From NCBI RefSeq assembly GCF_900104845.1, contig NZ_FNSR01000001.1, positions 1,488,001 to 1,552,000 on the forward strand: a stretch of 64,000 nt of DNA. The letters are read 5' to 3'. The stretch is from Paraburkholderia caballeronis. GTDB lineage: Bacteria > Pseudomonadota > Gammaproteobacteria > Burkholderiales > Burkholderiaceae. Under the pieces are notes generated by a model, which was not told the origin of the DNA, made no database searches, and saw only the letters and a program-made list of their open reading frames with translations. Positions 1 to 64,000 of the stretch are shown piece by piece (position 1 is the stretch's first letter; the number at the start of each line of letters is the position of its first letter). A program made the position numbers and the translations under genes.

Positions 1-2314
<2,314 letters not shown>

Positions 2315-3274
2315 ATGTCGTTCCGTTCGTTTCGTTTGTTCGTTCGCGCCGCCGCGCGCGTCGTGGCGGCGCTCGCGCGCGTTTGCGCATCCGTGCGGCT
2401 GCCGCAGACGCGCGGCGGCCGGATCGCGCTGTCGCTCGCGGTCGTCTATTTCGCCTGGGGCTCCACGTATCTCGGCGTGCACGTCGCGCTCGAATCGTTC
2501 CCGCCGCTGCTGCTGTCGGGCCTGCGCAACCTGTTCGCGGGCATCGGCCTGTTCGGGTTCGCGATGCGTCGTCGTCCGCCGTTGCCGAACCTGATCGAAG
2601 TGCGCAACGCGGGCATCGTCGGCACGATGCTCGTCGGCGTGTCGAGCGGGATGCTCGCTTATGGGATGCGCACGGTCGGCACCGGTCCCGCCGCCGTGCT
2701 GATCGCGACCGTGCCGCTGTTCGCGACGCTGATCGCCGCGACGACCGGCAGCCGCATCGCCAGGGGCGAGTGGGCGGCGATCGCGCTCGGGCTCGCGGGC
2801 ATCGCGGTGTTGAGCCACGGCGGCGGCGCGTCCGGCAGTCCCGGCGGCAGCCTCGCGATCCTGTGCGGCGCGCTCGCGTGGGCCGGCGGCGCGCATCTCG
2901 CGTCGCGCCTCACGCTGCCGTCGGACCTGTTCGTCGCGACCGCGTTGCAGATCGGCCTCGGCGGCGCGATCTCGACGACGGCCGCATGGATCGCCGGCGA
3001 ACGGATGGGGACGCTGCATTTCCTGCCCGCGCTCGCATTCGTGTACCTGATGCTGATCGGCACGATGGCCGCTTATGTCGCGTACGGCTATCTGATCCGC
3101 AACACGAGCCCGGTCATCGCGAGCAGCTGCATGTACGTGAATCCGGTCGTCGCGGTCGCGCTCGGCGCGCTGCTGCTCGGCGAGCCGGTCACGTCGTCGA
3201 CGGTCGTCGCGACCATGCTGATTCTCGCGAGCGTCGGACTGTCGTTCGTGTTCGATCGCCGGCGCGCGCGTTGA
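2315..3274 (+). CDS. EamA/DMT-family drug or metabolite exporter
   Basis: A 319-residue inner-membrane protein with two EamA (DUF6) repeats. After a basic N-terminus, TM1 begins IALSLAVVYFAWGSTYLGVH, the signature of the first EamA repeat; about ten hydrophobic helices follow, and the second repeat starts near LAILCGALAWAGGAHLASRL. The C-terminus ends in a short basic tail. Family members export amino acids or metabolites, but the substrate cannot be read from sequence. The ATG at 2315 (MSFRSFRLF) was chosen because upstream in-frame sequence is arginine-rich and non-conserved in character; a start closer to TM1 is possible. No linked gene suggests a pathway. Confidence 0.85.
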   Translation: MSFRSFRLFVRAAARVVAALARVCASVRLPQTRGGRIALSLAVVYFAWGSTYLGVHVALESFPPLLLSGLRNLFAGIGLFGFAMRRRPPLPNLIEVRNAGIVGTMLVGVSSGMLAYGMRTVGTGPAAVLIATVPLFATLIAATTGSRIARGEWAAIALGLAGIAVLSHGGGASGSPGGSLAILCGALAWAGGAHLASRLTLPSDLFVATALQIGLGGAISTTAAWIAGERMGTLHFLPALAFVYLMLIGTMAAYVAYGYLIRNTSPVIASSCMYVNPVVAVALGALLLGEPVTSSTVVATMLILASVGLSFVFDRRRAR

Positions 3275-3396
3275 CACGCGGGTCGGCCCACGCGCCGATT
3301 CTTCAATCGCGCTGTGCAATGTCCGGCCGTCGTTGCGGCGTGGGCCGCCGCGCTCGCGCGCGACGGCCATCGTCCTCACGACTTTCCTCCGTGCGG

Positions 3397-3531
3397 TTAT
3401 TTCGACTTCTCGGCGCTGTTCGTCACGGCGTGGCCGCCCGCGGACAGATCTTCTCCCGCGCCGGCGACCGTGTTGCACGCGGCGAGCGCGGCCGATGCGA
3501 CGACCAGAAGCAATGCGATGTAGCGTTTCAT
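3397..3531 (-). CDS. Entericidin-like small lipoprotein
   Basis: A 44-residue protein: MKRYIALLLVVASAALAACN, then a short hydrophilic tail. Residues 1-18 form a lipoprotein signal with the lipobox ALAAC, predicting lipidation at Cys19; the NTVAGAGEDL core directly after it is typical of entericidin A/B. These peptides sit in the cell envelope and have been linked to stress-related lysis in enteric bacteria; the role here is inferred. The ATG at 3531 follows a GGAGGA-type site. It is too small for many gene finders, but signal, lipobox and core agree. Confidence 0.85.
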   Translation of the reverse strand: MKRYIALLLVVASAALAACNTVAGAGEDLSAGGHAVTNSAEKSK

Positions 3532-3785
3532 GAACGTGTCCTCCGGGTGTAAGGCAAGTAAGGAAGCCAACGCACAGCACGCGGCGTGCCTGGCCCCCCG
3601 CGTGCACGCGCGAGACACCTCCTGCGCCTCGCGCGCGCCAGGTCCGCGGCTTGCTCGAATCCGGCAGCGGCCTTCGAAGCGCATCGCGCATCGGGCCGGA
3701 TAACGTAGACGAGAGCGACGACGAACGACGCCGGCCCGCGGCTAACGCGGTCCGCGCCGCTCGCGCCCCACAGGAGGACAACGCC

Positions 3786-3947
3786 ATGCTTCATTACGCC
3801 ATCGTGTTTTTCGTGATCGCACTGATCGCCGCGGTGTTCGGCTTCACCGGCATCGCGGCCGGCGCGGCCGAGATCGCGAAGATCCTTTTCTACATTTTCC
3901 TGGTGGTGTTCGTGGTCACGCTGCTGCTCGGCGTGCTGCGCTCATGA
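3786..3947 (+). CDS. DUF1328-family small membrane protein (YtjA-like)
   Basis: A 53-residue protein with two hydrophobic segments: [20 protein letters not shown] and, after a short AGAAEIAK linker, [17 protein letters not shown]. This pattern, with the [17 protein letters not shown] centre, is the DUF1328 signature. The function is unknown; members are small inner-membrane proteins often seen near stress genes. The start at 3786 follows an AGGAGG site about 7 nt upstream. Longer in-frame sequence to 3651 is arginine-rich and lacks a ribosome site. It lies 72 bp before a ferritin-like gene on the same strand, so the two could be cotranscribed. Confidence 0.85.
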
Positions 3948-4019
3948 GTGCATGACGTTCGCCGGCGCGCCGCGCCATGCGAAGCGCCGTCGTTTCCATT
4001 CCGTCCCAAGGAGAAGCAG

Positions 4020-4556
4020 ATGTCGAAGTCCCCATCCTCATTCGAGATCGACGTGAAACGCCTGCGCGACGATGCGCGGCACAACATGGAACAGGGTCCC
4101 GTCACGGCCAGCTACGGTGCGGATCGCGACACCGTGCTGAAGCTGCTGAACGACTCGCTCGCGACCGAACTGGTCTGCGTGCTGCGCTACAAGCGCCATT
4201 ACTTCATGGCGAAGGGAATCGAGTCCGAATCGGTCGCGGCCGAGTTCGCCCAGCACGCGACGGAGGAGCAGGAGCACGCGGATAAACTCGCCGCGCGCAT
4301 CGTGCAGCTCGGCGGCGAGCCGGATTTCGCGCCGCAGACGCTCGCGCAGCGCGCGCATTCCGAGTATCGCGAGGGCACCGACCTGACCGACATGATTCGC
4401 GAGAACCTCGTCGCGGAGCGGATCGCGATCGAGACGTATCGCGCGATCATCCGTTTCCTCGGCGACAGCGATACGACGACGCGACGGATCTTCGAGGAGA
4501 TCCTCGCGGTCGAGGAGGAGCATGCGGACGATATGACGGATCTGCTGGACAAATAA
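4020..4556 (+). CDS. Ferritin-like (bacterioferritin/Dps-type) protein
   Basis: A 178-residue cytoplasmic protein predicted to form a four-helix bundle with a di-iron site. Candidate ligands lie in ATELVCVLRYKRHYF (helix 1), AQHATEEQEHADKLA (an EExxH-like motif), ENLVAERIAIETYRAII and ILAVEEEHADDM. The family stores or detoxifies iron, or protects against peroxide. The ATG at 4020 follows an AAGGAG site by 8 nt. An upstream in-frame start would add a region overlapping the DUF1328 gene and is less likely. It faces the convergent MFS gene across 126 bp. The exact subfamily (bacterioferritin-like or Dps-like) is not settled. Confidence 0.8.
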   Translation: MSKSPSSFEIDVKRLRDDARHNMEQGPVTASYGADRDTVLKLLNDSLATELVCVLRYKRHYFMAKGIESESVAAEFAQHATEEQEHADKLAARIVQLGGEPDFAPQTLAQRAHSEYREGTDLTDMIRENLVAERIAIETYRAIIRFLGDSDTTTRRIFEEILAVEEEHADDMTDLLDK

Positions 4557-4682
4557 GCGCTGGCGGATTCGGCCCGGCAAGCTGCGCGCCGCGTGAGTCG
4601 GGAGACTCGCCCGGCGCGGTGCCGCGCGTGGCCGGCGGCCTGCAGCGCGCAGGCGTTCGAAGGAAACCAGCGTGTCCGACGC

Positions 4683-5891
4683 TCAAGACGCCGGGGCGCT
4701 CTCTCGCGGCCGCGTACGCCAATGCACCCACCCGGCGATAGCGGTAAACCCCAGCCCGCCGACGCAGACGCCGGTCCACCCGAGCGCATGCCACGCGGCG
4801 ACGCCGACCGCCGACCCGAGCGCGCCGCCGATGAAATAACAGACCATGTACACGGTGTTCACGCGGCTGCGCGCTTCGGGCCGCAGCGCATAGATGCGCG
4901 ACTGGTTCGAAATCTGCGCGGCCTGCACGCCGACGTCGAGCACGATCACGCCGATCACGAGCCCGGCGATGCTCGCTGACGACAGCGCGAAGATCACGAA
5001 CGCAATCGCGATCAGCGCGATCGACATCGTGACGATCGCGCGCGGTCCGCTCCGGTCCGCGAACCGGCCCGCATACGGCGCGGCGAGCGCGCCGGCCGCG
5101 CCGACGATCCCGAACAGACCGGCGGCCTTCGGCCCGAGGTGGAACGGTGCGCCCGCAAGCAGCAGCGTGAGCGCCGGCCAGAACAGGCTGAACGCGGCGA
5201 ACAGCGCGGCGCCGGTCGCGGCCGCCTCGCGCAGCCCGCGCAGTTCGACCGTCAAATGCCACAGCGACGCGAGCAACTGGCCGTAGCCGAGCGTCGAGGT
5301 CGGCCGGCTGCGCGGCAGCCGCAGCACGATCACGACGCCGAGCGCGATCAGCAGCGCGATCGACGCGCCGAACACCGCGCGCCAGCCGAAGTACTGGCCG
5401 ATGAAACCCGCCGCGGTCCGCGCGAGCAGGATGCCGATCAGCAGGCCGCTCATCACGATGCCGACCGCCTGGCCGCGCCGCTCGGGCGGCGCAAGCTCGG
5501 CGGAGAAGGGCACCGCCTGCTGCGCAATGGTGGACAGCACGCCGATCGCGAGGCTCGCGCCGATCAGCACCGGCAGCGTCGGCGCGGTCGCGGCGACGAA
5601 CAGCGCGATGCAGAGCCCGACCGTCTGCAACAGGATCAGCCGGCGGCGATCGACGCGGTCGCCGAGCGGCGCGAGCAGCAGCATGCCGGCCGCGTAGCCC
5701 AGCTGCGTGCCGGCCGGCACCGCGCCGATCCACGCGGCGGCGGCGTCCGGAAACGAACGGCGGAAGTCGTCCAGCAGCGGCTGGTTGTAGTAGATGTTCG
5801 CGACCGTCACGCCCGCGATCGTCGCGAGCAGAAGCAGCAGACCGTGCAGCGGGCGGGGCGCGCCGGCGGCGGATGCGTCGGAAGTGGACAT
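4683..5891 (-). CDS. MFS transporter
   Basis: A 402-residue inner-membrane protein with about 12 hydrophobic helices. The N-terminus has the sequence ATIAGVTVANIYYNQPLL, common in YnfM/sugar-efflux-type carriers, and the MFS motif between TM2 and TM3 reads PLGDRVDRRRLI. The half-domain linker lies near residues 195-215 (RLPRSRPTSTLGYGQ), and a second copy of the motif reads YAGRFADRSGPRAI. These proteins are proton-driven exporters of small molecules. The substrate is unknown and no regulator adjoins it. It converges with the ferritin-like gene. Confidence 0.85.
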   Translation of the reverse strand: MSTSDASAAGAPRPLHGLLLLLATIAGVTVANIYYNQPLLDDFRRSFPDAAAAWIGAVPAGTQLGYAAGMLLLAPLGDRVDRRRLILLQTVGLCIALFVAATAPTLPVLIGASLAIGVLSTIAQQAVPFSAELAPPERRGQAVGIVMSGLLIGILLARTAAGFIGQYFGWRAVFGASIALLIALGVVIVLRLPRSRPTSTLGYGQLLASLWHLTVELRGLREAAATGAALFAAFSLFWPALTLLLAGAPFHLGPKAAGLFGIVGAAGALAAPYAGRFADRSGPRAIVTMSIALIAIAFVIFALSSASIAGLVIGVIVLDVGVQAAQISNQSRIYALRPEARSRVNTVYMVCYFIGGALGSAVGVAAWHALGWTGVCVGGLGFTAIAGWVHWRTRPRESAPAS

Positions 5892-6022
5892 GGTCGCGAG
5901 GCGGGCGTCGCCCGGTTTCGGTCGGCAGGCTCAGAGGCTGCCGATGTTACCGGAGCGCGCCCGAACGCGTGCGCAGCCCGTCCGCCGTTTCGAGGCGGCG
6001 GCGCGGCGAGCCGGTGCAAACG

Positions 6023-6850
6023 TCAGGCGATCAGGTCGCCGCCCGGGTCGTGGAACGGATACGGGCCGTCCGCGTCGTCGACGTACGCATGGTGCGTGAC
6101 GATGCCGGTGCGCGGATCGTAGCGGTGCAGCGCGAACGCGGGCGGTTCGAGCGAGAACGCGGACGGGCCGTCGGCGCGCAGATCGAGCGTCACCTGATGC
6201 GCGGGCGCCGGCACCGCCGACGCGATCGTGCCGCCGAAGCGCACGAACATCGGCCGGTGCACGTGGCCGCAGATCACGCGTTCGATGTTCGGGTATCGCG
6301 CGACCAGGGCTTCGAGCCGCGTCGATGCTTCGGGCGCGAGCCGGATCGCGTCCATGTGGGCGATCCCGCAGTCGAACGGCGGATGATGCAGCGCGACGAT
6401 CGTCGGCCGTCCGCGCGCGTCTTCGAGTTGCGCGGCGAGCCAGTCGAGCCGCGCGTCGCACAGCGCGCCCGCGCTTTGTCCCGGCTGCATCGAGTCCAGC
6501 GCGATCACGCGCAGCGGGCCGACGTCCGCCGCGTACTGCACGAACTCGCCGCCCGCGCGCAGCTCGGGCCGCTCGGCAAACGCGGCGCGCAGCGGCTCGC
6601 GCGCGTCGTGGTTGCCGACCAGCAGGTAATACGGCAGTTCGAGCGCCGCGAGCAGCGACTTCAGGTGCGCATACTCTTCGGGCGTGCCGCGATCGACGAG
6701 GTCGCCAGTCATGATGACCGCGTCGGGGCGCGGCGTCAGCGCGTTCAGCTTCGCGATGCAGCGCGCGAGGCTTGCGGCGGTATCGACGCGGCGGTACGCG
6801 AGCGCGCCGGGCGGCTTCACGTGCAGGTCGCTGATCTGGGCGAGCAGCAT
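6023..6850 (-). CDS. Calcineurin-like metallophosphoesterase (CpdA/GlpQ-like phosphodiesterase)
   Basis: A 275-residue cytoplasmic enzyme with the full metallophosphoesterase motif set: QISDLHV near the N-terminus (DxH), TGDLVDRG, VGNHD, a histidine in the VALHHPPFD segment and GHVHRPMFV (GHxH). These bind two metals and hydrolyse phosphomono- or diesters. Class III cyclic-nucleotide phosphodiesterases and glycerophosphodiesterases share the layout. It is the last gene of a LacI-ABC importer operon, 49 bp after the ATPase gene, which suggests that it cleaves the imported compound rather than cAMP; that is inference. There is no signal peptide, so it should act after import. Confidence 0.8.
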   Translation of the reverse strand: MLLAQISDLHVKPPGALAYRRVDTAASLARCIAKLNALTPRPDAVIMTGDLVDRGTPEEYAHLKSLLAALELPYYLLVGNHDAREPLRAAFAERPELRAGGEFVQYAADVGPLRVIALDSMQPGQSAGALCDARLDWLAAQLEDARGRPTIVALHHPPFDCGIAHMDAIRLAPEASTRLEALVARYPNIERVICGHVHRPMFVRFGGTIASAVPAPAHQVTLDLRADGPSAFSLEPPAFALHRYDPRTGIVTHHAYVDDADGPYPFHDPGGDLIA

Positions 6851-6899
6851 GGTATCGAAACCTCTCAGGTGATGAATGACGTAAAGACGTCGAACGGGT

Positions 6900-7955
6900 T
6901 CACGCCAGCGCGATCAGCGCGTCCGGCGCGACCGACAGACCGACCGGCGTGCCGCGCGCCAGCTCCATGCGGCCCGCGACGTCGACGATCAGCGCATCGG
7001 GCGCCGCGCCGCCGATCGTGAGCCGCGTGCGCTCGCCGAGAAACGCCGCGTGTTCGACGACGCCGCGCAGCTGCGCGTTGGCCGGATCCGCGAGCCATGC
7101 GTCCTCGGGGCGGAAGAACAGTTCGGCCGCGTCCGCGTCCGCGTGCGCCGCATGGACCCGATGCGGCGCGGGCACTGCGCCGCCGGTCGTCGCGAGCGCG
7201 CCGTCGCGCCATTGTCCCGCGAGCCGGTTCAGCGTGCCGACGAACTGCGCGACCGCGCGGTTCGCCGGCCGATAGTAGATGTCGCGCGGCGTGCCGGCCT
7301 GCTCGATGCGGCCCGCGCCCATCACGACGATGCGGTCGCCGAGTTCCATCGCTTCGGCCTGGTCGTGCGTCACGTACACGGTTGTCACGCCGAGTTCGCG
7401 CAGCAGCGTGTTCATCTCGCCGCGCAGCGCATCGCGCAGCCGCGCGTCGAGCGCGGTCAGCGGCTCGTCGAGCAGCAGCACGCGCGGTCGCGGCGCGAGC
7501 GCGCGCGCCAGCGCGACGCGCTGGCGCTGGCCGCCGGACAGTTGCGCGATCGGTTTGTCGGCGTGCGCTTCGAGACGCATCATCGCGAGCAGTTCGTCGA
7601 CGCGCGCACGCGCGACGGCGGCCGGCGCGCGCTGGATCTTCAGCCCGTAGCCGATGTTGCCGCGCACCGTCAGGTTCGGAAACAGCGCGTAGTTCTGGAA
7701 CACCATGCCGACCTTGCGGCGCTCGATCGGCAGTCCGGTTACGTCGTCGTCGCCGAACGCGACGCGGCCGCCGGCGTCCGGCGTTTCGAGGCCCGCGATC
7801 AGCCGCAGCGTCGTCGTCTTGCCGCAGCCGGACGGGCCGAGCAGCACCAGCGTTTCGCCGGCCGCGATGTCGAGGTCGAGCGGTTCGAGCACGCGCGTGC
7901 CGCGAAACGTCTTCGCGCAGTTCGACAGCGTGATCGGAACGGAGTCGAGTTTCAT
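6900..7955 (-). CDS. ABC importer ATP-binding subunit (putrescine/iron/phosphonate type)
   Basis: A 351-residue ATPase. Walker A is GPSGCGKTTT (near residue 40), the Q-loop VFQNYALFPN, the signature LSGGQRQRVALARAL, Walker B VLLLDEP and the switch VYVTHDQAEA. The last 110 residues form a TOBE-type regulatory domain (FFRPEDAWL), as in PotA, FbpC and AEP-transport ATPases. Its ATG overlaps the stop of the preceding permease gene (ATGA), showing translational coupling. It powers uptake with the two permeases and the binding protein upstream. The substrate is not decided by sequence; the downstream phosphoesterase suggests an organophosphate. Confidence 0.9.
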   Translation of the reverse strand: MKLDSVPITLSNCAKTFRGTRVLEPLDLDIAAGETLVLLGPSGCGKTTTLRLIAGLETPDAGGRVAFGDDDVTGLPIERRKVGMVFQNYALFPNLTVRGNIGYGLKIQRAPAAVARARVDELLAMMRLEAHADKPIAQLSGGQRQRVALARALAPRPRVLLLDEPLTALDARLRDALRGEMNTLLRELGVTTVYVTHDQAEAMELGDRIVVMGAGRIEQAGTPRDIYYRPANRAVAQFVGTLNRLAGQWRDGALATTGGAVPAPHRVHAAHADADAAELFFRPEDAWLADPANAQLRGVVEHAAFLGERTRLTIGGAAPDALIVDVAGRMELARGTPVGLSVAPDALIALA

Positions 7956-8899
7956 CGGGATTCCTTGTTGCGTGCCGGGTGGCGCGCGGCGCGCTTCGAC
8001 GTCGCCGCGCCGGCCGCATCGACGCCGAGCCATTGCATCGCGACCAGCAGCGGCATCGTCATGATGAAGAACAGGATCGTGTAGGCGCTGCCGATCTCGA
8101 TGCGCAGCGACGCGTAGGTGTCCGCGAGGCCGACCGGCAGCGTCTTGGTGTCCGGCGTGTGCAGCATCCACGTGAGGTTGAATTCGCCGATCGACAGCGT
8201 GAGCACCGACAGCGCGCCCGCGACGATGCCGGGCCGCGCGTTCGGCAGCACGATCGTCGTGAACCGCTGCACGAAGCTCGCGCCGAGGCTCGCCGCGCCT
8301 TCTTCGAGCGTGCGCAGGTCGTTCGACGCGCAGACGGCCGTGACCGGCCGCACCATGAACGGCAGCGTGAACACGACGTGGCCGACGACGATGAACCAGA
8401 CGCTCATGCGGAACGCGCTGAAGCCGCCGTACACGACCAGCAGCGCGAGCGCGGACGCGAGGCCCGGCAGCGCGACCGGCATCACGAGCAGTTCCTCGAT
8501 CGCGCGCGACACGCGCGTGCGGCTGCGCGCGAGCGCGTAGCCGGCCGGCACGCCGGTGATGAGCGTGACCGCGAGCGTCGCGAACGCGACTTCGAGCGAC
8601 AGGAACACCGACGCGTGATACTGCGTCCACACCTCGTCGAGCCAGCGCAGCGTGAGCCCGCTCGCGACGCCGCGAAAGTAGTTGACGGTGAGACCCGCGA
8701 CGATCGACATCACGACCGGCACGATCAGGAACGCGCAGGTCGCGAGCGTGACTAGCCACTGGCCGAACGCGAGCCAGTGGCGCGCGGTGGGCAGCGCGAG
8801 GCCGCGCCGCTGCGACGAAGGCGGCAGGCCGGGCTGCGTCGGCGTGCCGGTCGCGGATGCGGTGCGCACCGAAGACGACGGATCGGCGAGCGAATTCAT
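7952..8899 (-). CDS. ABC importer permease subunit 2
   Basis: A 315-residue inner-membrane permease with a cytoplasmic N-terminus rich in S, T and P, then six or so helices starting at WLVTLATCAFLIVPVVMSIV. The binding-protein-dependent transport EAA loop is visible as TLEEGAASLGASFVQRFTTI followed by VLPNARPGI, which contacts the ATPase. It resembles PotC/PhnV-type subunits. The ATG at 8899 (MNSLADPSSS) follows a GGAGAC-type site. It overlaps the ATPase gene by 4 nt and lies 124 bp after permease 1, so the two presumably form a heterodimer channel. Confidence 0.88.
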   Translation of the reverse strand: MNSLADPSSSVRTASATGTPTQPGLPPSSQRRGLALPTARHWLAFGQWLVTLATCAFLIVPVVMSIVAGLTVNYFRGVASGLTLRWLDEVWTQYHASVFLSLEVAFATLAVTLITGVPAGYALARSRTRVSRAIEELLVMPVALPGLASALALLVVYGGFSAFRMSVWFIVVGHVVFTLPFMVRPVTAVCASNDLRTLEEGAASLGASFVQRFTTIVLPNARPGIVAGALSVLTLSIGEFNLTWMLHTPDTKTLPVGLADTYASLRIEIGSAYTILFFIMTMPLLVAMQWLGVDAAGAATSKRAARHPARNKESR

Positions 8900-9023
8900 G
8901 CGGACGTCTCCGGAAACGGGGCGAAACGCGCGGCGATCGTAACGTTGACGAGCGCCGCGTTTGCGGCGACAGCCGCGCAGGCCGTCGCCGTCGCGCAAGC
9001 CGCGAAGGGCAGGGCGGCGGCGC

Positions 9024-9848
9024 TCATGCGGTCGCGGCGACCGTCGCGCCGGTCAGCGTGCGTGCGACCGTCAGCACCGCCCACGTGACGAAGCCGAGCA
9101 CGATCGACAGCCCGGCGGCCGTCACCATGTTCGCGTTCAGCGTGAACTCGGTGTAGATCGTCATCGGCAGCACGTCGATGTCGGTCGCGAGCGTGAACGC
9201 GGTGCCGAACGCGCCCATCGCGGTCGCGAAGCACACCGCGCCCGCCGCGATCAGGCCCGGCGCGAGCGCGGGCAGGATCACGTCGCGCATGATCCGCCAC
9301 GGCGACGCGCCGAGCGAACGCGCGGCCTCTTCGAGCGACGCGTCGAGTTGCGACACGCACGCCATCACCGTGACGACGACGCGCGGAATCGAGAAATACA
9401 GGTAGCCGGCGAACAGCCCGGCCATCGAATAGGCGAACACCCAGCGTTCGCCGGTGAAGCGCAGCGCGAGCGCGCCGATCAGCCCCTGGCGGCCGGCCAG
9501 CATGATGACCATGAAGCCGACGACGACGCCCGGAAACGCGAGCGGAAACGTCAGCAGCGCGACGAGCGTGCGGCGGCCCGGGAATGCGCGGCGCGCGAGC
9601 AGCAGTCCGCAGATCACCGACAGCACCAGCGTCGTCGCGGTGACGGCCGCCGACAGCAGCACCGTCGCCGCGAGGCTGCGCATGTAGCGGCCGTTCGTCA
9701 GCAGCGCGCGGTAGGTGTCGAGCAGATGGCCGTCCGCGCTCACCTGCACCAGCGCGACCATCGGCAGCAGCCAGAACGCGCAGAACACCGCGAGCGCCGG
9801 CGCGACGAGCGCGACGCGCCAGCGCAGCGGAAACGTGAGGTCGTGCAT
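9024..9848 (-). CDS. ABC importer permease subunit 1
   Basis: A 274-residue inner-membrane protein with about six helices; the first is VALVAPALAVFCAFWLLPMV. The EAA coupling loop reads LEEAARSLGASPWRIMRDVI followed by LPALAPGL. It is PotB/PhnU-like and pairs with the second permease encoded downstream. The start lies 30 bp after the stop of the solute-binding gene, consistent with one operon. The following 124-bp gap to permease 2 is the longest within the transporter set and holds no evident gene. Confidence 0.88.
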   Translation of the reverse strand: MHDLTFPLRWRVALVAPALAVFCAFWLLPMVALVQVSADGHLLDTYRALLTNGRYMRSLAATVLLSAAVTATTLVLSVICGLLLARRAFPGRRTLVALLTFPLAFPGVVVGFMVIMLAGRQGLIGALALRFTGERWVFAYSMAGLFAGYLYFSIPRVVVTVMACVSQLDASLEEAARSLGASPWRIMRDVILPALAPGLIAAGAVCFATAMGAFGTAFTLATDIDVLPMTIYTEFTLNANMVTAAGLSIVLGFVTWAVLTVARTLTGATVAATA

Positions 9849-9878
9849 GGTCGCGACTCGCTTCGTGGCCTGGGCCGG

Positions 9879-11015
9879 TCAGTGCATGACCTGCAGATAA
9901 CGCTCGCCGAACGACTGCTGCTGCGCGGCCATCTTCGAGAAGTCGACCGCCTTCGCGCGCGCATAGTCGCTCGCGGGCAGGAACTTCGCGGCCGCTTCCG
10001 GCGACAGCGCGCTCGCGCGCACCGGACGCAGATACGCGTTCGCCCACAGCCGCTGGCCTTCGTCGGACAGCACGAAGTCGAGCACCTTCTTGCCGTTCGC
10101 CTCGTGCGGCGCGTGGTTCACCAGACTCATCACGTACGGCACCGAGATCGTGCCTTCCTGCGGGATCACGAATTCGACGTTCGCATGGTCCTTGTACTTC
10201 GCGCGATACGCGTCGAAGTCGTAGTCGAGCAGGATCGGAATCTCGCCGGACAACACGCGTGCATACGCGGTCTGCTTCGGCACGATCGGCTGATTCGCCT
10301 TCAGCTTGCCGAACCAGTCGAGCGCCGGCTGGAAGTTGTCGAGCGTGCCGCCCAACGCCTGGTTCACCGCGACCGCGCCCGCATAACCGACGAACGCGCT
10401 GGACGGATCGAGGTAGCCGATCATCCCCTTGTACTCCGGCTTCAGCAGGTCGGCCCACGAGCGCGGCACCGGCTTGCCTTCGAGCGCGTCCTTGTTCACG
10501 AAGAAGCCGAGCGTGCCCGAGTGGATCGCGAACCAGTAGCCCTGCGGGTCCTTCAGGTTCGCCGGGATGTCGTCCCAGTGCGCGGGGCGGTACGGCTCGA
10601 TCACGCCCTTGTCCTTCGCCTGGAACGCCGACGACACGCCGAGGTACACCACGTCCGCGACCGGGCTCTTCTGCTCGGCCATCATCTGCGCGATCGCCTG
10701 GCCCGAGTTCTTGTTGTCGAACGGCACGCGGATGCCGGTCTTCTGCTGGATCGCCTGGATCTGGCTCGCCCAGTCGGCCCATTCGGGCGGGCAGTTGTAG
10801 CAGATCGCGGTTTCTTCCGCGTGCGCCGCGAGCGGCAACGCGAAGCCGGACGCGAGCGCGAGCGCGGCCGCAAGCGACGCGACGTGCGATGCCGCATGCG
10901 ATACGACGCGCGATGCGGCGCGCGCCGCGAGATGCGAGGCCGCGCCGCACAGGCGCGGCAGCGGACGGGACAGCGGGCGCGCGAGTGCGCCAGCAAGGGC
11001 CGGTTGGCGGGTCAC
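9879..11015 (-). CDS. ABC importer periplasmic solute-binding protein
   Basis: A 378-residue secreted protein. The GTG at 11015 was chosen because a GGAG site precedes it by 7 nt. It gives an unusually long, arginine- and histidine-containing leader before the hydrophobic stretch LAAALALASGFALPLAAHAE, which ends in an AHA signal-peptidase site, so a later start is possible. The mature protein begins ETAICYNCPPEWADW and has the fold of family 1 binding proteins for iron, putrescine or phosphonates (GTLGFFVNKDAL, DYDFDAYRAKYKD, SDEGQRLWANAYLRPVR). Two cysteines near the mature N-terminus (CYNC) are unusual. It follows the LacI gene by 112 bp. The ligand is unknown. Confidence 0.85.
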   Translation of the reverse strand: MTRQPALAGALARPLSRPLPRLCGAASHLAARAASRVVSHAASHVASLAAALALASGFALPLAAHAEETAICYNCPPEWADWASQIQAIQQKTGIRVPFDNKNSGQAIAQMMAEQKSPVADVVYLGVSSAFQAKDKGVIEPYRPAHWDDIPANLKDPQGYWFAIHSGTLGFFVNKDALEGKPVPRSWADLLKPEYKGMIGYLDPSSAFVGYAGAVAVNQALGGTLDNFQPALDWFGKLKANQPIVPKQTAYARVLSGEIPILLDYDFDAYRAKYKDHANVEFVIPQEGTISVPYVMSLVNHAPHEANGKKVLDFVLSDEGQRLWANAYLRPVRASALSPEAAAKFLPASDYARAKAVDFSKMAAQQQSFGERYLQVMH

Positions 11016-11127
11016 AGCGGGTCTCCAGGTCGGTGAGAAAAGCGGGATGTCCGGCAGTCGCGCATCGGTGTCGGCGTGCCGTCGTTCTTGGGTCCGGGGT
11101 TCGTCGTGCGCTTGTCTGGTTCGGCGT

Positions 11128-12240
11128 TCAGCGCGCGCGCAGCGCGTCGATGGCGTGGATCGCCGCATCGTCGGCGCTGTCGTGGCGGCTGCCGGCATCG
11201 TTCACGATCGCCGGTTCGTGCGCAATCGCCGCGATTGTCGCGCCGGTGCGCAGCGTATGCGGCAACGTCAGCGACAGCGACTGGTTCTGCACCGGAGCCG
11301 CGTTCGCGCGCGCGCTGTCGATGCGCGTCATCAGACGCTCCCACGCCGCGCAGCCGATGTCGCGGTTCGGCGAGCCGATGCTCGCGAGCGCCGGCGCGAG
11401 CAGTTCGCCCATCGCGAGGCCGTCGAAACCGAGGATCGACATGTCGCGCGGCACCTGGAAGCGCGCGCGGCGCAGCCCGCGGATCACGACCATCGCGAGC
11501 AGGTCGTTGCTGCAGAAGAGGGCGGTCGGCCGTGCCGCGCCGTTCGTCAGATGCGCGAGCACCGACGGCGCCAGTTCTTCCGCGTTGAAATCGACTTCGA
11601 GCGCCGGCGCGGGCGTCAGGCCCGCCTGCTGCATCGCCTGCACGTAACCCGCGTGGCGCAGCCGCGCGCGGTCGGACGCGGCGAGCGTGCCGGCCAGCAT
11701 CAGGATGCGCCGATGGCCGTGCGCGATCAGCATCCGCACGCCGTCATACGCGGCCTGGCGGTTGTCGACCGACACCGACGGACGGCGCACCGTGTCGTTG
11801 TGCATCAGCACGTACAGCGGGCCGTCGCGGTCGAGTTCGTCGAGCAGCGGGTGCGTGTCCGCGTCGGCGACCGTCAGGATCAGCCCTTCGACGCGCTGCT
11901 CGCGCAGCGTCTCGATCGCGTGGCGTTCGCGGTCCGCGTCGTACTGCGTGGTCATCAGCATCAGCCGGTAGCCCTGCGCGGCTGCGAGTTCGTCGATGCC
12001 CTGCAGGCATTCGGCGAACACCGGGTTCGACAGTGTCGGCAGGATCACGCCGATCAGCCGCGTGCGCTCTGAGCGCAACTGGCGGCCGAGCGGGCTCGGG
12101 CGGAAGTTCAGCGCCGCGATCGCCTCGCGGACCTTTGCGAGCGTGAGCGGATTGACCGTGTGCGGCGCGTTGATCGCGCGCGATACCGTCGCGATCGAAA
12201 ATCCGGCGTAGGCGGCGACATCCTTGATCGTTGGCGTCAT
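11128..12240 (-). CDS. LacI-family transcriptional regulator
   Basis: A 370-residue regulator. Residues 3-30 (TIKDVAAYAGFSIATVSRAI) are the LacI helix-turn-helix, followed by the hinge helix near PSPLGRQLRSERTRLIGVI and a periplasmic-binding-protein-like effector domain (IEGLI-type segment, FCSNDLLAM, ILGFDGLAMGELL). It is the first gene of the ABC importer operon, so it probably senses the imported compound or a product. A perfect palindrome with a central CG, typical of LacI operators, lies 19 bp upstream of its start, which suggests autoregulation of the whole operon. Confidence 0.9.
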   Translation of the reverse strand: MTPTIKDVAAYAGFSIATVSRAINAPHTVNPLTLAKVREAIAALNFRPSPLGRQLRSERTRLIGVILPTLSNPVFAECLQGIDELAAAQGYRLMLMTTQYDADRERHAIETLREQRVEGLILTVADADTHPLLDELDRDGPLYVLMHNDTVRRPSVSVDNRQAAYDGVRMLIAHGHRRILMLAGTLAASDRARLRHAGYVQAMQQAGLTPAPALEVDFNAEELAPSVLAHLTNGAARPTALFCSNDLLAMVVIRGLRRARFQVPRDMSILGFDGLAMGELLAPALASIGSPNRDIGCAAWERLMTRIDSARANAAPVQNQSLSLTLPHTLRTGATIAAIAHEPAIVNDAGSRHDSADDAAIHAIDALRAR

Positions 12241-12258
12241 GCGAGGCAGTCCGAAGCT

Positions 12259-12270
12259 GAAAACGTTTTC
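12259..12270. promoter_or_regulatory. Candidate LacI-family operator
   Basis: A perfect 12-bp palindrome, GAAAACGTTTTC, 19 bp upstream of the LacI-type gene start. The AAACGTTT core with central CG matches the general shape of LacI/PurR-family operators. Its place in the regulator's own leader suggests negative autoregulation. Confidence 0.6.
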
Positions 12271-12429
12271 GACGCCAGCGATTATCGGGAGGCCCTATGA
12301 CCGTCATGTGACGTCATAACGGAACGAGCGTGCGGGGAACGGCGAAATCGCGCGGCGGGACGACGATGCGGGCGGCGGATGACAGCGGCGTGCAGGCGCG
12401 CGAAGGACCGGCCGGAATCGCGCTGCGCC

Positions 12430-12456
12430 TTGCCGGGTAAGGCGGTGTGGTAGTAT
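12430..12456 (+). promoter_or_regulatory. Possible promoter of tRNA-Leu
   Basis: A TTGCCG hexamer at 12430-12435 and TAGTAT at 12451-12456 are separated by 15 bp, about 20 bp before the mature tRNA 5' end. The spacing is short for a sigma-70 promoter, so this is a tentative match based on position and partial consensus. Confidence 0.4.
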
Positions 12457-12511
12457 CTCGTCCGCTTCACCGCGCTGTCGGGGTGATGAAATTGGTAAAC
12501 ATAGCGGACTT

Positions 12512-12789
12512 GAGAGATTGAGTGCCCGGCTGGAAACGGCTGGTGCAGAACCCCTCAAATTCGGCGAATCCCCTGGGTCGCGCGGCGCATGCCGGCGGCG
12601 CCGAGGCAACGCCGAGCCAAGCCGGCTGTCGCGCGAGCGACGGCGCGGAAGGTGTAGAGACTAGACGGGGGGCGCCTAAGGCCGCGCGGCGCATTGATCG
12701 CGCGCGCGGCGACGGCGAAGGCATAGTCCAGCGCACGAACGGGCTCGCGGCGACGCGGCGGGCGCGGCGTCGAAAGACGTAGTGTGACG
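12512..12789 (+). ncRNA. Group I self-splicing intron (IC3-like) in tRNA-Leu
   Basis: A 278-nt intron. P1 forms between exon ACTT and intron GAGT (12520-12523), giving the required U-G pair at the 5' splice site; the last intron base is G (12789). The conserved core parts appear in order: a P-like stretch CTCAAATTCGGCGAAT (about 12554-12569), a Q-like stretch CAACGCCGAGCCAAGCC (12607-12623), an R/P7 segment GGTGTAGAGACTAGACGG (12651-12668) and an S segment GGCATAGTCC (12720-12729). These closely follow the order and wording of the Anabaena tRNA-Leu intron as I recall it. No internal reading frame for a homing endonuclease is present, so it should splice as RNA alone. Confidence 0.92.
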
Positions 12790-12819
12790 AAAATCCGCCG
12801 CCTAACGGCTTGCCGGTTC

Positions 12820-12839
12820 GAGTCCGGTCCCCGACACCA
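12820..12839 (+). repeat. Island attachment site, left copy (tRNA 3' end)
   Basis: The last 20 nt of tRNA-Leu, GAGTCCGGTCCCCGACACCA, recur imperfectly at 58261-58280 (CCAGTCCGGTCCCCACACCA: 18 of 20 positions align with one missing G). P4-type integrases often use tRNA 3' ends as attachment sites, and the integrase gene begins 187 bp downstream. I infer that this is attL of an island of about 45 kb; the imperfect copy leaves doubt. Confidence 0.6.
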
Positions 12840-12872
12840 GAAACCCATCCAAGCACATCCGATAAAATCCTG

Positions 12873-12908
12873 AAACCCGTGATAGCATAAGGCTTCGCGG
12901 GTTTTTTT
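12873..12908 (+). terminator. Intrinsic terminator after tRNA-Leu
   Basis: AAACCCG (12873-12879) pairs with CGGGTTT (12898-12904) across an 18-nt loop, and the 3' arm runs into seven T residues. It would end the tRNA transcript before the integrase gene. Confidence 0.8.
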
Positions 12909-12943
12909 GTGCCGGTAACGTCCGACAATGTCCGCGTGAATCC

Positions 12944-13011
12944 GGGGGCATCAGGGGGCACCTTCGGGGGAATTTGGTGAAATTTGCGATGCCCCCGGGA
13001 AAAATGCCCCC
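12944..13011. repeat. GGGGGCA repeats near the left attachment site
   Basis: Two direct GGGGGCA copies (12944-12950, 12954-12960) and two inverted copies TGCCCCC (12990-12996, 13005-13011) lie between the tRNA terminator and the integrase start. Matching direct copies lie near the right end (58185-58203). Repeated short sites on both flanks are what integrase arm-binding sites look like; binding is inferred. Confidence 0.55.
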
Positions 13012-13025
13012 TTGAAGGTGTTGCC

Positions 13026-14240
13026 GTGCCTCTGACCGATGTCGCAATCCGCAAAGCCGCTCCTCGTGACAAAACATACCGTCTGGCTGATGGCGGAGGG
13101 ATGTACCTGGAGGTTTCTCCCGCAGGTGGGAAGTACTGGCGTTTGAAGTACCGTTTTGCGGGGAAGGAAAAACGCCTGGCACTGGGCGTCTATCCAGACG
13201 TTCCGCTTGCCGCGGCACGGGCGAGGCGCGACGAGGCACGTAGGAAGCTGGCAGCCGGGATCGATCCAGGCGAAGCGAAAAAAGCTGAGAAACGGGCAGT
13301 CCGTCTTGCTGCGACTAATTCATTTGAGATGGTGGCTCTCGGCTGGATGGCGGAGCGCAAGACGTACGTTGAAATCGGCCAGTATGAAAAGACGCTGGCG
13401 CGCTTCAAGAAGGATGTGTTTCCGTGGATCGGCAAGCGGTCGATTGCCGAGATTGATGCGCCGGAAATCCTCGCTGTACTGAAACGGATCGATAGCCGTG
13501 GGGCGCGTTTTACGGCTCACCGCGTGCGCAGCGAAGTCAGTCGGGTGTTTCGGTACGCCATTAAAGAAGGGTACTGCAAGACTGATCCTGCTCGCGATCT
13601 GGTGGACGCGATCCCGCCGGCGCAGACCACGCATTTCGCCTCGATCACCGAACCGGAGAAGGTTGGAGCAATGCTACGCGCGTTCGATGGCTTTTCCGGC
13701 ACATTTCCGGTTCTTTGTGCACTCAAGCTGGCTCCCATGTTGTTCACCCGTCCCGGAGAGTTGCGCAAAGCTGAATGGTCCCAGTTCGATCTGGGCAAGG
13801 GGGAATGGCGGTACCTTGTCACGAAGACCAGGACTGAGCATCTGGTCCCTCTCGCGACCCAGGCTGTTCAGATCCTGCGAGAACTTTACGCGCTGACCGG
13901 CAACGGTCGTTATGTTTTCCCAGGGGCTCGTTCAGCTCAGCGCCCGATGAGCGACGCCGCGATCAATGCAGCGTTACGCCGCCTGGGCTACGACACTCGC
14001 ACGGAAATCACCGGCCATGGTTTTCGCGCGATGGCGCGCACAATTCTTCACGAAGAGCTGGAGCAGAAACCCGAAGTGATCGAGCACCAGCTCGCCCATG
14101 CAGTTCCTGATAACTTAGGCAAGGCGTATAACCGTACGAAATTTCTCAAGGAGCGCCGGTTGATGATGCAGAAATGGGCAGACTATCTAGAGGTTTTGAA
14201 AACTACGGTTCCGGTTACTTCTATTGCATCGGTAACGTGA
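13026..14240 (+). CDS. P4-type tyrosine integrase
   Basis: A 404-residue site-specific recombinase. Residues 1-90 are the DUF4102 arm-binding domain (PLTDVAIRKAAPRDKTYRLA, then ADGGGMYLEV), residues about 100-190 the core-binding SAM-like domain, and the remainder the catalytic domain. Visible catalytic residues are Arg242 in TRPGELRKAEW, Lys267 in VTKTRTEH, His331 and Arg334 in HGFRAM, His358 in QLAHAV and Tyr368 in KAYNRT, so it should be active. The GTG at 13026 has a GAAGG site 7 nt upstream; a start at 12984 would run through the GGGGGCA repeats. It lies beside tRNA-Leu and should integrate and excise the island there. Confidence 0.93.
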   Translation: MPLTDVAIRKAAPRDKTYRLADGGGMYLEVSPAGGKYWRLKYRFAGKEKRLALGVYPDVPLAAARARRDEARRKLAAGIDPGEAKKAEKRAVRLAATNSFEMVALGWMAERKTYVEIGQYEKTLARFKKDVFPWIGKRSIAEIDAPEILAVLKRIDSRGARFTAHRVRSEVSRVFRYAIKEGYCKTDPARDLVDAIPPAQTTHFASITEPEKVGAMLRAFDGFSGTFPVLCALKLAPMLFTRPGELRKAEWSQFDLGKGEWRYLVTKTRTEHLVPLATQAVQILRELYALTGNGRYVFPGARSAQRPMSDAAINAALRRLGYDTRTEITGHGFRAMARTILHEELEQKPEVIEHQLAHAVPDNLGKAYNRTKFLKERRLMMQKWADYLEVLKTTVPVTSIASVT

Positions 14241-14666
14241 AAGCGATGCTCGGATTCCTTGAGTGTTGCCAGTTGCAAAAATACTACCGGTGGCTGGTAT
14301 CAGCTTGATCTCGGCGTTTAATTCGGGTAGATTTCGCGCTTACACCCATGCATTGCTCGGGCTTTACGAGGCCTGAGAGCCGTTAGGCTATAGCCTAACG
14401 GCGAGATTAAGACACCCAAGACCGACCTAAGTCCTCTCTCGACGAGAGGCGAGCATGTTCTCGTCCGCCTTGCGCAATGCTGGGCGGTGGATGCGCTCGT
14501 GGTCTCTCCCCCCATTCCTTTGAAACTGGCCGTTATGGCCCGGCGCGCCGCTGCCTCGTTGTGGCGTTTTCGCGCCCGTGACTGCTTATGGGGAGCAAGT
14601 CATGTCGACCGGCGTATTCCGTTCATTGCTGACGGGATGCGCGGGACATTGCTTGAGGTGTTGAAA
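14241..14666. other. Regulatory-looking gap between integrase and alpA
   Basis: About 425 bp without a convincing gene. It holds a perfect 24-bp palindrome (14379-14402) and a smaller hairpin, CCTCTC-N5-GAGAGG (about 14432-14448). An open frame from 14487 runs into the AlpA gene but lacks a ribosome site and family-like sequence, so it was not called. Confidence 0.5.
14379..14402. repeat. Perfect 24-bp palindrome upstream of alpA
   Basis: The left arm GCCGTTAGGCTA is followed directly by its exact reverse complement TAGCCTAACGGC, with no spacer. No T-run follows, so it is not a standard terminator. It could bind a dimeric regulator of the module, or form a cruciform or RNA stem. The position between int and alpA is where excision control is often placed. 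Confidence 0.6.
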
Positions 14667-14921
14667 ATGACAGATGGTAGCAAGGGGGTTCTCCGTCTCC
14701 CGGGTGTCAAAGCGTTGACGGGCTTGGGCCGCAGTTCGATCTATGCGAAGGGCGATCCGCGTAGCCCGCAGTATGACAGTCAATTTCCGCGCCCGATTGC
14801 CTTGGGCGGCCGCGCACGTGGGTGGCTCGTCGAGGAGCTGGAAACGTGGCTTGCAAACCGCCCGCGCGGTAGCAACGCTGCAAGGACGACAACGCAGCGT
14901 AAAGGGGGGGAACGTGGCTAA
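14667..14921 (+). CDS. AlpA-family phage/island regulator
   Basis: An 84-residue DNA-binding protein with the AlpA pattern: VLRLPGVKALTGLGRSSIYA (MerR-like winged helix), a FPRPIALGGRARGWLVEELE segment containing the RxxGW signature, and ETWLANRP. AlpA proteins regulate integrase or act as excision cofactors in P4-like elements. The ATG at 14667 follows a GAGG site by 8 nt. It overlaps the next gene by 8 nt, which shows an operon. The basic C-terminal tail (NAARTTTQRKGGERG) is extra. Confidence 0.85.
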   Translation: MTDGSKGVLRLPGVKALTGLGRSSIYAKGDPRSPQYDSQFPRPIALGGRARGWLVEELETWLANRPRGSNAARTTTQRKGGERG

Positions 14922-15255
14922 AAACACTGCTCCCGGTGCGGCGAAAGCCGATGTTGCTGGCGCACTTCATGAAATCCGCTCGAAAAAGTCGCGTGCGCAA
15001 CTCAAGGCCGAACGCTTTCATCCCTTCATCCCGGTAATCGCCGAGGCTTTGGCTGCGAACTGGTCGTGGTCTGCAATCGCGAAACTCGTCCGCCAGCACA
15101 ACGGACCCTCGCTCACTAGAAAGGAGGCCGAAGCTCTGTACAAGGAGCTAGATATGGACCATGCCGGCGACGATGACACCCCCGGCGACGGTTTTCTCGC
15201 CGATGAGTCTGCGGGGACGCTGCACGTGAGCGCGAACGACGGGGAGGGCGTGTAA
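14914..15255 (+). CDS. Hypothetical protein of the mobile module
   Basis: A 113-residue protein I do not recognise. It starts with GTG at 14914 after an AAAGGGGGG site and overlaps the alpA stop. The N-terminal half is basic (IRSKKSRAQLKAERF), the centre WSWSAIAKLVRQHNGPSLTR may be a small DNA-binding helix pair, and the C-terminus is acidic (DDDTPGDGFLADE). The stop overlaps the next start (TAATG), so it is translated with its neighbours. A role in replication or mobility control is only guilt by association. Confidence 0.65.
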   Translation: MAKNTAPGAAKADVAGALHEIRSKKSRAQLKAERFHPFIPVIAEALAANWSWSAIAKLVRQHNGPSLTRKEAEALYKELDMDHAGDDDTPGDGFLADESAGTLHVSANDGEGV

Positions 15256-16658
15256 TGGTTGCCCCTACCGATCCAAACGGTGGGGGCGTTACGCCCTCGC
15301 TGTATTTCAGTTCGTCGCCCCAGTCGATGGTTTATCTGCCGGCAGGCTATTGTCCGTCCTCCTTGGAGCAATCTATCGATGCGCTGACGTCAGATTTGTA
15401 CCGGACAGCTTGCGAGTGCCGCGCTATTCACGGGCCGGGTTATGGCGCTGTCCTTGCGAACCTGCTCGGCAACGTGTCGTTCGCGGTTGCGAGCAATTTT
15501 CGTATCCACGGCGACAACGGCCGATCGATGCCGCTCAGCCTGCATCTTCGGTTTGCGGGAGCGCGATTGAGCGGAAAGTCGGCGGCACATGTCCGCTTCA
15601 ACGCGCCGATCGTGGAGGCCATGAAGGACTGGAAAAAAAGATGGCTGTTCGATAATACGACGCGCGCGGCTTATCTGCGTAGAATCCGCGCGGGATCAGT
15701 CTGGACGATGTTCAGCATGTCGGAGGGGCGTGGCCACCTGGCGGACAGGTTTAGTCGTTCGTTTCAGGATTTCAGCGACCTTTACGACACCACTGTCCCG
15801 CAGTTTGATCGTGCAGATGATGACGATGACATGCTTGCCGAGCGTGCGCCCGATAGCGCGCTTCTCGTCACGTGCGTCAACGTGCAGGATGACGCACATC
15901 GCTCGTGGCTCGACAGGTATGGTGAGGAAGCCATGGCGTCAGGCTACCTGTTTCGCCTGCTCATGATGGAGACCGACGAGCTTGCGATTGAGGGGGCAGC
16001 AGGATTGCAGCAGGAATACGCGCTTCTCGATTACGACCACCGGATTGGTGAACTGATCGCGAGTGGATTGCTCAAGCTCAAGAAAATGTCGGTGGACAAG
16101 CTGCCGGTCATCGAAGTGTCGCCCGATGCAGAGCAGGTTCTGCGGCAGGCGAGGGTGTGCTTCCAGAGTATGCCCGGCCCAGTCTTGTCATCGCGCGATG
16201 CCATTGTATTTGCTGTGCGTTTGGCAGCGAATGCCCGGCGAATTGCCGGCTGCATGCACGTTTACGAAGGCTACGAAGGTGCGGTGACGGCCGACACAAT
16301 GGCCCGAGCGGTGACGATCGCGAAATATTTCGGCGCATGCTGGCTGTCGACGGTTTTTCCGCCGAAGCCGGTGCCCGATGCAGTGCTGCGCGGGCAGTAC
16401 CTGCTCGATTATCTGCACCGTCAGGCGATTCAGTTCGGGATGCAGTTTCCGAGCTGGCGTGAATCGGATATCGTGGCTCTGGCGCCTAACTTCGGATGGA
16501 ACAAGGCGCAGATCCGGGAGGCAATCCGCCTGATCTGTGGGCGAGGTTTGGCACGGGTCATGCCGCGCACCGAAAACGGTCGCCGGATTATCAAACTCGA
16601 ACTGATCTCGGCACGATCGAGCTATTTTTCCGGTGGTGACCCAGCGTCCCTGGTGTGA
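15255..16658 (+). CDS. Large protein of the mobile module, possibly DUF3987/YfjI-like
   Basis: A 467-residue protein translated from an ATG overlapping the previous stop. A GARLSGKSAAHVRF segment (near residue 100) resembles the SGxxKS element of DUF3987 (YfjI) proteins, which are common in P4-like satellites and may be ATPases. A second half includes FAVRLAANARRIAGCMHVYE and a C-terminal winged-helix-like region (VALAPNFGWNKAQIREAIRL). I see no clear Walker B. The assignment is tentative; 'conserved protein of a satellite or island' is safer. It is the last gene before an intrinsic terminator. Confidence 0.5.
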   Translation: MVAPTDPNGGGVTPSLYFSSSPQSMVYLPAGYCPSSLEQSIDALTSDLYRTACECRAIHGPGYGAVLANLLGNVSFAVASNFRIHGDNGRSMPLSLHLRFAGARLSGKSAAHVRFNAPIVEAMKDWKKRWLFDNTTRAAYLRRIRAGSVWTMFSMSEGRGHLADRFSRSFQDFSDLYDTTVPQFDRADDDDDMLAERAPDSALLVTCVNVQDDAHRSWLDRYGEEAMASGYLFRLLMMETDELAIEGAAGLQQEYALLDYDHRIGELIASGLLKLKKMSVDKLPVIEVSPDAEQVLRQARVCFQSMPGPVLSSRDAIVFAVRLAANARRIAGCMHVYEGYEGAVTADTMARAVTIAKYFGACWLSTVFPPKPVPDAVLRGQYLLDYLHRQAIQFGMQFPSWRESDIVALAPNFGWNKAQIREAIRLICGRGLARVMPRTENGRRIIKLELISARSSYFSGGDPASLV

Positions 16659-16669
16659 ACTTGCTGAAC

Positions 16670-16701
16670 GCCTCGTCCGGCGAAAGCCGGCGAGGCTTTT
16701 T
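16670..16701 (+). terminator. Intrinsic terminator after the alpA operon
   Basis: GCCTCG-T-CCGGC pairs with GCCGG-CGAGGC across a GAAA tetraloop, followed by TTTTT. This ends the alpA-led transcript and separates it from the Gp2-like gene. A GTG-started extension of that gene would run through this hairpin. Confidence 0.85.
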
Positions 16702-16762
16702 GTCCTGCACGCGGCATCGCCGCGTCGCCAGATATCCGAATCCTCTTCGACCCACCAGGACT

Positions 16763-17998
16763 ATGAATTCTCCTAGACCAAGCGCCGCGCTGAGTCAGCA
16801 ACTGGGCAGCAAATTTGTGCACCACATCAATCGCAGCCTGAATTACCGTGCTGCCCCTGAGAGCGTAACGTCCGCAGAGCTAGGGGCACTCACTGAGCTT
16901 GATTGTCTCGCTCGGGCGATGCTCGAGACCGTGGACGATCCGTTTCTGGTGTATACCAGGCCCAGGGTAGATGCTGATGTTTTCCGGCCGCCCCGGATAG
17001 TTCCTGCCGTGGGGTTTATCAGAACCGCTGAGCCTAATCGGGCGAGTGAATCTACGTTAAAACTGGCCCAGTTAATGATGCAGTCTGCACATCGCAACCG
17101 GGATTTCCTTCCCACTCACCTGGCCGTTAGCCAACTGGTCGTTGCGCCGCATATCCGGCTGATGCTGAAGGTGTTCCACGATCATCCGATCAGTGACTAT
17201 GCGCTGCGAAATCCGCGCCTCGATGGGCCGGTCGCGCATGGGCTGATTCGAGCGGAAATCTATAACGACTTCAGTCGCCGCTTCCGACTGGCTGCACGGA
17301 TACAAGATGGACTTCATCATGAACTGAACAACTGGTATTTGGGCAGCGCCGAAAATCTCACAAACCTCGATCAATATCTCGGCCAGCGGTTCGAGCAGCA
17401 CGACAGCCTGACAGTGATACACCTGCGATTAATGCACTCGCGCACGCGTGCCAACTTGGTCACCACCCAGCTCCGCAGCCAGCACAACGACCTTCAGGTA
17501 CTGCGTGCCTACCGTACCAAATTCTTCGATCGCATGAGGCGAAAGCCGAGCCTGTTCACGCATGATCCGGGGTACGTGTGGAGCATCCTGCCGGGGATGC
17601 AGTACGGCTACACGCTGCACCTGACATTGCTATTGCCCACAGCCGGATACAACAAAATGATCGAAGACCTGCGAGTTCAGGCGAGCGGGCTTGGCAGTTG
17701 TTTGGAGCACCAGGATCTGGTTGGGCGGTACTGGGTGGAAGGGGTGACGGATGGGCACGGATGCTATTTGCGGAGTGACAAAAGCCCGGGGCTTTACGGA
17801 TCGGATTGGGTGCATGGCGAGGTGCGTGCCGGTGATGCTGTACTGCGTAAAAAACTCAAAGAAGCGCTGGGCTATCTGGCAATGAGGCGTGCGCTGGTAC
17901 GCCTGAAAAATGAGCCGAAGGGGCAGTATTTCGATATGAAGAATCGGAAGCCACGAAGCACGCCCCGGGCTCCCAAAGGTGGGGTATGGGCCGAATAG
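16763..17998 (+). CDS. Inovirus Gp2 / YagK-YfjJ-like protein
   Basis: A 411-residue protein that resembles the inovirus-type Gp2 family (YagK/YfjJ C-terminal domain) in its C-terminal part: RAYRTKFFDRMRRKPS, then YGYTLHLTLLLPTAGYNKMI and VGRYWVEGVTDGHGCYLRS. Family members are found on phage and satellite elements and some are linked to rolling-circle replication. The N-terminal 180 residues are not recognised. The ATG at 16763 has only a close AGGA; a GTG at 16655 would include the terminator hairpin, so I prefer 16763. Its own promoter probably lies in the 60 bp after the terminator. Confidence 0.65.
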   Translation: MNSPRPSAALSQQLGSKFVHHINRSLNYRAAPESVTSAELGALTELDCLARAMLETVDDPFLVYTRPRVDADVFRPPRIVPAVGFIRTAEPNRASESTLKLAQLMMQSAHRNRDFLPTHLAVSQLVVAPHIRLMLKVFHDHPISDYALRNPRLDGPVAHGLIRAEIYNDFSRRFRLAARIQDGLHHELNNWYLGSAENLTNLDQYLGQRFEQHDSLTVIHLRLMHSRTRANLVTTQLRSQHNDLQVLRAYRTKFFDRMRRKPSLFTHDPGYVWSILPGMQYGYTLHLTLLLPTAGYNKMIEDLRVQASGLGSCLEHQDLVGRYWVEGVTDGHGCYLRSDKSPGLYGSDWVHGEVRAGDAVLRKKLKEALGYLAMRRALVRLKNEPKGQYFDMKNRKPRSTPRAPKGGVWAE

Positions 17999-18306
17999 AT
18001 CGGGTCGGGCGTGTGCCTGATTCCGCCCGAAATCGGTATCCAAAAGAGCTAACTTGCTGATTTTTATAGGGAGATGATTTCATCGATTCCGCCTTGGGAG
18101 GGGGCTCTCCTAAGGCGGGTGACGTCAGTCTCGCGTTGCTGTTGCACCTGGTTTCTGAAAAATTCAGACCAAAACATCCACGATAAATTTTTCGAGAAAA
18201 CTTACGTGGGTATATGTGCCGGCGACGTAAAATCTGCGCATTTTTTGCTGGAAAATTCTTTGCTCACTACCCGCACCGCTTTACTTAACATGGTGCGAAA
18301 ACGGCG
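17999..18306. other. AT-rich gap between Gp2-like and relaxase genes, with a strong hairpin
   Basis: About 310 bp between convergent genes. A 12-bp stem, CCGCCTTGGGAG (18089-18100) with CTCCTAAGGCGG-type arm (18107-18118) and a 6-nt loop, has one G-T pair and no T-run. It could be a replication origin or transfer structure, since replication and mobilization genes flank it, or a weak convergent terminator. No gene is supported. Confidence 0.5.
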
Positions 18307-19026
18307 CTACCCTTGCACCTGCTTCCGGCGCTGTGCGCCGTATTGCTCCCGATCATCAGGCGACATGCTGCGAATTCTCGCCTGGCCTAGATGACGCTCG
18401 GGCTGTCGATCAATCCCTTGTGCCTTCAACGTTCGGTGATCGACGCGAGCTGTGTGGCCATATTTTTCGAGTACGGAATTTTGGATGTCTGCACATTTCT
18501 TGCGCGTGGCGATCATCTGATCACGGAGCTCCATGCCGGTTTTTCCCCCGCTGTCTTTCCTGCGCCCACCGCGTTCAGGATGCTTTGCGTTGTAGCGCCG
18601 GAATGTTTGCTCGGGGGAGCGTTCTATACCGTCATTTTCCCGATCGGAAAACATCAGGTGCAGATGCGTATTCGTGCAGCTTCCCAGCGCAGCATCGGGT
18701 GCGTGAATTGCGTACTGAAATGGCTTGTTTCCGACCAGCGCGGGAACGAGCTGAGAAACAAGTTCCTGCTGCTGTTCGAGCGTGAGTTCTTCTGGCAGGG
18801 CGATTTCGTGTTCACGATAGACTGCACCGTTGGCGCGCTCATATCTGTCGCTGGATCGCCAGAACGACGCCGCATCGTTTTGTGCCCAGCCCGGCATGTT
18901 GCCGAAGCCTGTGGCGACGAGATCTTCTTCACGTTTGCGGTGCGTGCCCTGTCTGGTGATGTAAGTGCTGTGATCCGTTGCTGAACCTTTCTTGCCGCTC
19001 TTGATTCGATGATGGAAGCTTGCCAT
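18307..19026 (-). CDS. MobA/MobL-family relaxase
   Basis: A 239-residue mobilization protein. The N-terminus MASFHHRIKSGKKGSATDHS and the YITRQG segment are typical of MobA/MobL. The metal-binding HxH of the relaxase appears as CTNTHLHLMFSDRENDGIER, and ALPEELTLEQQQELV is a family helix. Such enzymes nick oriT to start conjugative transfer using transfer machinery supplied elsewhere. It is short compared with large MobA proteins, which carry a primase or helicase half, but standalone versions of this size occur. No T4SS genes are present in this window, so the element would be mobilizable rather than self-transmissible. Confidence 0.8.
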   Translation of the reverse strand: MASFHHRIKSGKKGSATDHSTYITRQGTHRKREEDLVATGFGNMPGWAQNDAASFWRSSDRYERANGAVYREHEIALPEELTLEQQQELVSQLVPALVGNKPFQYAIHAPDAALGSCTNTHLHLMFSDRENDGIERSPEQTFRRYNAKHPERGGRRKDSGGKTGMELRDQMIATRKKCADIQNSVLEKYGHTARVDHRTLKAQGIDRQPERHLGQARIRSMSPDDREQYGAQRRKQVQG

Positions 19027-19051
19027 GATCAGCTACCCTTTCTCCTGGAGC

Positions 19052-19083
19052 AAAAGAAAACGGCCAGCGCTGGTGGCTGGCCG
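19052..19083 (-). terminator. Intrinsic terminator, minus strand, upstream of the relaxase gene
   Basis: On the minus strand CGGCCAGC pairs with GCTGGCCG across a 7-nt loop and runs into TTTTCTTTT. It would stop transcripts entering from the right before the relaxase gene. Confidence 0.75.
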
Positions 19084-19361
19084 CGTTTGGAGACGAGCGA
19101 TTGATTGGCGTGAGCTGGTACTGATGCCTGGATTTTGGAGAAACGGTAAGTGCGCGTACCGAATTCCCCTTATTCATTCCAGTACAGTATCCCTTCTATA
19201 CAATCAGATGTGGCTGCAACTATCACGAGGAAAATCACCCATCTCATATTCATAGAGATGCGTGTAAAAAATCCACAGAACATCCAGGAGGTATCGATAG
19301 GATCGAGAATTGGGTCAGAAAAGATGCCGTCATCCGAGGACACTACGATGTACGGACTTGA

Positions 19362-19580
19362 TTATCGATGATGCAGGCTCTTGTCGTTCTGGCATGCTGA
19401 AACCGGCTTGAGTGATCCGCTGACTACGTTGACGATCTGCATCGTCTGTTTGCTGGTCTGCACAGTCAGCCAGTCGCACGAATTGCCCTTGTTCGTTAGA
19501 GGCATGTTCTTGTCGAATCCAGACGGCTCGGCGCGGGTTTGACCGCTGATGATATGCCATTCTCCATCGCGATCCTGCAA
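19362..19580 (-). CDS. Possible small protein or gene remnant
   Basis: A 72-residue frame opening with TTG. The stretch SGQTRAEPSGFDKNMPLTNK and CDWLTVQTSKQTMQIVNVVS reads like protein, but in-frame stops lie just upstream, no good ribosome site is seen and no family is recognised. It could be the tail of a decayed gene. A minus-strand terminator lies 280 bp downstream. Confidence 0.3.
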   Translation of the reverse strand: MQDRDGEWHIISGQTRAEPSGFDKNMPLTNKGNSCDWLTVQTSKQTMQIVNVVSGSLKPVSACQNDKSLHHR

Positions 19581-19693
19581 TGAGAGCTGGACGGCATGTC
19601 ATCATCGATCCCGCTACCTCGTCGAATAGCAAAGCCGTGGCTGACGATTGCAGAATCCCGCGGCGCAGGAGCCAGAGTAGGTGCTTCTGCCGG

Positions 19694-20797
19694 TTATTTG
19701 CCGTTGTTGTACTGTGTCGTCGGGACCGTTTTGATCTGACTGATCGATCTGTCAACGGCCGGATGCGAATCCGGGTTGGCCCGACACTCGTCTCTCCATG
19801 CCAGAATTTTCCTGTCTTCCTCAATCGCTTCGTCATCACTCGGAGTAACGGCCTTGCTCCAGGGATACGAATTGACACACGCCTTTACTTCAGGGTCCGG
19901 ATCGTTGATCGCAACATCAACCTCCTTGCCGAGTCTTTCCTTTTCTTCCTCCTTCTGCTTCTGGACGGCATCCTCGCCGTTCGTGAATGTCTTTTCCCCG
20001 ATGAGCTTGCCGCTGGCGTCCCAAGCCTGTGAAATGCCGTCGAGCTTGCTGTCGGTATAGTGATCGACAGACCGAATGCCGCTCTTGATATCAAACTTGT
20101 CGACTTCACCGTTTAACAGGCCGTGCTGAAAGGTACCCTTGAAGGTAAGGGTTTTTCCGTCGGCTGCGTACTGGGTCATTTCCCCTTCGAGAACCCCGTT
20201 CAGATATGTGGTGTGAAGAATCCGGTTTCCCGTCTGTGGATCAAATCCATCTTCCCCGCCGTTCAGTGCACCGGCTTTCCACTCGACGGTGTGGGTCAGC
20301 TTGTCGGTTGCGGAACTGTAGAGTTTCATGATTCCGTCCGGCTGCCCATCCTTGAAGGCGAGCTCGAGAAGCGTATGCGCCCCCGTCTCGTCATGAAGTG
20401 TGAGGTTGCCATCCAGTACACCGTTCGAGAACGCGGCTTCTAGCTGTACCGTATCCGTTCTCGGAAGCTTGCAGGAAACTGGCCCGTCCAGCACGCCTTT
20501 GTTTGTACTTACATCGCAGATTGAAATGACCCCGGTACCTCCGATAGTGTCCATCGGGTCAACGTTTTTCAGCGTTTTGATTAAAGTGCTGAAGCCCGCC
20601 TGCGCTTCAAATACCGTGGCAGCGAGAACGTTCGTTACCTTCCCTGAGAACGGTTCGTTGGCACCACGGGCGTAGAGTGCGCCGTTGACGACCTCGGCAT
20701 TGCGATAGTCGAGCACCTTTTCCCCGCAGGCGGACAGGAGAAGGGATGCTATGACGCTTGACAGGAGTACTGCTGTGCGGGTTGTACGATATTTCAT
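19694..20797 (-). CDS. Lipoprotein with MORN-like (YwqK-type) repeats
   Basis: A 367-residue lipoprotein. The signal ends in LLLSAC (residues about 19-24), predicting lipidation at the cysteine. The body is built of repeating about-22-residue units such as GVLDGNLTLHDETGAHTLLE, LNGVLEGEMTQYAADGKTLT and LLNGEVDKFDIKSGIRSVDH, the MORN/YwqK pattern of G-x-x-x-G-x-x-x-x-Y/D-x-x-G. The C-terminus has a charged segment (VQKQKEEEKERLGKEVD), then CVNSYPWSKAV, which resembles a small calcium/cysteine domain but is unassigned. YwqK-like proteins are sometimes annotated as antitoxins; nothing here supports a toxin partner. It may bind other surface proteins. Confidence 0.7.
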   Translation of the reverse strand: MKYRTTRTAVLLSSVIASLLLSACGEKVLDYRNAEVVNGALYARGANEPFSGKVTNVLAATVFEAQAGFSTLIKTLKNVDPMDTIGGTGVISICDVSTNKGVLDGPVSCKLPRTDTVQLEAAFSNGVLDGNLTLHDETGAHTLLELAFKDGQPDGIMKLYSSATDKLTHTVEWKAGALNGGEDGFDPQTGNRILHTTYLNGVLEGEMTQYAADGKTLTFKGTFQHGLLNGEVDKFDIKSGIRSVDHYTDSKLDGISQAWDASGKLIGEKTFTNGEDAVQKQKEEEKERLGKEVDVAINDPDPEVKACVNSYPWSKAVTPSDDEAIEEDRKILAWRDECRANPDSHPAVDRSISQIKTVPTTQYNNGK

Positions 20798-21025
20798 GGG
20801 TAGGATTCGCAGTCGTTCGGTTCAGAAGCCAGCGTTCGCTATCGCAGCTTCACGTTGAAAAGTAGCGGCGTAATCAGGTGAGCTGACGGTGTGAGTGAGT
20901 CACGCCGAACCGGGAAGGGAGGAACGGGCGAGGCCACCGTCGAAGATGGCACCCGCGCAGCGGCGGACGCCATACGGCGAGGTGGCCTTAACCATTGCAA
21001 CGCTTGTCAGGTAACCGATGCGTGA

Positions 21026-23026
21026 TTAACGGTCAAATTGCCATGTATTCAGGTAATAGTTTCCGCCGGCAAGCCAGCCCAACTCTATCTGCCCGGCTTC
21101 GGTTCCGGCCGCATTTGGTAGCAACGGGGGGAACGATCCATCCATGCTTATCCCATTCGGGAACTCTAGAGGAACGATCTGGGTATAGTTCACACCCTCG
21201 ATGGTCGGTTTAAAAAAGTCGTCGTGATAAAGCCGTCCCGTCGAGGTTTGACCGGCCTCGGTAGTCGGCGGAGTCACGCCCTTTATCGTCGACCAGAAGT
21301 TCGGGTACAGTGCATCCGCTGACGGTACGGTCCAGTTAAACGAGACGCTGGAAGCATCAGGCGGGATACCGGGACCATTGGCCGTGAGCAGGTTGGCGAT
21401 GGTGTCAGTGCTCAACGTTTGCCATGGGACGACCGATCCCGCGGCGGCTGACAGATTCGGGGCCGTATTCAGTACCTTTTCCGTATCGGTGACGACGCCG
21501 GTGTTCAGGTCGTACAACGTCACCGTATAGACGCCAAACTGGCTGATCCCCGATACGTCCTCAGGCGATTGTGCATATTCCGGAAGGCCACCGGGCGTGA
21601 ACGGCGTGGTATCGCCGGAAAGCGGCGCCCATGACCACTTGTATGTGGTGTTCATCCCAGCTTCCAGCGGCGGCAGAACACCGCTGTTCTCGAACCATGG
21701 TCCGGACATCGGAGATCTCGGGATGGTCAGACCGCTGTCGCTGTCGGCCTCAAGCCAGGCACCGCTATCGGGCAGGCCTGGCCCCTGTACTCGCGCAGAA
21801 TAAATCTGGGGCTGCGTTCCGTCTTGCGTGTCGAACTGGTAGATCCGGATATCGAGCCCTGATTCGTAATGGCCGTCATTGGCGCGCGCCGTATCGGTGT
21901 ACTGGATCCGGCCGAGGAACGAGGCGATACGAATGTCGTATTTCTGCTGGTTGCCGATGATGTCCCATGTGCCGTCAGGCTTTTGCTGAACGATGTCGGG
22001 TGCAAAGCTCGGTGTTCCGTCGGGGTTGGTCACCAGAAAATACACAAGCGCGGCCGGATTGGTGATAGCGGGCAATGTACCTGGGGGCAGGAACGCGATC
22101 GTCTTGATACCGGTCAGCGTGACTCCTTTCTCGAAGAAGAGGGCTTCGGCCTTGCCGAAGCTCGTTACACCGTAGCGCCTGTAGTTTGCGTCAACGGCCG
22201 TACCGCATGCCGCGCTGCTCGTTGCTCCGCCCTGCATGTCGGTCATGCATTGGGACAACTGACTCTGAAGCGCCGCGAGATAGTTCGCCGGTTGGGCAGG
22301 TGCATCGAGCGTCGTCGATGCCGTCGTGCTCGCGTTGAGCTGGAGCGCCTTGTTGGGATCGGCAAGGCTCGCGATCTGCAAGCCGGAGCCGCTAGCGGAG
22401 GGCGTTACTGAAACCGAATCGATGACCGCGTCCGCTCCTGTCTGGTTCGTCGTGAACGTACCGCCGACTGGATCGAAAGACGACGAAAGCTTGTTCTTTG
22501 CGAGGATCGGTGCGAGGACCGTGTCCAGCGTCGTGACCGCGGTTCGGACGGTGTCCTCGGTTGCCACCGAGAGTCCACCGGATGCCGCAAGATCCTGAGG
22601 GCTGCCGCTTTTCGTGAGCAATGCGGCAATAGCTGTCGTGAGCGGCGTAACGTTGGCAGTCGTTGGTGCGCCGTCGGTGGTCTGGGTGCTTGCAACAACG
22701 GAATACAGCGTGGTGGACGACGCGCCCGATTTGTCGACCGCTGATACGAGCAGCGGTGCGGTGAGGTTCGAGATCGCAACGGTATAGATGCCGTTCGCAC
22801 CGGACGTTGCCGTCGCGGTCTTGCCCGTCGAATCCGTCACCGTAACCGGAGCGCCGACGAGCGCGTGTCCAATGGCGACGGTCCCGGTGAGAGATGCAGC
22901 AGCTGACCGCGGGTTACCGGCGGTGGAGGGGGCGCTACTGCCCCCTCCACCGCATGCCGCGAGCATAGCGCTGGCAGCAGCGCAAAGGGCGAACCGTGTG
23001 ATCCCCGTGTTGAATCTGGTCTTCAT
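21026..23026 (-). CDS. Large secreted lipoprotein
   Basis: A 666-residue protein with a signal MKTRFNTGITRFALCAAASA ending in MLAAC-GGGGSS: a lipobox with the glycine-serine linker usual in Burkholderia lipoproteins. Residues about 45-110 form a carboxypeptidase-regulatory-like beta-sandwich (GTVAIGHALVGAPVTVTDST). The remainder is rich in T, S, G and aromatic residues and not assigned; LYDLNTGVVTDTEKVLNT and the C-terminal GWLAGGNYYLNTWQFDR suggest beta structure. It is probably outer-membrane anchored or surface exposed. It is 228 bp upstream of the MORN-like lipoprotein gene in the same direction. Confidence 0.75.
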   Translation of the reverse strand: MKTRFNTGITRFALCAAASAMLAACGGGGSSAPSTAGNPRSAAASLTGTVAIGHALVGAPVTVTDSTGKTATATSGANGIYTVAISNLTAPLLVSAVDKSGASSTTLYSVVASTQTTDGAPTTANVTPLTTAIAALLTKSGSPQDLAASGGLSVATEDTVRTAVTTLDTVLAPILAKNKLSSSFDPVGGTFTTNQTGADAVIDSVSVTPSASGSGLQIASLADPNKALQLNASTTASTTLDAPAQPANYLAALQSQLSQCMTDMQGGATSSAACGTAVDANYRRYGVTSFGKAEALFFEKGVTLTGIKTIAFLPPGTLPAITNPAALVYFLVTNPDGTPSFAPDIVQQKPDGTWDIIGNQQKYDIRIASFLGRIQYTDTARANDGHYESGLDIRIYQFDTQDGTQPQIYSARVQGPGLPDSGAWLEADSDSGLTIPRSPMSGPWFENSGVLPPLEAGMNTTYKWSWAPLSGDTTPFTPGGLPEYAQSPEDVSGISQFGVYTVTLYDLNTGVVTDTEKVLNTAPNLSAAAGSVVPWQTLSTDTIANLLTANGPGIPPDASSVSFNWTVPSADALYPNFWSTIKGVTPPTTEAGQTSTGRLYHDDFFKPTIEGVNYTQIVPLEFPNGISMDGSFPPLLPNAAGTEAGQIELGWLAGGNYYLNTWQFDR

Positions 23027-23049
23027 TCTTATCCTTCTGGTTGGGTTGG

Positions 23050-23358
23050 TTATAGATGTTGATTGGAGAGACGACTGCTATTTGACGGATTGCCGTGGAA
23101 GCGGGAGGCCGGTGTTCTTCCGATCACCGTGGTTCCGTACCCTGCACGACCGGTGGTTAAGCCGAGTCGAGCTGCTTCGCGCATTGCACGGTTGACGGTA
23201 TTCACGTGCACTCCCATGAAATCAGCCATCAAACGCTGGGACGGTAGGACGTCGCCGGGGCGAACCTGTCCTGTGTGGATGGCTGCCTCAAGTGCGGCAA
23301 TGATGCTTCGGCATATCTGTCCGTGCCGACGGTCGATCCGGTAAATCCATGAATTCAT
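23050..23358 (-). CDS. GntR-family DNA-binding domain protein (MocR-like N-terminus only)
   Basis: A 102-residue protein with a GntR winged helix: RSIIAALEAAIHTGQVRPGD, VLPSQRLMADFMGVHVNTVN and AMREAARLGLTTGRAGYGTT. This is the N-terminal domain of MocR-type regulators, but the 350-residue aminotransferase half is absent and the protein ends in an S/N-rich tail. It may be a short stand-alone regulator of the YtrA type, or a truncation. The ATG at 23358 (MNSWIYRIDRR) was preferred to a GTG three codons upstream. It is followed 24 bp later by the lipoprotein gene, so it may control it. Confidence 0.65.
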   Translation of the reverse strand: MNSWIYRIDRRHGQICRSIIAALEAAIHTGQVRPGDVLPSQRLMADFMGVHVNTVNRAMREAARLGLTTGRAGYGTTVIGRTPASRFHGNPSNSSRLSNQHL

Positions 23359-23528
23359 AGGCTTCACAGCCGATCAAGGTGGCGTAGTCCCGCATGGACC
23401 CTGCCCGAAGTGCTGGGTGGCAGAAAAGATAACGGCAATTCATCGTACAAAGTTTAGTATCAACCTGTAAAGTCCTTAAATTGAATAGGGCGATGCTCAA
23501 CCATTCAGGTCGAATGGGAGGGCGCATC

Positions 23529-23873
23529 GTGGAAACGGACCTGGAGCAGTTGGCGGCCGTGATTGGCCGGGCGATTGCCAAGCACCGCGTAGACAGCGGT
23601 TTTACGCAGGAGCAGGTGGCGGAGCAGCTTGGAATCGGGAATGAGGCAGTCTCGCGCATGGAGCGCGGACTGGTGATGCCTACGGTGGCGCGGCTGGTGG
23701 AACTGGCGGAAATCTTTGGTTGCGACGCGGCGGACTTACTGACTGAGGCGAGCAGCCGTACGAGCGATCAGGGAAGGTATGTCGGTCAGCTTCTGGCGAA
23801 GCTCAATGGCAATGACCGGACGATGGTGATCGAGATTGTGGAGCGGCTGGCAATGCGGTTGGCTCGGCGATGA
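23529..23873 (+). CDS. XRE-family helix-turn-helix regulator
   Basis: A 114-residue repressor-like protein. The HTH lies at about residues 10-60: IGRAIAKHRVDSGFTQEQVA, EQLGIGNEAVSRMERGLVMP and TVARLVELAEIFGCDAADLL. The C-terminal helix VIEIVERLAMRLARR is typical of short phage-type regulators. The GTG at 23529 has a GGAGGG site 6 nt upstream; in-frame starts at 23481 or 23493 are possible. It is divergent from the GntR-like gene, sharing a 170-bp control region. Confidence 0.8.
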   Translation: METDLEQLAAVIGRAIAKHRVDSGFTQEQVAEQLGIGNEAVSRMERGLVMPTVARLVELAEIFGCDAADLLTEASSRTSDQGRYVGQLLAKLNGNDRTMVIEIVERLAMRLARR

Positions 23874-24130
23874 CTCGGCCACCGCATTGGTGTGCGGGGA
23901 GATTCAGCAGCGGGCAACTATAGGTGGCTGGTGTTCGATGTGGCAGAAGTGGGAAATTCCTATGGATGCAACATAGAAATTCGGCCATGGGGCGTTCGGG
24001 GCCGCTCTTTGATCTGGGTGCTTGGTTAGAATCCCGGCTCACCCGGTTCCCGATGATCTTACTCGCCTAGCCGCTCATCGACGGGTCAATTTCGGGTACA
24101 AACGGTTTCCCGACGATGTCTCCAAGAGGT

Positions 24131-24160
24131 AAAAGAAAAAGGGGCATCACGATCGTCCCC
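24131..24160 (-). terminator. Intrinsic terminator downstream of the MgtC gene
   Basis: On the minus strand GGGGACGATCGTGATGCCCC forms a short stem with a self-complementary core and runs into TTTTTCTTTT. It lies 140 bp after the MgtC-family stop codon. Confidence 0.65.
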
Positions 24161-24258
24161 GTTTTCGTGACTCCCACGAATGCAACGTAGCTTGCTGATG
24201 ACGGGGGCGGCTCGATTACCCGAACCAAGAAGTCTGCTTCAGTGCGACACTCAACGGT

Positions 24259-24288
24259 CTAGCCGTGATAGTCGTAGCTGCGCTGCAT
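24259..24288 (-). pseudogene. N-terminal remnant of the small SYDYRG-type gene
   Basis: The nine codons MQRSYDYHG followed by a stop closely match the start of the intact small gene at 25408-25677 (MKRSYDYRG). The DNA around it is also similar (TAGTCGTAGCTGCGCT in both). The fragment lies just after the MgtC-family gene, which suggests that an older copy was lost by deletion or a duplication was cut short. Confidence 0.55.
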
Positions 24289-24301
24289 TTTCCCCTTGCG
24301 T

Positions 24302-24979
24302 TCACTTTGCCTGCCGGCATTCACGAACGCCTTGCATTTTTTCAAGTCGTCCGAAAATCGCCGCAAATTCATTGCTGGCGGCGCGTGACAGTTCAATCTG
24401 AACCTCGTCAACTTCGGGATCATCTTCCGATTGATGGACAATGAACGTCTTCACCCGCACGCTGCCAGTGCCCAGAGTCCGATTCACGCCGTCGATTGTG
24501 ACGCTGCCATGCTCGGCGAGTAGCTGGATGCCGCGTTGCTGCTTAACTGAAATGAAGCGCCGCTCGAGTGGTTTGACACCTGCGAGAATGACAAGGATGA
24601 TAACCGTTGCACCAATCGACGCAGTGTACATACCGCCGCCGACTGCGAGCCCGATTCCCGCCACAGACCATAGGCTGGCGGCCGTTGTCAGGCCGCGCAC
24701 AATTTCACCTCGGAGAAGGATCGAACCCGCCCCGAGAAACCCAATACCCGAGACCACCTGTGCAGCAACGCGAGAGGGGTCAAGGACGACATTTTTCTGG
24801 TTTAACACATCGGTAAAGCCAAAGGCTGATACGAGCATGATGAGGCATGAGCCGACGCAGACCAGCATATGTGTGCGTAGCCCCGCAGCCCATGAGAGTC
24901 GTTCCCGTTCAAAACCGATTACGCTCCCGAGGAGCGCGGCAATCACGAGACGCGCAAGCAGTTCGATATTGCTTATCAC
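24302..24979 (-). CDS. MgtC/SapB-family membrane protein
   Basis: A 225-residue inner-membrane protein. The conserved MgtC core is clear: LLARLVIAALLGSVIGFERE, LRTHMLVCVGSCLIMLVSAF, the VSGIGFLGAGSILLRGEIVR motif and GLTTAASLWSVAGIGLAVGG, followed by a cytoplasmic C-terminal ACT-like domain (GVNRTLGTGSVRVKTFIVHQ). MgtC proteins help growth at low magnesium and, in some pathogens, survival in macrophages. The GTG at 24979 follows AAGGAGG. No magnesium transporter is adjacent, and no leader riboswitch was recognised in the 430 bp upstream. Confidence 0.88.
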   Translation of the reverse strand: MISNIELLARLVIAALLGSVIGFERERLSWAAGLRTHMLVCVGSCLIMLVSAFGFTDVLNQKNVVLDPSRVAAQVVSGIGFLGAGSILLRGEIVRGLTTAASLWSVAGIGLAVGGGMYTASIGATVIILVILAGVKPLERRFISVKQQRGIQLLAEHGSVTIDGVNRTLGTGSVRVKTFIVHQSEDDPEVDEVQIELSRAASNEFAAIFGRLEKMQGVRECRQAK

Positions 24980-25407
24980 CAGGCCTCCTTTATCTCATCT
25001 GTCAGAGTCGCTTGTTCAGATGTCTATATGAATTGCTCGAAGTCAATACGAGTGCGGACGATACTAAAACGTCTGCACTGAGTCGTGGACTACAACAGAA
25101 GAGGATGTAGCCCGCGTTCTGATGATCGTAGAGTGCACGATGGCGGACGTCGCTCGGGAGTTGGAAGGGCAATGGATGTTCGGTTTTCTTGCCACCATAG
25201 GGGGCAGAAATTCCACGCGGAACGTGTTGCTGAGGCTATGCGTTTGTACCAGTATCATCAGTATCGCCTCCGCGTAGGCGCTAATCGCCGACGACAGGTC
25301 AATCTGCTACGGCGCCATTGGATATAGAACTTGCAATCAGTCGTACCCTGACATTTCATCGCCCTGAAAGGGGATCTGTGGCCGGCTCGCAATGCCGGTA
25401 TCTTTTT
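24980..25407. other. Intergenic region upstream of the MgtC gene
   Basis: About 430 bp with several short frames that look like chance readings. It should hold the MgtC promoter; no hairpin-rich leader or recognisable RNA was seen. Confidence 0.4.
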
Positions 25408-25677
25408 TCAACTAGCATCAGGCAACATCAGATCCTCGATAATTCGTTGGCCAGCGATAAAACCTCCGTCAAAGGCGTCATCTGCAGATGTAAAGGGATA
25501 ACCACGTTGTGCCCCGATCCGCAATGGCGAAAAGAAGGCCAGCGGAGAACCAGTCCGTAGAACGCGGACGACGGCGACGAATCCGATGTGCTGCACGTGG
25601 CGTTGCGGCCCTCGTCCTGAATCAATCTCTACCGTTACCTCGATTGTGTGGCCACGGTAGTCGTAGCTGCGCTTCAT
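25408..25677 (-). CDS. Small conserved hypothetical protein
   Basis: An 89-residue protein starting MKRSYDYRGHTIEVTVEIDS. I do not recognise the family by name. The N-terminal beta-rich part, the GFVAVVRVLRTGSPLAFFSP centre and the C-terminal AFDGGFIAGQRIIEDLMLP helix resemble small single-domain cytoplasmic proteins common in Burkholderia. The ATG at 25677 has no strong ribosome site visible. A broken copy of its N-terminus lies 1.4 kb away at 24259-24288, suggesting duplication around the MgtC gene. Confidence 0.6.
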   Translation of the reverse strand: MKRSYDYRGHTIEVTVEIDSGRGPQRHVQHIGFVAVVRVLRTGSPLAFFSPLRIGAQRGYPFTSADDAFDGGFIAGQRIIEDLMLPDAS

Positions 25678-25795
25678 GTTTTTCCCACCAGAACCTGCAT
25701 CCAGGTAAGGCACCGCCGGTTACATACAACAAACTCCCCGCTTCGCCAGGCGCTATTTGCGACCGGAATGACCTGCACCTGATTGATCGGACCCT

Positions 25796-27391
25796 TTACT
25801 GAATCCACTCAGATGAGATGGTTCTGTCTCGACCGTACAGATCTCGCATCAACAGATACACCGGTACGCCTGAAAGCACGATCAGCAACAACGCATAAGG
25901 GGCCGCCGCGGCGTACTCCATATCCCGCGCGTGTTGCCAGATCTCGATCGAAAGCGTGTCCAGCCCGGTAGGCAGCAGGATCAACGTCGCGGTCAGTTCT
26001 TTCATCACCTGTAAAAATACGAGCGCAGCGCCCGCGCCGATTCCTGCCGAGATATTCGGCAGCGTTATGCCCACGAAGACCGACAGCGGCCCGTGTCCAA
26101 GGCTACGCGCGACTTCCTCGATCCGCTCCGGCAATTGCGCCAGCGGTGTATGCACCGCCGTCTGGACGAGCGGCACATACAGCGTCACGTAGCCAACCAC
26201 CAGCAGCGCTGTTGTCTGGTACAGGAAATCCGCGTAGCGCAATGCAACAAACACCAGTGCGAGCGCAATCACGAGGCCAGGCAACGCATGAATGAAGAAT
26301 GGCAACCGGGACGCGATACGGGCAAGCCATGCGCCGCGATAGCGCCGCACGCTGAGTGCAAGCGCCGTACCAAGAGCTGTCGCCGCGAGCGCACCCAGCG
26401 CACCGAGCCAGACCGTCGTGCCAGTCGCGCTCACCATCTCGCCTACCGTTGCTCGTGAATGACCTGATGTCACCCAGTACAATAGCGTTGCGACCGGCAC
26501 GCCAACGCCGGTTGCAACCGGCGTCAGCAGCACCGCCATAGCCGGCCAGCGCCACGCGCGAAGCCTGATCTGATGTGCCGCGCGACGCGTGCCAGTGCCA
26601 ACGCGCGCATAGCGGCGCAGGCTGTCCTTCATACGGGCCTCAAATGCGAGCAGCAGCAGGCACAGTACCAACAGAACGGCGGCCAGCGAGACTCCCGTCG
26701 CGCTGTTGAACTCCAAGTCGAATTCCTCGTAGATCGCAGTAGTGAATGTCTGGACGCGCAGGAACGCGAATGCCCCGAATTCCACCAGCATATGCGAGAT
26801 GACCAGCAAAGCGCCGTTCGCGATTACGGGTCGCAGTTGCGGGACAGTGCTGCGCCAGAAGATCTCCCAGCGCGACAGCCCAAGCGACTGGGCAATCTCG
26901 TCGAGCGCGGGGTCCATCCCACGCAATGCAGCGGCTGCGGGCAGATAGATCAACGGGTACTCCGCCAGCGCGAGAATGAAAACTGCACCACCGATGCCCT
27001 CGAACACAGGTCCGATCGACACCCACGCGAAACTGCTTACGAATGCCGGTACCGCAAGTGGCAACGGCAACAGCGTACGCCACATTGAGCGCATCGGCAG
27101 GTCAGATCGCTCGACCAGCCACGCGGCACCAATGCCCAGCACGATACTTCCCGCAGTAACCGAAACAGCCAGTTGCGCCGTATGCATCAGGAGCATGCCG
27201 ATGTATGGCCGGAACAGTAGCGCTCTCAGCCGGGCAACGCCGGCGTCCATGCTTCCGAGGAGCACATACAGCAGCGGAATCGCGGCAAGTACAATGGTCA
27301 ACGCAACCGGAATCCACGATACACCTCCACCAATCGTGGTGGCGACCCACGCAAAATGCCTGCGTGGCACCTGCGCCGAAGCCGCCGTCAA
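25796..27391 (-). CDS. Ferric-iron-type ABC permease (FbpB/ThiP-like, fused double permease)
   Basis: A 531-residue inner-membrane protein with about 12 helices and two complete permease halves, as in FbpB and ThiP. The EAA loops read LDEIAQSLGLSRWEIFWRST (first half) and RIEEVARSLGHGPLSVFVGI (second half), both followed by proline-containing segments. The TTG at 27391 overlaps the stop of the binding-protein gene (ATTGA), and no better upstream start exists; a GTG seven codons later is an alternative. With its neighbours it forms a complete importer, probably for Fe(III). Confidence 0.85.
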   Translation of the reverse strand: MTAASAQVPRRHFAWVATTIGGGVSWIPVALTIVLAAIPLLYVLLGSMDAGVARLRALLFRPYIGMLLMHTAQLAVSVTAGSIVLGIGAAWLVERSDLPMRSMWRTLLPLPLAVPAFVSSFAWVSIGPVFEGIGGAVFILALAEYPLIYLPAAAALRGMDPALDEIAQSLGLSRWEIFWRSTVPQLRPVIANGALLVISHMLVEFGAFAFLRVQTFTTAIYEEFDLEFNSATGVSLAAVLLVLCLLLLAFEARMKDSLRRYARVGTGTRRAAHQIRLRAWRWPAMAVLLTPVATGVGVPVATLLYWVTSGHSRATVGEMVSATGTTVWLGALGALAATALGTALALSVRRYRGAWLARIASRLPFFIHALPGLVIALALVFVALRYADFLYQTTALLVVGYVTLYVPLVQTAVHTPLAQLPERIEEVARSLGHGPLSVFVGITLPNISAGIGAGAALVFLQVMKELTATLILLPTGLDTLSIEIWQHARDMEYAAAAPYALLLIVLSGVPVYLLMRDLYGRDRTISSEWIQ

Positions 27392-28398
27392 TTCAGGCCG
27401 GCCTCGCGCTCCAGCACAAGCGCATCGTGTGCGCTACCGAGATCGGCCGGCGTCACCTTCGGCGGATCGATCTGATCGAACGGCTTTAACGCAAACGGCG
27501 ACCGGATGTGGGGGCGCAGTGGATATTCAGCTACAGCGGCCACGGCAGCCTTCTGCCCGGCTTCGCTGACCATGAACGCCACAAACTTCTGTGCGAGCGC
27601 CTGATGCGGACTCGACTTGAGCACGCCGACGCCGGATACGGTGATGAGCGCGCCAGGGTCGCCGTGACCGAAGTAATGCAGCTTCGCCTTGATGTTATTC
27701 TCGCCGTCTTCCTTCGCAAGACCGTACCAATAATAGTTGTTGATGAGCGCGATGGCCACTTCACCCCGGTCGACTGCGTTCAGGGCAGCCACATTGTTGT
27801 TGTAGATCTTTGCGTTGCGCTTCAGGCCGGTGAGCCACGCCTGCGCTGTATCGCGGCCGCTGGTGTGTTCGATCGCAACAATCTGCTCCTGGAATGCACC
27901 ACTCGTCGGCACGATTGCGATCTTGCCCTGCCACTCCGGCTTCTGGAAATCGAGCACCGACTGCGGCAGATCTTTTTCCTCAATCAGCGCCGGATTGAAT
28001 GCGACCACACGCGTGCGCGCAGTGACGCCCACCCAGTCGCCGGCCTTGTTCGTGTATTCCTTCGGGATCTGGTTGAGCGTCGACGCATCAAGCGGGGCGA
28101 GCAGGCCATGCTCGGAGAGTGCTGCAAGTGGCGTTGACTCTTCCGCATAGAACACGTCTGCGGGCGAACGACTGCCTTCCGCGATGATCTGGTTCGCGAG
28201 CTGGTTGCTCGACCCCTGGCGAATTTCAACCTTGATGCCGGTGGCTTTTTCGAAGGCATCCACCAGCGCGAGCCCTGTCTGCTTATGCTGGCCGTTGTAG
28301 AGCGTAAGTTCGGCGGGCGCGGCCAGCGCAGTGCTACCGGCAAGTGCCACCACGGCAACTGCGAGTAACCGGGCAAAAAGCGGTGTTGTCATTTTCAT
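27388..28398 (-). CDS. Periplasmic iron-type binding protein (FbpA/FutA-like)
   Basis: A 336-residue secreted protein with signal peptide RLLAVAVVALAGSTALAAPA. The mature part begins ELTLYNGQHKQTGLALVDAF, matching FbpA/FutA proteins (LTLYNGQH, with a histidine ligand position). A NNYYWYGLAKEDGENN segment supplies the tandem tyrosines expected of iron ligands in this family. It delivers substrate to the FbpB-like permease. It lies 30 bp after the ATPase gene and overlaps the permease start by 4 nt. Iron is the likely ligand on family grounds. Confidence 0.88.
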   Translation of the reverse strand: MKMTTPLFARLLAVAVVALAGSTALAAPAELTLYNGQHKQTGLALVDAFEKATGIKVEIRQGSSNQLANQIIAEGSRSPADVFYAEESTPLAALSEHGLLAPLDASTLNQIPKEYTNKAGDWVGVTARTRVVAFNPALIEEKDLPQSVLDFQKPEWQGKIAIVPTSGAFQEQIVAIEHTSGRDTAQAWLTGLKRNAKIYNNNVAALNAVDRGEVAIALINNYYWYGLAKEDGENNIKAKLHYFGHGDPGALITVSGVGVLKSSPHQALAQKFVAFMVSEAGQKAAVAAVAEYPLRPHIRSPFALKPFDQIDPPKVTPADLGSAHDALVLEREAGLN

Positions 28399-28427
28399 CT
28401 CGGCAGAAAACGGTTGTCACGTAAATG

Positions 28428-29606
28428 TCACAATCCGCATGGTAACGCCATTCCTGCAGGAGTGAAAATCATTCGCAGTATCGACTGACCTGATCGATTG
28501 GATGAAAGGTTATTGAGTGAAATTTGAAATAACGGGGAATGGAAAATCGAGGCTTGATGAAAGCAGTCAGTGACGCGGATAGGCGACGACCGGGCCCTCA
28601 ACAGACAGCAAAAGCGGTTCGCCGATATGTGGAATATGCCCCCCGACAAGCGTAGCCGCACCCGCCGTCCTGTCGCATGCAGACGCACGTCGACGTTTGC
28701 GTCGTGGCCAAAGAAGGCAATCTGTTCCGCAATGGCGGGCACCGCTCCGTTCGTTCCAGGTCGTGCAACACGTATCCGCTCTGGGCGGATCATCGCCTGT
28801 ACCTGACCGGCCGGCACATCAACGCCTGCCAGCGGTAGCCGGCCCAGTTCGCAGTCGACCACGCCGTCAGCCGCGACGCCGGGCAGAAAGACGGCCTCAC
28901 CGACAAATGAAGCCAGCTCGGCATCCGCGGGATTGGCATACAGCGCCCGGGGCGTGTCCACCTGCGCGATCTTCCCATGTATCAGCACAGCGACACGATC
29001 GCCAAGTGAAAGTGCTTCCGGCTGGTCATGCGTAACCAGGATCGCGGTAGCGCGCTCTGCTTCGAGCGCCGTGGCCACGGTCTGGCGCATCTCGGCGCGC
29101 AGTGCGGTGTCGAGCGCGGAGAAAGGTTCGTCGAGCATTATGAGTGCCGGACGCGGCGCTAGTGCCCTCGCAAGCGCGACGCGTTGTTGCTGGCCGCCGG
29201 AGAGTTCCTGCGGGCTACGCTGTGCATAGGCGGCGGGCAGACCGACGACCCCCAGCAACTCGTCCACACGCTTGCGCGAGCGTCGCGCCGCCCTGTCGAG
29301 CCCGTAGGCGATATTTTCAGCGACGGTCAGATGCGGAAACAGCGCACTCTCCTGCGGTACATAACCGATGTGTCGCCGCTCGGGGGGCACATATGTAATG
29401 CCTTCGACGGAAACCCCTTCGATCGAGACCGAGCCGCGATCCGGCCGCTCGAACCCGCAGATAATCCGTAGCAGGGTGGATTTGCCGCCGCCTGACGGAC
29501 CGAGCAGTGCAAACAGCTCGCCTTTGCTAATGGAAAGGCTCACGTCGCATAGAACAGGCAGTGTGCCAAACGATTTGGTCAGGTTTTCAATCTCGAGATA
29601 GTTCAT
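28428..29606 (-). CDS. Iron-type ABC ATPase (FbpC-like) with a frameshifted C-terminus
   Basis: A 392-residue ATPase as read. Walker A is GPSGGGKSTL, Q-loop VPQESALFPH, signature LSGGQQQRVALARAL, Walker B IMLDEP and switch LVTHDQPEA. The regulatory domain begins near VQAMIRPERIRVARP. After residue about 320 the reading frame becomes S/R-rich and ends 60 residues late. One extra base in the C6 run at 28639-28644 (plus strand) would restore a typical ending, HIPHIGEPLLLSVEGPVVAY-PRH, stopping at 28568. So the gene has a probable 1-bp deletion, or the sequence has an error. The ATPase core is intact, but substrate control may be altered. The ATG at 29606 (MNYLEIENL) is preferred to upstream arginine-rich sequence. 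Confidence 0.8.
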   Translation of the reverse strand: MNYLEIENLTKSFGTLPVLCDVSLSISKGELFALLGPSGGGKSTLLRIICGFERPDRGSVSIEGVSVEGITYVPPERRHIGYVPQESALFPHLTVAENIAYGLDRAARRSRKRVDELLGVVGLPAAYAQRSPQELSGGQQQRVALARALAPRPALIMLDEPFSALDTALRAEMRQTVATALEAERATAILVTHDQPEALSLGDRVAVLIHGKIAQVDTPRALYANPADAELASFVGEAVFLPGVAADGVVDCELGRLPLAGVDVPAGQVQAMIRPERIRVARPGTNGAVPAIAEQIAFFGHDANVDVRLHATGRRVRLRLSGGIFHISANRFCCLLRARSSPIRVTDCFHQASIFHSPLFQISLNNLSSNRSGQSILRMIFTPAGMALPCGL

Positions 29607-29716
29607 CGGCAAGCCAGGATATCCATGTCGCGCGAATGATAGCGGGTCACGCGAAAGTTCGCGCCGTTCGTCGCGCTCTCGTAAGCGGGAACGGCGCTTC
29701 CCGGCAGCATTGCCAA

Positions 29717-30487
29717 TTACACGTAGTCGACCGCACCGAATGCGCTGCACAGTTCACCGGCCCCTGGAATTTTCGAGGCACGGGCATTGGTGACCAGCAC
29801 CGAAATCCGCTGCGGCGGGCACGACACCACGCGACTGAGCACGCCGATCTTCGAGTAGTCGGCAAGGATCACCGTCTGCTTTGCGTTCCGGCTCATCGCG
29901 TCTGCCATTTCTGCTTCTTCCGGGAAGAAGCTCGTCGCGCCATGTGCTGCGTCCACGCCGACCGGCGAGAGCAGTGCGAGATCGGCATGGAAACGATAGA
30001 CCTCGCTGATCGCCGCTCCGCCGTAGGTCGCCCCTACCGATGCGTTGAACGTGCCGCCCACCAGATGGACGTCGTGAGTACCGGCGCGCGCCGCGCGTAT
30101 ATCGGCCAGCTTCGACGCAACGGCAACTGAATTGGTAATCACGTGCAGGCCGTCCAGCGTCGTGAGTGCGTCCGCCAGGATCGCTGTGGTCGTGCCAGCG
30201 TCGATGAACAGCGTTTGTCCGCTTCGCACGTGCGTCAGTGCGCCACGGGCAACCGCACGTTTCTCCTTGACCCGGATACCCGCGCGTACGTTGATCGGTG
30301 GCTCGCTTTCGGCCAGCATTGCACCGCCATGCACACGGCGGATTTCGCCGAGCGTATCGAGTTCGACCAGATCGCGGCGGATCGTTTCTCGCGATACGCC
30401 GAGTTTTTCGGTCATGTGCTCGACCGATACCGTTCCGTGATCCCTGAGCAACGCCCTGATGCGCCGATAACGCTCTTCAGCCAGCAT
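29717..30487 (-). CDS. DeoR/GlpR-family regulator
   Basis: A 256-residue regulator. Residues 1-55 form the DeoR HTH (RYRRIRALLRDHGTVSVEHM, LGVSRETIRRDLVELDTLGE, IRRVHGGA). The rest is the DeoR C-terminal sugar-phosphate-sensing fold: VRSGQTLFIDAGTTTAILAD, LHVITNSVAVASKLAD and the HLVGGTFN segment. Members sense phosphorylated intermediates. It is 41 bp after the inositol-phosphatase-like gene in the same direction. A 15-bp inverted repeat in the divergent promoter region (31456-31470) is a candidate site. It probably controls the flanking transport loci. Confidence 0.87.
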   Translation of the reverse strand: MLAEERYRRIRALLRDHGTVSVEHMTEKLGVSRETIRRDLVELDTLGEIRRVHGGAMLAESEPPINVRAGIRVKEKRAVARGALTHVRSGQTLFIDAGTTTAILADALTTLDGLHVITNSVAVASKLADIRAARAGTHDVHLVGGTFNASVGATYGGAAISEVYRFHADLALLSPVGVDAAHGATSFFPEEAEMADAMSRNAKQTVILADYSKIGVLSRVVSCPPQRISVLVTNARASKIPGAGELCSAFGAVDYV

Positions 30488-30528
30488 GTCTTTTTTCGCT
30501 TGTCGTAAGAGAAACGATCAGCGCGCGG

Positions 30529-31320
30529 CTACAGGCGGCGCGTAATCGCGAGCAGCTCGGCGTGCAGTTCCGGGGTCGCGGCGGCGATGATCCGGCCGTC
30601 GCTGCCGAGGCCCACCGTATCTCCCCGCCAGTCGGTCACCCGTCCGCCCGCTGCTTCCACGACCGGCACGATAGCCAGATAGTCGTATGGCTGCAAGCCG
30701 GCCTCGACCACCGCGTCGACGTGCCCGGCCGCCACCATCGCGTAGGCGTAGCAATCCCCACCAAACCGCCGGCTGCCCGCCGTGCGGCTGACTTCCTCGA
30801 AGATCCTGCGTTCCGCGTCGTCGAAGATGTCTGGGGACGTCGCATAGATGTTCGCCGTCGCGAGACGACGGCAGTCGCTGGTTTGCAGTCTGCCGCTGGT
30901 CTGGTCGTACGCGCCGGACGGGCCACCGGTCCAGCGCTCGCCGGTCACCGGCGCGTCGATCAGGCCGAACACCGGGCGCCCCTTGTGCAGCACCGCGAAC
31001 AGCGTGCCCCAGATCGGCCAGCCCGTCACGAAGCTGCGCGTGCCGTCGATCGGGTCTATGACCCACACGTATTCCGCGTCCATGCGTTCGCGCCCGTGCT
31101 CTTCACCCAGGATGCCATGCGCCGGGTAGTGCGCCGAGATGCGGGCGCGCAGGCGTGCCTCGATTTCGCGATCGGCGACCGTCACCGGGCTTTCGTCGGA
31201 CTTGGTTTCGACCTCGAGCTTCCTGCGGAAATACGCGAGCGAAATCTGCCGTGCCTCGTCGGCGAGTTGCGCCGCAAACGCCGCGAATTCGTTCAACCCG
31301 TCCTGCTGTTCGTCGTTCAT
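30529..31320 (-). CDS. Inositol-monophosphatase-family phosphatase (HisN-like)
   Basis: A 263-residue cytoplasmic magnesium-dependent phosphatase. Motifs: KSDESPVTVADREIEARLRA, GILGEEHG (EE metal ligands), VIDPIDGTRSFVTGWPIWGT (the DPIDGT signature) and GLQPYDYLAIVPVVEAAGGR in place of the usual W-D-x-A-A/L near the C-terminus. This D-Y-x-A-x-x-P form occurs in histidinol-phosphatase HisN-type enzymes. The ATG at 31320 follows GAGG by 8 nt; a start at 31431 is possible. It sits between a DeoR regulator and a divergent phosphonate-type importer, so dephosphorylating the imported compound is a plausible role. Histidinol phosphate is an alternative. Confidence 0.8.
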   Translation of the reverse strand: MNDEQQDGLNEFAAFAAQLADEARQISLAYFRRKLEVETKSDESPVTVADREIEARLRARISAHYPAHGILGEEHGRERMDAEYVWVIDPIDGTRSFVTGWPIWGTLFAVLHKGRPVFGLIDAPVTGERWTGGPSGAYDQTSGRLQTSDCRRLATANIYATSPDIFDDAERRIFEEVSRTAGSRRFGGDCYAYAMVAAGHVDAVVEAGLQPYDYLAIVPVVEAAGGRVTDWRGDTVGLGSDGRIIAAATPELHAELLAITRRL

Positions 31321-31455
31321 CGTCAATGCCTCAGCCAGGGGCGGCACCTTTGCCGCCGTGATGGGAACAGACGTCGCGGCCACACGGAGTCGAGCTTCGC
31401 CGTCCATGGTCGAGATGATCGCACCGGACATTTTTGATTTCTAGACTCGGTGCCA

Positions 31456-31470
31456 ATATTTTGCAAATAT
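31456..31470. promoter_or_regulatory. Candidate operator in the divergent promoter region
   Basis: ATATTT-TGC-AAATAT is a perfect inverted repeat with a 3-bp centre, AT-rich in GC-rich surroundings. It lies 136 bp before the phosphatase gene and 102 bp before the divergent binding-protein gene. It could bind the DeoR-type regulator encoded nearby. Confidence 0.5.
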
Positions 31471-31571
31471 CCCCAAAAACACACATCGCTCGTCGGCTGG
31501 TTTGCCAGGTTTTATGCAGCGCCGTGTGCTCCCGGTTCCGGTGTTGGTCTCTTTCTTTTAGGAAAATCGCC

Positions 31572-32588
31572 ATGCGCTTCGGCAACACATTCACCTCGGT
31601 TCTCTCAACTACGCTGCTCGTCTGTTCGGCCATCGGCACGGCGCACGCCGGCCAGATCACGGTCTACTCCGCGCTCGAAAGCGACGAGATTGCGACCTAT
31701 ATCGCGGCCGCCAAAAAGGCTCTGCCCGATCTGCAGGTCAACGTGCTGCGTCTGTCTACCGGCGACCTTGCCGCGCGCATGATCGCGGAGGCCAGTGCCC
31801 CGCACGCCGACGCTGTCTGGGGCGAGGCGCTCACCAATCTGCTGGACCCGCGCATCGCTGACCAGCTTGCGCCGGTCCAGGGCGGCAACATTTCCGGCTT
31901 GCCGAAGCAGTTCAAGGATCCGGGCGGCAAATGGTTCGCCGCGACGGGCTACATGGCGGCGTTGTGCGTCAACACCGACGCCCTCGCGGCAAAGAAACTG
32001 CCGATGCCGACTTCATGGGAGGATCTGGCCAAGCCTGTTTACAAGGGCAATGTCGTCATGCCGGACCCGGCGTCGTCAGGTACGGGTTATCTGCAGATAG
32101 CCGCAATCCTGCAGGGCGCGGGCGAAGATCAGGGCTGGAAAATTCTCAAGGGACTTGGTGCGAACGTCGCGCAGTTTACGTCGTCGGGCTCGCAGCCGTG
32201 CAAGCTCGCGCGCACTGGCGAATATGCGGTCGGCGCATCGTTTGCGTTCGTCGCGATGCAGTCGATCAAGGCCGGCTTCCCTGTGAAGATGGTGATCCCG
32301 TCGAAGTATGTCGGCTATGAACTCGAAGGTTCCGGCATGCTCAAGACGTCGAAGAATCAGGCCGACACGAAGCGTTTCCTTGAATGGGTTGCGTCGCCCG
32401 AGGCGGCAAAAGTCTATCAGCAATACAAGGAAATCGTCACGACACCAGGCGTGAAACCGACCCAGGAGCAGATCGCCGAAGGACTGCCAGTGGACGTATC
32501 GAAGGTGCTCTATCCAATGGATTTCACCGCCTCTGCGAAGATGCACGACGCTGTGCTCAGGCGCTTCAAGACGGAAGTCATGCACTGA
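31572..32588 (+). CDS. 2-aminoethylphosphonate/iron-type periplasmic binding protein
   Basis: A 338-residue secreted protein with signal peptide SVLSTTLLVCSAIGTAHAG. The mature start QITVYSALESDEIATYIAAA and the segments DAVWGEALTNLLD, GKWFAATGYMAALCVNTDAL and PDPASSGTGYLQIAAILQGA are typical of the putative 2-aminoethylphosphonate binding-protein group (AepX/PhnS-like). The ATG at 31572 is the first after the AT-rich promoter region, with GGAAAA upstream. It is followed by its ATPase and a fused permease. The ligand is probably a phosphonate or another small organophosphate; the group also includes iron binders. Confidence 0.82.
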   Translation: MRFGNTFTSVLSTTLLVCSAIGTAHAGQITVYSALESDEIATYIAAAKKALPDLQVNVLRLSTGDLAARMIAEASAPHADAVWGEALTNLLDPRIADQLAPVQGGNISGLPKQFKDPGGKWFAATGYMAALCVNTDALAAKKLPMPTSWEDLAKPVYKGNVVMPDPASSGTGYLQIAAILQGAGEDQGWKILKGLGANVAQFTSSGSQPCKLARTGEYAVGASFAFVAMQSIKAGFPVKMVIPSKYVGYELEGSGMLKTSKNQADTKRFLEWVASPEAAKVYQQYKEIVTTPGVKPTQEQIAEGLPVDVSKVLYPMDFTASAKMHDAVLRRFKTEVMH

Positions 32589-32667
32589 AGCGCGAGACGC
32601 TCCAGCCTCTCGCTTCATGGCCCGGGCCTGCTCCCAGGCCGACCGCCAACGCCGGGAAAGTTCCACC

Positions 32668-33690
32668 ATGCATCTGTCCGTCACCGACCTCCTCAAGACG
32701 TTTTCGGGGCATGTCGCGCTCGAAAGAATCGACTTCGACGTGAACCAAGACGAGTTCGTCTGCCTGCTTGGCCCGAGTGGCTGCGGCAAGACCACGTTGC
32801 TGCGCATCATTGCCGGCCTGCTCGACGCCGATGGGGGACGTATCACCATGGGCTCGCAGTCGCTTCTGGACGTACCGGCCCGCGAACGGGGATTTGGCAT
32901 CGTGTTTCAGTCGTATTCGCTGTTCCCGAATATGACCGTGACACAGAACATCGGTTACGGAATGAAAATCCGTGGGCTATCCAAAGCGCACATCGACGCC
33001 CGCTGCAACGAACTGCTCGAACTGATCAGGCTGCCGCAGCTGGCGAAACGCTATCCTGGTCAATTGTCGGGCGGCCAGCAGCAGCGGGTCGCCATTGCCC
33101 GGGCACTCGCCGTCGATCCGTCGCTGCTGCTGCTCGACGAGCCGCTTTCCGCACTCGATGCACAGGTGCGTGTGGAGATGCGCCGCGAGATTCACGACGT
33201 ACAGCGTCGGCTGCGCATTCCAACCATCATGGTTACGCACGATCAGGAGGAGGCGCTTACACTCGCCGACAAGATCATCTGCATGAACCACGGCCGGATC
33301 GAGCAGATCGGCGCACCGCGGGACCTTTACGAAAGTCCGCGCACACGCTTCGTTGCGCGCTTCATCGGCACCTCGAACCTCTTGCCCGCCGGCTGGGTCT
33401 GCGACGCGTTTCCAGCGCTGATGGCAACTTATCCCGGTGATCCGGATACAACATTCGAAGCCTGCGTGCGGCCTGAAGATCTGGTCGTCACGCGCCGTGC
33501 CGCAGCAGACCGTCGCGAAGACGATGCCCGGGTCGTCGATGCGATGTTCCTCGGCAGCACGACCCGCCTGCGGCTCGACTGGCGGGGGCAGGAACTTGTC
33601 GCCGAGCAACATCGGGGCGACGTGCTTGCGCCGGGCACGGCCGTGTCGCTTTCTGTCGCCAGCGACCGCTGCGCCTGGGTGAGCGCATGA
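32668..33690 (+). CDS. 2-aminoethylphosphonate-type ABC ATPase
   Basis: A 340-residue ATPase: Walker A GPSGCGKTTL, Q-loop VFQSYSLFPN, signature LSGGQQQRVAIARAL, Walker B LLLLDEP, switch MVTHDQEEA, and a C-terminal TOBE-like domain (ACVRPEDLVV, FLGSTTRLRLDWRG). It is about 80 bp after the binding-protein gene and overlaps the permease start by 4 nt (ATGA). The ATG at 32668 follows GGGAAAG. It belongs to the AepW/PhnT-type group and would drive uptake with its neighbours. Confidence 0.87.
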   Translation: MHLSVTDLLKTFSGHVALERIDFDVNQDEFVCLLGPSGCGKTTLLRIIAGLLDADGGRITMGSQSLLDVPARERGFGIVFQSYSLFPNMTVTQNIGYGMKIRGLSKAHIDARCNELLELIRLPQLAKRYPGQLSGGQQQRVAIARALAVDPSLLLLDEPLSALDAQVRVEMRREIHDVQRRLRIPTIMVTHDQEEALTLADKIICMNHGRIEQIGAPRDLYESPRTRFVARFIGTSNLLPAGWVCDAFPALMATYPGDPDTTFEACVRPEDLVVTRRAAADRREDDARVVDAMFLGSTTRLRLDWRGQELVAEQHRGDVLAPGTAVSLSVASDRCAWVSA

Positions 33691-35360
33691 ACGTGTCGCT
33701 TACGTCCTCACGTACCGCATTGGGTGTACGTGGCAGCCGCCTGATGTCGCGGTGCGTGCGCGGGGCGATGGTTGCCATCCCGCTTGCAGCCCTCACAGTC
33801 TTCTTCCTGTATCCGCTCGTGGTCGCTGCGTTCCACAGCCTCGCGGACCGGGATGGCCATATCGGACTCGCGAATTACGTCGCGCTTTGGCAGACGCCTG
33901 GCATGATCCAGTCGGCATGGCACAGCATCGTGCTGAGTGTCGCGACCACGATCGTCAGCATTGTGCTCGGGTTCATGATCGCGTTCGCGCTGTACCGCTC
34001 GCAGCTACCCTCGCCAAATGCGATCCGCGCAACACTTTTGCTGCCCATGCTCGCGCCGTCGCTGATGCAGGGTCTCGGCATTCTGTTCCTGCTCGGACGC
34101 AACGGTCTCGTACATAAATGGACCGGCTGGGACGTCGAGATCTATGGTTTCTGGGGCCTGCTGATCGCAGACGTCATCTATGCGCTGCCGCAGGCGGTGC
34201 TGATCATCGGTGCGGCGCTCGCGCAGTCGGACGCGCGCTATTACGATGCAGCCGACGTGCTGGGCGCGACGCGCCGTCAGCAGTTCTTCGGACTGACGCT
34301 GCCGAACGCGAAATTCGGGTTGTTGTCCGCTGCGTTTGTTGTGTTTACCGTCACGATCACGGACTTCGGCAATGCGGTGGTGATCGGCGGCGACTATCAC
34401 GTGCTTGCCACCGAAATCTATAACCAGGTATCGGGTCAGATGAATTTCGGTGTTGGAGCTGCGGTCGGCATCGTGCTGCTGCTGCCATCGCTCGCGTCCG
34501 TCTATATCGAGCGCGTTGCATCACAACGGCAATTCGGCGCAGCATCGGAAAGCCGCGTGCAGGTAATCCCAAGGGTGAACCGCATGCGCGACGTCCTGCT
34601 TGGACTCGGCTGCTTCGCGGCGCTGTTTCCCGTTGTGGCTTCGGTGGCCACGGTCGTCTTCGCGAGCTTCGTGCGCTTGTGGCCTTACCGGCTGGAACTC
34701 ACGCTGGCCAACTATAGCGGTGAATTATCCGGCGGATACGGTGCGATTCTGACGTCGCTCGAAATTTCAGTGGCCGCGGCAGCACTCGGTGTTTGCCTGC
34801 TGTTCTCGCTCAGTTACGGCGCGCGTCGCGTGCCCGCTGCGGTATCGAGGCTGATTTATACCGCCTCCGTGCTGCCAGCGGCCGTGCCCGGCATGGTCGT
34901 GGGACTTGCGTATATTCTCGCGTTCAATAGCGGCCCGCTCGGCGCATGGCTTTACGGTAGCGCGACAATCATCGTGCTGTGCAACTTCTACCACTACCAT
35001 ACCCAGGGCTTTCTGACGATGAGCACCGGGATGCGTGCCGTGCCTGTCGCACTCGAAGAGGTAGTGGACTGCCTCGGCGGCGGCCTGGGACAGGTGCTAA
35101 AGGATGCCGTTCTGCCGTTCGTCGCCGCGACGGCCATCAGCGTGTTTTTCTTTCTTTTTATGCGCTCGATGGTCACGCTCTCGGCGGTGGTCTTTCTGGT
35201 TACGCCATCGCTGAACCTTGCGTCGGTCGCGGTGATGCAGCTCGACGAGAACGGGTTCGTCTCGCAGGCTGCGGCCTACTCGACCTGCATCATGGCGGTC
35301 ACGTCAATCGCACTGGGCTTGATGCGGCTTTGTGCAAAGCACGTTACCCGTTCGCGTTAG
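33687..35360 (+). CDS. 2-aminoethylphosphonate-type ABC permease (fused double subunit)
   Basis: A 557-residue inner-membrane protein with about 12 helices. One chain holds both permease halves, as in the putative 2-aminoethylphosphonate permease group. EAA-like loops appear at YYDAADVLGATRRQQFFGLT followed by LPNAKFG, and at ALEEVVDCLGGGLGQVLKDA followed by VLPFVAATAI. The first helix is VAIPLAALTVFFLYPLVVAA-like in composition. Its start overlaps the ATPase stop. No phnW or phnX degradation genes are in the window, so the phosphonate label rests on transporter similarity only. Confidence 0.85.
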   Translation: MNVSLTSSRTALGVRGSRLMSRCVRGAMVAIPLAALTVFFLYPLVVAAFHSLADRDGHIGLANYVALWQTPGMIQSAWHSIVLSVATTIVSIVLGFMIAFALYRSQLPSPNAIRATLLLPMLAPSLMQGLGILFLLGRNGLVHKWTGWDVEIYGFWGLLIADVIYALPQAVLIIGAALAQSDARYYDAADVLGATRRQQFFGLTLPNAKFGLLSAAFVVFTVTITDFGNAVVIGGDYHVLATEIYNQVSGQMNFGVGAAVGIVLLLPSLASVYIERVASQRQFGAASESRVQVIPRVNRMRDVLLGLGCFAALFPVVASVATVVFASFVRLWPYRLELTLANYSGELSGGYGAILTSLEISVAAAALGVCLLFSLSYGARRVPAAVSRLIYTASVLPAAVPGMVVGLAYILAFNSGPLGAWLYGSATIIVLCNFYHYHTQGFLTMSTGMRAVPVALEEVVDCLGGGLGQVLKDAVLPFVAATAISVFFFLFMRSMVTLSAVVFLVTPSLNLASVAVMQLDENGFVSQAAAYSTCIMAVTSIALGLMRLCAKHVTRSR

Positions 35361-35409
35361 TGATCTGTCTGCGCCGGAGAACAGGCAAAAAAAGAGCACC
35401 ACGAATTGT

Positions 35410-35437
35410 GTCAGGTGCACCGTACGGTACACCTGAC
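35410..35437. repeat. 28-bp near-perfect inverted repeat at a block boundary
   Basis: Arms GTCAGGTG and CACCTGAC flank a self-complementary ACCGTACGGT centre, with one mismatched pair between them. It lies 50 bp after the phosphonate-type permease and 50 bp before the plasmid-like block, both of which read towards it. No T-run follows, so it could be a bidirectional stop structure, a binding site or a recombination scar. Confidence 0.55.
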
Positions 35438-35487
35438 CTTACAGGGGTTATGGTTTTAAGTTGCGGTGCGGGAGCCACCAGGTTTCG

Positions 35488-35778
35488 TCAATACTCGCTG
35501 GGCAACAGGATTGTCGTGGTCGACCGGTCCGCCTCGGTGATGAGCCATATTTTCTTTCCATCGGGCAAAGCGTAGCTCGACAGTAGGCGTTTGCCGGTCA
35601 GCAGCGCCAGTTCATTCGCTGCCAGATCCTCGGGTGACAGGTCGCCCCAGTCGCCGTGAATGTGTCTCGCGAGCAGCACAACGGCTGACAGCCCCACAGC
35701 ATCAAGAGCCGCCTGTGCTCCTGGCGTGATGACCGGCCGACCCATCGGAAATCTCGGACCATTCGTGTAGCGGCTCAT
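35488..35778 (-). CDS. Plasmid/ICE-type small protein, copy 1
   Basis: A 96-residue protein of a group often found on plasmids and ICEs and sometimes labelled 'type I restriction subunit M', which its sequence does not support. Key stretches: RPVITPGAQAALDAVGLSAV, LLARHIHGDWGDLSPEDLAA and WLITEADRSTTTILLPSEY. The HxxGDWG motif is shared with the neighbouring gene product, of which it is a paralogue. Its start overlaps the stop of that gene (ATGA). The function is unknown. Confidence 0.75.
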   Translation of the reverse strand: MSRYTNGPRFPMGRPVITPGAQAALDAVGLSAVVLLARHIHGDWGDLSPEDLAANELALLTGKRLLSSYALPDGKKIWLITEADRSTTTILLPSEY

Positions 35779-36158
35779 GCGCTAGCTCCCTGTCTATAGC
35801 AGGGATTCGGCCAGCGGGGGTAACGCCGGTTCGACGATCGCGGCTGCCGGGGCTCATCTTCATGCGGAACCTCGTTGAGTCTTTCGATGGTGGTAGCGGA
35901 GCGATCCCATTCGGTGACCACGAGAATGCGTGTATGGTCCGGCAGCCGGTAGATGGATAGCACGCGCAGACCGGCTACGACTGACAGGTCGTTCTGGCGT
36001 TTGTCGTCGTCGGACACGATGCCCCAGTCACCCGCGACATGCCGGAGCAGGACGCTGATGACAGGAACGCCGTTCGAGCGCAGCGCGGCAAGCGCGGCAG
36101 GCGTGACGAGTAGCCGGCCTGGGTGAAAGAGCGGTTTGAGCCGTGTGGGCTGATTCAT
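35775..36158 (-). CDS. Plasmid/ICE-type small protein, copy 2 (paralogue)
   Basis: A 127-residue paralogue of the downstream gene product: RLLVTPAALAALRSNGVPVI, LLRHVAGDWGIVSDDDKRQN and ILVVTEWDRSATTIERLNEV match the first copy, and a 30-residue basic, proline- and arginine-rich tail (PRQPRSSNRRYPRWPNPCYR) is added. The tandem copies arose by duplication and overlap by 4 nt, so they are made together; they may form a heteromer. A GGAG-type site precedes the ATG. The role is unknown. Confidence 0.72.
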   Translation of the reverse strand: MNQPTRLKPLFHPGRLLVTPAALAALRSNGVPVISVLLRHVAGDWGIVSDDDKRQNDLSVVAGLRVLSIYRLPDHTRILVVTEWDRSATTIERLNEVPHEDEPRQPRSSNRRYPRWPNPCYRQGASA

Positions 36159-36239
36159 TGATATTTCTCCAGAAAAAGGGCGAGCTGGGGCCTCCGGAAG
36201 AACCGGACAGGCGATCGCTGGAATGAAGGAAGAGAGAAC

Positions 36240-36256
36240 GGGCGCAGGATGCGCCC
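36240..36256. repeat. GC-rich gene-boundary hairpin
   Basis: GGGCGCA pairs perfectly with TGCGCCC around a 3-nt loop, directly after the stop of the next gene and before the paralogue pair. Similar hairpins occur at two other gene boundaries of this block. Confidence 0.55.
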
Positions 36257-36259
36257 GGT

Positions 36260-37183
36260 TTATGCCGTCGATCCGGCCGTGGGAGTGACGATCTGCCGGC
36301 GCAGGGCAGCGGCCTTCGCCTGGGAACAGTGCAGGTGCTGCCGGATACCGGAAACGGTTGGCCGCACGAGACCGGCCGCGATGTCGCGGGTCAGCTGCGT
36401 CAGTTCAGTTTCCGTTTCCGCGACTATGGGAGGCGATCCAACCGTTTCGGATGGGACTATCGTGACGACTGGATTACCTGCTGCGGCGGCACCCCGGTCC
36501 GGTGACGGTAGCAGCGCGATCCACCACAGAAGGCAGGCGATGCCTTCGAGTACGGCCGCGAAGGTCAGCCCGGCGAACAGGTCGAGCTTCGATACCGCCA
36601 TCCCGATGAGAGCCCCGAGCCGCGCTGTGACCGGATCGTCACGGGCGGAGTCGCGACGCGCAGCGTTCGTGTCCTCGATTCCCTGTAGCCGCCGGACTTC
36701 GCCTGCTTCCGCATCAAGCGCGTCGAGTCTCGCCGCCAGTGATACGCGACGCGCCCGCAGCGACGGGCAGTCACGCACACATCGCCGGGCATTCGCTACC
36801 GCCAGTTCGGCCGTGACCGACGCCCGTTCCGACATGACCGCCGGGAGACTGCGGTGAGCTGGGAGGCTGTTCGCCGGTAGCGATGTCGCCCGAAGCGTTC
36901 CTGCGTGTGATTGCGACAGCAGGAAGAACGTCGCATGCCCGTACGATGCCGCCACCATGCAGCCGAGCCACAGCACGATACCGACACCACGAACCGCAAG
37001 CGGTGCCGGACGGCACAGTGCGGGGAGCAGATGCGCGCCGCCGACCAGTACGACGCCCACCGCCACCCACACCAGCCGCTCCGACGGCCACCCGCCGCGC
37101 TGCCAGCCGGCCAGCACCGACATGCAGATGGCCGTTCCCGTTGCCGCGACGGCCAGAAGCCGGGCAGGGCGCAGCCAGATCAT
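36260..37183 (-). CDS. ICE/plasmid-type membrane protein of unknown function
   Basis: A 307-residue protein with three N-terminal hydrophobic segments (ARLLAVAATGTAICMSVLAG, LVWVAVGVVLVGGAHLLPAL, GIVLWLGCMVAASYGHATFF), a long polar central domain with two cysteines (RRCVRDCPSLRARR) and coiled-coil character (LAARLDALDAEAGEVRRL), a fourth membrane segment (LTFAAVLEGIACLLWWIALL) and a cytoplasmic tail that looks like a helix-turn-helix (GLVRPTVSGIRQHLHCSQAK). I do not recognise the family. It overlaps the upstream gene by 4 nt. It may sense or link the membrane to DNA of the element. Confidence 0.65.
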   Translation of the reverse strand: MIWLRPARLLAVAATGTAICMSVLAGWQRGGWPSERLVWVAVGVVLVGGAHLLPALCRPAPLAVRGVGIVLWLGCMVAASYGHATFFLLSQSHAGTLRATSLPANSLPAHRSLPAVMSERASVTAELAVANARRCVRDCPSLRARRVSLAARLDALDAEAGEVRRLQGIEDTNAARRDSARDDPVTARLGALIGMAVSKLDLFAGLTFAAVLEGIACLLWWIALLPSPDRGAAAAGNPVVTIVPSETVGSPPIVAETETELTQLTRDIAAGLVRPTVSGIRQHLHCSQAKAAALRRQIVTPTAGSTA

Positions 37184-38088
37184 GCCGCCGCCCCGCCCAG
37201 GAGGGCTGCCCGCTGCTCCAGCCGGTCCTTCAGGCTCGGCCGCTCCGTCATGGTGTCAGTTACGGCCGTACTGCTGCCGCCTTCCGGCTGGGCTGGATAG
37301 AACTCGTCGACGACGGCCGCCCCATCCTCGATACTGTCCTCGAACGCACCGTTACCGAACCCGGCACGTGCGGCAGTGTCGAGTGCTGCCTGATCGAACC
37401 CGGCCGTCCTGCGCCGCGCATCCAGTTCACGCGCCTCGGCAATCGCCGCTTCGAGCGTGCTACCTGAGCGAACACCGATATCCACGTAGTAGATCGCCGA
37501 ACGGTAGCTCTGCGTGGTCGACTTGCCGCGCAGCCTCAGTTCCAGTGGCAGGCAGGCGAGCAGGTTGCCTGATACCGCGCTGAAGTAATGCAGCCGCGCG
37601 GCGAGCGTGCGGATCGAGTTGTACGAGGTCGTTCGGAAGATGAACGAACCCAGTTCATCCTCATCGCCGATCGTGACGTTGAGCCGCCCGTACGGCTTGC
37701 AGTTACCGGTGCGACCGAACGCACAGCCGTCCGGCGACGGGCAGGGCAGTTCCTCGATACCGGCGTCTCCGGCGCGACGGCACATTTCGCCGTTGCCGAC
37801 GCAGACGGGCCGTCCGGACTCGCGGTCGAACAGCGAATACTCGGCACGCAGGTTCAGGTCGGGATCGTTGAACAGGAACCGAACGGGAATCGCGCGCAGC
37901 TTGCCGGTACTGGCCCTGCGCAGCGATTCGTTGAGCGGATGCAGCATCCAGCCTTCACGGTTCTGGACCTGGGTGGTGATTGTGAACTGGTCGTCTTTCT
38001 CGGGAAGCCGCCTGCCGTTCTTCTCGACGACGCGGCCAATGGAAATCCGCCCGATGACGGGCGGCGTGATGGCGAAACCCTTCAGCAT
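37180..38088 (-). CDS. Recombination-directionality-factor-like protein
   Basis: A 302-residue protein. ITPPVIGRISIGRVVEKNGR and QFTITTQVQNREGW, with LNESLRRAS and IPVRFLFNDPDLNLRAEYSL, match proteins related to phage recombination directionality factors (Gp3-like). A cysteine-rich stretch MCRRAGDAGIEELPCPSPDG followed by CAFGRTGNCKPYGR could bind metal, and database names of the 'hydrolase or metal-binding protein' type come from this. Serine-integrase RDFs belong to this group, but no serine integrase is present. It sits with exonuclease and DUF932 genes, suggesting DNA recombination. Confidence 0.65.
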   Translation of the reverse strand: MLKGFAITPPVIGRISIGRVVEKNGRRLPEKDDQFTITTQVQNREGWMLHPLNESLRRASTGKLRAIPVRFLFNDPDLNLRAEYSLFDRESGRPVCVGNGEMCRRAGDAGIEELPCPSPDGCAFGRTGNCKPYGRLNVTIGDEDELGSFIFRTTSYNSIRTLAARLHYFSAVSGNLLACLPLELRLRGKSTTQSYRSAIYYVDIGVRSGSTLEAAIAEARELDARRRTAGFDQAALDTAARAGFGNGAFEDSIEDGAAVVDEFYPAQPEGGSSTAVTDTMTERPSLKDRLEQRAALLGGAAA

Positions 38089-38123
38089 GGGAATGCTCCT
38101 GTAGGCAGGGGAGAAAATGGTAG

Positions 38124-39119
38124 TCAGACCGACACGAGAAACCGGCGCGAACCCGGCTTCTTGATTGCGTATTGCGCGGCAAACTCCGGGTGATCGGCGA
38201 GCAGGCGTTTGAGGTCGACGCCGGAGCCGTCCCTGCTGCGCCTGAACGACACCGAGCCCGTCTCGAACTGCGCCCGGTCGGCTTCGCCCATCGCCTGCTG
38301 GATCGTCTGCTTCAGCGTCGCTTCGACCTGCTGGCGTGCCTCGATGTCGGCCCGCACGGCAACCAGATCAGCGAATACCGACGACAGTTGCCGGTCGCCA
38401 GAGAAATCGACCGTGCCGCCGGCACCCGGGTACAGGCAGCGCAGCGCACGGTCGGCCGATTCCGAGCCGTCCGCTGGCGGCGGCGTATCGGTTTCGACAT
38501 ACCGCCAGAACGCGGCTTCGAGTTCGATCAGCCGCGCGATCAGTGCGTCGTCGCGCTCGATGCGGTGCACGTCGAGTTTCTGGCCGCACAGCAGCACGGC
38601 GACGTCTGCCGCGGATTTGCCGGTAACGGCGAGCTGGTGCTGCACCTGGACCTGCACGTACTCGGGGACGCCTTCGCGCCAGTGCCGCGCGCCGAATTCG
38701 CCTGCCGTCTTGCATTCAAGGATCTGGACGCCAGGCACCCCGACGACCTCGCGGTCGATGTTGGCGAGCATGAAGGGGATCGTGGGATGCCGGAGCACCG
38801 CATTGATGCGCCGGACCCGGTTGTCGGTCTGCTTCGTATACGAGGCGGCGACAATCGGCTCCAGCAGCGTGCCCCAGTACACCGGCTCGGTCGTATCGTC
38901 GGCATCGGGCTTCGGCAGGCTGGCATCGCGGCCGGTCTTGATGAGCCACAGTTCGAGCGGACTCATGTACGGATTCAGCCCCACGGCAGCGGCGGCGTCG
39001 GAACCGCCGATCCCGGACTTTCGTACTTCCAGCCAGTCCTCGCGCGGCATATCCTTCGTTTCCACGAGCCGCAGTGCCGGACGGTTCCGGCTGGAGCCTC
39101 TCTTTTCGGGTTGAGACAT
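38124..39119 (-). CDS. YqaJ-family viral recombinase (lambda-type exonuclease)
   Basis: A 331-residue DNA exonuclease. The YqaJ fold is visible: MPREDWLEVRKSGIGGSDAA, AVGLNPYMSPLELWLIKTGR, TEPVYWGTLLEPIVAASYTK, the active-site stretch MLANIDREVVGVPGVQILEC-KTA (acidic residue, E-x-K) and EGVPEYVQVQVQHQLAVTGK. The enzyme makes 3' single-stranded ends for annealing. A RecT/Bet-type annealing partner is not obvious; the neighbouring proteins may take part. The ATG at 39119 follows GGAGG by 5 nt. The C-terminal 80 residues form a coiled coil. Confidence 0.88.
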   Translation of the reverse strand: MSQPEKRGSSRNRPALRLVETKDMPREDWLEVRKSGIGGSDAAAAVGLNPYMSPLELWLIKTGRDASLPKPDADDTTEPVYWGTLLEPIVAASYTKQTDNRVRRINAVLRHPTIPFMLANIDREVVGVPGVQILECKTAGEFGARHWREGVPEYVQVQVQHQLAVTGKSAADVAVLLCGQKLDVHRIERDDALIARLIELEAAFWRYVETDTPPPADGSESADRALRCLYPGAGGTVDFSGDRQLSSVFADLVAVRADIEARQQVEATLKQTIQQAMGEADRAQFETGSVSFRRSRDGSGVDLKRLLADHPEFAAQYAIKKPGSRRFLVSV

Positions 39120-39140
39120 AGAAACCTCCAGATGTGAAAA

Positions 39141-39169
39141 CGCCCGGCGGGGAAGATCCCGGCCGGGCG
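39141..39169. repeat. GC-rich gene-boundary hairpin
   Basis: CGCCCGGC (39141-39148) pairs with GCCGGGCG (39162-39169), with further G-C pairing inside the loop. It lies between the DUF932 gene stop and the YqaJ gene start. Confidence 0.55.
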
Positions 39170-39188
39170 TGCAGGTCATTGGAAACGG

Positions 39189-40151
39189 TCATGCGACGAG
39201 CTTCATCGCCTCGTCCCACGCTTTCTGCTTGAGCGTGGCACCTGCACCGAACCATGCGGCGTCGCGCCGGTGGTCGTCGCTGCGCGCGCGGCGCTGATGA
39301 TCGACGAATTCGGTAACCGAATTCAGGAGACCCCACGCCGTACCGGCCGCAGAGGGCAGTGTTGCGCCCTTGCCGCGGCCGGCGTAGAGCATCTGCACAG
39401 CCTTGACCGCGCTGTCGTTGGTGGCGGGTGCCGGCGAGCCGGTCGTCGCCGGATACGTCAGCACGCGGCGGAAGAACGCTTCGGCCGCCGCGTCATTCAC
39501 CTTGCGTTCGGCCAGCGCCTTCATGCGGACCATGAAGCCATCCCACGACGAGATTGCGATGCCGAGCTGGCGCTTGACCGCCTGCGCGTCGAACTGGCTG
39601 CGGTGCGGCACCTTGACGGCGCCCGCGCTGTCTCCGAGCGCAATCGCCAGCGTGTTGTTGCACACGACCCTCACGGACGTGAACTGCGCGGTGGTCGCGA
39701 GTGTGCCGTCGCACGCAGTGGCGAGCAGCAGGTAGCCGTTCACCTGGTCCTTGCCTTTGAGCGAAGCCGACTGACCCGTACGGGCGAGCGCCCAGAGCTT
39801 CCTGCCTTCCTTGAGCACACCGGCGGTTTCGAGCTGGAAGCCGCCGACCTCGGTGAGATCCCGGTAGAACTCCAGGATTTCCGCCGGCTGCACGACCTGG
39901 TAGCGCGATGAGACGACCGACAGCGGGGCTTTCGTGTCCGACCGGTAGAGCACGCGTTGCTCGGGAAAGGCATGGATGGCACCGAGTCCACCGGCCGGAC
40001 CGGCGACGAACCGGACTTCGGAGGATTCGATGCGCCAGTCCATGCCGGCCTGCTTTGCCCAGACTTCGATGGGCTGATTAGGGGAGAGTTGGTTGCCGAG
40101 GCTGTGCCACGGCGTCTGGCCCACATAGGCCATGCTTTGTACGAGATGCAT
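39189..40151 (-). CDS. DUF932 phage/plasmid-like protein
   Basis: A 320-residue cytoplasmic protein of the DUF932 family (phage/plasmid-like protein): TPWHSLGNQLSPNQPIEVWA, MDWRIESSEVRFV, VLYRSDTKAPLSVVSSRYQV, GYLLLATACDGTLATTAQFT and SVRVVCNNTLAIALGDSAG are typical. The biochemical role is unknown; it commonly accompanies recombination genes on plasmids and ICEs. The ATG at 40151 has GGAGG five nt upstream. It is followed by a GC-rich hairpin and then the YqaJ gene. Confidence 0.85.
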   Translation of the reverse strand: MHLVQSMAYVGQTPWHSLGNQLSPNQPIEVWAKQAGMDWRIESSEVRFVAGPAGGLGAIHAFPEQRVLYRSDTKAPLSVVSSRYQVVQPAEILEFYRDLTEVGGFQLETAGVLKEGRKLWALARTGQSASLKGKDQVNGYLLLATACDGTLATTAQFTSVRVVCNNTLAIALGDSAGAVKVPHRSQFDAQAVKRQLGIAISSWDGFMVRMKALAERKVNDAAAEAFFRRVLTYPATTGSPAPATNDSAVKAVQMLYAGRGKGATLPSAAGTAWGLLNSVTEFVDHQRRARSDDHRRDAAWFGAGATLKQKAWDEAMKLVA

Positions 40152-40181
40152 GAATACCTCCAGTAAAGGAAAGGGCATAAG

Positions 40182-40200
40182 GCCCGGCGTGAAGCCGGGC
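40182..40200. repeat. GC-rich gene-boundary hairpin
   Basis: GCCCGGC pairs with GCCGGGC around a 5-nt loop, between the zinc-ribbon protein gene and the DUF932 gene. It resembles the hairpins at 36240 and 39141. Confidence 0.55.
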
Positions 40201-40255
40201 GCCGAGAAAGGAGACAGGGGAGAAAACAGACCGGTCAGGGTGACCGGTTGACGGT

Positions 40256-40672
40256 TCAGGGCTGGGTAGTGCTGAAGGTGCGCTGGCAGTCGAGGCAGCG
40301 GGCGTTGTCGAGCACGCGGGCGTCGACCATTTCACCGAGCGCGATGCCGGTTGCGCAGCCGGCCGCCCCGCCGGCGAGCCCGGCGAGAATGGCGCCGGCG
40401 ATGCCGCCGCAGGCAGCGCCGACCGGACCGGCGATGAGGCCGAAGGTGGCACCGGCCTCCGCGCCAGAAAGTGCGATGGTTATGCTGCTGACGGCGCCTG
40501 CCACGGTGCCGGCGGTACCGCCGACTTTTCTTGCGCGGTTGAGTGGCTCGACACGGGAGGACTGGCAATACGGACAGATAAGGTGGGCTCCGGAACTGTA
40601 CGGAGGATAGGTTGTGCCGTGATTTTCGCCGTCACGGTTCCAGTCGGGTTCGTTGTCGAAGGGGTCATGCAT
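40256..40672 (-). CDS. Small protein with split zinc ribbon and glycine-rich hydrophobic core
   Basis: A 138-residue protein. A CPYCQSSRVEPLNRARK motif (near residue 33) and a C-terminal NARCLDCQRTF give two CxxC pairs that could make one zinc ribbon. Between them is a long glycine/alanine-rich stretch (GGTAGTVAGAVSSITIALSG, AGATFGLIAGPVGAACGGIA, GAILAGLAGGAAGCATGIAL), a glycine-zipper-like region likely to enter a membrane or self-associate. I know no name for it. It overlaps the upstream small membrane protein gene by 8 nt. Confidence 0.6.
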   Translation of the reverse strand: MHDPFDNEPDWNRDGENHGTTYPPYSSGAHLICPYCQSSRVEPLNRARKVGGTAGTVAGAVSSITIALSGAEAGATFGLIAGPVGAACGGIAGAILAGLAGGAAGCATGIALGEMVDARVLDNARCLDCQRTFSTTQP

Positions 40673-40781
40673 GGTGACCGATCTTGCGGAATTGGCAGCC
40701 GAGACCCGACGACCAGATGACGCCGGCAATGAACACGACAGCGAATGCAAGCAGGTATTCGAGGGGGGAACTGCTGGACAT
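40665..40781 (-). CDS. Small single-span membrane protein
   Basis: A 38-residue protein: MSSSSPLEYLLAFAVVFIAG, then VIWSSGLGCQFRKIGHHA, with one hydrophobic helix and a basic C-terminus. A GAGG site lies 8 nt before the ATG and the stop region overlaps the zinc-ribbon gene start, so the two are probably cotranslated. The family is unknown; the clear helix, ribosome site and overlap make it credible despite the size. Confidence 0.55.
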   Translation of the reverse strand: MSSSSPLEYLLAFAVVFIAGVIWSSGLGCQFRKIGHHA

Positions 40782-41034
40782 ATCACGTTCCTCGTGATGT
40801 GCGCCCGCGCGGAGTTGCGCCGGCGGAGCGGGCGATGTGCCCGGCTCAGGTTCGTGATATATGACTGAAAATTTCTGGGATCTGAAATCGGTCGCTGAAT
40901 CGAGGGAGCGTGGTCTGAGTGCACCGATCAGCCACTTTCTGTCATTCGACATTGCTGGCGGGACCTTCGGGCAGGGGCATATTTATTGATTACGACTATT
41001 TCAGCGGTAGTGACGGCAATATTGTCCGGCTACC

Positions 41035-42234
41035 TTAAAAAGGGCGGATGTAAGCGCTGTATTTGTGCTGAACCGCAGATGAAAAGAATCCACCGCATTC
41101 GTGTCTGCGGGCACATGGTCTGCAAGTCTCAACGTATTCGTTCTTCCAGTCCGAGATAGACCGTCTGTACGCGCTTTTGATGTCGTCGTTCACAAGACAG
41201 AGTTGATGGTTGTACACCGAAACATGCAGCCCATAATCCTCCAGCATCCGAACGGCGTGGCTTAGACTATCCTTGTAGTCGAATGGGTCAACCCATAACT
41301 CATCAAGGTTTGCGCGAGTGAATCCCGTAATTTCCAACCCCATGAGCGCGACATGGTCGACGAATAGGAGATTCCGTACGATGTACATCGCGAGCTGCTC
41401 GAGTCTTGGGACGCTCAACGCATGCAAGACCACACGAATCTCGACCTTCTGCTGAAATTCCTTAAGGTTCAGGACGCCGCGCACCGTCTCGTCGAACGCT
41501 CCTTTGGCTTGCACGATGTGGTCGTGAATCGACGCATCATCTGAATAGAGCGGGATTCCGATGGTTACGTCTGGATGCGCAATGGCCGCATACCGCCTTG
41601 CAAACACACGGTCGGCGAAGCTCCGGCCGTTGGAGAGAATATGAATCTTCGTGTGCGGCAATAACGTCTTCGTAAGGCGTAGCGTTTCGAGGAACCGGTC
41701 GCCGAAGAGCGTCGGTTCTCCTCCTGTAAAACCCAACACCTCCGTAGAACGCGGCATGAGCCGAATCAGTTCTTTCGCCTCGTCGTCGAGCCAACTATCG
41801 TCAACATTCTTCGGAGGCTGCGAGCACATAAGGCAATAGTGCTGGCACTGCTCTGTTACCAGGATTGTATTGTGAGGGCTACTACGTCGATACAAAACGC
41901 GGATGTTGCCTCCCTCCGTATTGAGTCGCACAATGTCGCCATCGTCGAGATAGTGGAATTCATCAGGAAGCACGGTTAGTGCCGAATCGAATTCGGCCGG
42001 CGACACACTGCCCGAGTCCCGCTTCAGGACCAAATAGTGAGCATACCCAGTCGGTGCCGAGCCATCGCGCAGCAGGTAGGCGCTCTTCCGGCGCACAGCG
42101 TCTGTCACAAACCGGGAACCGGTAACAACAGGAAGAAGAACGTTACTTCGGACGGTGCGAGGCGCTTGCCTTTCGCTCTTCGCTAGGCCTTGGATAGGGG
42201 TGATCGAAATGACCTTCCCGCCGAGCTTCAGCAT
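41035..42234 (-). CDS. hxsC: His-Xaa-Ser system radical SAM maturase HxsC
   Basis: A 399-residue radical SAM enzyme. The cluster-binding CxxxCxxC is Cys130, Cys134 and Cys137 in VTEQCQHYCLMCSQPP. The SAM-binding GGE motif is in EVLGFTGGEPTLFGDRFLET, and C-terminal cysteines (Cys371, Cys374, Cys380 in CRPCARRHECGGFF) may hold an extra cluster. It is the last gene of an hxsA-D-B-C order and overlaps hxsB by 7 nt. In the HXS system two radical SAM enzymes are thought to modify HxsA; the chemistry is not established. The start MLKLGGKVISITPIQ lies inside the hxsB end, as usual for coupled genes. Confidence 0.88.
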   Translation of the reverse strand: MLKLGGKVISITPIQGLAKSERQAPRTVRSNVLLPVVTGSRFVTDAVRRKSAYLLRDGSAPTGYAHYLVLKRDSGSVSPAEFDSALTVLPDEFHYLDDGDIVRLNTEGGNIRVLYRRSSPHNTILVTEQCQHYCLMCSQPPKNVDDSWLDDEAKELIRLMPRSTEVLGFTGGEPTLFGDRFLETLRLTKTLLPHTKIHILSNGRSFADRVFARRYAAIAHPDVTIGIPLYSDDASIHDHIVQAKGAFDETVRGVLNLKEFQQKVEIRVVLHALSVPRLEQLAMYIVRNLLFVDHVALMGLEITGFTRANLDELWVDPFDYKDSLSHAVRMLEDYGLHVSVYNHQLCLVNDDIKSAYRRSISDWKNEYVETCRPCARRHECGGFFSSAVQHKYSAYIRPF

Positions 42235-43685
42235 TGCGCCACCCAGCTTTGAAAAATATCCTTTGTACTGGAGTCGGATTCCATCATCGCAATGAGCCGT
42301 CGAAAAATTGTCATATTGCGCCGGCAGAAATCAGATGATGGCTTACGCCCCACGACGTCACCATGTACAGCATGGGCATAGATGGGGTCCGCTCCGCAGA
42401 ACGGTTCGAATGCGCACTCCGAGCACATCGGGACTGACAGCGTGAAGGAGTCTTCGAGCGCCCCAAGCAGTTGCTCTGAAAGGAAGATGTCCTCGTAGCT
42501 GTTCTCCAGGACATTTCCGAGCTTGAAAGTCGTATCGCCCATTTCTGCCAGCATTCGGGCTTCGTCAGAGGCGAAAACGCCACCGTCATAGTTGAAAACC
42601 ACCGCAGCGGTGCCAATGCCGGCTGGATTCATGAGGTCGACATAGCCCGGGTCATTCGATGTCAGCATTTTCTGGAGTACGAGTGCCGCGTAGTGTTCTC
42701 GAAAGGGGACGCCACTCCGGTTCAGTTCCAGGACGTATTCAAGACCCTCGAAATAGAAATCTAGCCAGCGGGGCAGGTCATACCCGTCAATGGTTTTGGT
42801 CTTAACTGCGAATCCATAGGGGGACAGGGGGCGCAAGAAGATTCCATCGAAGCCATGCGTCACATATTCGTCGATGATTTCCCTAACGCGTGACAGGCTG
42901 TGCTGCGTTGTAGTCATCAACGCCGACACGCGGTCGAAACCTACAATCTCGCGCGCTTTCTGTAGACCTTGCAGGTAGCGTTCATAGCTATCGCGTCCCG
43001 GCCGGGGACGATTGCGGTTATGAAGGTTCGCCGGGCCGTCGAGCGATGTCGACAGCAGGATATGATGGTCGCGGCAGTATTCGAGGATTTTCTGGGTCGC
43101 GAGCGACAGCGTCGTCGCGATAACGACTTCCAGTTCGCGCGATGCAATCCTCGCACGCTGCTCGGCTTTCTCAACAATGTAGCGAACCAGGTCGAAATTC
43201 AATAATGGCTCGCCACCCTGAAACTCGAGTTTCAGCGCCGGCGATGGTGACCGGAACATCAGGTCGAGCGCATGGTCCGCAATTTCGTACGACATGTCGA
43301 AAGCCGCCCTGTCCTCAGACTGTCTGGATACCTGGCAGTATGGGCAGCTATGGTCGCAACGGAGGGTGGCTACGAAGATGTGCAGGTTCGTAAAATTCGG
43401 TAGCCGCTGGTAACGGGTTCGTGTCTTGAGTGCGAGCAGTTCCCGGGGCGAGCGATCGCCCTGCACTTCGATGAAGTGCTTCGCTCGTAGTTCGCGGAAC
43501 AATGTTTCAGCAGGATGCAACTCGTGACCAACGAGCCGTTCGAGGTTACCCCGGTCAAGAGTCACGTATTCGCCAACCATGTTGGTGGCGACGTAACGCT
43601 CGCTGTCCAGCCTTGTGAAGTTAAACGGCAATAGCGAATACACGCCGTCAGTTGCGAAAGCGGACGGCGGAAGAAACTTGCTCAC
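42228..43685 (-). CDS. hxsB: His-Xaa-Ser system radical SAM maturase HxsB
   Basis: A 485-residue radical SAM enzyme. The N-terminal 95 residues resemble the precursor-recognition part of peptide maturases (SLLPFNFTRLDSERYVATNM). The CxxxCxxC is Cys110, Cys114 and Cys117 in ATLRCDHSCPYCQVS; a GGEPLLN motif follows in KLEFQGGEPLLNFDLVRYIV. A SPASM-like C-terminal cysteine set (Cys421, Cys424, Cys430, Cys454: CSECAFEPFCGADP and DFCRRN) suggests auxiliary clusters. It starts 9 bp after hxsD and overlaps hxsC. It should act with HxsC and HxsD on the histidine/serine repeat of HxsA. Confidence 0.9.
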   Translation of the reverse strand: MSKFLPPSAFATDGVYSLLPFNFTRLDSERYVATNMVGEYVTLDRGNLERLVGHELHPAETLFRELRAKHFIEVQGDRSPRELLALKTRTRYQRLPNFTNLHIFVATLRCDHSCPYCQVSRQSEDRAAFDMSYEIADHALDLMFRSPSPALKLEFQGGEPLLNFDLVRYIVEKAEQRARIASRELEVVIATTLSLATQKILEYCRDHHILLSTSLDGPANLHNRNRPRPGRDSYERYLQGLQKAREIVGFDRVSALMTTTQHSLSRVREIIDEYVTHGFDGIFLRPLSPYGFAVKTKTIDGYDLPRWLDFYFEGLEYVLELNRSGVPFREHYAALVLQKMLTSNDPGYVDLMNPAGIGTAAVVFNYDGGVFASDEARMLAEMGDTTFKLGNVLENSYEDIFLSEQLLGALEDSFTLSVPMCSECAFEPFCGADPIYAHAVHGDVVGRKPSSDFCRRNMTIFRRLIAMMESDSSTKDIFQSWVAQC

Positions 43686-43694
43686 AGCCAGCTC

Positions 43695-43991
43695 CTACGT
43701 CAGCCCTGTCCTTGAGAACGCGTGCGCAAGGATGAGATGCCTGATTGATTCGGTCTCTGATGCGATTTTTGCCCGAAGCTGCTGGTCCAGCACCTCCTTG
43801 TGGAAATCGCGCGCCACTTCGTCAACGGCATTCCCTGTGTCGACAAGCAGCACACACCTGACGTGTGTTGGCGTCAGATCGAAGCTCACGGCGGCGCGGT
43901 CCACGAGACGATACGCGGCCTTCTGGACGATTTCCAGGGCGTAGACTTGCCGGTCGAAAAGGACTTCAAGCCCTTCGGCAGCGACATTCAC
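43695..43991 (-). CDS. hxsD: His-Xaa-Ser system protein HxsD
   Basis: A 98-residue cytoplasmic protein starting with GTG, whose start overlaps the hxsA stop by 4 nt. The stretch FDRQVYALEIVQKAAYRLVD, RAAVSFDLTPTHVRCVLLVD and DFHKEVLDQQLRAKIASETE, ending IRHLILAHAFSRT, matches the small HxsD component. It has no catalytic motif; a role as precursor carrier or scaffold, like the recognition proteins of other radical SAM peptide systems, is inferred. The gene order leaves little doubt about the identity. Confidence 0.85.
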   Translation of the reverse strand: MNVAAEGLEVLFDRQVYALEIVQKAAYRLVDRAAVSFDLTPTHVRCVLLVDTGNAVDEVARDFHKEVLDQQLRAKIASETESIRHLILAHAFSRTGLT

Positions 43992-44275
43992 GATGAGGAT
44001 GAGCGGTGCGAGTAGTGAGAGCTATGAGACGAATGGGAGCTGTGGTAGGCCATCACTTGACCACTTTGGGTGCGCTTGAGCACGAAATCGTACGCATCGT
44101 CACCGGCCCGAACAGTCAAATTCTGCGGTTCAAGCGCGTGGGCCACGTCGTTCGCCGTTCTGCCCATCTCACGTGGTTCGTGTATCGCGTCCGCAGGAGC
44201 GACCGCAGCGGTCGCATATTCTGTCGCGATCGCGGCGGCAATCGTTCCTACTGGAACTAAGAATTTTCTTTTCAT
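43988..44275 (-). CDS. hxsA: His-Xaa-Ser repeat precursor HxsA
   Basis: A 95-residue precursor. It starts MKRKFLVPVGTIAAAIATEY with a basic, hydrophobic N-terminus that may act as a weak signal or membrane anchor. The middle (VAHALEPQNLTVRAGDDAYD, FVLKRTQSGQV) is the conserved leader-like part. Five tandem His-Xaa-Ser units follow (residues 78-92: three HSS, HYS, HRS) and a polyserine end. The repeat is the predicted target of HxsB and HxsC. The ATG at 44275 follows GAGGGG closely; an upstream in-frame start at 44338 adds 21 residues without a better site. The modification and its purpose are unknown. Confidence 0.88.
   Translation of the reverse strand: MKRKFLVPVGTIAAAIATEYATAAVAPADAIHEPREMGRTANDVAHALEPQNLTVRAGDDAYDFVLKRTQSGQVMAYHSSHSSHSSHYSHRSSSS
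44000..44044 (-). repeat. Five tandem His-Xaa-Ser codon repeats in hxsA
   Basis: The 45-bp stretch encodes HSS-HSS-HSS-HYS-HRS. Codons for His and Ser vary (CAC/CAT; AGC, TCC, TCG, TCT, TCA), so the repeat is kept at the protein level rather than by recent DNA duplication. Confidence 0.85.
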
Positions 44276-44810
44276 GGTCCCCTCTTTCGGTTCGTTTGGT
44301 CTGAACGCTACATGTGTTTCGTCACACGGTTTCCCCACAATTTACGAAAGGGTAGCCGATGCGCAGGCAGTTTGAAAGTAAATTTTGTACTGCGCCGCAG
44401 GGTGTTCATATTCATGCATTTCGCATTGAGTGGCCGTCGGGAGCAAATCACGGAGAGGGAGGCGCACCAATGGTCGACCACGGAAGCTCGCTAGTCAACA
44501 GAGCCGCAGCGATTACCGGCGCTCGGCGAACTTCCGTGTCCGGCCATTTTCTGCCACTCGCCTGAGCCCTGCAGCGGTCACTCGAACGGCCGGTCCGCTC
44601 CGAAATCTGCCCGACGCTCAGCGCGCACTTGTCGAGCAAAAGTGGTCATTCCCCGTGACGCCGTAGTAGCTGGGACATCTCGCTAACATAAGCCGCGCAG
44701 GTCCGCTGCCTAGGCGTCGCCTACTCGCGCACTGCAGAGGCCGACCTCCGCGTTCGCGGAACGAGGGTTGCGCACTGGCCATCGCGGCACTTCAACCCAC
44801 GGAGGAAACC
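44276..44810. other. Intergenic region between the HXS locus and the redox block
   Basis: About 535 bp. The part next to hxsA must hold its promoter; no clear hexamers were fixed. Short frames near 44360-44570 look like chance or decayed sequence. GC rises towards the right, fitting a join between blocks of different origin. Confidence 0.4.
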
Positions 44811-45308
44811 ATGGCATCGCGCAAATCGCTACAAGACCTTTTTGTCCATTCGCTGTCGGATGTCTACAGCGCTGAAAAACAGTTGACGCGGGCGCTCGCG
44901 AAGCTCTCGCGCTCGGCGCAGAACGAGCAGCTATCCGAAGCATTCGAAACCCATCTTCAGGAAACGCACGGCCAGATCGAACGAATCGATCAGGTCGCCG
45001 AGGCCACCGGGTTCAAGCTCAAGCGCATCAAATGCGTCGCGATGGAAGGACTGATCGAGGAGGCGCAGGAACTGATCGAGGAGATCGAAAAAGGGCCAGT
45101 GCTCGATACAGGCCTCATCGGCGCGGCGCAGAAGGTCGAGCATTACGAGATCGCCGCCTACGGCACGCTCTGCGCGCTCGCGAAGCAACTCGGCCAGACG
45201 GAGGCGGCGAAGCTCCTGAAGCAGACGCTCGACGAAGAAAAGGCCACCGACCAGAAGCTGAGCGGCTTCGCCGAGCAGGTCGGCAACCCGCAGGCAAAGG
45301 CGGCGTGA
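44811..45308 (+). CDS. YciF/YciE-type ferritin-like protein (DUF892)
   Basis: A 165-residue four-helix protein of the DUF892 family: [40 protein letters not shown] and [20 protein letters not shown] carry the expected E/H ligands, as do [20 protein letters not shown] and [17 protein letters not shown]. coli YciE and YciF are stress-induced proteins of this fold. The ATG at 44811 follows GGAGGA by 6 nt. The zinc dehydrogenase gene follows after 40 bp, so they likely form a stress operon. Confidence 0.9.
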
Positions 45309-45348
45309 CTGGTGCACCCGCGCACCGACCAGTCAAAGGAGAATCCCA

Positions 45349-46518
45349 ATGCGAGCCCTACGTTGGCATGGAAAACACGACATCCGCTGCGACACCGTTC
45401 CCGATCCGGCGATCGAGCATGGCCGCGACGCGATCGTCAAGGTGACGAGTTGCGCGATCTGCGGATCGGATCTGCACTTATACGACGGCCTGATGCCGAC
45501 AATGGAGCGCGGCGACATCCTCGGTCACGAGTTCATGGGCGAAGTCGTCGAGGTCGGCGGCGAGAACCGCGCGCTGAAGGTGGGCGATCGCGTGGTGGTG
45601 CCGTTCACGATCATTTGCGGCGAGTGCGACCAGTGCCGACGCGGCAACTTCTCCGTCTGCGAGCGCACTAATCGCAACAAGGACAAGGCCGACAAGGTGT
45701 TCGGCCATGCCACGGCGGGCTTGTTTGGCTACTCGCATTTGACCGGCGGCTACGCGGGCGGTCAGGCCGAGTATGTGCGCGTGCCGTTCGCCGACGCTAC
45801 GCACGTGAGGATTCCGGACGGCCTGACCGATGAGCAGGTACTGTTTCTTGGCGATATCTTCCCGACCGGCTGGCAGGCGGCCGCGCAGTGCGAGATCGAG
45901 CCGACCGACACCGTCGCGATCTGGGGCGCGGGGCCGGTCGGACAGATGAGCGCGCGCAGTGCCATGCTGCTCGGCGCGAAGCAGGTGATCGTGATCGACC
46001 ATGTGCCAGAGCGTCTTGCGATGGCGCGCGAGAGCGGTGCGATCACCATCGATTTCGACAACGAGAGCGTGCTCGATCGCCTGAAGGAACTGACGGGCGG
46101 CAAGGGGCCGGAGAAGTGCATCGACGCAGTCGGAATGGAGGCCCACGTCACGCGTTCGTTCGATTCGGTTTATGACCGCGTGAAGCAGGCGGTGATGCTC
46201 GAAACCGACCGGCCGCACGTGCTGCGCGAAATGATTTACGTGTGCAGGCCGGCGGGGACGCTATCGATTCCGGGCGTGTACGGCGGGCTGCTCGACAAGA
46301 TTCCGTTCGGCGCGGCCATGAACAAGGGGCTGACGTTTCGCATGGGGCAGACGCACGTGAACCGCTGGACCGACGATCTGCTGAGGCGGATTCAGGAAGG
46401 GCAGATCGATCCGTCGTTCGTCATCACGCACACCGTCGCGCTCGAGGACGGCCCCGGCATGTACAAGACGTTCCGCGACAAGCAGGACGGGTGCATCAAG
46501 GTCGTGTTGAAGCCATAG
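45349..46518 (+). CDS. Zinc-dependent medium-chain dehydrogenase (formaldehyde-dehydrogenase-like)
   Basis: A 389-residue cytosolic oxidoreductase. Zinc ligands: [11 protein letters not shown] (catalytic Cys), [12 protein letters not shown] (GHE) and the structural four-cysteine lobe [20 protein letters not shown]. The NAD-binding Rossmann motif is [20 protein letters not shown], followed by [14 protein letters not shown]. The closest type I can name is glutathione-independent formaldehyde dehydrogenase or related zinc dehydrogenases; the substrate is unknown. Being upstream of formate dehydrogenase, a formaldehyde-to-formate step would make sense, but this is inference. The ATG at 45349 follows AAGGAG by 7 nt. 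Confidence 0.82.
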
Positions 46519-46702
46519 TGTGGCCGGCTTGCCCGCTTACTTGCCTCCCCGCCCGGATTCGCCGGGTTCCTCACGGGGGCCAGCCGGGTTCTGGCGCCAG
46601 TTGCGCAACGGTGTTCGGGCCACCCGCCGTGCCGGTCGTGCGGGCGGGAACGCTCGATGCTAGAGGCCTTTGGTACGGTCATGTTTTCCCACGCCATCAG
46701 CC

Positions 46703-49700
46703 ATGAACGAATACCAGCTTCCTGCGCTGCCGGCCGCCAAGGCGGTGGCTGAATGCACGGTCGTGCTCGACGGCCATCCGTATCGCGGGCCGGTCGGCAT
46801 GCCGCTGATCGATTTCCTCGCGCGCCACGGCGTGAACCTGCCGCACGTCTGCTATCACCCGTCGCTCGGACCTTTGCAGACCTGCGACGTCTGCTGGGTC
46901 GAAAGCGGCGGCGAACTCGTGCGTTCGTGCTCGCTGCGCGCGGCCGACGGCCTCGTGCTGACCACCGCAACCGACGTGAGCCGGGCGGCGCGCGAAGAGG
47001 GCATGGACCGCCTGCTCGCGAAGCACGAGCTGTACTGCACGGTCTGCGAGCACAACTCGGGCGACTGCACGCTGCACAACACGATGGTCGACATGCGCCT
47101 TCCCGTGCAGCGTTATCCCTACCAGCGCAAGCCCTACGATAAGGACGAGACGAACCCGTTCTATACCTACGATCCCGACCAGTGCATTCTGTGCGGGCGC
47201 TGTGTCGAGGCATGCCAGAACGTCGAGGTCAACGAGACCTTGTCGATCGATTTCACAGAGGAGCATCCGCGCGTGCGCTGGGACGGCGGCAAGCCGATCC
47301 ACGAATCGAGTTGCGTGAGCTGCGGGCATTGCGTGACCGTGTGTCCGTGCAACGCGCTGCTCGAACGCACGATGCAGCCCGACGCCGGCCCGTTCACCGC
47401 GCTGCCGCAGCCGCTCAAACGGAAGGCCATCGATCTCGTGAAGTCGTGGGAAAGCACGATCGGCGCGCGGCCGATCGCGGCGCTGTCGGTGATCGACATG
47501 CACTGGCGGCAGCCCGAGATTCGCCGCACGAAAACGGTGTGTACCTACTGCGGCGTCGGCTGTTCGTTCGAGATGTGGACGCGCGATCGCCAGTTGCTAA
47601 AGGTACAGCCGGTGGCCGACGCGCCCGCGAACGGCATTTCCACCTGTGTGAAGGGCAAGTTCGGCTGGGACTTCATCAACGATCCGCAGCGGCTCACGAC
47701 GCCGCTGATCCGCGAGGACGGCCGCTTTCGCGAAGCAAGCTGGGACGAAGCGCTCGACCTCGTGGCGCGGCGCCTGATCGAGATTCGCGACCGCCACGGC
47801 CCGGACAGCATCGGCTTCATCGGATCGAGCAAGGCGAGCAACGAGGAAGCGTATTTGACGCAGAAAATCGCGCGCCTCGTGATCGGCACGAACAACGTCG
47901 ACAACTCGTCGCGCTACTGCCAGAACCCGGCCACGATGGGCCTGTTTCGCACGGTCGGCTACGGCGGCGACGCGGGCACCATCGACGATCTGCAAAAGGC
48001 CGATCTCGTCGTGATCGTCGGCAGCAACACGGCGGAGAATCATCCGGTCATCGCCTCGCGGCTCAAGGCCGCGCGCAAGCATCGCGGCCAGCAGTCGATC
48101 GTGTTCGATACGCGCCGTCATGAAATGGCCGAGCGCGCCGATCTTTATCTCGAACCGCGCGCGAGCACCGATCTCGTCTGGGCGAGCGCATTCGCGCGCT
48201 ATATGTTCGATCACGGCTACGCGGACCGCGAGTTCCTCGCGCAGCGCGTGAGCAACGTCGAGGCGTACCGGCGCTCGCTCGAACCGTTCACGATGGCGTT
48301 CGCCGCGCGCGTGACGGGTATCGACGAGGCGCGGCTGACCGAGGCGGCCGAGCGCATCGGCCGGGCGCGCAGCGTCTGCATCGTCTGGGCGATGGGCATC
48401 ACGCAGCACACGCATGGGGCGGACACCAGCACCGCGTTGTCGAACCTGCTGCTCGTGACGGGCAACTATGGGCGGCCCGGCACCGGCGGATTTCCGATGC
48501 GCGGCCACAACAACGTGCAGGGCGCGAGCGATTTCGGCTGCCTGAAAGACGTCTATCCGGGCTACGAGAAAGTGACCGACGCGGCGATGCGCGAGAAGTG
48601 GGCGCGCGCCTGGGGCGTGGCGCCCGAGGCGCTGTCGAACCGGCCCGGCGCGGACAATTTCCTGATGGTCGAGGAAGCGGCGCAAAAGCGCGTGCGGGCG
48701 ATGTTCGTGATCGGCGAGGAAACCGCGTTTTCCGACTCGGACACCGAGAACGTGCATCGCGCGTTCGAATCGCTCGACTTCATGGTCGTGCAGGACCTGT
48801 TCTTCAGCCGCACCGCGGAGTTCGCGGACGTCGTGCTGCCCGGCTGCCCGAGCACCGAGAAGGACGGCACGTTCGTGAACACCGAACGGCGCATCCAGCG
48901 CTTTTACGAGGTGATGCCGCCGCTCGGCGAGAGCCGCCCGGACTGGCGCATCTTGACCGATCTCGCCGCGCGGATGGGGCACGCGTGGGGCTACACGCAT
49001 CCGTCGCAGATCATGGCCGAATGCGCGTCGATTGCGAAGATCTTCAAGGGCGTGAGCTACGAACGGCTCGAAGGGTGGAAATCGCTATGCTGGCCCGTCG
49101 ACGAAAACGGGCACGACACGCCGCTGCTCTACACCGACCGCTTCCACACCGACGACGGCCGCGCGACGCTGTATCCGCTCGAATGGAAAGCGCCGGCCGA
49201 AAAAGCGGACACCGAATACGACCTCACGCTCGACAACGGCCGCATGCTCGAACAGTTCCAGGGCAATAACCAGACCGGGCGCGGCACCCGGTTGTGGTCG
49301 AGCGCGCCGGAGTGGTTCGTCGAGGTGAGTCCCGAACTGGCGCGCGAACGAGGTATCGAGGACGGCGCGTGGGTGCGTGTGAGTTCGCGGCGCGGCTCGG
49401 TCGAACTGCGCGCGCTCGTGACCGGGCGGGTGAGCGGCCGCACGCTGTTCGTGCCGATCCATCAGGGCAAGCCCGGCGTGAACGAGTTGACCGGCGAGCA
49501 TCACGACCCGGACGTCAACACGCCCGCGTACAAGGAAACGGCGGTGCGCCTCGACGTGCTGCCGCGCCGCCATGGCGCGCCGCCGCTACCGCGCAACAAC
49601 TTCCGCAATGGGCAGCGTACGCCGAACGCCGGCGTCGATGCGCACGTGAAGTGGGCGCGCGAGGACTACGCGCCGCCGCCCGAGCACAGCCCTCATCCGG

Positions 49701-49711
49701 AGCGATGCTGA
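46703..49711 (+). CDS. Molybdopterin-dependent formate dehydrogenase, alpha subunit
   Basis: A 1002-residue enzyme. An N-terminal plant-type 2Fe-2S domain (Cys50, Cys61, Cys64, Cys76), a His-Cys3 cluster region (YCTVCEHNSGDC) and two 4Fe-4S ferredoxin motifs (CILCGRCVEAC, CVSCGHCVTVC) come before the molybdopterin part, which starts with the 4Fe-4S site CTYCGVGCSFEMWTRD. The metal-ligand position has cysteine rather than selenocysteine (Cys406 in NSSRYCQNPATMG). The C-terminal dinucleotide domain has LDNGRMLEQFQGNNQTGRG. It resembles the YjgC/YrhE-type soluble enzyme, probably NAD-linked through a missing partner. The ATG at 46703 is preferred over 46670. It is coupled (TGATG) to a DUF1641 gene. 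Confidence 0.88.
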   Translation: MNEYQLPALPAAKAVAECTVVLDGHPYRGPVGMPLIDFLARHGVNLPHVCYHPSLGPLQTCDVCWVESGGELVRSCSLRAADGLVLTTATDVSRAAREEGMDRLLAKHELYCTVCEHNSGDCTLHNTMVDMRLPVQRYPYQRKPYDKDETNPFYTYDPDQCILCGRCVEACQNVEVNETLSIDFTEEHPRVRWDGGKPIHESSCVSCGHCVTVCPCNALLERTMQPDAGPFTALPQPLKRKAIDLVKSWESTIGARPIAALSVIDMHWRQPEIRRTKTVCTYCGVGCSFEMWTRDRQLLKVQPVADAPANGISTCVKGKFGWDFINDPQRLTTPLIREDGRFREASWDEALDLVARRLIEIRDRHGPDSIGFIGSSKASNEEAYLTQKIARLVIGTNNVDNSSRYCQNPATMGLFRTVGYGGDAGTIDDLQKADLVVIVGSNTAENHPVIASRLKAARKHRGQQSIVFDTRRHEMAERADLYLEPRASTDLVWASAFARYMFDHGYADREFLAQRVSNVEAYRRSLEPFTMAFAARVTGIDEARLTEAAERIGRARSVCIVWAMGITQHTHGADTSTALSNLLLVTGNYGRPGTGGFPMRGHNNVQGASDFGCLKDVYPGYEKVTDAAMREKWARAWGVAPEALSNRPGADNFLMVEEAAQKRVRAMFVIGEETAFSDSDTENVHRAFESLDFMVVQDLFFSRTAEFADVVLPGCPSTEKDGTFVNTERRIQRFYEVMPPLGESRPDWRILTDLAARMGHAWGYTHPSQIMAECASIAKIFKGVSYERLEGWKSLCWPVDENGHDTPLLYTDRFHTDDGRATLYPLEWKAPAEKADTEYDLTLDNGRMLEQFQGNNQTGRGTRLWSSAPEWFVEVSPELARERGIEDGAWVRVSSRRGSVELRALVTGRVSGRTLFVPIHQGKPGVNELTGEHHDPDVNTPAYKETAVRLDVLPRRHGAPPLPRNNFRNGQRTPNAGVDAHVKWAREDYAPPPEHSPHPERC

Positions 49712-50211
49712 TGGCCGAGCCGATCGAATGGAAGGTGAAGCAGGCCGCGCCGGTGGAACCGGACGCGCACGAAGCGCTGGAGCGTTTGCTGCAGAGCCTG
49801 CACGAGCATGGCGTGCTGCGCTTCGCGAACGATGTCGTCTGCTCGCAGACGAAGATCGCCGAAGTGCTGGTGGACGGATTAAGCCGCGAGGGCGCGCTGA
49901 ACGCGGTGCAGAACATCGCCGCGCTGCTGATAGCGTTGTCGCGGATTCCGCCGGATCGGTTTTACAAGCTCGCGAGCGCGTTCGCGGCGGCGGTGGACGC
50001 GATGTCGGGGCCGCACGGGCGCGAGCAGCCAGGCGAACAACACGACGCGGCCGCGCCCGGCGTGCGCGGCGTCTATCGAATGCTGCACGACGACGACCTG
50101 TGGCGCGCGCTCGGTCCGCTCGCCGAGGCGGTCAAGACCTTCGCGGAACGGCTCGATCGCGACATTCCCAATCCGATTTCGGATTTCAGCGGGAAGCAAG
50201 GCGGGACCTGA
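49711..50211 (+). CDS. DUF1641 protein, formate dehydrogenase partner
   Basis: A 166-residue protein with a DUF1641 core: HEALERLLQSLHEHGVLRFA, AEVLVDGLSREGALNAVQNI, AALLIALSRIPPDRFYKLAS. In many genomes this gene adjoins a YjgC-type formate dehydrogenase, and a subunit or maturation role is presumed. The ATG at 49711 overlaps the dehydrogenase stop and has GGAG 8 nt upstream; an ATG two codons earlier has poor spacing. It converges with the triheme cytochrome gene after 18 bp. Confidence 0.85.
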   Translation: MAEPIEWKVKQAAPVEPDAHEALERLLQSLHEHGVLRFANDVVCSQTKIAEVLVDGLSREGALNAVQNIAALLIALSRIPPDRFYKLASAFAAAVDAMSGPHGREQPGEQHDAAAPGVRGVYRMLHDDDLWRALGPLAEAVKTFAERLDRDIPNPISDFSGKQGGT

Positions 50212-50229
50212 TGGGAGCCTCGTGCGTGC

Positions 50230-51525
50230 CTATTTGTGCAGCGTGCCGCGCATCGTGCTTACGTCGTTCGCGGTGACCGGTTGCGCGTCATTGCCCCACG
50301 CGCCGCGTATGTAGGTGAGCGACTGGGCCATCTGCACGTCGGTCAGCACGCCGGCAAACGCGGGCATTTGCGTGCGCGGCGGCCCGGTGAGTGTCGACGG
50401 GCTATTGCCGCCTTCCACGAGCAGACGGATCAGCGACGTCGTGTCCCCGGTCAGCACCGACGGGTTGCCGGCGAGCGCGGGAAACGCCGGCAATGCGCCC
50501 TTGCCGTCGTGGCCGTGGCAACGCGCACAGAAGCCGCGATAGACCCGATAGCCGAGCGATTGCGCATCGGAAACACGGTTGCCGTTTTGCGCGGAGCGGT
50601 TCGTGTCCCTCTCGGGTGTGTACCCGCCATAAGGCTGCCGCGCCGGCAGCGACTTCAGGTAATACGCGATGGCGGACGCATCGACGTCGGTCAGATACTG
50701 GGTGCTGTCCTCGATCTGCTCGACCATGCTGCCGTAGGCGAGCGCGCCGCTGCCGTGGCCCGTTTTCAGGAACGCGGCGATGTCCGCTTCGCTCATGCGT
50801 CCGAGGCCCGAACCGGGGTCACCGGTGAGGTTCGGCGCGAACCAGTGGTCGTTGATGCCGCCGGCGAGAAACGACGCCGAGGTCTCGTCGTGGCCCTTTT
50901 CCTGGTAGGCGGGGCCGCGCGGCGTATGGCACGCGCCGCAATGTCCTGCGCCTTGCACTAGATATGCGCCACGGTTCCATTGCGCGTCGCGTCCGGGTTT
51001 CGGCGCATACGGATGGCCGGGCACGAAAATCCATTGCCAGAAACGCAGCGCCCAGCGCTGGTTGAACGGAAACGCGACGTCCGATGGCGGCGTTGGCTTC
51101 GCGACCGGCGGTACGTCATGCATGATGTACGCGTAAAGCGCGGCGACGTCGTCATCCGAAAGTTTCGAGAAGGAAACATACGGCATGGCCGGGTAAAGCC
51201 GCTTGCCGCCGCGCGCGACGCCGTGTCGGATCGCGCGTTCGAAATCGGACAGCTTATAGGCACCGATGCCGTAGCGTGGATCGGGCGTGATGTTGCTCGT
51301 GACGATCGTGCCGAACGGCGAGCCCATACCGAGGCCGCCGGCCCAAGGCACGCCGTGCTCGGGTGCGGTGTGGCAGCCTGCGCAGTCGGCGGCCTTCGCG
51401 ACATAGGCGCCGCGCGCGAGCAATGCGGCCGATGGAGGCGATGGAGGCGAGGCGTGCGCCGATGCTGCGGCCGTGGCGGTTATGAGGGCGGCCACCGCGC
51501 CCACGACGACGAGATAGTGCTTCAT
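50230..51525 (-). CDS. Triheme membrane-associated cytochrome c
   Basis: A 431-residue secreted cytochrome with signal peptide VVVGAVAALITATAAASAHA and three CxxCH heme sites: ADCAGCHTAPEHG, GHCGACHTPRGPA and GFCARCHGHDGKG. It has the size and order of alcohol or gluconate dehydrogenase cytochrome subunits (AdhB-like). No partner dehydrogenase adjoins it here; it is at the end of the oxidase cluster (4-nt overlap with the CtaG gene), so it may donate electrons to that oxidase. The ATG at 51525 precedes MKHYLVVVG. Confidence 0.88.
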   Translation of the reverse strand: MKHYLVVVGAVAALITATAAASAHASPPSPPSAALLARGAYVAKAADCAGCHTAPEHGVPWAGGLGMGSPFGTIVTSNITPDPRYGIGAYKLSDFERAIRHGVARGGKRLYPAMPYVSFSKLSDDDVAALYAYIMHDVPPVAKPTPPSDVAFPFNQRWALRFWQWIFVPGHPYAPKPGRDAQWNRGAYLVQGAGHCGACHTPRGPAYQEKGHDETSASFLAGGINDHWFAPNLTGDPGSGLGRMSEADIAAFLKTGHGSGALAYGSMVEQIEDSTQYLTDVDASAIAYYLKSLPARQPYGGYTPERDTNRSAQNGNRVSDAQSLGYRVYRGFCARCHGHDGKGALPAFPALAGNPSVLTGDTTSLIRLLVEGGNSPSTLTGPPRTQMPAFAGVLTDVQMAQSLTYIRGAWGNDAQPVTANDVSTMRGTLHK

Positions 51526-52466
51526 TGCACGCTGCTCCCGCGTGCCGCCGCATCGCGGTCGGCCAGCCACGGGGCGGGCGTACCCATCAGCCATCGCGCG
51601 CAAACGGCAAGCGCACCGATCAGGTACGCCAGCGCACCCGGCACCCACATGATGAGCCCGCCGAGCTGCTGGTCGCGCAGCGGATTGAGCCCGAGCGAAC
51701 TGGTCGGCTCCACATACGACGGATACCAGAGCGCCGGCGCGAGCGTGATCAGCGCGCCGAGCGCGCTCGTGTGCACCATCGTCGTGAACAGCAACAGCAT
51801 CGCGCGGCCGCCGTCGCGCCGCTGGCCGCCTTCGCCGAATATTGCCCACCAGAACAGCAGCGCGGTGATCAGAAAGCTCGCATGTTGCAGCGTATGGACG
51901 GCCGGGTTCGCGAGCGCCGCGTCGAACAGCATCGGCGCGTGCCATGCCCACAGCGCCGCCGCGTGCAGCACCCATGCGGCGACGGGCGCGCTAATCGAGC
52001 CCCAAGCCGCGCCGAACGCGCGCGCGCGCACGATCGCGCCGACCGCCTTGCGCGCGCCGCGCGGCAGCGCCCACAACCAGACGCTGGCCGGTCTGCCGAG
52101 TACGCACAGCGGGGCGGCGATGAGCATCATCGTTTCGTGCTGAACCATGTGCGCGGAAAACAGCAGCGCGCCGAGCGTGTCGAGCGGCGAGACGAGCGCG
52201 GCCGCGAGCGCGAGCCAGCCACCGAGAAACAGGGCGAGCCGCGTTCGTCGCCCGGCGCGGTCGTGCTCGCCGCGTCGCTGCAGGCGCGCGTAGCCGATCA
52301 GATACGCTACGAGGCTCGCGGCAAGCAGCGCGACGACCCAGGGCGTGAACGTCCATTCGAGGCGCGGCGCGGCGAGTTCGTCGGGTGTGAGCACATGCGC
52401 GTCGGCGTTCGGTGTGAGCAGCAGCCACGCGGCGAGCGCGTTCAGTAGCAGGGTGACAGGAGCCAT
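51522..52466 (-). CDS. CtaG-type cytochrome oxidase assembly protein
   Basis: A 314-residue inner-membrane protein of the caa3-CtaG family with a cleavable-like first segment (LLLNALAAWLLLTPNADAHV) and seven or so helices: TFTPWVVALLAASLVAYLIG, ALFLGGWLALAAALVSPLDT, LFSAHMVQHETMMLIAAPLC (the HMxQH motif), LHAAALWAWHAPMLFDAALA and HTLQHASFLITALLFWWAIF. It would help insert copper into the neighbouring oxidase. Its start overlaps the upstream small gene by 25 nt and its end overlaps the cytochrome c gene. Confidence 0.87.
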   Translation of the reverse strand: MAPVTLLLNALAAWLLLTPNADAHVLTPDELAAPRLEWTFTPWVVALLAASLVAYLIGYARLQRRGEHDRAGRRTRLALFLGGWLALAAALVSPLDTLGALLFSAHMVQHETMMLIAAPLCVLGRPASVWLWALPRGARKAVGAIVRARAFGAAWGSISAPVAAWVLHAAALWAWHAPMLFDAALANPAVHTLQHASFLITALLFWWAIFGEGGQRRDGGRAMLLLFTTMVHTSALGALITLAPALWYPSYVEPTSSLGLNPLRDQQLGGLIMWVPGALAYLIGALAVCARWLMGTPAPWLADRDAAARGSSVQ

Positions 52467-52768
52467 TGCGGAAACCACATCGTCAACTGGATGAGCAGGG
52501 AGAGCGCGCCGACCCACGTCGCCGCGCACGCGAGCATCGCGGCGCGCGCGCGGCGCGCCGGGTCGTCGGCGTGAGGCGGAATCAGCGAGCGCCACCGCCG
52601 CCAGGCGAGCCACGCGATGGCCGCCGAGAACAGCACGCCGAACGCGCTCAACGCCGCGAGCGGCCACGCGGCTTGACGCGCGCAGGCGACATGCACCAGC
52701 GCGTAGTTCGCGGCCTGAACGGCCAGGACGAGCGCTGGCGCGGCGAGAAGCGCGAGCCATGTATTCAT
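52442..52768 (-). CDS. Small membrane protein of the oxidase cluster
   Basis: A 108-residue protein with three hydrophobic segments: LLAAPALVLAVQAANYALVH, WPLAALSAFGVLFSAAIAWL and MLACAATWVGALSLLIQLTM. It sits between the subunit I/III gene (18 bp upstream) and ctaG (25-nt overlap). Position suggests a small oxidase subunit IV or assembly factor; no named family was recognised. Confidence 0.7.
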   Translation of the reverse strand: MNTWLALLAAPALVLAVQAANYALVHVACARQAAWPLAALSAFGVLFSAAIAWLAWRRWRSLIPPHADDPARRARAAMLACAATWVGALSLLIQLTMWFPQWLLSPCY

Positions 52769-52786
52769 CCGCGCGATCCTCCCTGT

Positions 52787-55381
52787 TCAGATTTGCAGTC
52801 GCGGCGCGAGATACACGACCGCATAAATCGGCAACCAGCTCAACACGACGAAGTACCAGTAAACCGCGTTCTCGCTCGTATCGACGAAGCGTCGGCCTTC
52901 GAACGGCCCGGTGAACAGCAGTACGGCGAGTACCGCGGTATCGACGGTGTCGGTGATCAGGTGCGTGGTGTGCAGGCCGAGCAGCAGCCATACGATCGAG
53001 CCATAGGCGTTGGTGTACCAGCTCACGTTGAGTGCCGTGAATTCCACTGCGCGCACAATCAGAAACACCAGTGCGAAGCCGAGACAGACGCTCAGCCAGA
53101 AACGCGAACCCGCGCGGTCGCCGCGGTTCGCCGCGCGCCGCGCGGCCTCGTTCGGCAACAGGCTGGCGAGCAGCACGAACGTGTTCAGCGTGCCCCAGCG
53201 CCAGTCGGGCGGCGGCGCATTCAGCGGCCATGTCGCGTTCGCGCTACGCAGATAGAAGTACATGACGACGGCGATTGCGAACACGGTGCCTTCGATCAGC
53301 ATCAGCCCGAGGGTCGCCCACCACATGGGGCTGCGTGCGCCGAAGCCGAAGCTCGGCAGCGCGCGCACGTCGATCGTCGCGCGCGAGGCGCAGGTTCTTC
53401 GCACCTCGCCGCCTTCGCAAACGCGCGCGTCCCAAGGCGGCAGTTCGAGCGAAACGGCAGTCGCGTGATCGTCGCGTCGCGGCCAGAACCAGGCGATCAG
53501 CGCGATTGCGACCGGCACCGAGCCCCAGATCACGGCCGACGGCGTGAAGATCGAGTCGATGAACAGCAGCGTCGTGGCGAGCGCCGCGATCAGGGGCCAT
53601 AGTGATGGCGATGGAAACAACATGCGCAGATCGGGACGCGCGTCGAGCGCGGTCGTCAGCAGCACTTCGCGCGCGTCGGCGGCGAGGCCCGACACGCTGT
53701 CGATCCTCGCATCGGGGCCCGTTGTTTCCCATCGTGGATCGCGGCCGCGCACGACTGGCAGCACGTCGAAATTGTGCGCGGGTGGCGGCGCGCCCACGCT
53801 CCATTCGAGTGTGCCGCCGCCCCACGGATCAGCGGTGGCCGGCGCGCCGCGCCGCCACGCACGCCACACGTTGACGATGAACAGCAGCACGCTGGCGCCG
53901 ATCGTCCATGCGCCGATCGTGGCCGCGAGGTTCATCCCGCTCCAGCCCATGCCGGCCGGATAGGTCCACACGCGCCTCGGCATGCCTTCGAGACCGAGCA
54001 GATGCATCGGGAAAAACGTCACGTTGAAGCCGACGAAAAACAGCCAGAACTGCCAACGGCCGAGCGTTTCGTCGAGGAGCCGGCCGGTCATCTTCGGAAA
54101 CCAGTAAAAGAACGCGCCGAACAATGGAAACACCGCGCCGCCGAGCAGCACGTAGTGCAGATGCGCGACCACGAAGTAGGTGTCGTGCAACTGCAGGTCG
54201 AGCGACGCCGAGCCGAGCATCACGCCGGTCAGCCCGCCGAGCACGAGAATCACGAAGAACGCGAGCACGAACAACAGCGGCGTCTTGAGGTTGAGTCGGC
54301 CGGTGGCCAGCGTCGCGACCCAGCAGAATATCTGGATGCCGGACGGAATCGCGATCATCACGCTGGCTGCCGTGAAGAAACTCTTGCCGAGCGCCGGCAC
54401 GCTCGTCGCGAACATATGGTGGACCCAGAGCCCGAACGCGAGAAACGCCGTCGCGACGAGCGCGAGCACCATCGCCGGATAACCGACGATCGAGCGGCGC
54501 GCAAAGGTCGGAATGATGGCCGACAGAAAGCCGAGCGCGGGAATGAAGATCAGATAGACCTCCGGGTGACCGAAGAACCAGAACAGGTGCTGCCAGAGCA
54601 GCACGTCGCCGCCGAGCGCCGGGTTGTAGAACTGCGTGCCAACGAGGCGGTCGAGAATCAGCGCGGTGCTCGCGAGCATGATGGCCGGCATCGCGAACAG
54701 CACCATGAACTGCGTGACGAGCGTGGCCCACACGAACAGCGGCAGCCGGTTCAGCGACATGCCGGGCGCGCGCATTTTGAGGATCGTCGTGATCAGCACG
54801 ATCGCTTCGAGCAGCGCGGAGAGTTCGGTGAACGTGATCATCTGCGCCCAGATGTCCGAGCCCTTGCCGGTCGCATAGTCGGGGCCGGCGAGCGGCACGT
54901 AGCTGAACCAGCCCGAGGCCGGCGCGGCGCCGCACGCGAAGCCGATATAGAGCGTGAGGCCGCCGAACAGGAACACCCAGTAGGCGTAGGCGTTCATACG
55001 CGGAAACGCGACGCTGCGCGCGCCGATCATCAGCGGGACCAGGTAACCCGCCACCGCCTGCATCACCGGGACGGCGAACAGGAACATCATCGTCGTGCCG
55101 TGCATCGTGAAGAGGCGGTTGTAGAAGTCCGCGCCGACGAACCGGTTGCCTGGCACCGCGAGCTGCGTGCGCATGGCGAGCGCGAGCAGCCCGGCCGCAA
55201 GGAAGAACGCGAAGGTCGTTGCGATGAAGCGCCGTGCGATGGTCTTGTGATTGATCGCCGAAAGCGCGCCCACGAAGCCGGGCGGATCGCGCCAGGTGCG
55301 TTCGAGCGCGGCGCGGGCTTCGTCGCCCACATCGGGGCCGTCGAACACACGCGACGGCTTCAGTTCAGCGTGGTCAGCCAT
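52787..55381 (-). CDS. Cytochrome c oxidase, fused subunits I and III
   Basis: An 864-residue membrane protein. Residues about 45-560 are subunit I: FNRLFTMHGTTMM-like helix II (NRLFTMHGTTMMFLFAVPVM), the CuB/cross-link site in WFFGHPEVYLIFIPALGFLS, the histidine pair in WVHHMFAT and the heme ligands in VVAHLHYVLLGG. After a polar linker the C-terminal 300 residues are subunit III-like (PMWWATLGLMLIEGTVFAIA, GSIVWLLLGLHTTHLITDTV). CoxN-type fusions of this kind occur in alternative aa3/caa3 oxidases. The ATG at 55381 overlaps the subunit II gene by 22 nt. The enzyme reduces oxygen and pumps protons at the inner membrane. Confidence 0.92.
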   Translation of the reverse strand: MADHAELKPSRVFDGPDVGDEARAALERTWRDPPGFVGALSAINHKTIARRFIATTFAFFLAAGLLALAMRTQLAVPGNRFVGADFYNRLFTMHGTTMMFLFAVPVMQAVAGYLVPLMIGARSVAFPRMNAYAYWVFLFGGLTLYIGFACGAAPASGWFSYVPLAGPDYATGKGSDIWAQMITFTELSALLEAIVLITTILKMRAPGMSLNRLPLFVWATLVTQFMVLFAMPAIMLASTALILDRLVGTQFYNPALGGDVLLWQHLFWFFGHPEVYLIFIPALGFLSAIIPTFARRSIVGYPAMVLALVATAFLAFGLWVHHMFATSVPALGKSFFTAASVMIAIPSGIQIFCWVATLATGRLNLKTPLLFVLAFFVILVLGGLTGVMLGSASLDLQLHDTYFVVAHLHYVLLGGAVFPLFGAFFYWFPKMTGRLLDETLGRWQFWLFFVGFNVTFFPMHLLGLEGMPRRVWTYPAGMGWSGMNLAATIGAWTIGASVLLFIVNVWRAWRRGAPATADPWGGGTLEWSVGAPPPAHNFDVLPVVRGRDPRWETTGPDARIDSVSGLAADAREVLLTTALDARPDLRMLFPSPSLWPLIAALATTLLFIDSIFTPSAVIWGSVPVAIALIAWFWPRRDDHATAVSLELPPWDARVCEGGEVRRTCASRATIDVRALPSFGFGARSPMWWATLGLMLIEGTVFAIAVVMYFYLRSANATWPLNAPPPDWRWGTLNTFVLLASLLPNEAARRAANRGDRAGSRFWLSVCLGFALVFLIVRAVEFTALNVSWYTNAYGSIVWLLLGLHTTHLITDTVDTAVLAVLLFTGPFEGRRFVDTSENAVYWYFVVLSWLPIYAVVYLAPRLQI

Positions 55382-56343
55382 GTGACGACCGCATCGAGAT
55401 CGGTGGAAGAGAAGTGCGCGGCCGGCATCGAGGTGCCGGGCTTGAAGTGCTGCGGGTCCCGCAGCCACGCTTCGAGATTCGTGCGCTCGTTGACGAGCGT
55501 GCCGGCCGCGATCGTGCGGCGGCTCATCAGGTGCGTGAGGTCGGGGCCGATCTGCCCGCCCGCCGAGGTGCCGCGCACCGCATGGCACTGCGCGCAGTCA
55601 GCCGCCTCGAACAAATGCTGGCCGCGCAGCGCGAGCGGGCTGGCTGGCGGCGCCGCGTTCGCGCGCTGATGGGCGGCCCAGCGTGCGTATTGCGCGGGGG
55701 CGTCGGCGGTCACGTACATCGCCATCAACGCGTGTTCCGTGCCGCAGAATTCCGCGCATTGGCCCCGATAGATGCCAGGCTCGTCTGCGCGGAACTCGAT
55801 CGTCGAATCGATGCCGGGCAGCATGTCCTTCTTGCCGTGCAGGTTCGGCACCCAGAAGGTGTGAATCACATCGGCGGCCTTCAGCGAGACGATCACCGGC
55901 CGTCCGACCGGCACATGCAGTTCGTTCGCGACGACGAAGCCAGCTTGTCCACCGTCGGCCGCATAGCTTGCCTGCCACCACCATTGCGCTCCGGTCATCT
56001 CGATACGCAGCGGATTCGCGGCCGGCAGTCTCGACAACGCACGGTCGGTCAGCACGTCGGCGGTCGTCAGGCCGACCAGCAGCAACACCGAAACAACCGT
56101 CGCGCCGACGACGAAGCGCCGGGCGCGCGCGTCGCGCGGCATTGCGGCGCGGCCGGCTTCGGCGGGCGTGTCGCGGTTGCCGCGCGGTGCGCGCGCGAGT
56201 GCGACCAGCACTGCGACGAGCACCGCCGCGAAGACCAGCGCGCAGACGATCAGCGTGAGGTTCCATAACGCGCCGATGCGCGCGGCCTGAATGCCGGTGG
56301 ACCGCAGCGCGTCGTGCGCGGCTGCGGGAGGGGAAAGGGGCAT
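55360..56343 (-). CDS. Cytochrome c oxidase subunit II with fused cytochrome c
   Basis: A 327-residue protein: two N-terminal membrane helices (LTLIVCALVFAAVLVAVLVA and FVVGATVVSVLLLVGLTTAD), a cupredoxin domain with the CuA ligands (ADVIHTFWVPNLHGKKDMLP; YRGQCAEFCGTEHALM) and a C-terminal cytochrome c domain with heme site CAQCHAVRG and distal SMPAAHF. This is a caa3-type subunit II, able to take electrons directly from cytochrome c or from the neighbouring triheme protein. It is the first gene of the minus-strand oxidase operon. Confidence 0.92.
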   Translation of the reverse strand: MPLSPPAAAHDALRSTGIQAARIGALWNLTLIVCALVFAAVLVAVLVALARAPRGNRDTPAEAGRAAMPRDARARRFVVGATVVSVLLLVGLTTADVLTDRALSRLPAANPLRIEMTGAQWWWQASYAADGGQAGFVVANELHVPVGRPVIVSLKAADVIHTFWVPNLHGKKDMLPGIDSTIEFRADEPGIYRGQCAEFCGTEHALMAMYVTADAPAQYARWAAHQRANAAPPASPLALRGQHLFEAADCAQCHAVRGTSAGGQIGPDLTHLMSRRTIAAGTLVNERTNLEAWLRDPQHFKPGTSMPAAHFSSTDLDAVVTWLTTLN

Positions 56344-56748
56344 GCGAAAACGGTGAGGTGGCTGGGTGTTCGAGGGAGAGCATCAATTGTTCCCGGTCTT
56401 TTGCCTTTTTCAGTAGCAAAAGCGCGAGCTTGGTTCACATACCTGCGGCGAACACGAGCTCGGGCACTCTGAATGCGAGGCGAAATGCGTGCGCCCATTT
56501 GACGAATTGCAACTGTCCCGAGAAACGCTGCGGGGAAAGAACGATGCGGGGCAATATATAGTCCCAGCGTCGTCAAGGACTGCCTGTCTAGATGGGAAGT
56601 AAGCCGTGCGATGATGTCGGCAATTCGGACCCGCGTGTCAGAACTCGCATCACTCGATATTCTCGTAAGATGAAAGGAGGCTAAAGACACGTGCGCTCAG
56701 GACCGTGGCAGGCGATACCGGCCTTGCCCTCTCGATCTGGAGGAACGA
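56344..56748. other. Divergent promoter region between oxidase operon and histidine kinase
   Basis: About 400 bp between divergent genes, lower in GC around 56380-56420. Promoters for both directions should lie here; an AAAGGAGG stretch at 56670-56677 is not linked to a convincing frame. No gene or RNA was recognised. Confidence 0.4.
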
Positions 56749-57879
56749 ATGACTCTCTCGGACTTTATCGAGGCAGACCTTGACGAGCTAATCGACGACT
56801 GGACCCGATACGCCCGCACGCTCAGCCAAACGAACACCCATCTTTCCGAACAGCAACTGCGTAACTCGGCCCGCGAACTGCTGATGGAAATCGCGGCAGA
56901 CATGCGAGGCGAACAAACCGACGCTCAGCAGCAGGAGAAGTCGCACGGCAACAAGCTGGCGAAGGATGCAGCCTTTAACAAGGTTGGCCGCGGACACGCG
57001 GACGACCGGCAAGCGCAGGGCTTCGAGATCAATGCCCTGGTGGCGGAATATCGTGCACTGCGGGCGAGCGTCCTGCGCAGATGGCAGCAGCGGTGCGAGC
57101 TCGATTCGAGCGCATTTCAGGAAATGATCCGCTTCAACGAAGCCCTTGATCAGATGGTCACCGAGTCCGTCAGCCAGTTCGCGCAACGCACCGAGCGCAT
57201 CCGCGATCTTTTCGCCGGGGTGCTCGCACACGACCTGCGCTCGCCCGTCGGGGCGATCCTGAATTCAGCGTACGTTTTGTTGCATGACCAAAATCTATCG
57301 CCCACCAGTATCCGGGCGGGCGCGAGCCTGCAACGAAGCGCCGAGCGTCTCAAATCATTAATCGACGACCTGTTCGTTTTTGCGCGGGCGCGCCTCGGCG
57401 ACACGCTTCCCGTTGAGTTCACCCGACAGGACTTCGGACGTATTTGCGAAGGGGCCGCGGAGGAGGTGCGTGCTGCCAGACCGGATGCGGACATCGGCGT
57501 GCAATCGACGGGCGACGTTGCCGGCATCTGTGATGGCGCCCGCATCAACCAGATGTTCGTCAATCTACTGACGAATGCTGTTCAACACGGCCGCGGACGC
57601 GTCCGCGTGGACGTGGCGGGCGACGGCAACCGGATTATCGTTGCCGTCGCTAATGGCGGTCCGAAGATACCGGCAGATGCACTTCCTACGCTATTCGATC
57701 CCTTGACGCGCGCCGCTCCGGCATCAGAGCAGAACCGGGCTTCCTCCGGCGTCGGACTTGGTCTCTACATCTGCCGTTGCATCGCGAGCGCCCATCGCGG
57801 AACGATTGCTGTCGAATCTGACGATACAAGGACGGTCTTTAGCGTGCAGATTCCGCGCGCCCCCGCATCAACGAACTGA
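56749..57879 (+). CDS. Sensor histidine kinase with RsbR-type N-terminal domain
   Basis: A 376-residue cytoplasmic kinase without membrane helices. The N-terminal 140 residues (DFIEADLDELIDDWTRYART, NSARELLMEIAADM) resemble the RsbRD-type sensory domain. The H-box is His161 in GVLAHDLRSPVGAI, the N-box Asn272/276 in INQMFVNLLTNAVQHGRGRV, and the ATP lid has VANGGPKIPAD and SGVGLGLYICRCIASAHRGT. No response regulator is adjacent, so it is an orphan in this window. It faces the oxidase operon and might sense redox or stress. The ATG at 56749 follows GGAGGAACGA. Confidence 0.87.
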   Translation: MTLSDFIEADLDELIDDWTRYARTLSQTNTHLSEQQLRNSARELLMEIAADMRGEQTDAQQQEKSHGNKLAKDAAFNKVGRGHADDRQAQGFEINALVAEYRALRASVLRRWQQRCELDSSAFQEMIRFNEALDQMVTESVSQFAQRTERIRDLFAGVLAHDLRSPVGAILNSAYVLLHDQNLSPTSIRAGASLQRSAERLKSLIDDLFVFARARLGDTLPVEFTRQDFGRICEGAAEEVRAARPDADIGVQSTGDVAGICDGARINQMFVNLLTNAVQHGRGRVRVDVAGDGNRIIVAVANGGPKIPADALPTLFDPLTRAAPASEQNRASSGVGLGLYICRCIASAHRGTIAVESDDTRTVFSVQIPRAPASTN

Positions 57880-58184
57880 GAAGCGTACGATATCTGCGCC
57901 GTCAATCTGTACGCCGCGAGAAGCGACCAGCCCGCTCAGCGCTTCGCTTCGTCGCTGTATTCCGCCGAGCGTGCCAGATAGCCGCAAGTGGGGAGAAAAC
58001 AGTATTTTTTATTCTGCAAATTGTCGAGCGGCTGCTTTGCCTTTGAAAGCAGCCGTCAAAGTCGCTGGTAGCCGGATGACTGGGATGGGTCGAACTCGGC
58101 CGGTCACCGGGCTACAATTTACGCTCCGTTTCCGTTCGCTTAGGTACAGTCCAGGAAGGTCCAGATTTGCAGAGCAGCGGATTT

Positions 58185-58203
58185 GGGGGCATTTTTGGGG
58201 GCA
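58185..58203. repeat. GGGGGCA direct repeats near the right island end
   Basis: GGGGGCA occurs at 58185-58191 and 58197-58203, a 12-bp period, on the inner side of the right attachment copy. The same heptamer is repeated near the left end. This fits paired integrase arm sites, though no binding is shown. Confidence 0.5.
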
Positions 58204-58260
58204 TATGAGAAATTGATATTTAAAATTATTTATGTTTTTCAGGTGCATGGGTGAATAATT

Positions 58261-58280
58261 CCAGTCCGGTCCCCACACCA
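58261..58280 (+). repeat. Island attachment site, right copy (degenerate)
   Basis: CCAGTCCGGTCCCCACACCA aligns with the tRNA-Leu 3' end except for the second base and one missing G. An intrinsic terminator follows 34 bp later, as a terminator follows the left copy, which supports the idea that this was once the native tRNA 3' flank. The differences mean it may have diverged or belong to a related but different insertion. Confidence 0.55.
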
Positions 58281-58313
58281 AGTAGTTGCCCAAGGATTAC
58301 CAAGGTCTACAAG

Positions 58314-58348
58314 AAAACCCCGCTAGACAGCATCTCGCGGGGTTTTTT
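58314..58348 (+). terminator. Intrinsic terminator at the right island end
   Basis: AACCCCGC (58316-58323) pairs with GCGGGGTT (58337-58344), and six T residues follow. A-runs on the left side make it likely to work in both directions. Confidence 0.8.
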
Positions 58349-58789
58349 GTTGCCAGGGTTTGCCAGGTTTGCCTGGTGACAGCAGGGGGTATGCGGGGGT
58401 ATGGGTGTCGAGTTGGAGCTATCCGCCATATGGCTGCGGGTGATGGAAGCGAGGCGCAAGGTTGCTCGTGCCACGGCGGCGTTGCTGTCCGGTGTTCGTG
58501 GGGCCAAAAAAACCACGTGTTAAAGGAATTCGGCGACGCGAACAACCGTTGATAGCGGCGGGAACAGAGACCGACCCGGAAATTTTCAATTCAGAGCGGC
58601 TCTGATTCGGGGCAGCCTCGGTTCCGACCATCGCCCGCTATGCAGGACGCCAGCCACGCCGTTCGGGTAGCGGGCGAACAGTCCGATCCCGGACCTCGGG
58701 GAAATCGGCTTCGCCTGATCGCCGCCCCATTCTCTCGCGAGTCGGAGCCGCTACCAGAACCGGCGCAGTCTAGCCGCATCCGACAAGCA

Positions 58790-59302
58790 TCACGGTTTGT
58801 TCCGATCCTTTTCGTGATCGACGAATGCGCCTTGAGGCTCGGGCGGGAGAGTCCCGGCAACGTCGCGCGAGCCCAACCAGTAAGGCTGCCGGTTGTAGTA
58901 CTTATGCAGCGACGAACCCCACTGCTCGTCCGCCATCGCGGGCCAGTGCTCCTTGTCGAAGGCGGGGGCATTCTTCACGCGATCCGACGTGACGTCGAGC
59001 CGGAAGCACTTTTCGTCCGTGTCCAGGATCAACGCGTTCCACGGAATGGCGTGAAGCTTGCCGCCCATGCCGAAAAAACTCCCGCTCGACAACACCGCGT
59101 AAGCGATCCGGCCGTCACGTACGTCCAGCATGATTTCGGAGATCTTCCCGATTTCCTGGTGGTCGGACGTGAACAGCTTGTTGCCCGTTAGCGTATCGGC
59201 CGCCATCACGTTCGGGCCTGGCCCATCGCCGGTTCCGCTGCCCACGATCGCGGCACCGGTGTTGCTGTTCAAAGGACGATTGGTCGAGTCGAATGTGTTC
59301 AT
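58790..59302 (-). CDS. PRC-barrel domain protein
   Basis: A 170-residue cytoplasmic protein. Residues about 35-110 are a PRC barrel: VMAADTLTGNKLFTSDHQEI, GKISEIMLDVRDGRIAYAVL, SSGSFFGMGGKLHAIPWNAL, LDTDEKCFRLDVTSDRVKNA. The C-terminal part has FDKEHWPAMADEQWGSSLHK and YYNRQPYW, common in bacterial stress-linked PRC-barrel proteins. The N-terminus is a flexible T/N/G-rich stretch. The ATG at 59302 follows AGGAGG by 4-5 nt. The precise role is unknown. Confidence 0.88.
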   Translation of the reverse strand: MNTFDSTNRPLNSNTGAAIVGSGTGDGPGPNVMAADTLTGNKLFTSDHQEIGKISEIMLDVRDGRIAYAVLSSGSFFGMGGKLHAIPWNALILDTDEKCFRLDVTSDRVKNAPAFDKEHWPAMADEQWGSSLHKYYNRQPYWLGSRDVAGTLPPEPQGAFVDHEKDRNKP

Positions 59303-59709
59303 GATTACCTCCTGGGTTGACTTCGCGGCACGCCGGCCCGGTTCGCCTGCATCCCGTAATGAATGGTGCACATCGGTCGCGCGACAGGCTGCACGTGACA
59401 GTCGTTCGCGTTGCCCGCCAATGCTCGCCGACATCGACGCAAACTGAATGCTCGATTCGGACGGTCTTGTCGCGCGAGCACGAATTCCGGTTCCAGGCCG
59501 CCGTTTGAAGAGGGCAGCCCGGATCTCGGGTTGTTCTGTCCACGATGGCGTCGAATAAAAGCAACGCAGGCTGCCGTTGTTTCCTGCGGACGCCGCCGCG
59601 TGCGGCGGCATTCACTACGCACTGGCTACCCGATCCGCGGACCCGCGGCATCGAGAACGAAAGCAGGAAGCGCCCACACCCAACGATGCGCGAAACCGGG
59701 ACAAGAAGT

Positions 59710-59727
59710 CGGTACGGTGCCGTACCG
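59710..59727. promoter_or_regulatory. Candidate operator 1 upstream of gad genes
   Basis: CGGTACG-GTGC-CGTACCG: 7-bp arms, extended to 8 by an inner G-C pair. The same arms and spacer length recur 283 bp downstream, which suggests sites for one dimeric regulator. Confidence 0.5.
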
Positions 59728-59992
59728 GGATTCGGGCGGCTGGTGCATCCCCCTGGCAATACCGGACCGGTTGTTTTCACGGAAGCGCGTGTTTGCTGGA
59801 AAAACTGCACGCAGGTAGCGTGAACCGAGGTCTCGTGGCGCCGTGCTCCATCTGAATCGTTAAGGCCGCGCCCTGGCTTGCCCGTCGTTGACGAGCGCAT
59901 CGACATGGGGCGACGCGGATACGCCGATGCCTGAAGCCGGTTCAGCGGCGGGCGGGCCGGCGCGATGGTCGGCGGGCACTCAACTTTCACGC

Positions 59993-60010
59993 CGGTACGC
60001 CACCGTACCG
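59993..60010. promoter_or_regulatory. Candidate operator 2 upstream of gad genes
   Basis: CGGTACG-CCAC-CGTACCG, with arms and spacing identical to those of the site at 59710-59727. It lies 267 bp before the glutamate decarboxylase start. Confidence 0.5.
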
Positions 60011-60276
60011 ACTCCCCACAGCCGTCGCGCGCACTGTAGCGCCGGACGCTTCGACTCTCCTCTATCCCGTCGACCGGAAGCGTCCGTCTGGCGCCCTCGT
60101 TCCCGACGACGGGCGTCGGTTGCCGATGGCCTGTCACCGATCAGCCCATTGCTCACCTGCATGTACCTGTTTTTCGCGAACGACGCCGAACGCGCAACGG
60201 ACCCGCTTTCTGTCCTTTCATGCGATCGATACGGCACCTGTCGCATTCCCCCTTTGCCAGTCAGGAGCATTACGAC

Positions 60277-61662
60277 ATGACCTTTCTCAAGTCACCGCCC
60301 GCCGGCCCCGAAGCCGTTGCCGACGAATACGCCGCGACGATTTCCGGCGCATCGCTGCCGAAGTACCGGATTCCCGACGCCTCTTCCGATCGACGCGCCG
60401 TGTTCGATCTGGTGCGCGACGAGTTGTTCATGGACGGCAACTCGCGGCAGAACGTCGCGACGTTCTGCACCACCTACATCGACGACGAGGTACGCCGCCT
60501 GATGGATCTGTCGATCGACAAGAACATGATCGACAAGGACGAGTATCCGCAAACCGCCGAGATCGAAATGCGCTGCGTGCATATGCTCGCCGACCTGTGG
60601 CACGCGTCGCGGTCGTGGAAGACCACCGGCTGTTCGACGACCGGTTCGAGCGAGGCATGCATGCTGGGCGGCCTGGCGCTCAAATGGCAATGGAAGAAGC
60701 GCAGGGAGGCGCAAGGCAAGCCGACGGACAAGCCCAACTTCGTTTGCGGACCGGTGCAGGTGTGCTGGGAGAAATTCGCGCGCTACTTCGACGTCGAGAT
60801 GCGCGAGGTGCCGCTGAGCGGCGATTCGCTGGGACTCCGCCCGGAAGACCTGGCCGCGTATTGCGATGAGAACACCATCGGCGTGGTCGCGACGCTCGGC
60901 ATCACGTTCACCTGCGTCTACGAGCCGGTCAAGGCGCTCGCGGCCGCGCTCGACACGCTGCAACGCGACGTGGGGATCGACATTCCGATTCACGTCGATG
61001 CGGCCAGCGGCGGATTCGTCGCGCCGTTCATTCAGCCGGACCTCGAATGGGACTTCAGTGTGCCGCGCGTCAAGTCCATCAACGCATCCGGTCACAAATA
61101 CGGACTCGCGCCGCTCGGGGTCGGCTGGGTGGTGTGGCGCAGCGTGCAGGACCTGCCCGACGACCTGATTTTCCGCGTCGATTATCTGGGCGGCGACATG
61201 CCGACCTTCGCGCTGAACTTCTCGCGCCCGGCCGGGCAGATCATCGCGCAGTACTACATGCTGCTGCGTCTCGGGCGCGAGGGCTATCGGCACATCCAGC
61301 AGGAGTGCGCCGATACGGCTCAGGCGCTCGCCGACGGCCTGTCGAAGATCGAGGCCATCGAGATGATTTACGACGGTCGCGGCGCACTGCCGGCGGTCTG
61401 CTACAAGCTCAGGCATCCGGAGACGGCGGGTTTCACGCTGTTCGATCTGTCCGACCACGTGCGCATGCGCGGCTGGCAGATCGCCTCATACAAGCTGCCG
61501 CCGGGGCGCGAGGAGACCATCGTGCAGCGTGTGCTGATCCGGCGCGGCGTGACCCGCGACATGGCGGCGATGTTGCTTGAAGACATCCGGCACGCGATCG
61601 CTCATCTGGCGAAAAATCCGGTGCCGCATTCGACGGCCCGTCCTACCTTCCATCACGATTGA
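60277..61662 (+). CDS. gadB: Glutamate decarboxylase
   Basis: A 461-residue pyridoxal-phosphate enzyme converting glutamate to GABA and CO2, using up a proton. The fold is that of GadA/GadB: SLPKYRIPDASSDRRAVFDL, DGNSRQNVATFCTTYIDDEV, TTGSSEACMLGGLALKWQWK, the HVDAASGGFVAPF stretch with Asp241, and the cofactor lysine Lys274 in SINASGHKYGLAPLG. The ATG at 60277 has AGGAG 10 nt upstream; a start at 60220 lacks a site. The antiporter gene follows after 25 bp, forming the standard acid-resistance pair. Confidence 0.93.
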   Translation: MTFLKSPPAGPEAVADEYAATISGASLPKYRIPDASSDRRAVFDLVRDELFMDGNSRQNVATFCTTYIDDEVRRLMDLSIDKNMIDKDEYPQTAEIEMRCVHMLADLWHASRSWKTTGCSTTGSSEACMLGGLALKWQWKKRREAQGKPTDKPNFVCGPVQVCWEKFARYFDVEMREVPLSGDSLGLRPEDLAAYCDENTIGVVATLGITFTCVYEPVKALAAALDTLQRDVGIDIPIHVDAASGGFVAPFIQPDLEWDFSVPRVKSINASGHKYGLAPLGVGWVVWRSVQDLPDDLIFRVDYLGGDMPTFALNFSRPAGQIIAQYYMLLRLGREGYRHIQQECADTAQALADGLSKIEAIEMIYDGRGALPAVCYKLRHPETAGFTLFDLSDHVRMRGWQIASYKLPPGREETIVQRVLIRRGVTRDMAAMLLEDIRHAIAHLAKNPVPHSTARPTFHHD

Positions 61663-61687
61663 CGTCATCTGCTCACAGGAGCACGAA

Positions 61688-63211
61688 ATGGACAATGCAA
61701 CCCCTGCTGCGAATGCCCCGGCAGCCGATGCCGCGACACGCGGCAAATATCTGGGCGTCACGTCGATCGGGTTGATGACGGCGGCGGCCGTCGTCACGAG
61801 CCTGCGCGGACTGCCGTTGCTCGCGAAGGAGGAAATGACGATGTTCGTCTATCTGGCCTTCACGGTCGTTTTTTACCTGATTCCGGCTTCGCTGGTGTCG
61901 GCCGAGCTGGGCGGCGCGTTTGCCGACCGGCGCGGCGGCATCTACGCGTGGGTGGCGGAAGCCTTCGGCACGCGCTGGGGTTTCCTCGCGATCTGGCTGC
62001 AATGGATACAGAACGTGGTCTGGTATCCGGTTGCGTTGACGTTCGGCGCGGCGGCGCTCGCCTATACCATCGGCCGGCCGGAACTGGCGACGAACGGCAT
62101 TTACGTCGGCCTTTTCTGCATCGTCGCGTACTGGCTTTCGACGTGGGTGGTGCTGCAAGGCGTCGAGGTGTTTGCACGAATCGCGAACTGGACCTTCGTG
62201 ATCGGCACCATCGTGCCGGGCATCGTGCTGCTGGTGCTGCTCGGCTACTGGATCAGGAGCGGCCATCCGATCGGGTGGCAACACCTGAACGATAGCGCGC
62301 TGTCGCAGGACGGTCATGCGCGATTCTGGCCCGCGATTCACGGCTTCGGCACGATCTCGTTTCTGGCCGGCATCGTGTTGCTGTTCGCCGGCGTGGAAGT
62401 GCAGGCCGTTCACGTGATGGACATGCGCAGCCCGAGCCGCGGTTATCCGGCGGCAATCGGTCTGGGCGCGCTGATCTCGGTCCTGATCTTTGCGCTAGGC
62501 GCGTTGCCGATCGCCGCGATCCTGCCGTACGACAAAATCTCGCTGCAGTCGGGCGTATTCGATGCGTTCGGCGCGGTGATCGGCGATCTGTGGCATATGA
62601 GCTGGCTGGTCGCTGCGTTGTCGCTGCTGGTCGGCATCGGCGCGATCAGCGGTGTGCTCGCATGGCTCGGCAGCCCGTCGCGGGGACTGCTCGCGACCGC
62701 GCAGGAGGGCGAATTGCCGCCGATCCTTCAGGCCAAAAACCGCAAGGGCATGCCGACGCATATCCTGCTGGTGCAGGGGCTGGTCGTGACCGTGATTTCA
62801 TGTTTCTACTTTGTGATCCGCGACGTGTCGGTAGCCTTCTTTCTGATCTCCGCGATGACGATCGCGCTGTACCTGATCGCCTATATGCTGATGTATGCGG
62901 CGGCGATCCAGTTGCGCTATTCCGCGCCCGCACTGCCGCGACCGTTCAGGCTGCCGGGCGGCCTGGCCGGCATGTGGCTGATTGCCGGCATCGGTTTTGC
63001 CGGGGTGCTGTTCAGCTTCGTCGTGTCGTTCTTTCCGCCCGACCAGTTGCCGGTCGGCTCGCCGTTGCTTTATACCGGACTGGTCGTACTCGGCATCGTG
63101 GTCTTCGCGGGCATCCCGTTGATCATCCACCATGTGCGGCGAAGTGACTGGGCTTCGGTTCGTGAAGCGCCGCTCGTGCAAAAGCGGCCTGCCGCGGCGC
63201 CGTTGAATTGA
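61688..63211 (+). CDS. gadC: Glutamate/GABA antiporter (GadC-like)
   Basis: A 507-residue inner-membrane transporter of the APC superfamily with about 12 helices. LGVTSIGLMTAAAVVTSLRG, LLAKEEMTMFVYLAFTVVFY, VSAELGGAFADRRGGIYAWV and FGTRWGFLAIWLQWIQNVVW are typical of GadC. It exchanges external glutamate for internal GABA. The C-terminal tail is short and basic-acidic (HHVRRSDWASVREAPLVQKR); GadC uses its tail as a pH plug. The ATG at 61688 follows AGGAG by 7 nt. It is in an operon with gadB. Confidence 0.9.
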   Translation: MDNATPAANAPAADAATRGKYLGVTSIGLMTAAAVVTSLRGLPLLAKEEMTMFVYLAFTVVFYLIPASLVSAELGGAFADRRGGIYAWVAEAFGTRWGFLAIWLQWIQNVVWYPVALTFGAAALAYTIGRPELATNGIYVGLFCIVAYWLSTWVVLQGVEVFARIANWTFVIGTIVPGIVLLVLLGYWIRSGHPIGWQHLNDSALSQDGHARFWPAIHGFGTISFLAGIVLLFAGVEVQAVHVMDMRSPSRGYPAAIGLGALISVLIFALGALPIAAILPYDKISLQSGVFDAFGAVIGDLWHMSWLVAALSLLVGIGAISGVLAWLGSPSRGLLATAQEGELPPILQAKNRKGMPTHILLVQGLVVTVISCFYFVIRDVSVAFFLISAMTIALYLIAYMLMYAAAIQLRYSAPALPRPFRLPGGLAGMWLIAGIGFAGVLFSFVVSFFPPDQLPVGSPLLYTGLVVLGIVVFAGIPLIIHHVRRSDWASVREAPLVQKRPAAAPLN

Positions 63212-63465
63212 ACGGCTGCGAAAGCCCTCATCGCGGATGATGCCGCGTAGCGAGGCGCGTTGACCGTCACCGTACAGACTGCGCGTTGTCTTATGTGAGA
63301 ACGTGAGTTCTGGTCCTGTACGCACCAGCGGCTTTCGGGCCGCTCTCGCTCGGCAGGTGTCGCGAACAGGTGTCTCCGAAACTGCCGGTCAGCCGTACGA
63401 TCAATCCGCGGCGCTGCGTTCGGCGCCGCCGGTTGCGATCGATGCATTGATGAATGGAGATCACC

Positions 63466-64000
63466 ATGTCAGCGCATGCACACTCCTTCCCACCACCGGC
63501 CGACGGGGTCGGCCAGCCGGATCAGGACATACCGGACGGGGTGGTGGACGGCCCTTTCACGCGGGTGGTGGCGCGCTTCGCGGACGGCTCTGCGCCAGTC
63601 GGCGCTTCGCCCGGCACGACTGCGCCGAGTGACGAGATTCTGGCCATCGTTGCGCACGAGCTATGCAACCCGCTGACTCCTTTGCAGTTTGCCGCCCGCG
63701 CCCTCCGCCTCGCGTCAGTGAAACGGCCCGAAGTGTCAAATATGATTGACGTCATCGACCGGCAGATTGCGCAGATCGCGCGGCTTGCGGAGGATTTGAC
63801 CGATGCCACGCGAGTCAGCCGGGGCGAGTTGCGTCTGAGAAAGGCACGGGTTGTACTGGCTGACGTGCTGTCGGATTTCCTTGATGCGGCCGCAGTCGCG
63901 GCCGCCTCGCGCGGCCAGACATTCACCGTTCAGATTCCTGACAGGATGCTGCGTCTGGAGGGCGACCCGATGCGCCTCGGGCAGGCTGTCAACAACATGG
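63466..64000 (+). CDS. Sensor histidine kinase, N-terminal part (runs off the window)
   Basis: About 178 residues are visible. The ATG at 63466 (MSAHAHSFPPPADGVGQPDQ) follows GGAG by 7 nt. A polar N-terminus of 55 residues has no membrane helix. The dimerization domain carries the H-box His64 in LAIVAHELCNPLTPLQFAAR; a helix with IDVIDRQIAQIARLAEDLTD follows, and the sequence ends near the N-box (GDPMRLGQAVNNM). It is a soluble kinase like those coupled to PAS or receiver domains. It lies 254 bp after gadC in the same direction; a functional link is possible but unproven. Confidence 0.85.
   Translation, partial: MSAHAHSFPPPADGVGQPDQDIPDGVVDGPFTRVVARFADGSAPVGASPGTTAPSDEILAIVAHELCNPLTPLQFAARALRLASVKRPEVSNMIDVIDRQIAQIARLAEDLTDATRVSRGELRLRKARVVLADVLSDFLDAAAVAAASRGQTFTVQIPDRMLRLEGDPMRLGQAVNNM

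What the first reader, a model, noticed from the sequence alone, without database searches (positions are those of the whole stretch)
41035..44275. Complete His-Xaa-Ser (HXS) radical SAM peptide-modification locus
Seen: four genes in tight order hxsA-hxsD-hxsB-hxsC with overlaps of 4 and 7 nt. HxsB and HxsC each have the CxxxCxxC cluster motif and extra C-terminal cysteines, and HxsA has the His/Ser repeats. Known: HXS is a family-level system recognised from genome comparison, with two radical SAM enzymes, a small HxsD and the repeat protein HxsA. As far as I know, its product and chemistry are not established. Inferred: the pair of enzymes modifies the repeat, perhaps with crosslinks or altered His/Ser side chains, for metal binding or an envelope function. 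This is the best candidate for a little-described system in the window.
Basis: partly seen in the sequence, partly recalled or inferred. Interest (0 to 1): 0.85.

Follow-up and report, generated by a model that had tools for sequence, protein, structure and literature searches.

The report
His-Ser repeat peptide-modification gene cassette
A compact four-gene cassette that very probably makes a chemical change on a short histidine-serine repeat of an exported protein; the family has been recognised for years, and this is a typical member of its tail-only subtype, but the chemistry of its product appears to be still unknown.

Summary
On the minus strand lie hxsA (43988-44275), hxsD (43695-43991), hxsB (42228-43685) and hxsC (41035-42234), with overlaps of 4 and 7 nt. 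All four pass curated NCBIfam cut-offs, but the substrate is HxsA2, not canonical HxsA. It is a new member of a known kind.

What I add. (1) In 42 tabulated loci (26 found through the window's own HxsB) there are two main layouts: hxsA2-D-B-C with a tail-only repeat protein (29, window included) and hxsD-B-C-A with the repeats followed by a peptidoglycan-binding domain (11); 1 is mixed, 1 has no hxsA found. (2) In 176 distinct HxsA proteins 1007 of 1008 units are H-x-S; the exception lies in a locus whose hxsD, hxsB and hxsC are each in pieces. (3) HxsB lacks the cysteine pair that its solved relative CteB has at the AuxI motif; HxsB and HxsC each keep 3+4 cysteines.

Best reading: HxsB/HxsC link His(i) to Ser(i+2) in each unit, like triceptide cyclophanes, and the product works in the envelope. 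The link is inference (about 0.4). The cassette sits in a lower-G+C region with mobile-element genes.

The parts
43988..44275 (-). hxsA2, repeat protein, 95 aa, ATG start
   Evidence: NF038296 101.9 bits, cut-off 48; alignment with 18 relatives
44204..44275 (-). signal-like N-terminus of HxsA2 (residues 1-24, MKRKFLVPV...ATAA); cleavage site not computed
   Evidence: conserved start in 19 rows; hydrophobic stretch and AxA by a simple scan
44000..44044 (-). five HxS units HSS HSS HSS HYS HRS (residues 78-92)
   Evidence: sequence; conservation of the unit
43695..43991 (-). hxsD, 98 aa, GTG start, overlaps hxsA by 4 nt
   Evidence: TIGR03976 58.1 bits, cut-off 50; 117 relatives
42228..43685 (-). 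hxsB, radical SAM maturase, 485 aa, GTG start
   Evidence: TIGR03978 622.6 bits, cut-off 370
43335..43358 (-). HxsB radical SAM cluster motif C110-x3-C114-x2-C117
   Evidence: 43 of 43 distinct HxsB
42324..42425 (-). HxsB C-terminal cysteines C421, C424, C430, C454 (probable single auxiliary cluster)
   Evidence: 43 of 43 distinct HxsB
41035..42234 (-). hxsC, radical SAM maturase, 399 aa, overlaps hxsB by 7 nt
   Evidence: TIGR03977 396.5 bits, cut-off 267.9
41824..41847 (-). HxsC radical SAM cluster motif C130-x3-C134-x2-C137
   Evidence: 43 of 43 distinct HxsC
41095..41199 (-). HxsC C-terminal cysteines C346, C371, C374, C380 (probable single auxiliary cluster)
   Evidence: 42 of 43 distinct HxsC; the one without is the short L005 row, which has gaps there

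Best explanation
An HxsA2-type HXS cassette. HxsA2 is made with a signal-like leader. HxsB and HxsC, each with a radical SAM cluster and probably one auxiliary iron-sulfur cluster, act on the H-x-S units in the cytoplasm, helped by HxsD. The most likely reaction is an oxidative link from the His side chain at position i to the Ser beta carbon at i+2 (a three-residue cyclophane), which would turn the tail into a rigid row of imidazoles. The protein is then exported and works in the cell envelope; canonical relatives hold on to peptidoglycan through a separate domain. Shown here: gene content, family membership, repeat conservation, cysteine pattern, layouts. Inferred: the chemistry, the order of steps, export, the function.
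For: All four family models over cut-off. 1007 of 1008 units in 176 distinct HxsA proteins are H-x-S with a variable middle; arrays begin at H (S precedes in 7 of 176) and end on xS (a further H follows in 1 of 176, the broken locus L022). The single deviant unit is in L022, where hxsD, hxsB and hxsC pieces lie in different frames. Known radical SAM cyclophanes are i/i+2 and include Phe-Ser (MscB), His-Ala (HaaB) and His-Arg (YhhB) (PMC11002830, passages). HxsB lacks the CteB cysteines of the C-x12-G-x4-C stretch (A355 and S373 in the window) (consensus over 43), and the arrays are almost free of cysteine, so this is not thiol chemistry. PF01471 follows the array in Aeromonas, Klebsiella and Hymenobacter HxsA. 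In 28 loci only HxsA recurs beside D-B-C in more than two lineage groups.
Against: No product is measured. Among curated models HxsB scores higher with ranthipeptide and other thioether maturases (PapB 101.7 bits, nif11-type 85.3, CcpM 76.8, SCIFF 66.9) than with cyclophane enzymes (GrrM/OscB 49.2, YhhB 48.1, AmcB 42.5) (25 of 56 models shown) or FxsB (29.1 bits). That characterised cyclophane enzymes keep a full SPASM domain is recalled; if so, HxsB differs. The cited His cyclophanes use Ala or Arg, not Ser. A single enzyme makes those links, and why two are needed here is unexplained. The deviant unit is one case and may include assembly error. No structure could be predicted.
Confidence: 0.42

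Rival explanations
1. HxsB or HxsC oxidises each serine (for example to formylglycine, as anaerobic sulfatase maturases do) or changes the configuration of a residue; the histidine serves recognition or later metal binding.
For: HxsB matches the anaerobic sulfatase maturase model (62.7 bits) and solved sulfatase maturases at 5.5e-6; serine is fixed in 1008 of 1008 units. Two enzymes could do two steps.
Against: It does not explain why His is fixed two residues before Ser (1007 of 1008). Conversion of serine by sulfatase maturases does not need such a repeat (recalled).
Confidence: 0.2
2. Divided labour: one enzyme makes a cross-link and the other a second change (epimerisation, oxidation or a link between neighbouring units).
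For: Two radical SAM proteins, present together in every one of the 42 tabulated loci where I looked (HxsB and HxsC); their C-terminal cysteine orders differ (three then one in HxsB, one then three in HxsC), and their nearest models differ.
Against: No direct evidence; HxsB and HxsC could also act as one complex on one reaction.
Confidence: 0.2
3. The His-rich tail is used unmodified as a metal-binding tail, and HxsB/HxsC act on something else or elsewhere in HxsA.
For: His-rich tails commonly bind metals (general knowledge).
Against: Fixed Ser at every third place; the array and the two enzymes travel together; the FVLKR..SG stretch before the array is conserved too.
Confidence: 0.07
4. HxsB makes thioethers like its relatives PapB and CteB.
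For: PapB model 101.7 bits; CteB 5wgg at 1.2e-12.
Against: Cysteine occurs at 4 of 1008 middle positions and at no first or third position; the window's HxsA2 has no cysteine; AuxI-motif cysteines are absent in HxsB.
Confidence: 0.02

Closest known systems
HXS system (NCBIfam TIGR03976, TIGR03977, TIGR03978 with NF038296 HxsA2)
   Same: All four proteins over curated cut-offs, gene order and overlaps as in 28 other tabulated loci of the tail-only layout.
   Different: Not canonical HxsA (19.9 of 121.65 bits): no peptidoglycan-binding domain, array at the very C-terminus, gene upstream of hxsD.
Triceptide three-residue cyclophane enzymes (MscB, HaaB, YhhB, OscB/GrrM)
   Same: Substrate motif has an aromatic-type residue at i and an acceptor at i+2; Phe-Ser and His-X links are known (PMC11002830, passages).
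   Different: Only weak sequence similarity (GrrM/OscB 49.2 bits of 310, YhhB 48.1 of 445); two enzymes and HxsD; tandem units; no product known.
PapB and CteB (SCIFF) thioether maturases
   Same: Closest curated non-HXS model (PapB 101.7 bits of 340) and best PDB match by sequence (CteB 5wgg, 1.2e-12 over 107-430).
   Different: HxsB has A355 and S373 where CteB has the cysteines of the AuxI motif; the substrate lacks cysteine.

Membership tests
HXS system | HxsB over TIGR03978 cut-off | tested here: met
   622.6 bits, cut-off 370
HXS system | HxsC over TIGR03977 cut-off | tested here: met
   396.5 bits, cut-off 267.9
HXS system | HxsD over TIGR03976 cut-off | tested here: met
   58.1 bits, cut-off 50
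HXS system | HxS repeat protein beside the maturases, HxsA2 model | tested here: met
   NF038296 101.9 bits, cut-off 48; five units
HXS system, canonical HxsA subtype | TIGR03979 cut-off and C-terminal peptidoglycan-binding domain | tested here: not met
   19.9 of 121.65 bits; no Pfam match
Three-residue cyclophane enzymes (triceptides) | membership in a curated cyclophane-maturase family | tested here: not met
   GrrM/OscB, YhhB, AmcB and FxsB all far below cut-off
Three-residue cyclophane enzymes (triceptides) | substrate motif with residues at i and i+2 fixed | tested here: met
   1007 of 1008 units H-x-S
Three-residue cyclophane enzymes (triceptides) | C-C link made | not testable with these tools
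   needs mass spectrometry and NMR
SPASM (two auxiliary clusters) | AuxI C-x9-15-G-x4-C cysteines present (motif recalled) | tested here: not met
   HxsB: A355 and S373 aligned to the CteB cysteines; no other cysteine invariant in 43 rows beyond 3+4. Pfam SPASM match 14.4 bits, below 21.5
RRE (PqqD-like) leader recognition | PqqD-like domain in HxsD or in the N-terminus of HxsB or HxsC | tested here: inconclusive
   Profile comparison with 19 PqqD rows (one, L068, probably off-strand): probabilities under 2%; no structure could be predicted

The most novel reading that the evidence does not exclude
HXS makes tandem His(i)-Ser(i+2) cyclophanes with a pair of one-auxiliary-cluster radical SAM enzymes, giving a rigid, evenly spaced row of imidazoles in the periplasm that is held to peptidoglycan in canonical HxsA and is free, or held otherwise, in HxsA2. 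This would be a permanent structural modification of envelope proteins, possibly for metal or redox use, and not a secreted peptide antibiotic.
Probability: 0.3. Interest if true: 0.75.

Novelty: new member of a known kind. Interest (0 to 1): 0.45.

Why it matters
HxsB was over the cut-off in 14 of 398 sampled genomes of the window's phylum, matches 331 plasmid records at E<=1e-60 (307 of them Klebsiella) and an annotated phage record, yet the papers I could search give no product. The i/i+2 argument, the missing AuxI motif and the two layouts make the open question directly testable: co-express and look for -2 Da per HxS unit. The compact HxsA2 (95 aa, five units at the end of the chain) is a convenient substrate. 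A modified repeat held at the peptidoglycan would be an unusual permanent protein modification in the envelope.

Tried and rejected
Structure of HxsD: structure prediction was called 22 times and each time answered that the machine was busy; no model exists, so nothing is said about folds. A sequence search of the PDB with HxsD, or with its 79-row profile, gave one chance-level match each (0.28 and 0.19).

PqqD-like recognition domain: not detected. Thioether chemistry: rejected on the substrate and on the AuxI motif. A larger cassette with a dedicated partner: no gene beyond HxsA recurs in more than two lineage groups within 6 kb of 28 loci. A regulatory RNA: no Rfam match at gathering score in 40000-46000. 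Promoter and terminator scan: 0 promoter-like sites and 2 terminator-like sites, below the shuffle means of 1.7 and 3.7.

Empty site: the DNA right of the locus (44750-45350) was sought in 21 genomes (8 with a match, best relative 75% identity); I did not compare the flanks of these hits further. No direct repeat of 18 nt or more links the two ends of 12200-45000. The extent of the island is not settled.

Literature: Haft and Basu 2011 and Sugiyama 2022 are not held; what I say of the first is recalled, and what I say of the second comes from the review passages. That no characterised product is in print rests on searches only, in an open-licence library.

Mended on checking: the earlier count (181 protein strings, 1035 units) held a few genes twice with different start codons; distinct stretches are 176 with 1008 units (92 distinct arrays). 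My note of A356 in HxsB was wrong; it is A355.
Full report
What is there. On the minus strand of the window four genes lie in the order hxsA2 (44275-43988), hxsD (43991-43695), hxsB (43685-42228), hxsC (42234-41035), with overlaps of 4 and 7 nt and a gap of 9 nt between hxsD and hxsB. All four products pass the curated NCBIfam cut-offs of the His-Xaa-Ser system: HxsA2 101.9 bits (48), HxsD 58.1 (50), HxsB 622.6 (370), HxsC 396.5 (267.9). The substrate is HxsA2 and falls far short of canonical HxsA (19.9 of 121.65 bits). No promoter, terminator or Rfam signal stands out.

Where it lies. The window is part of a 7.1-Mb genome in three contigs. I take its genus to be Paraburkholderia, because the same-genus genome G125 has a contig of the same length (155525) as the one behind L021, Paraburkholderia sp. 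BCC1884. HxsB over the cut-off was found in 2 of 144 same-genus genomes, 5 of 369 in the class sample and 14 of 398 in the phylum sample (15 at E<=1e-80), the own genome counted each time. G+C is 0.53-0.58 over 41-45 kb, against 0.635-0.695 in 45-56 kb and 0.65-0.74 in 1-13 kb; between 13 and 41 kb it varies from 0.52 to 0.67. That stretch also holds a tyrosine-type integrase (12984-14240), a MobA/MobL protein (18307-19026), and YqaJ, DUF932 and Gp3-like (recombination directionality factor-like) proteins (37180-40178). Acquisition by mobile DNA is likely; the ends of the element were not found. Relatives of HxsB lie on plasmids and on two phage records that cover most of the protein, one of them annotated (Leptospira phage).

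Two layouts. Dropped: L022 and L023 (broken), and L001, L004, L024-L027 and L037-L048 (duplicates or shorter views; L047 was not fetched longer). Layouts: tail-only hxsA upstream of D-B-C 29; hxsA with a peptidoglycan-binding domain downstream of D-B-C 11; such an hxsA upstream 1 (Hymenobacter, L035); no hxsA found 1 (L092). In the 15 sampled genomes alone the counts are 5, 9, 0 and 1. Some loci are near-copies. On a tree of the 42 HxsB proteins these labels need 4 changes against 11.7 on average after shuffling (0 of 200 as low); long branches warn against reading the deep forks, and one tail-only row (L095) falls outside the main tail-only group (28 rows, support 87/84). The window groups with two Paraburkholderia loci (100/100), then Methyloversatilis (98/93). 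A Nostoc plasmid copy (L031) pairs with a copy from the window's own class (L089, 100/99), so the cassette seems to move between phyla. Pfam finds PF01471 in the HxsA of Aeromonas (4.1e-10), Klebsiella (1.4e-5) and Hymenobacter (3.3e-18); in the other loci the domain was called with a profile of my own. Of the 120 listed homologues of the Aeromonas protein (1023 passed the E-value limit) 115 carry PF01471 (counted in the list) and all 120 have at least three HxS in a row; the query itself carries both, so these shares are biased upward. Within 6 kb of 28 loci (337 neighbour ORFs of 80 aa or more) only HxsA recurs in more than two lineage groups. In the three most divergent loci (L101-L103) my HxsD profile finds at best a weak match (0.0032, 0.11, none); a small ORF ends at the start of hxsB in each, and in L101 and L103 it has a related motif.

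The repeat. Among 176 distinct HxsA stretches, chosen for at least three consecutive units, 1007 of 1008 units are H-x-S even though single bad units inside an array were allowed; they form 92 distinct arrays. The middle residue is S 409, R 353, Y 102, A 65, G 49, others 30. The array starts at H (S precedes in 7 of 176) and ends on xS (a further H follows in 1 of 176), so the unit is bounded as H-x-S and not as S-H. The single deviant (YSS), and the one array followed by a further H (HRW), are in the Caballeronia locus L022, where hxsD, hxsB and hxsC each match in pieces in different frames; that is one case and may include assembly error. Serine codons at the third place mix AGY and TCN in 13 of 31 arrays, and His codons are split CAT 99 to CAC 98, so the repeat is kept by selection on the protein. 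In 19 HxsA2 rows (window included) the N-terminus and the stretch FVLKR..SG before the array are also conserved. A simple scan finds an AxA after the hydrophobic stretch in 28 of 33 rows (no signal-peptide predictor was available).

The enzymes. In 43 distinct HxsB proteins the invariant cysteines are C110, C114, C117 and C421, C424, C430, C454; in HxsC they are C130, C134, C137 (43 of 43) and C346, C371, C374, C380 (42 of 43, the short L005 row having gaps). Rows dropped before this count: L001 (same as the window), L022 and L023 (broken). Against CteB (5wgg) the two cysteines of its C-x12-G-x4-C stretch align with A355 and S373 of HxsB; the family consensus there is sPaG and vyaSDE. That this motif binds AuxI is recalled. 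Each enzyme thus looks like a radical SAM protein with one auxiliary cluster, 'twitch' in the terms of PMC9012708 (passages). That CteB's AuxI helps bind the substrate thiol is recalled; its loss would fit a substrate without cysteine.

Mechanism. H and S are fixed and two residues apart while the middle varies. That is what a link between i and i+2 would leave. Published three-residue cyclophanes have this geometry: Phe-Ser by MscB, His-Ala by HaaB, His-Arg by YhhB (PMC11002830, passages). A His-Ser cyclophane combines a known first residue with a known third residue. Against it: by profile score HxsB lies nearer to ranthipeptide and other thioether maturases than to cyclophane enzymes, two enzymes are used where one suffices elsewhere, and no product has been measured. 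I put this reading at about 0.4, a serine oxidation or similar at 0.2, a two-step divided reaction at 0.2, and an unmodified tail at 0.07. The peptidoglycan-binding domain of canonical HxsA and the signal-like N-termini place the product in the envelope; what it does there is open.

Verdict. The finding is real and correctly named, with the subtype corrected to HxsA2. It is a new member of a known kind whose chemistry I found nowhere characterised (searches; passages). It is therefore of middling interest as a locus, and of more interest as a compact, testable example of an open system.

Noticed in passing
window 12500-45000: Region of lower and uneven G+C with an integrase at 12984-14240, MobA/MobL at 18307-19026, and YqaJ, DUF932 and Gp3-like genes at 37180-40178; probably one or more integrated mobile elements with HXS at the right edge. 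No flanking direct repeat found.
   Followed up: partly
window 25796-35360: Two sets of ABC-transporter genes on opposite strands (BPD_transp_1 at 25796-27391 and 33687-35360, ABC_tran at 28428-29750), with an inositol-phosphatase-family gene between them at 30529-31431.
   Followed up: no
window 40256-40924: 222-aa ORF next to hxsC, alanine- and glycine-rich by eye, without a Pfam match at 0.001.
   Followed up: no
L005:9067-9705: Two hxsA2 genes in tandem upstream of one hxsD-B-C in Methyloversatilis.
   Followed up: no
L022 (Caballeronia) and L023 (Cupriavidus pSym): Broken HXS loci: in L022 hxsD, hxsB and hxsC match in pieces in different frames and the array is degenerate; in L023 hxsB and hxsC are partial and hxsD was not found. 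They suggest that the array decays once the maturases are lost, but the number is small.
   Followed up: partly
L035:4818-5579: Hymenobacter has the tail-only gene order but an HxsA with a peptidoglycan-binding domain (3.3e-18), a mixed layout.
   Followed up: partly
plasmid collection: 307 of the 331 plasmid records that match HxsB at E<=1e-60 are from Klebsiella; in the one I opened hxsD-B-C-A lies between insertion-sequence genes.
   Followed up: no
L009:12647-17053 and L011:12701-17087: Limnohabitans and Neopusillimonas share three further genes directly downstream of hxsC; one looks like a carbamoyltransferase (recalled, not scanned).
   Followed up: no
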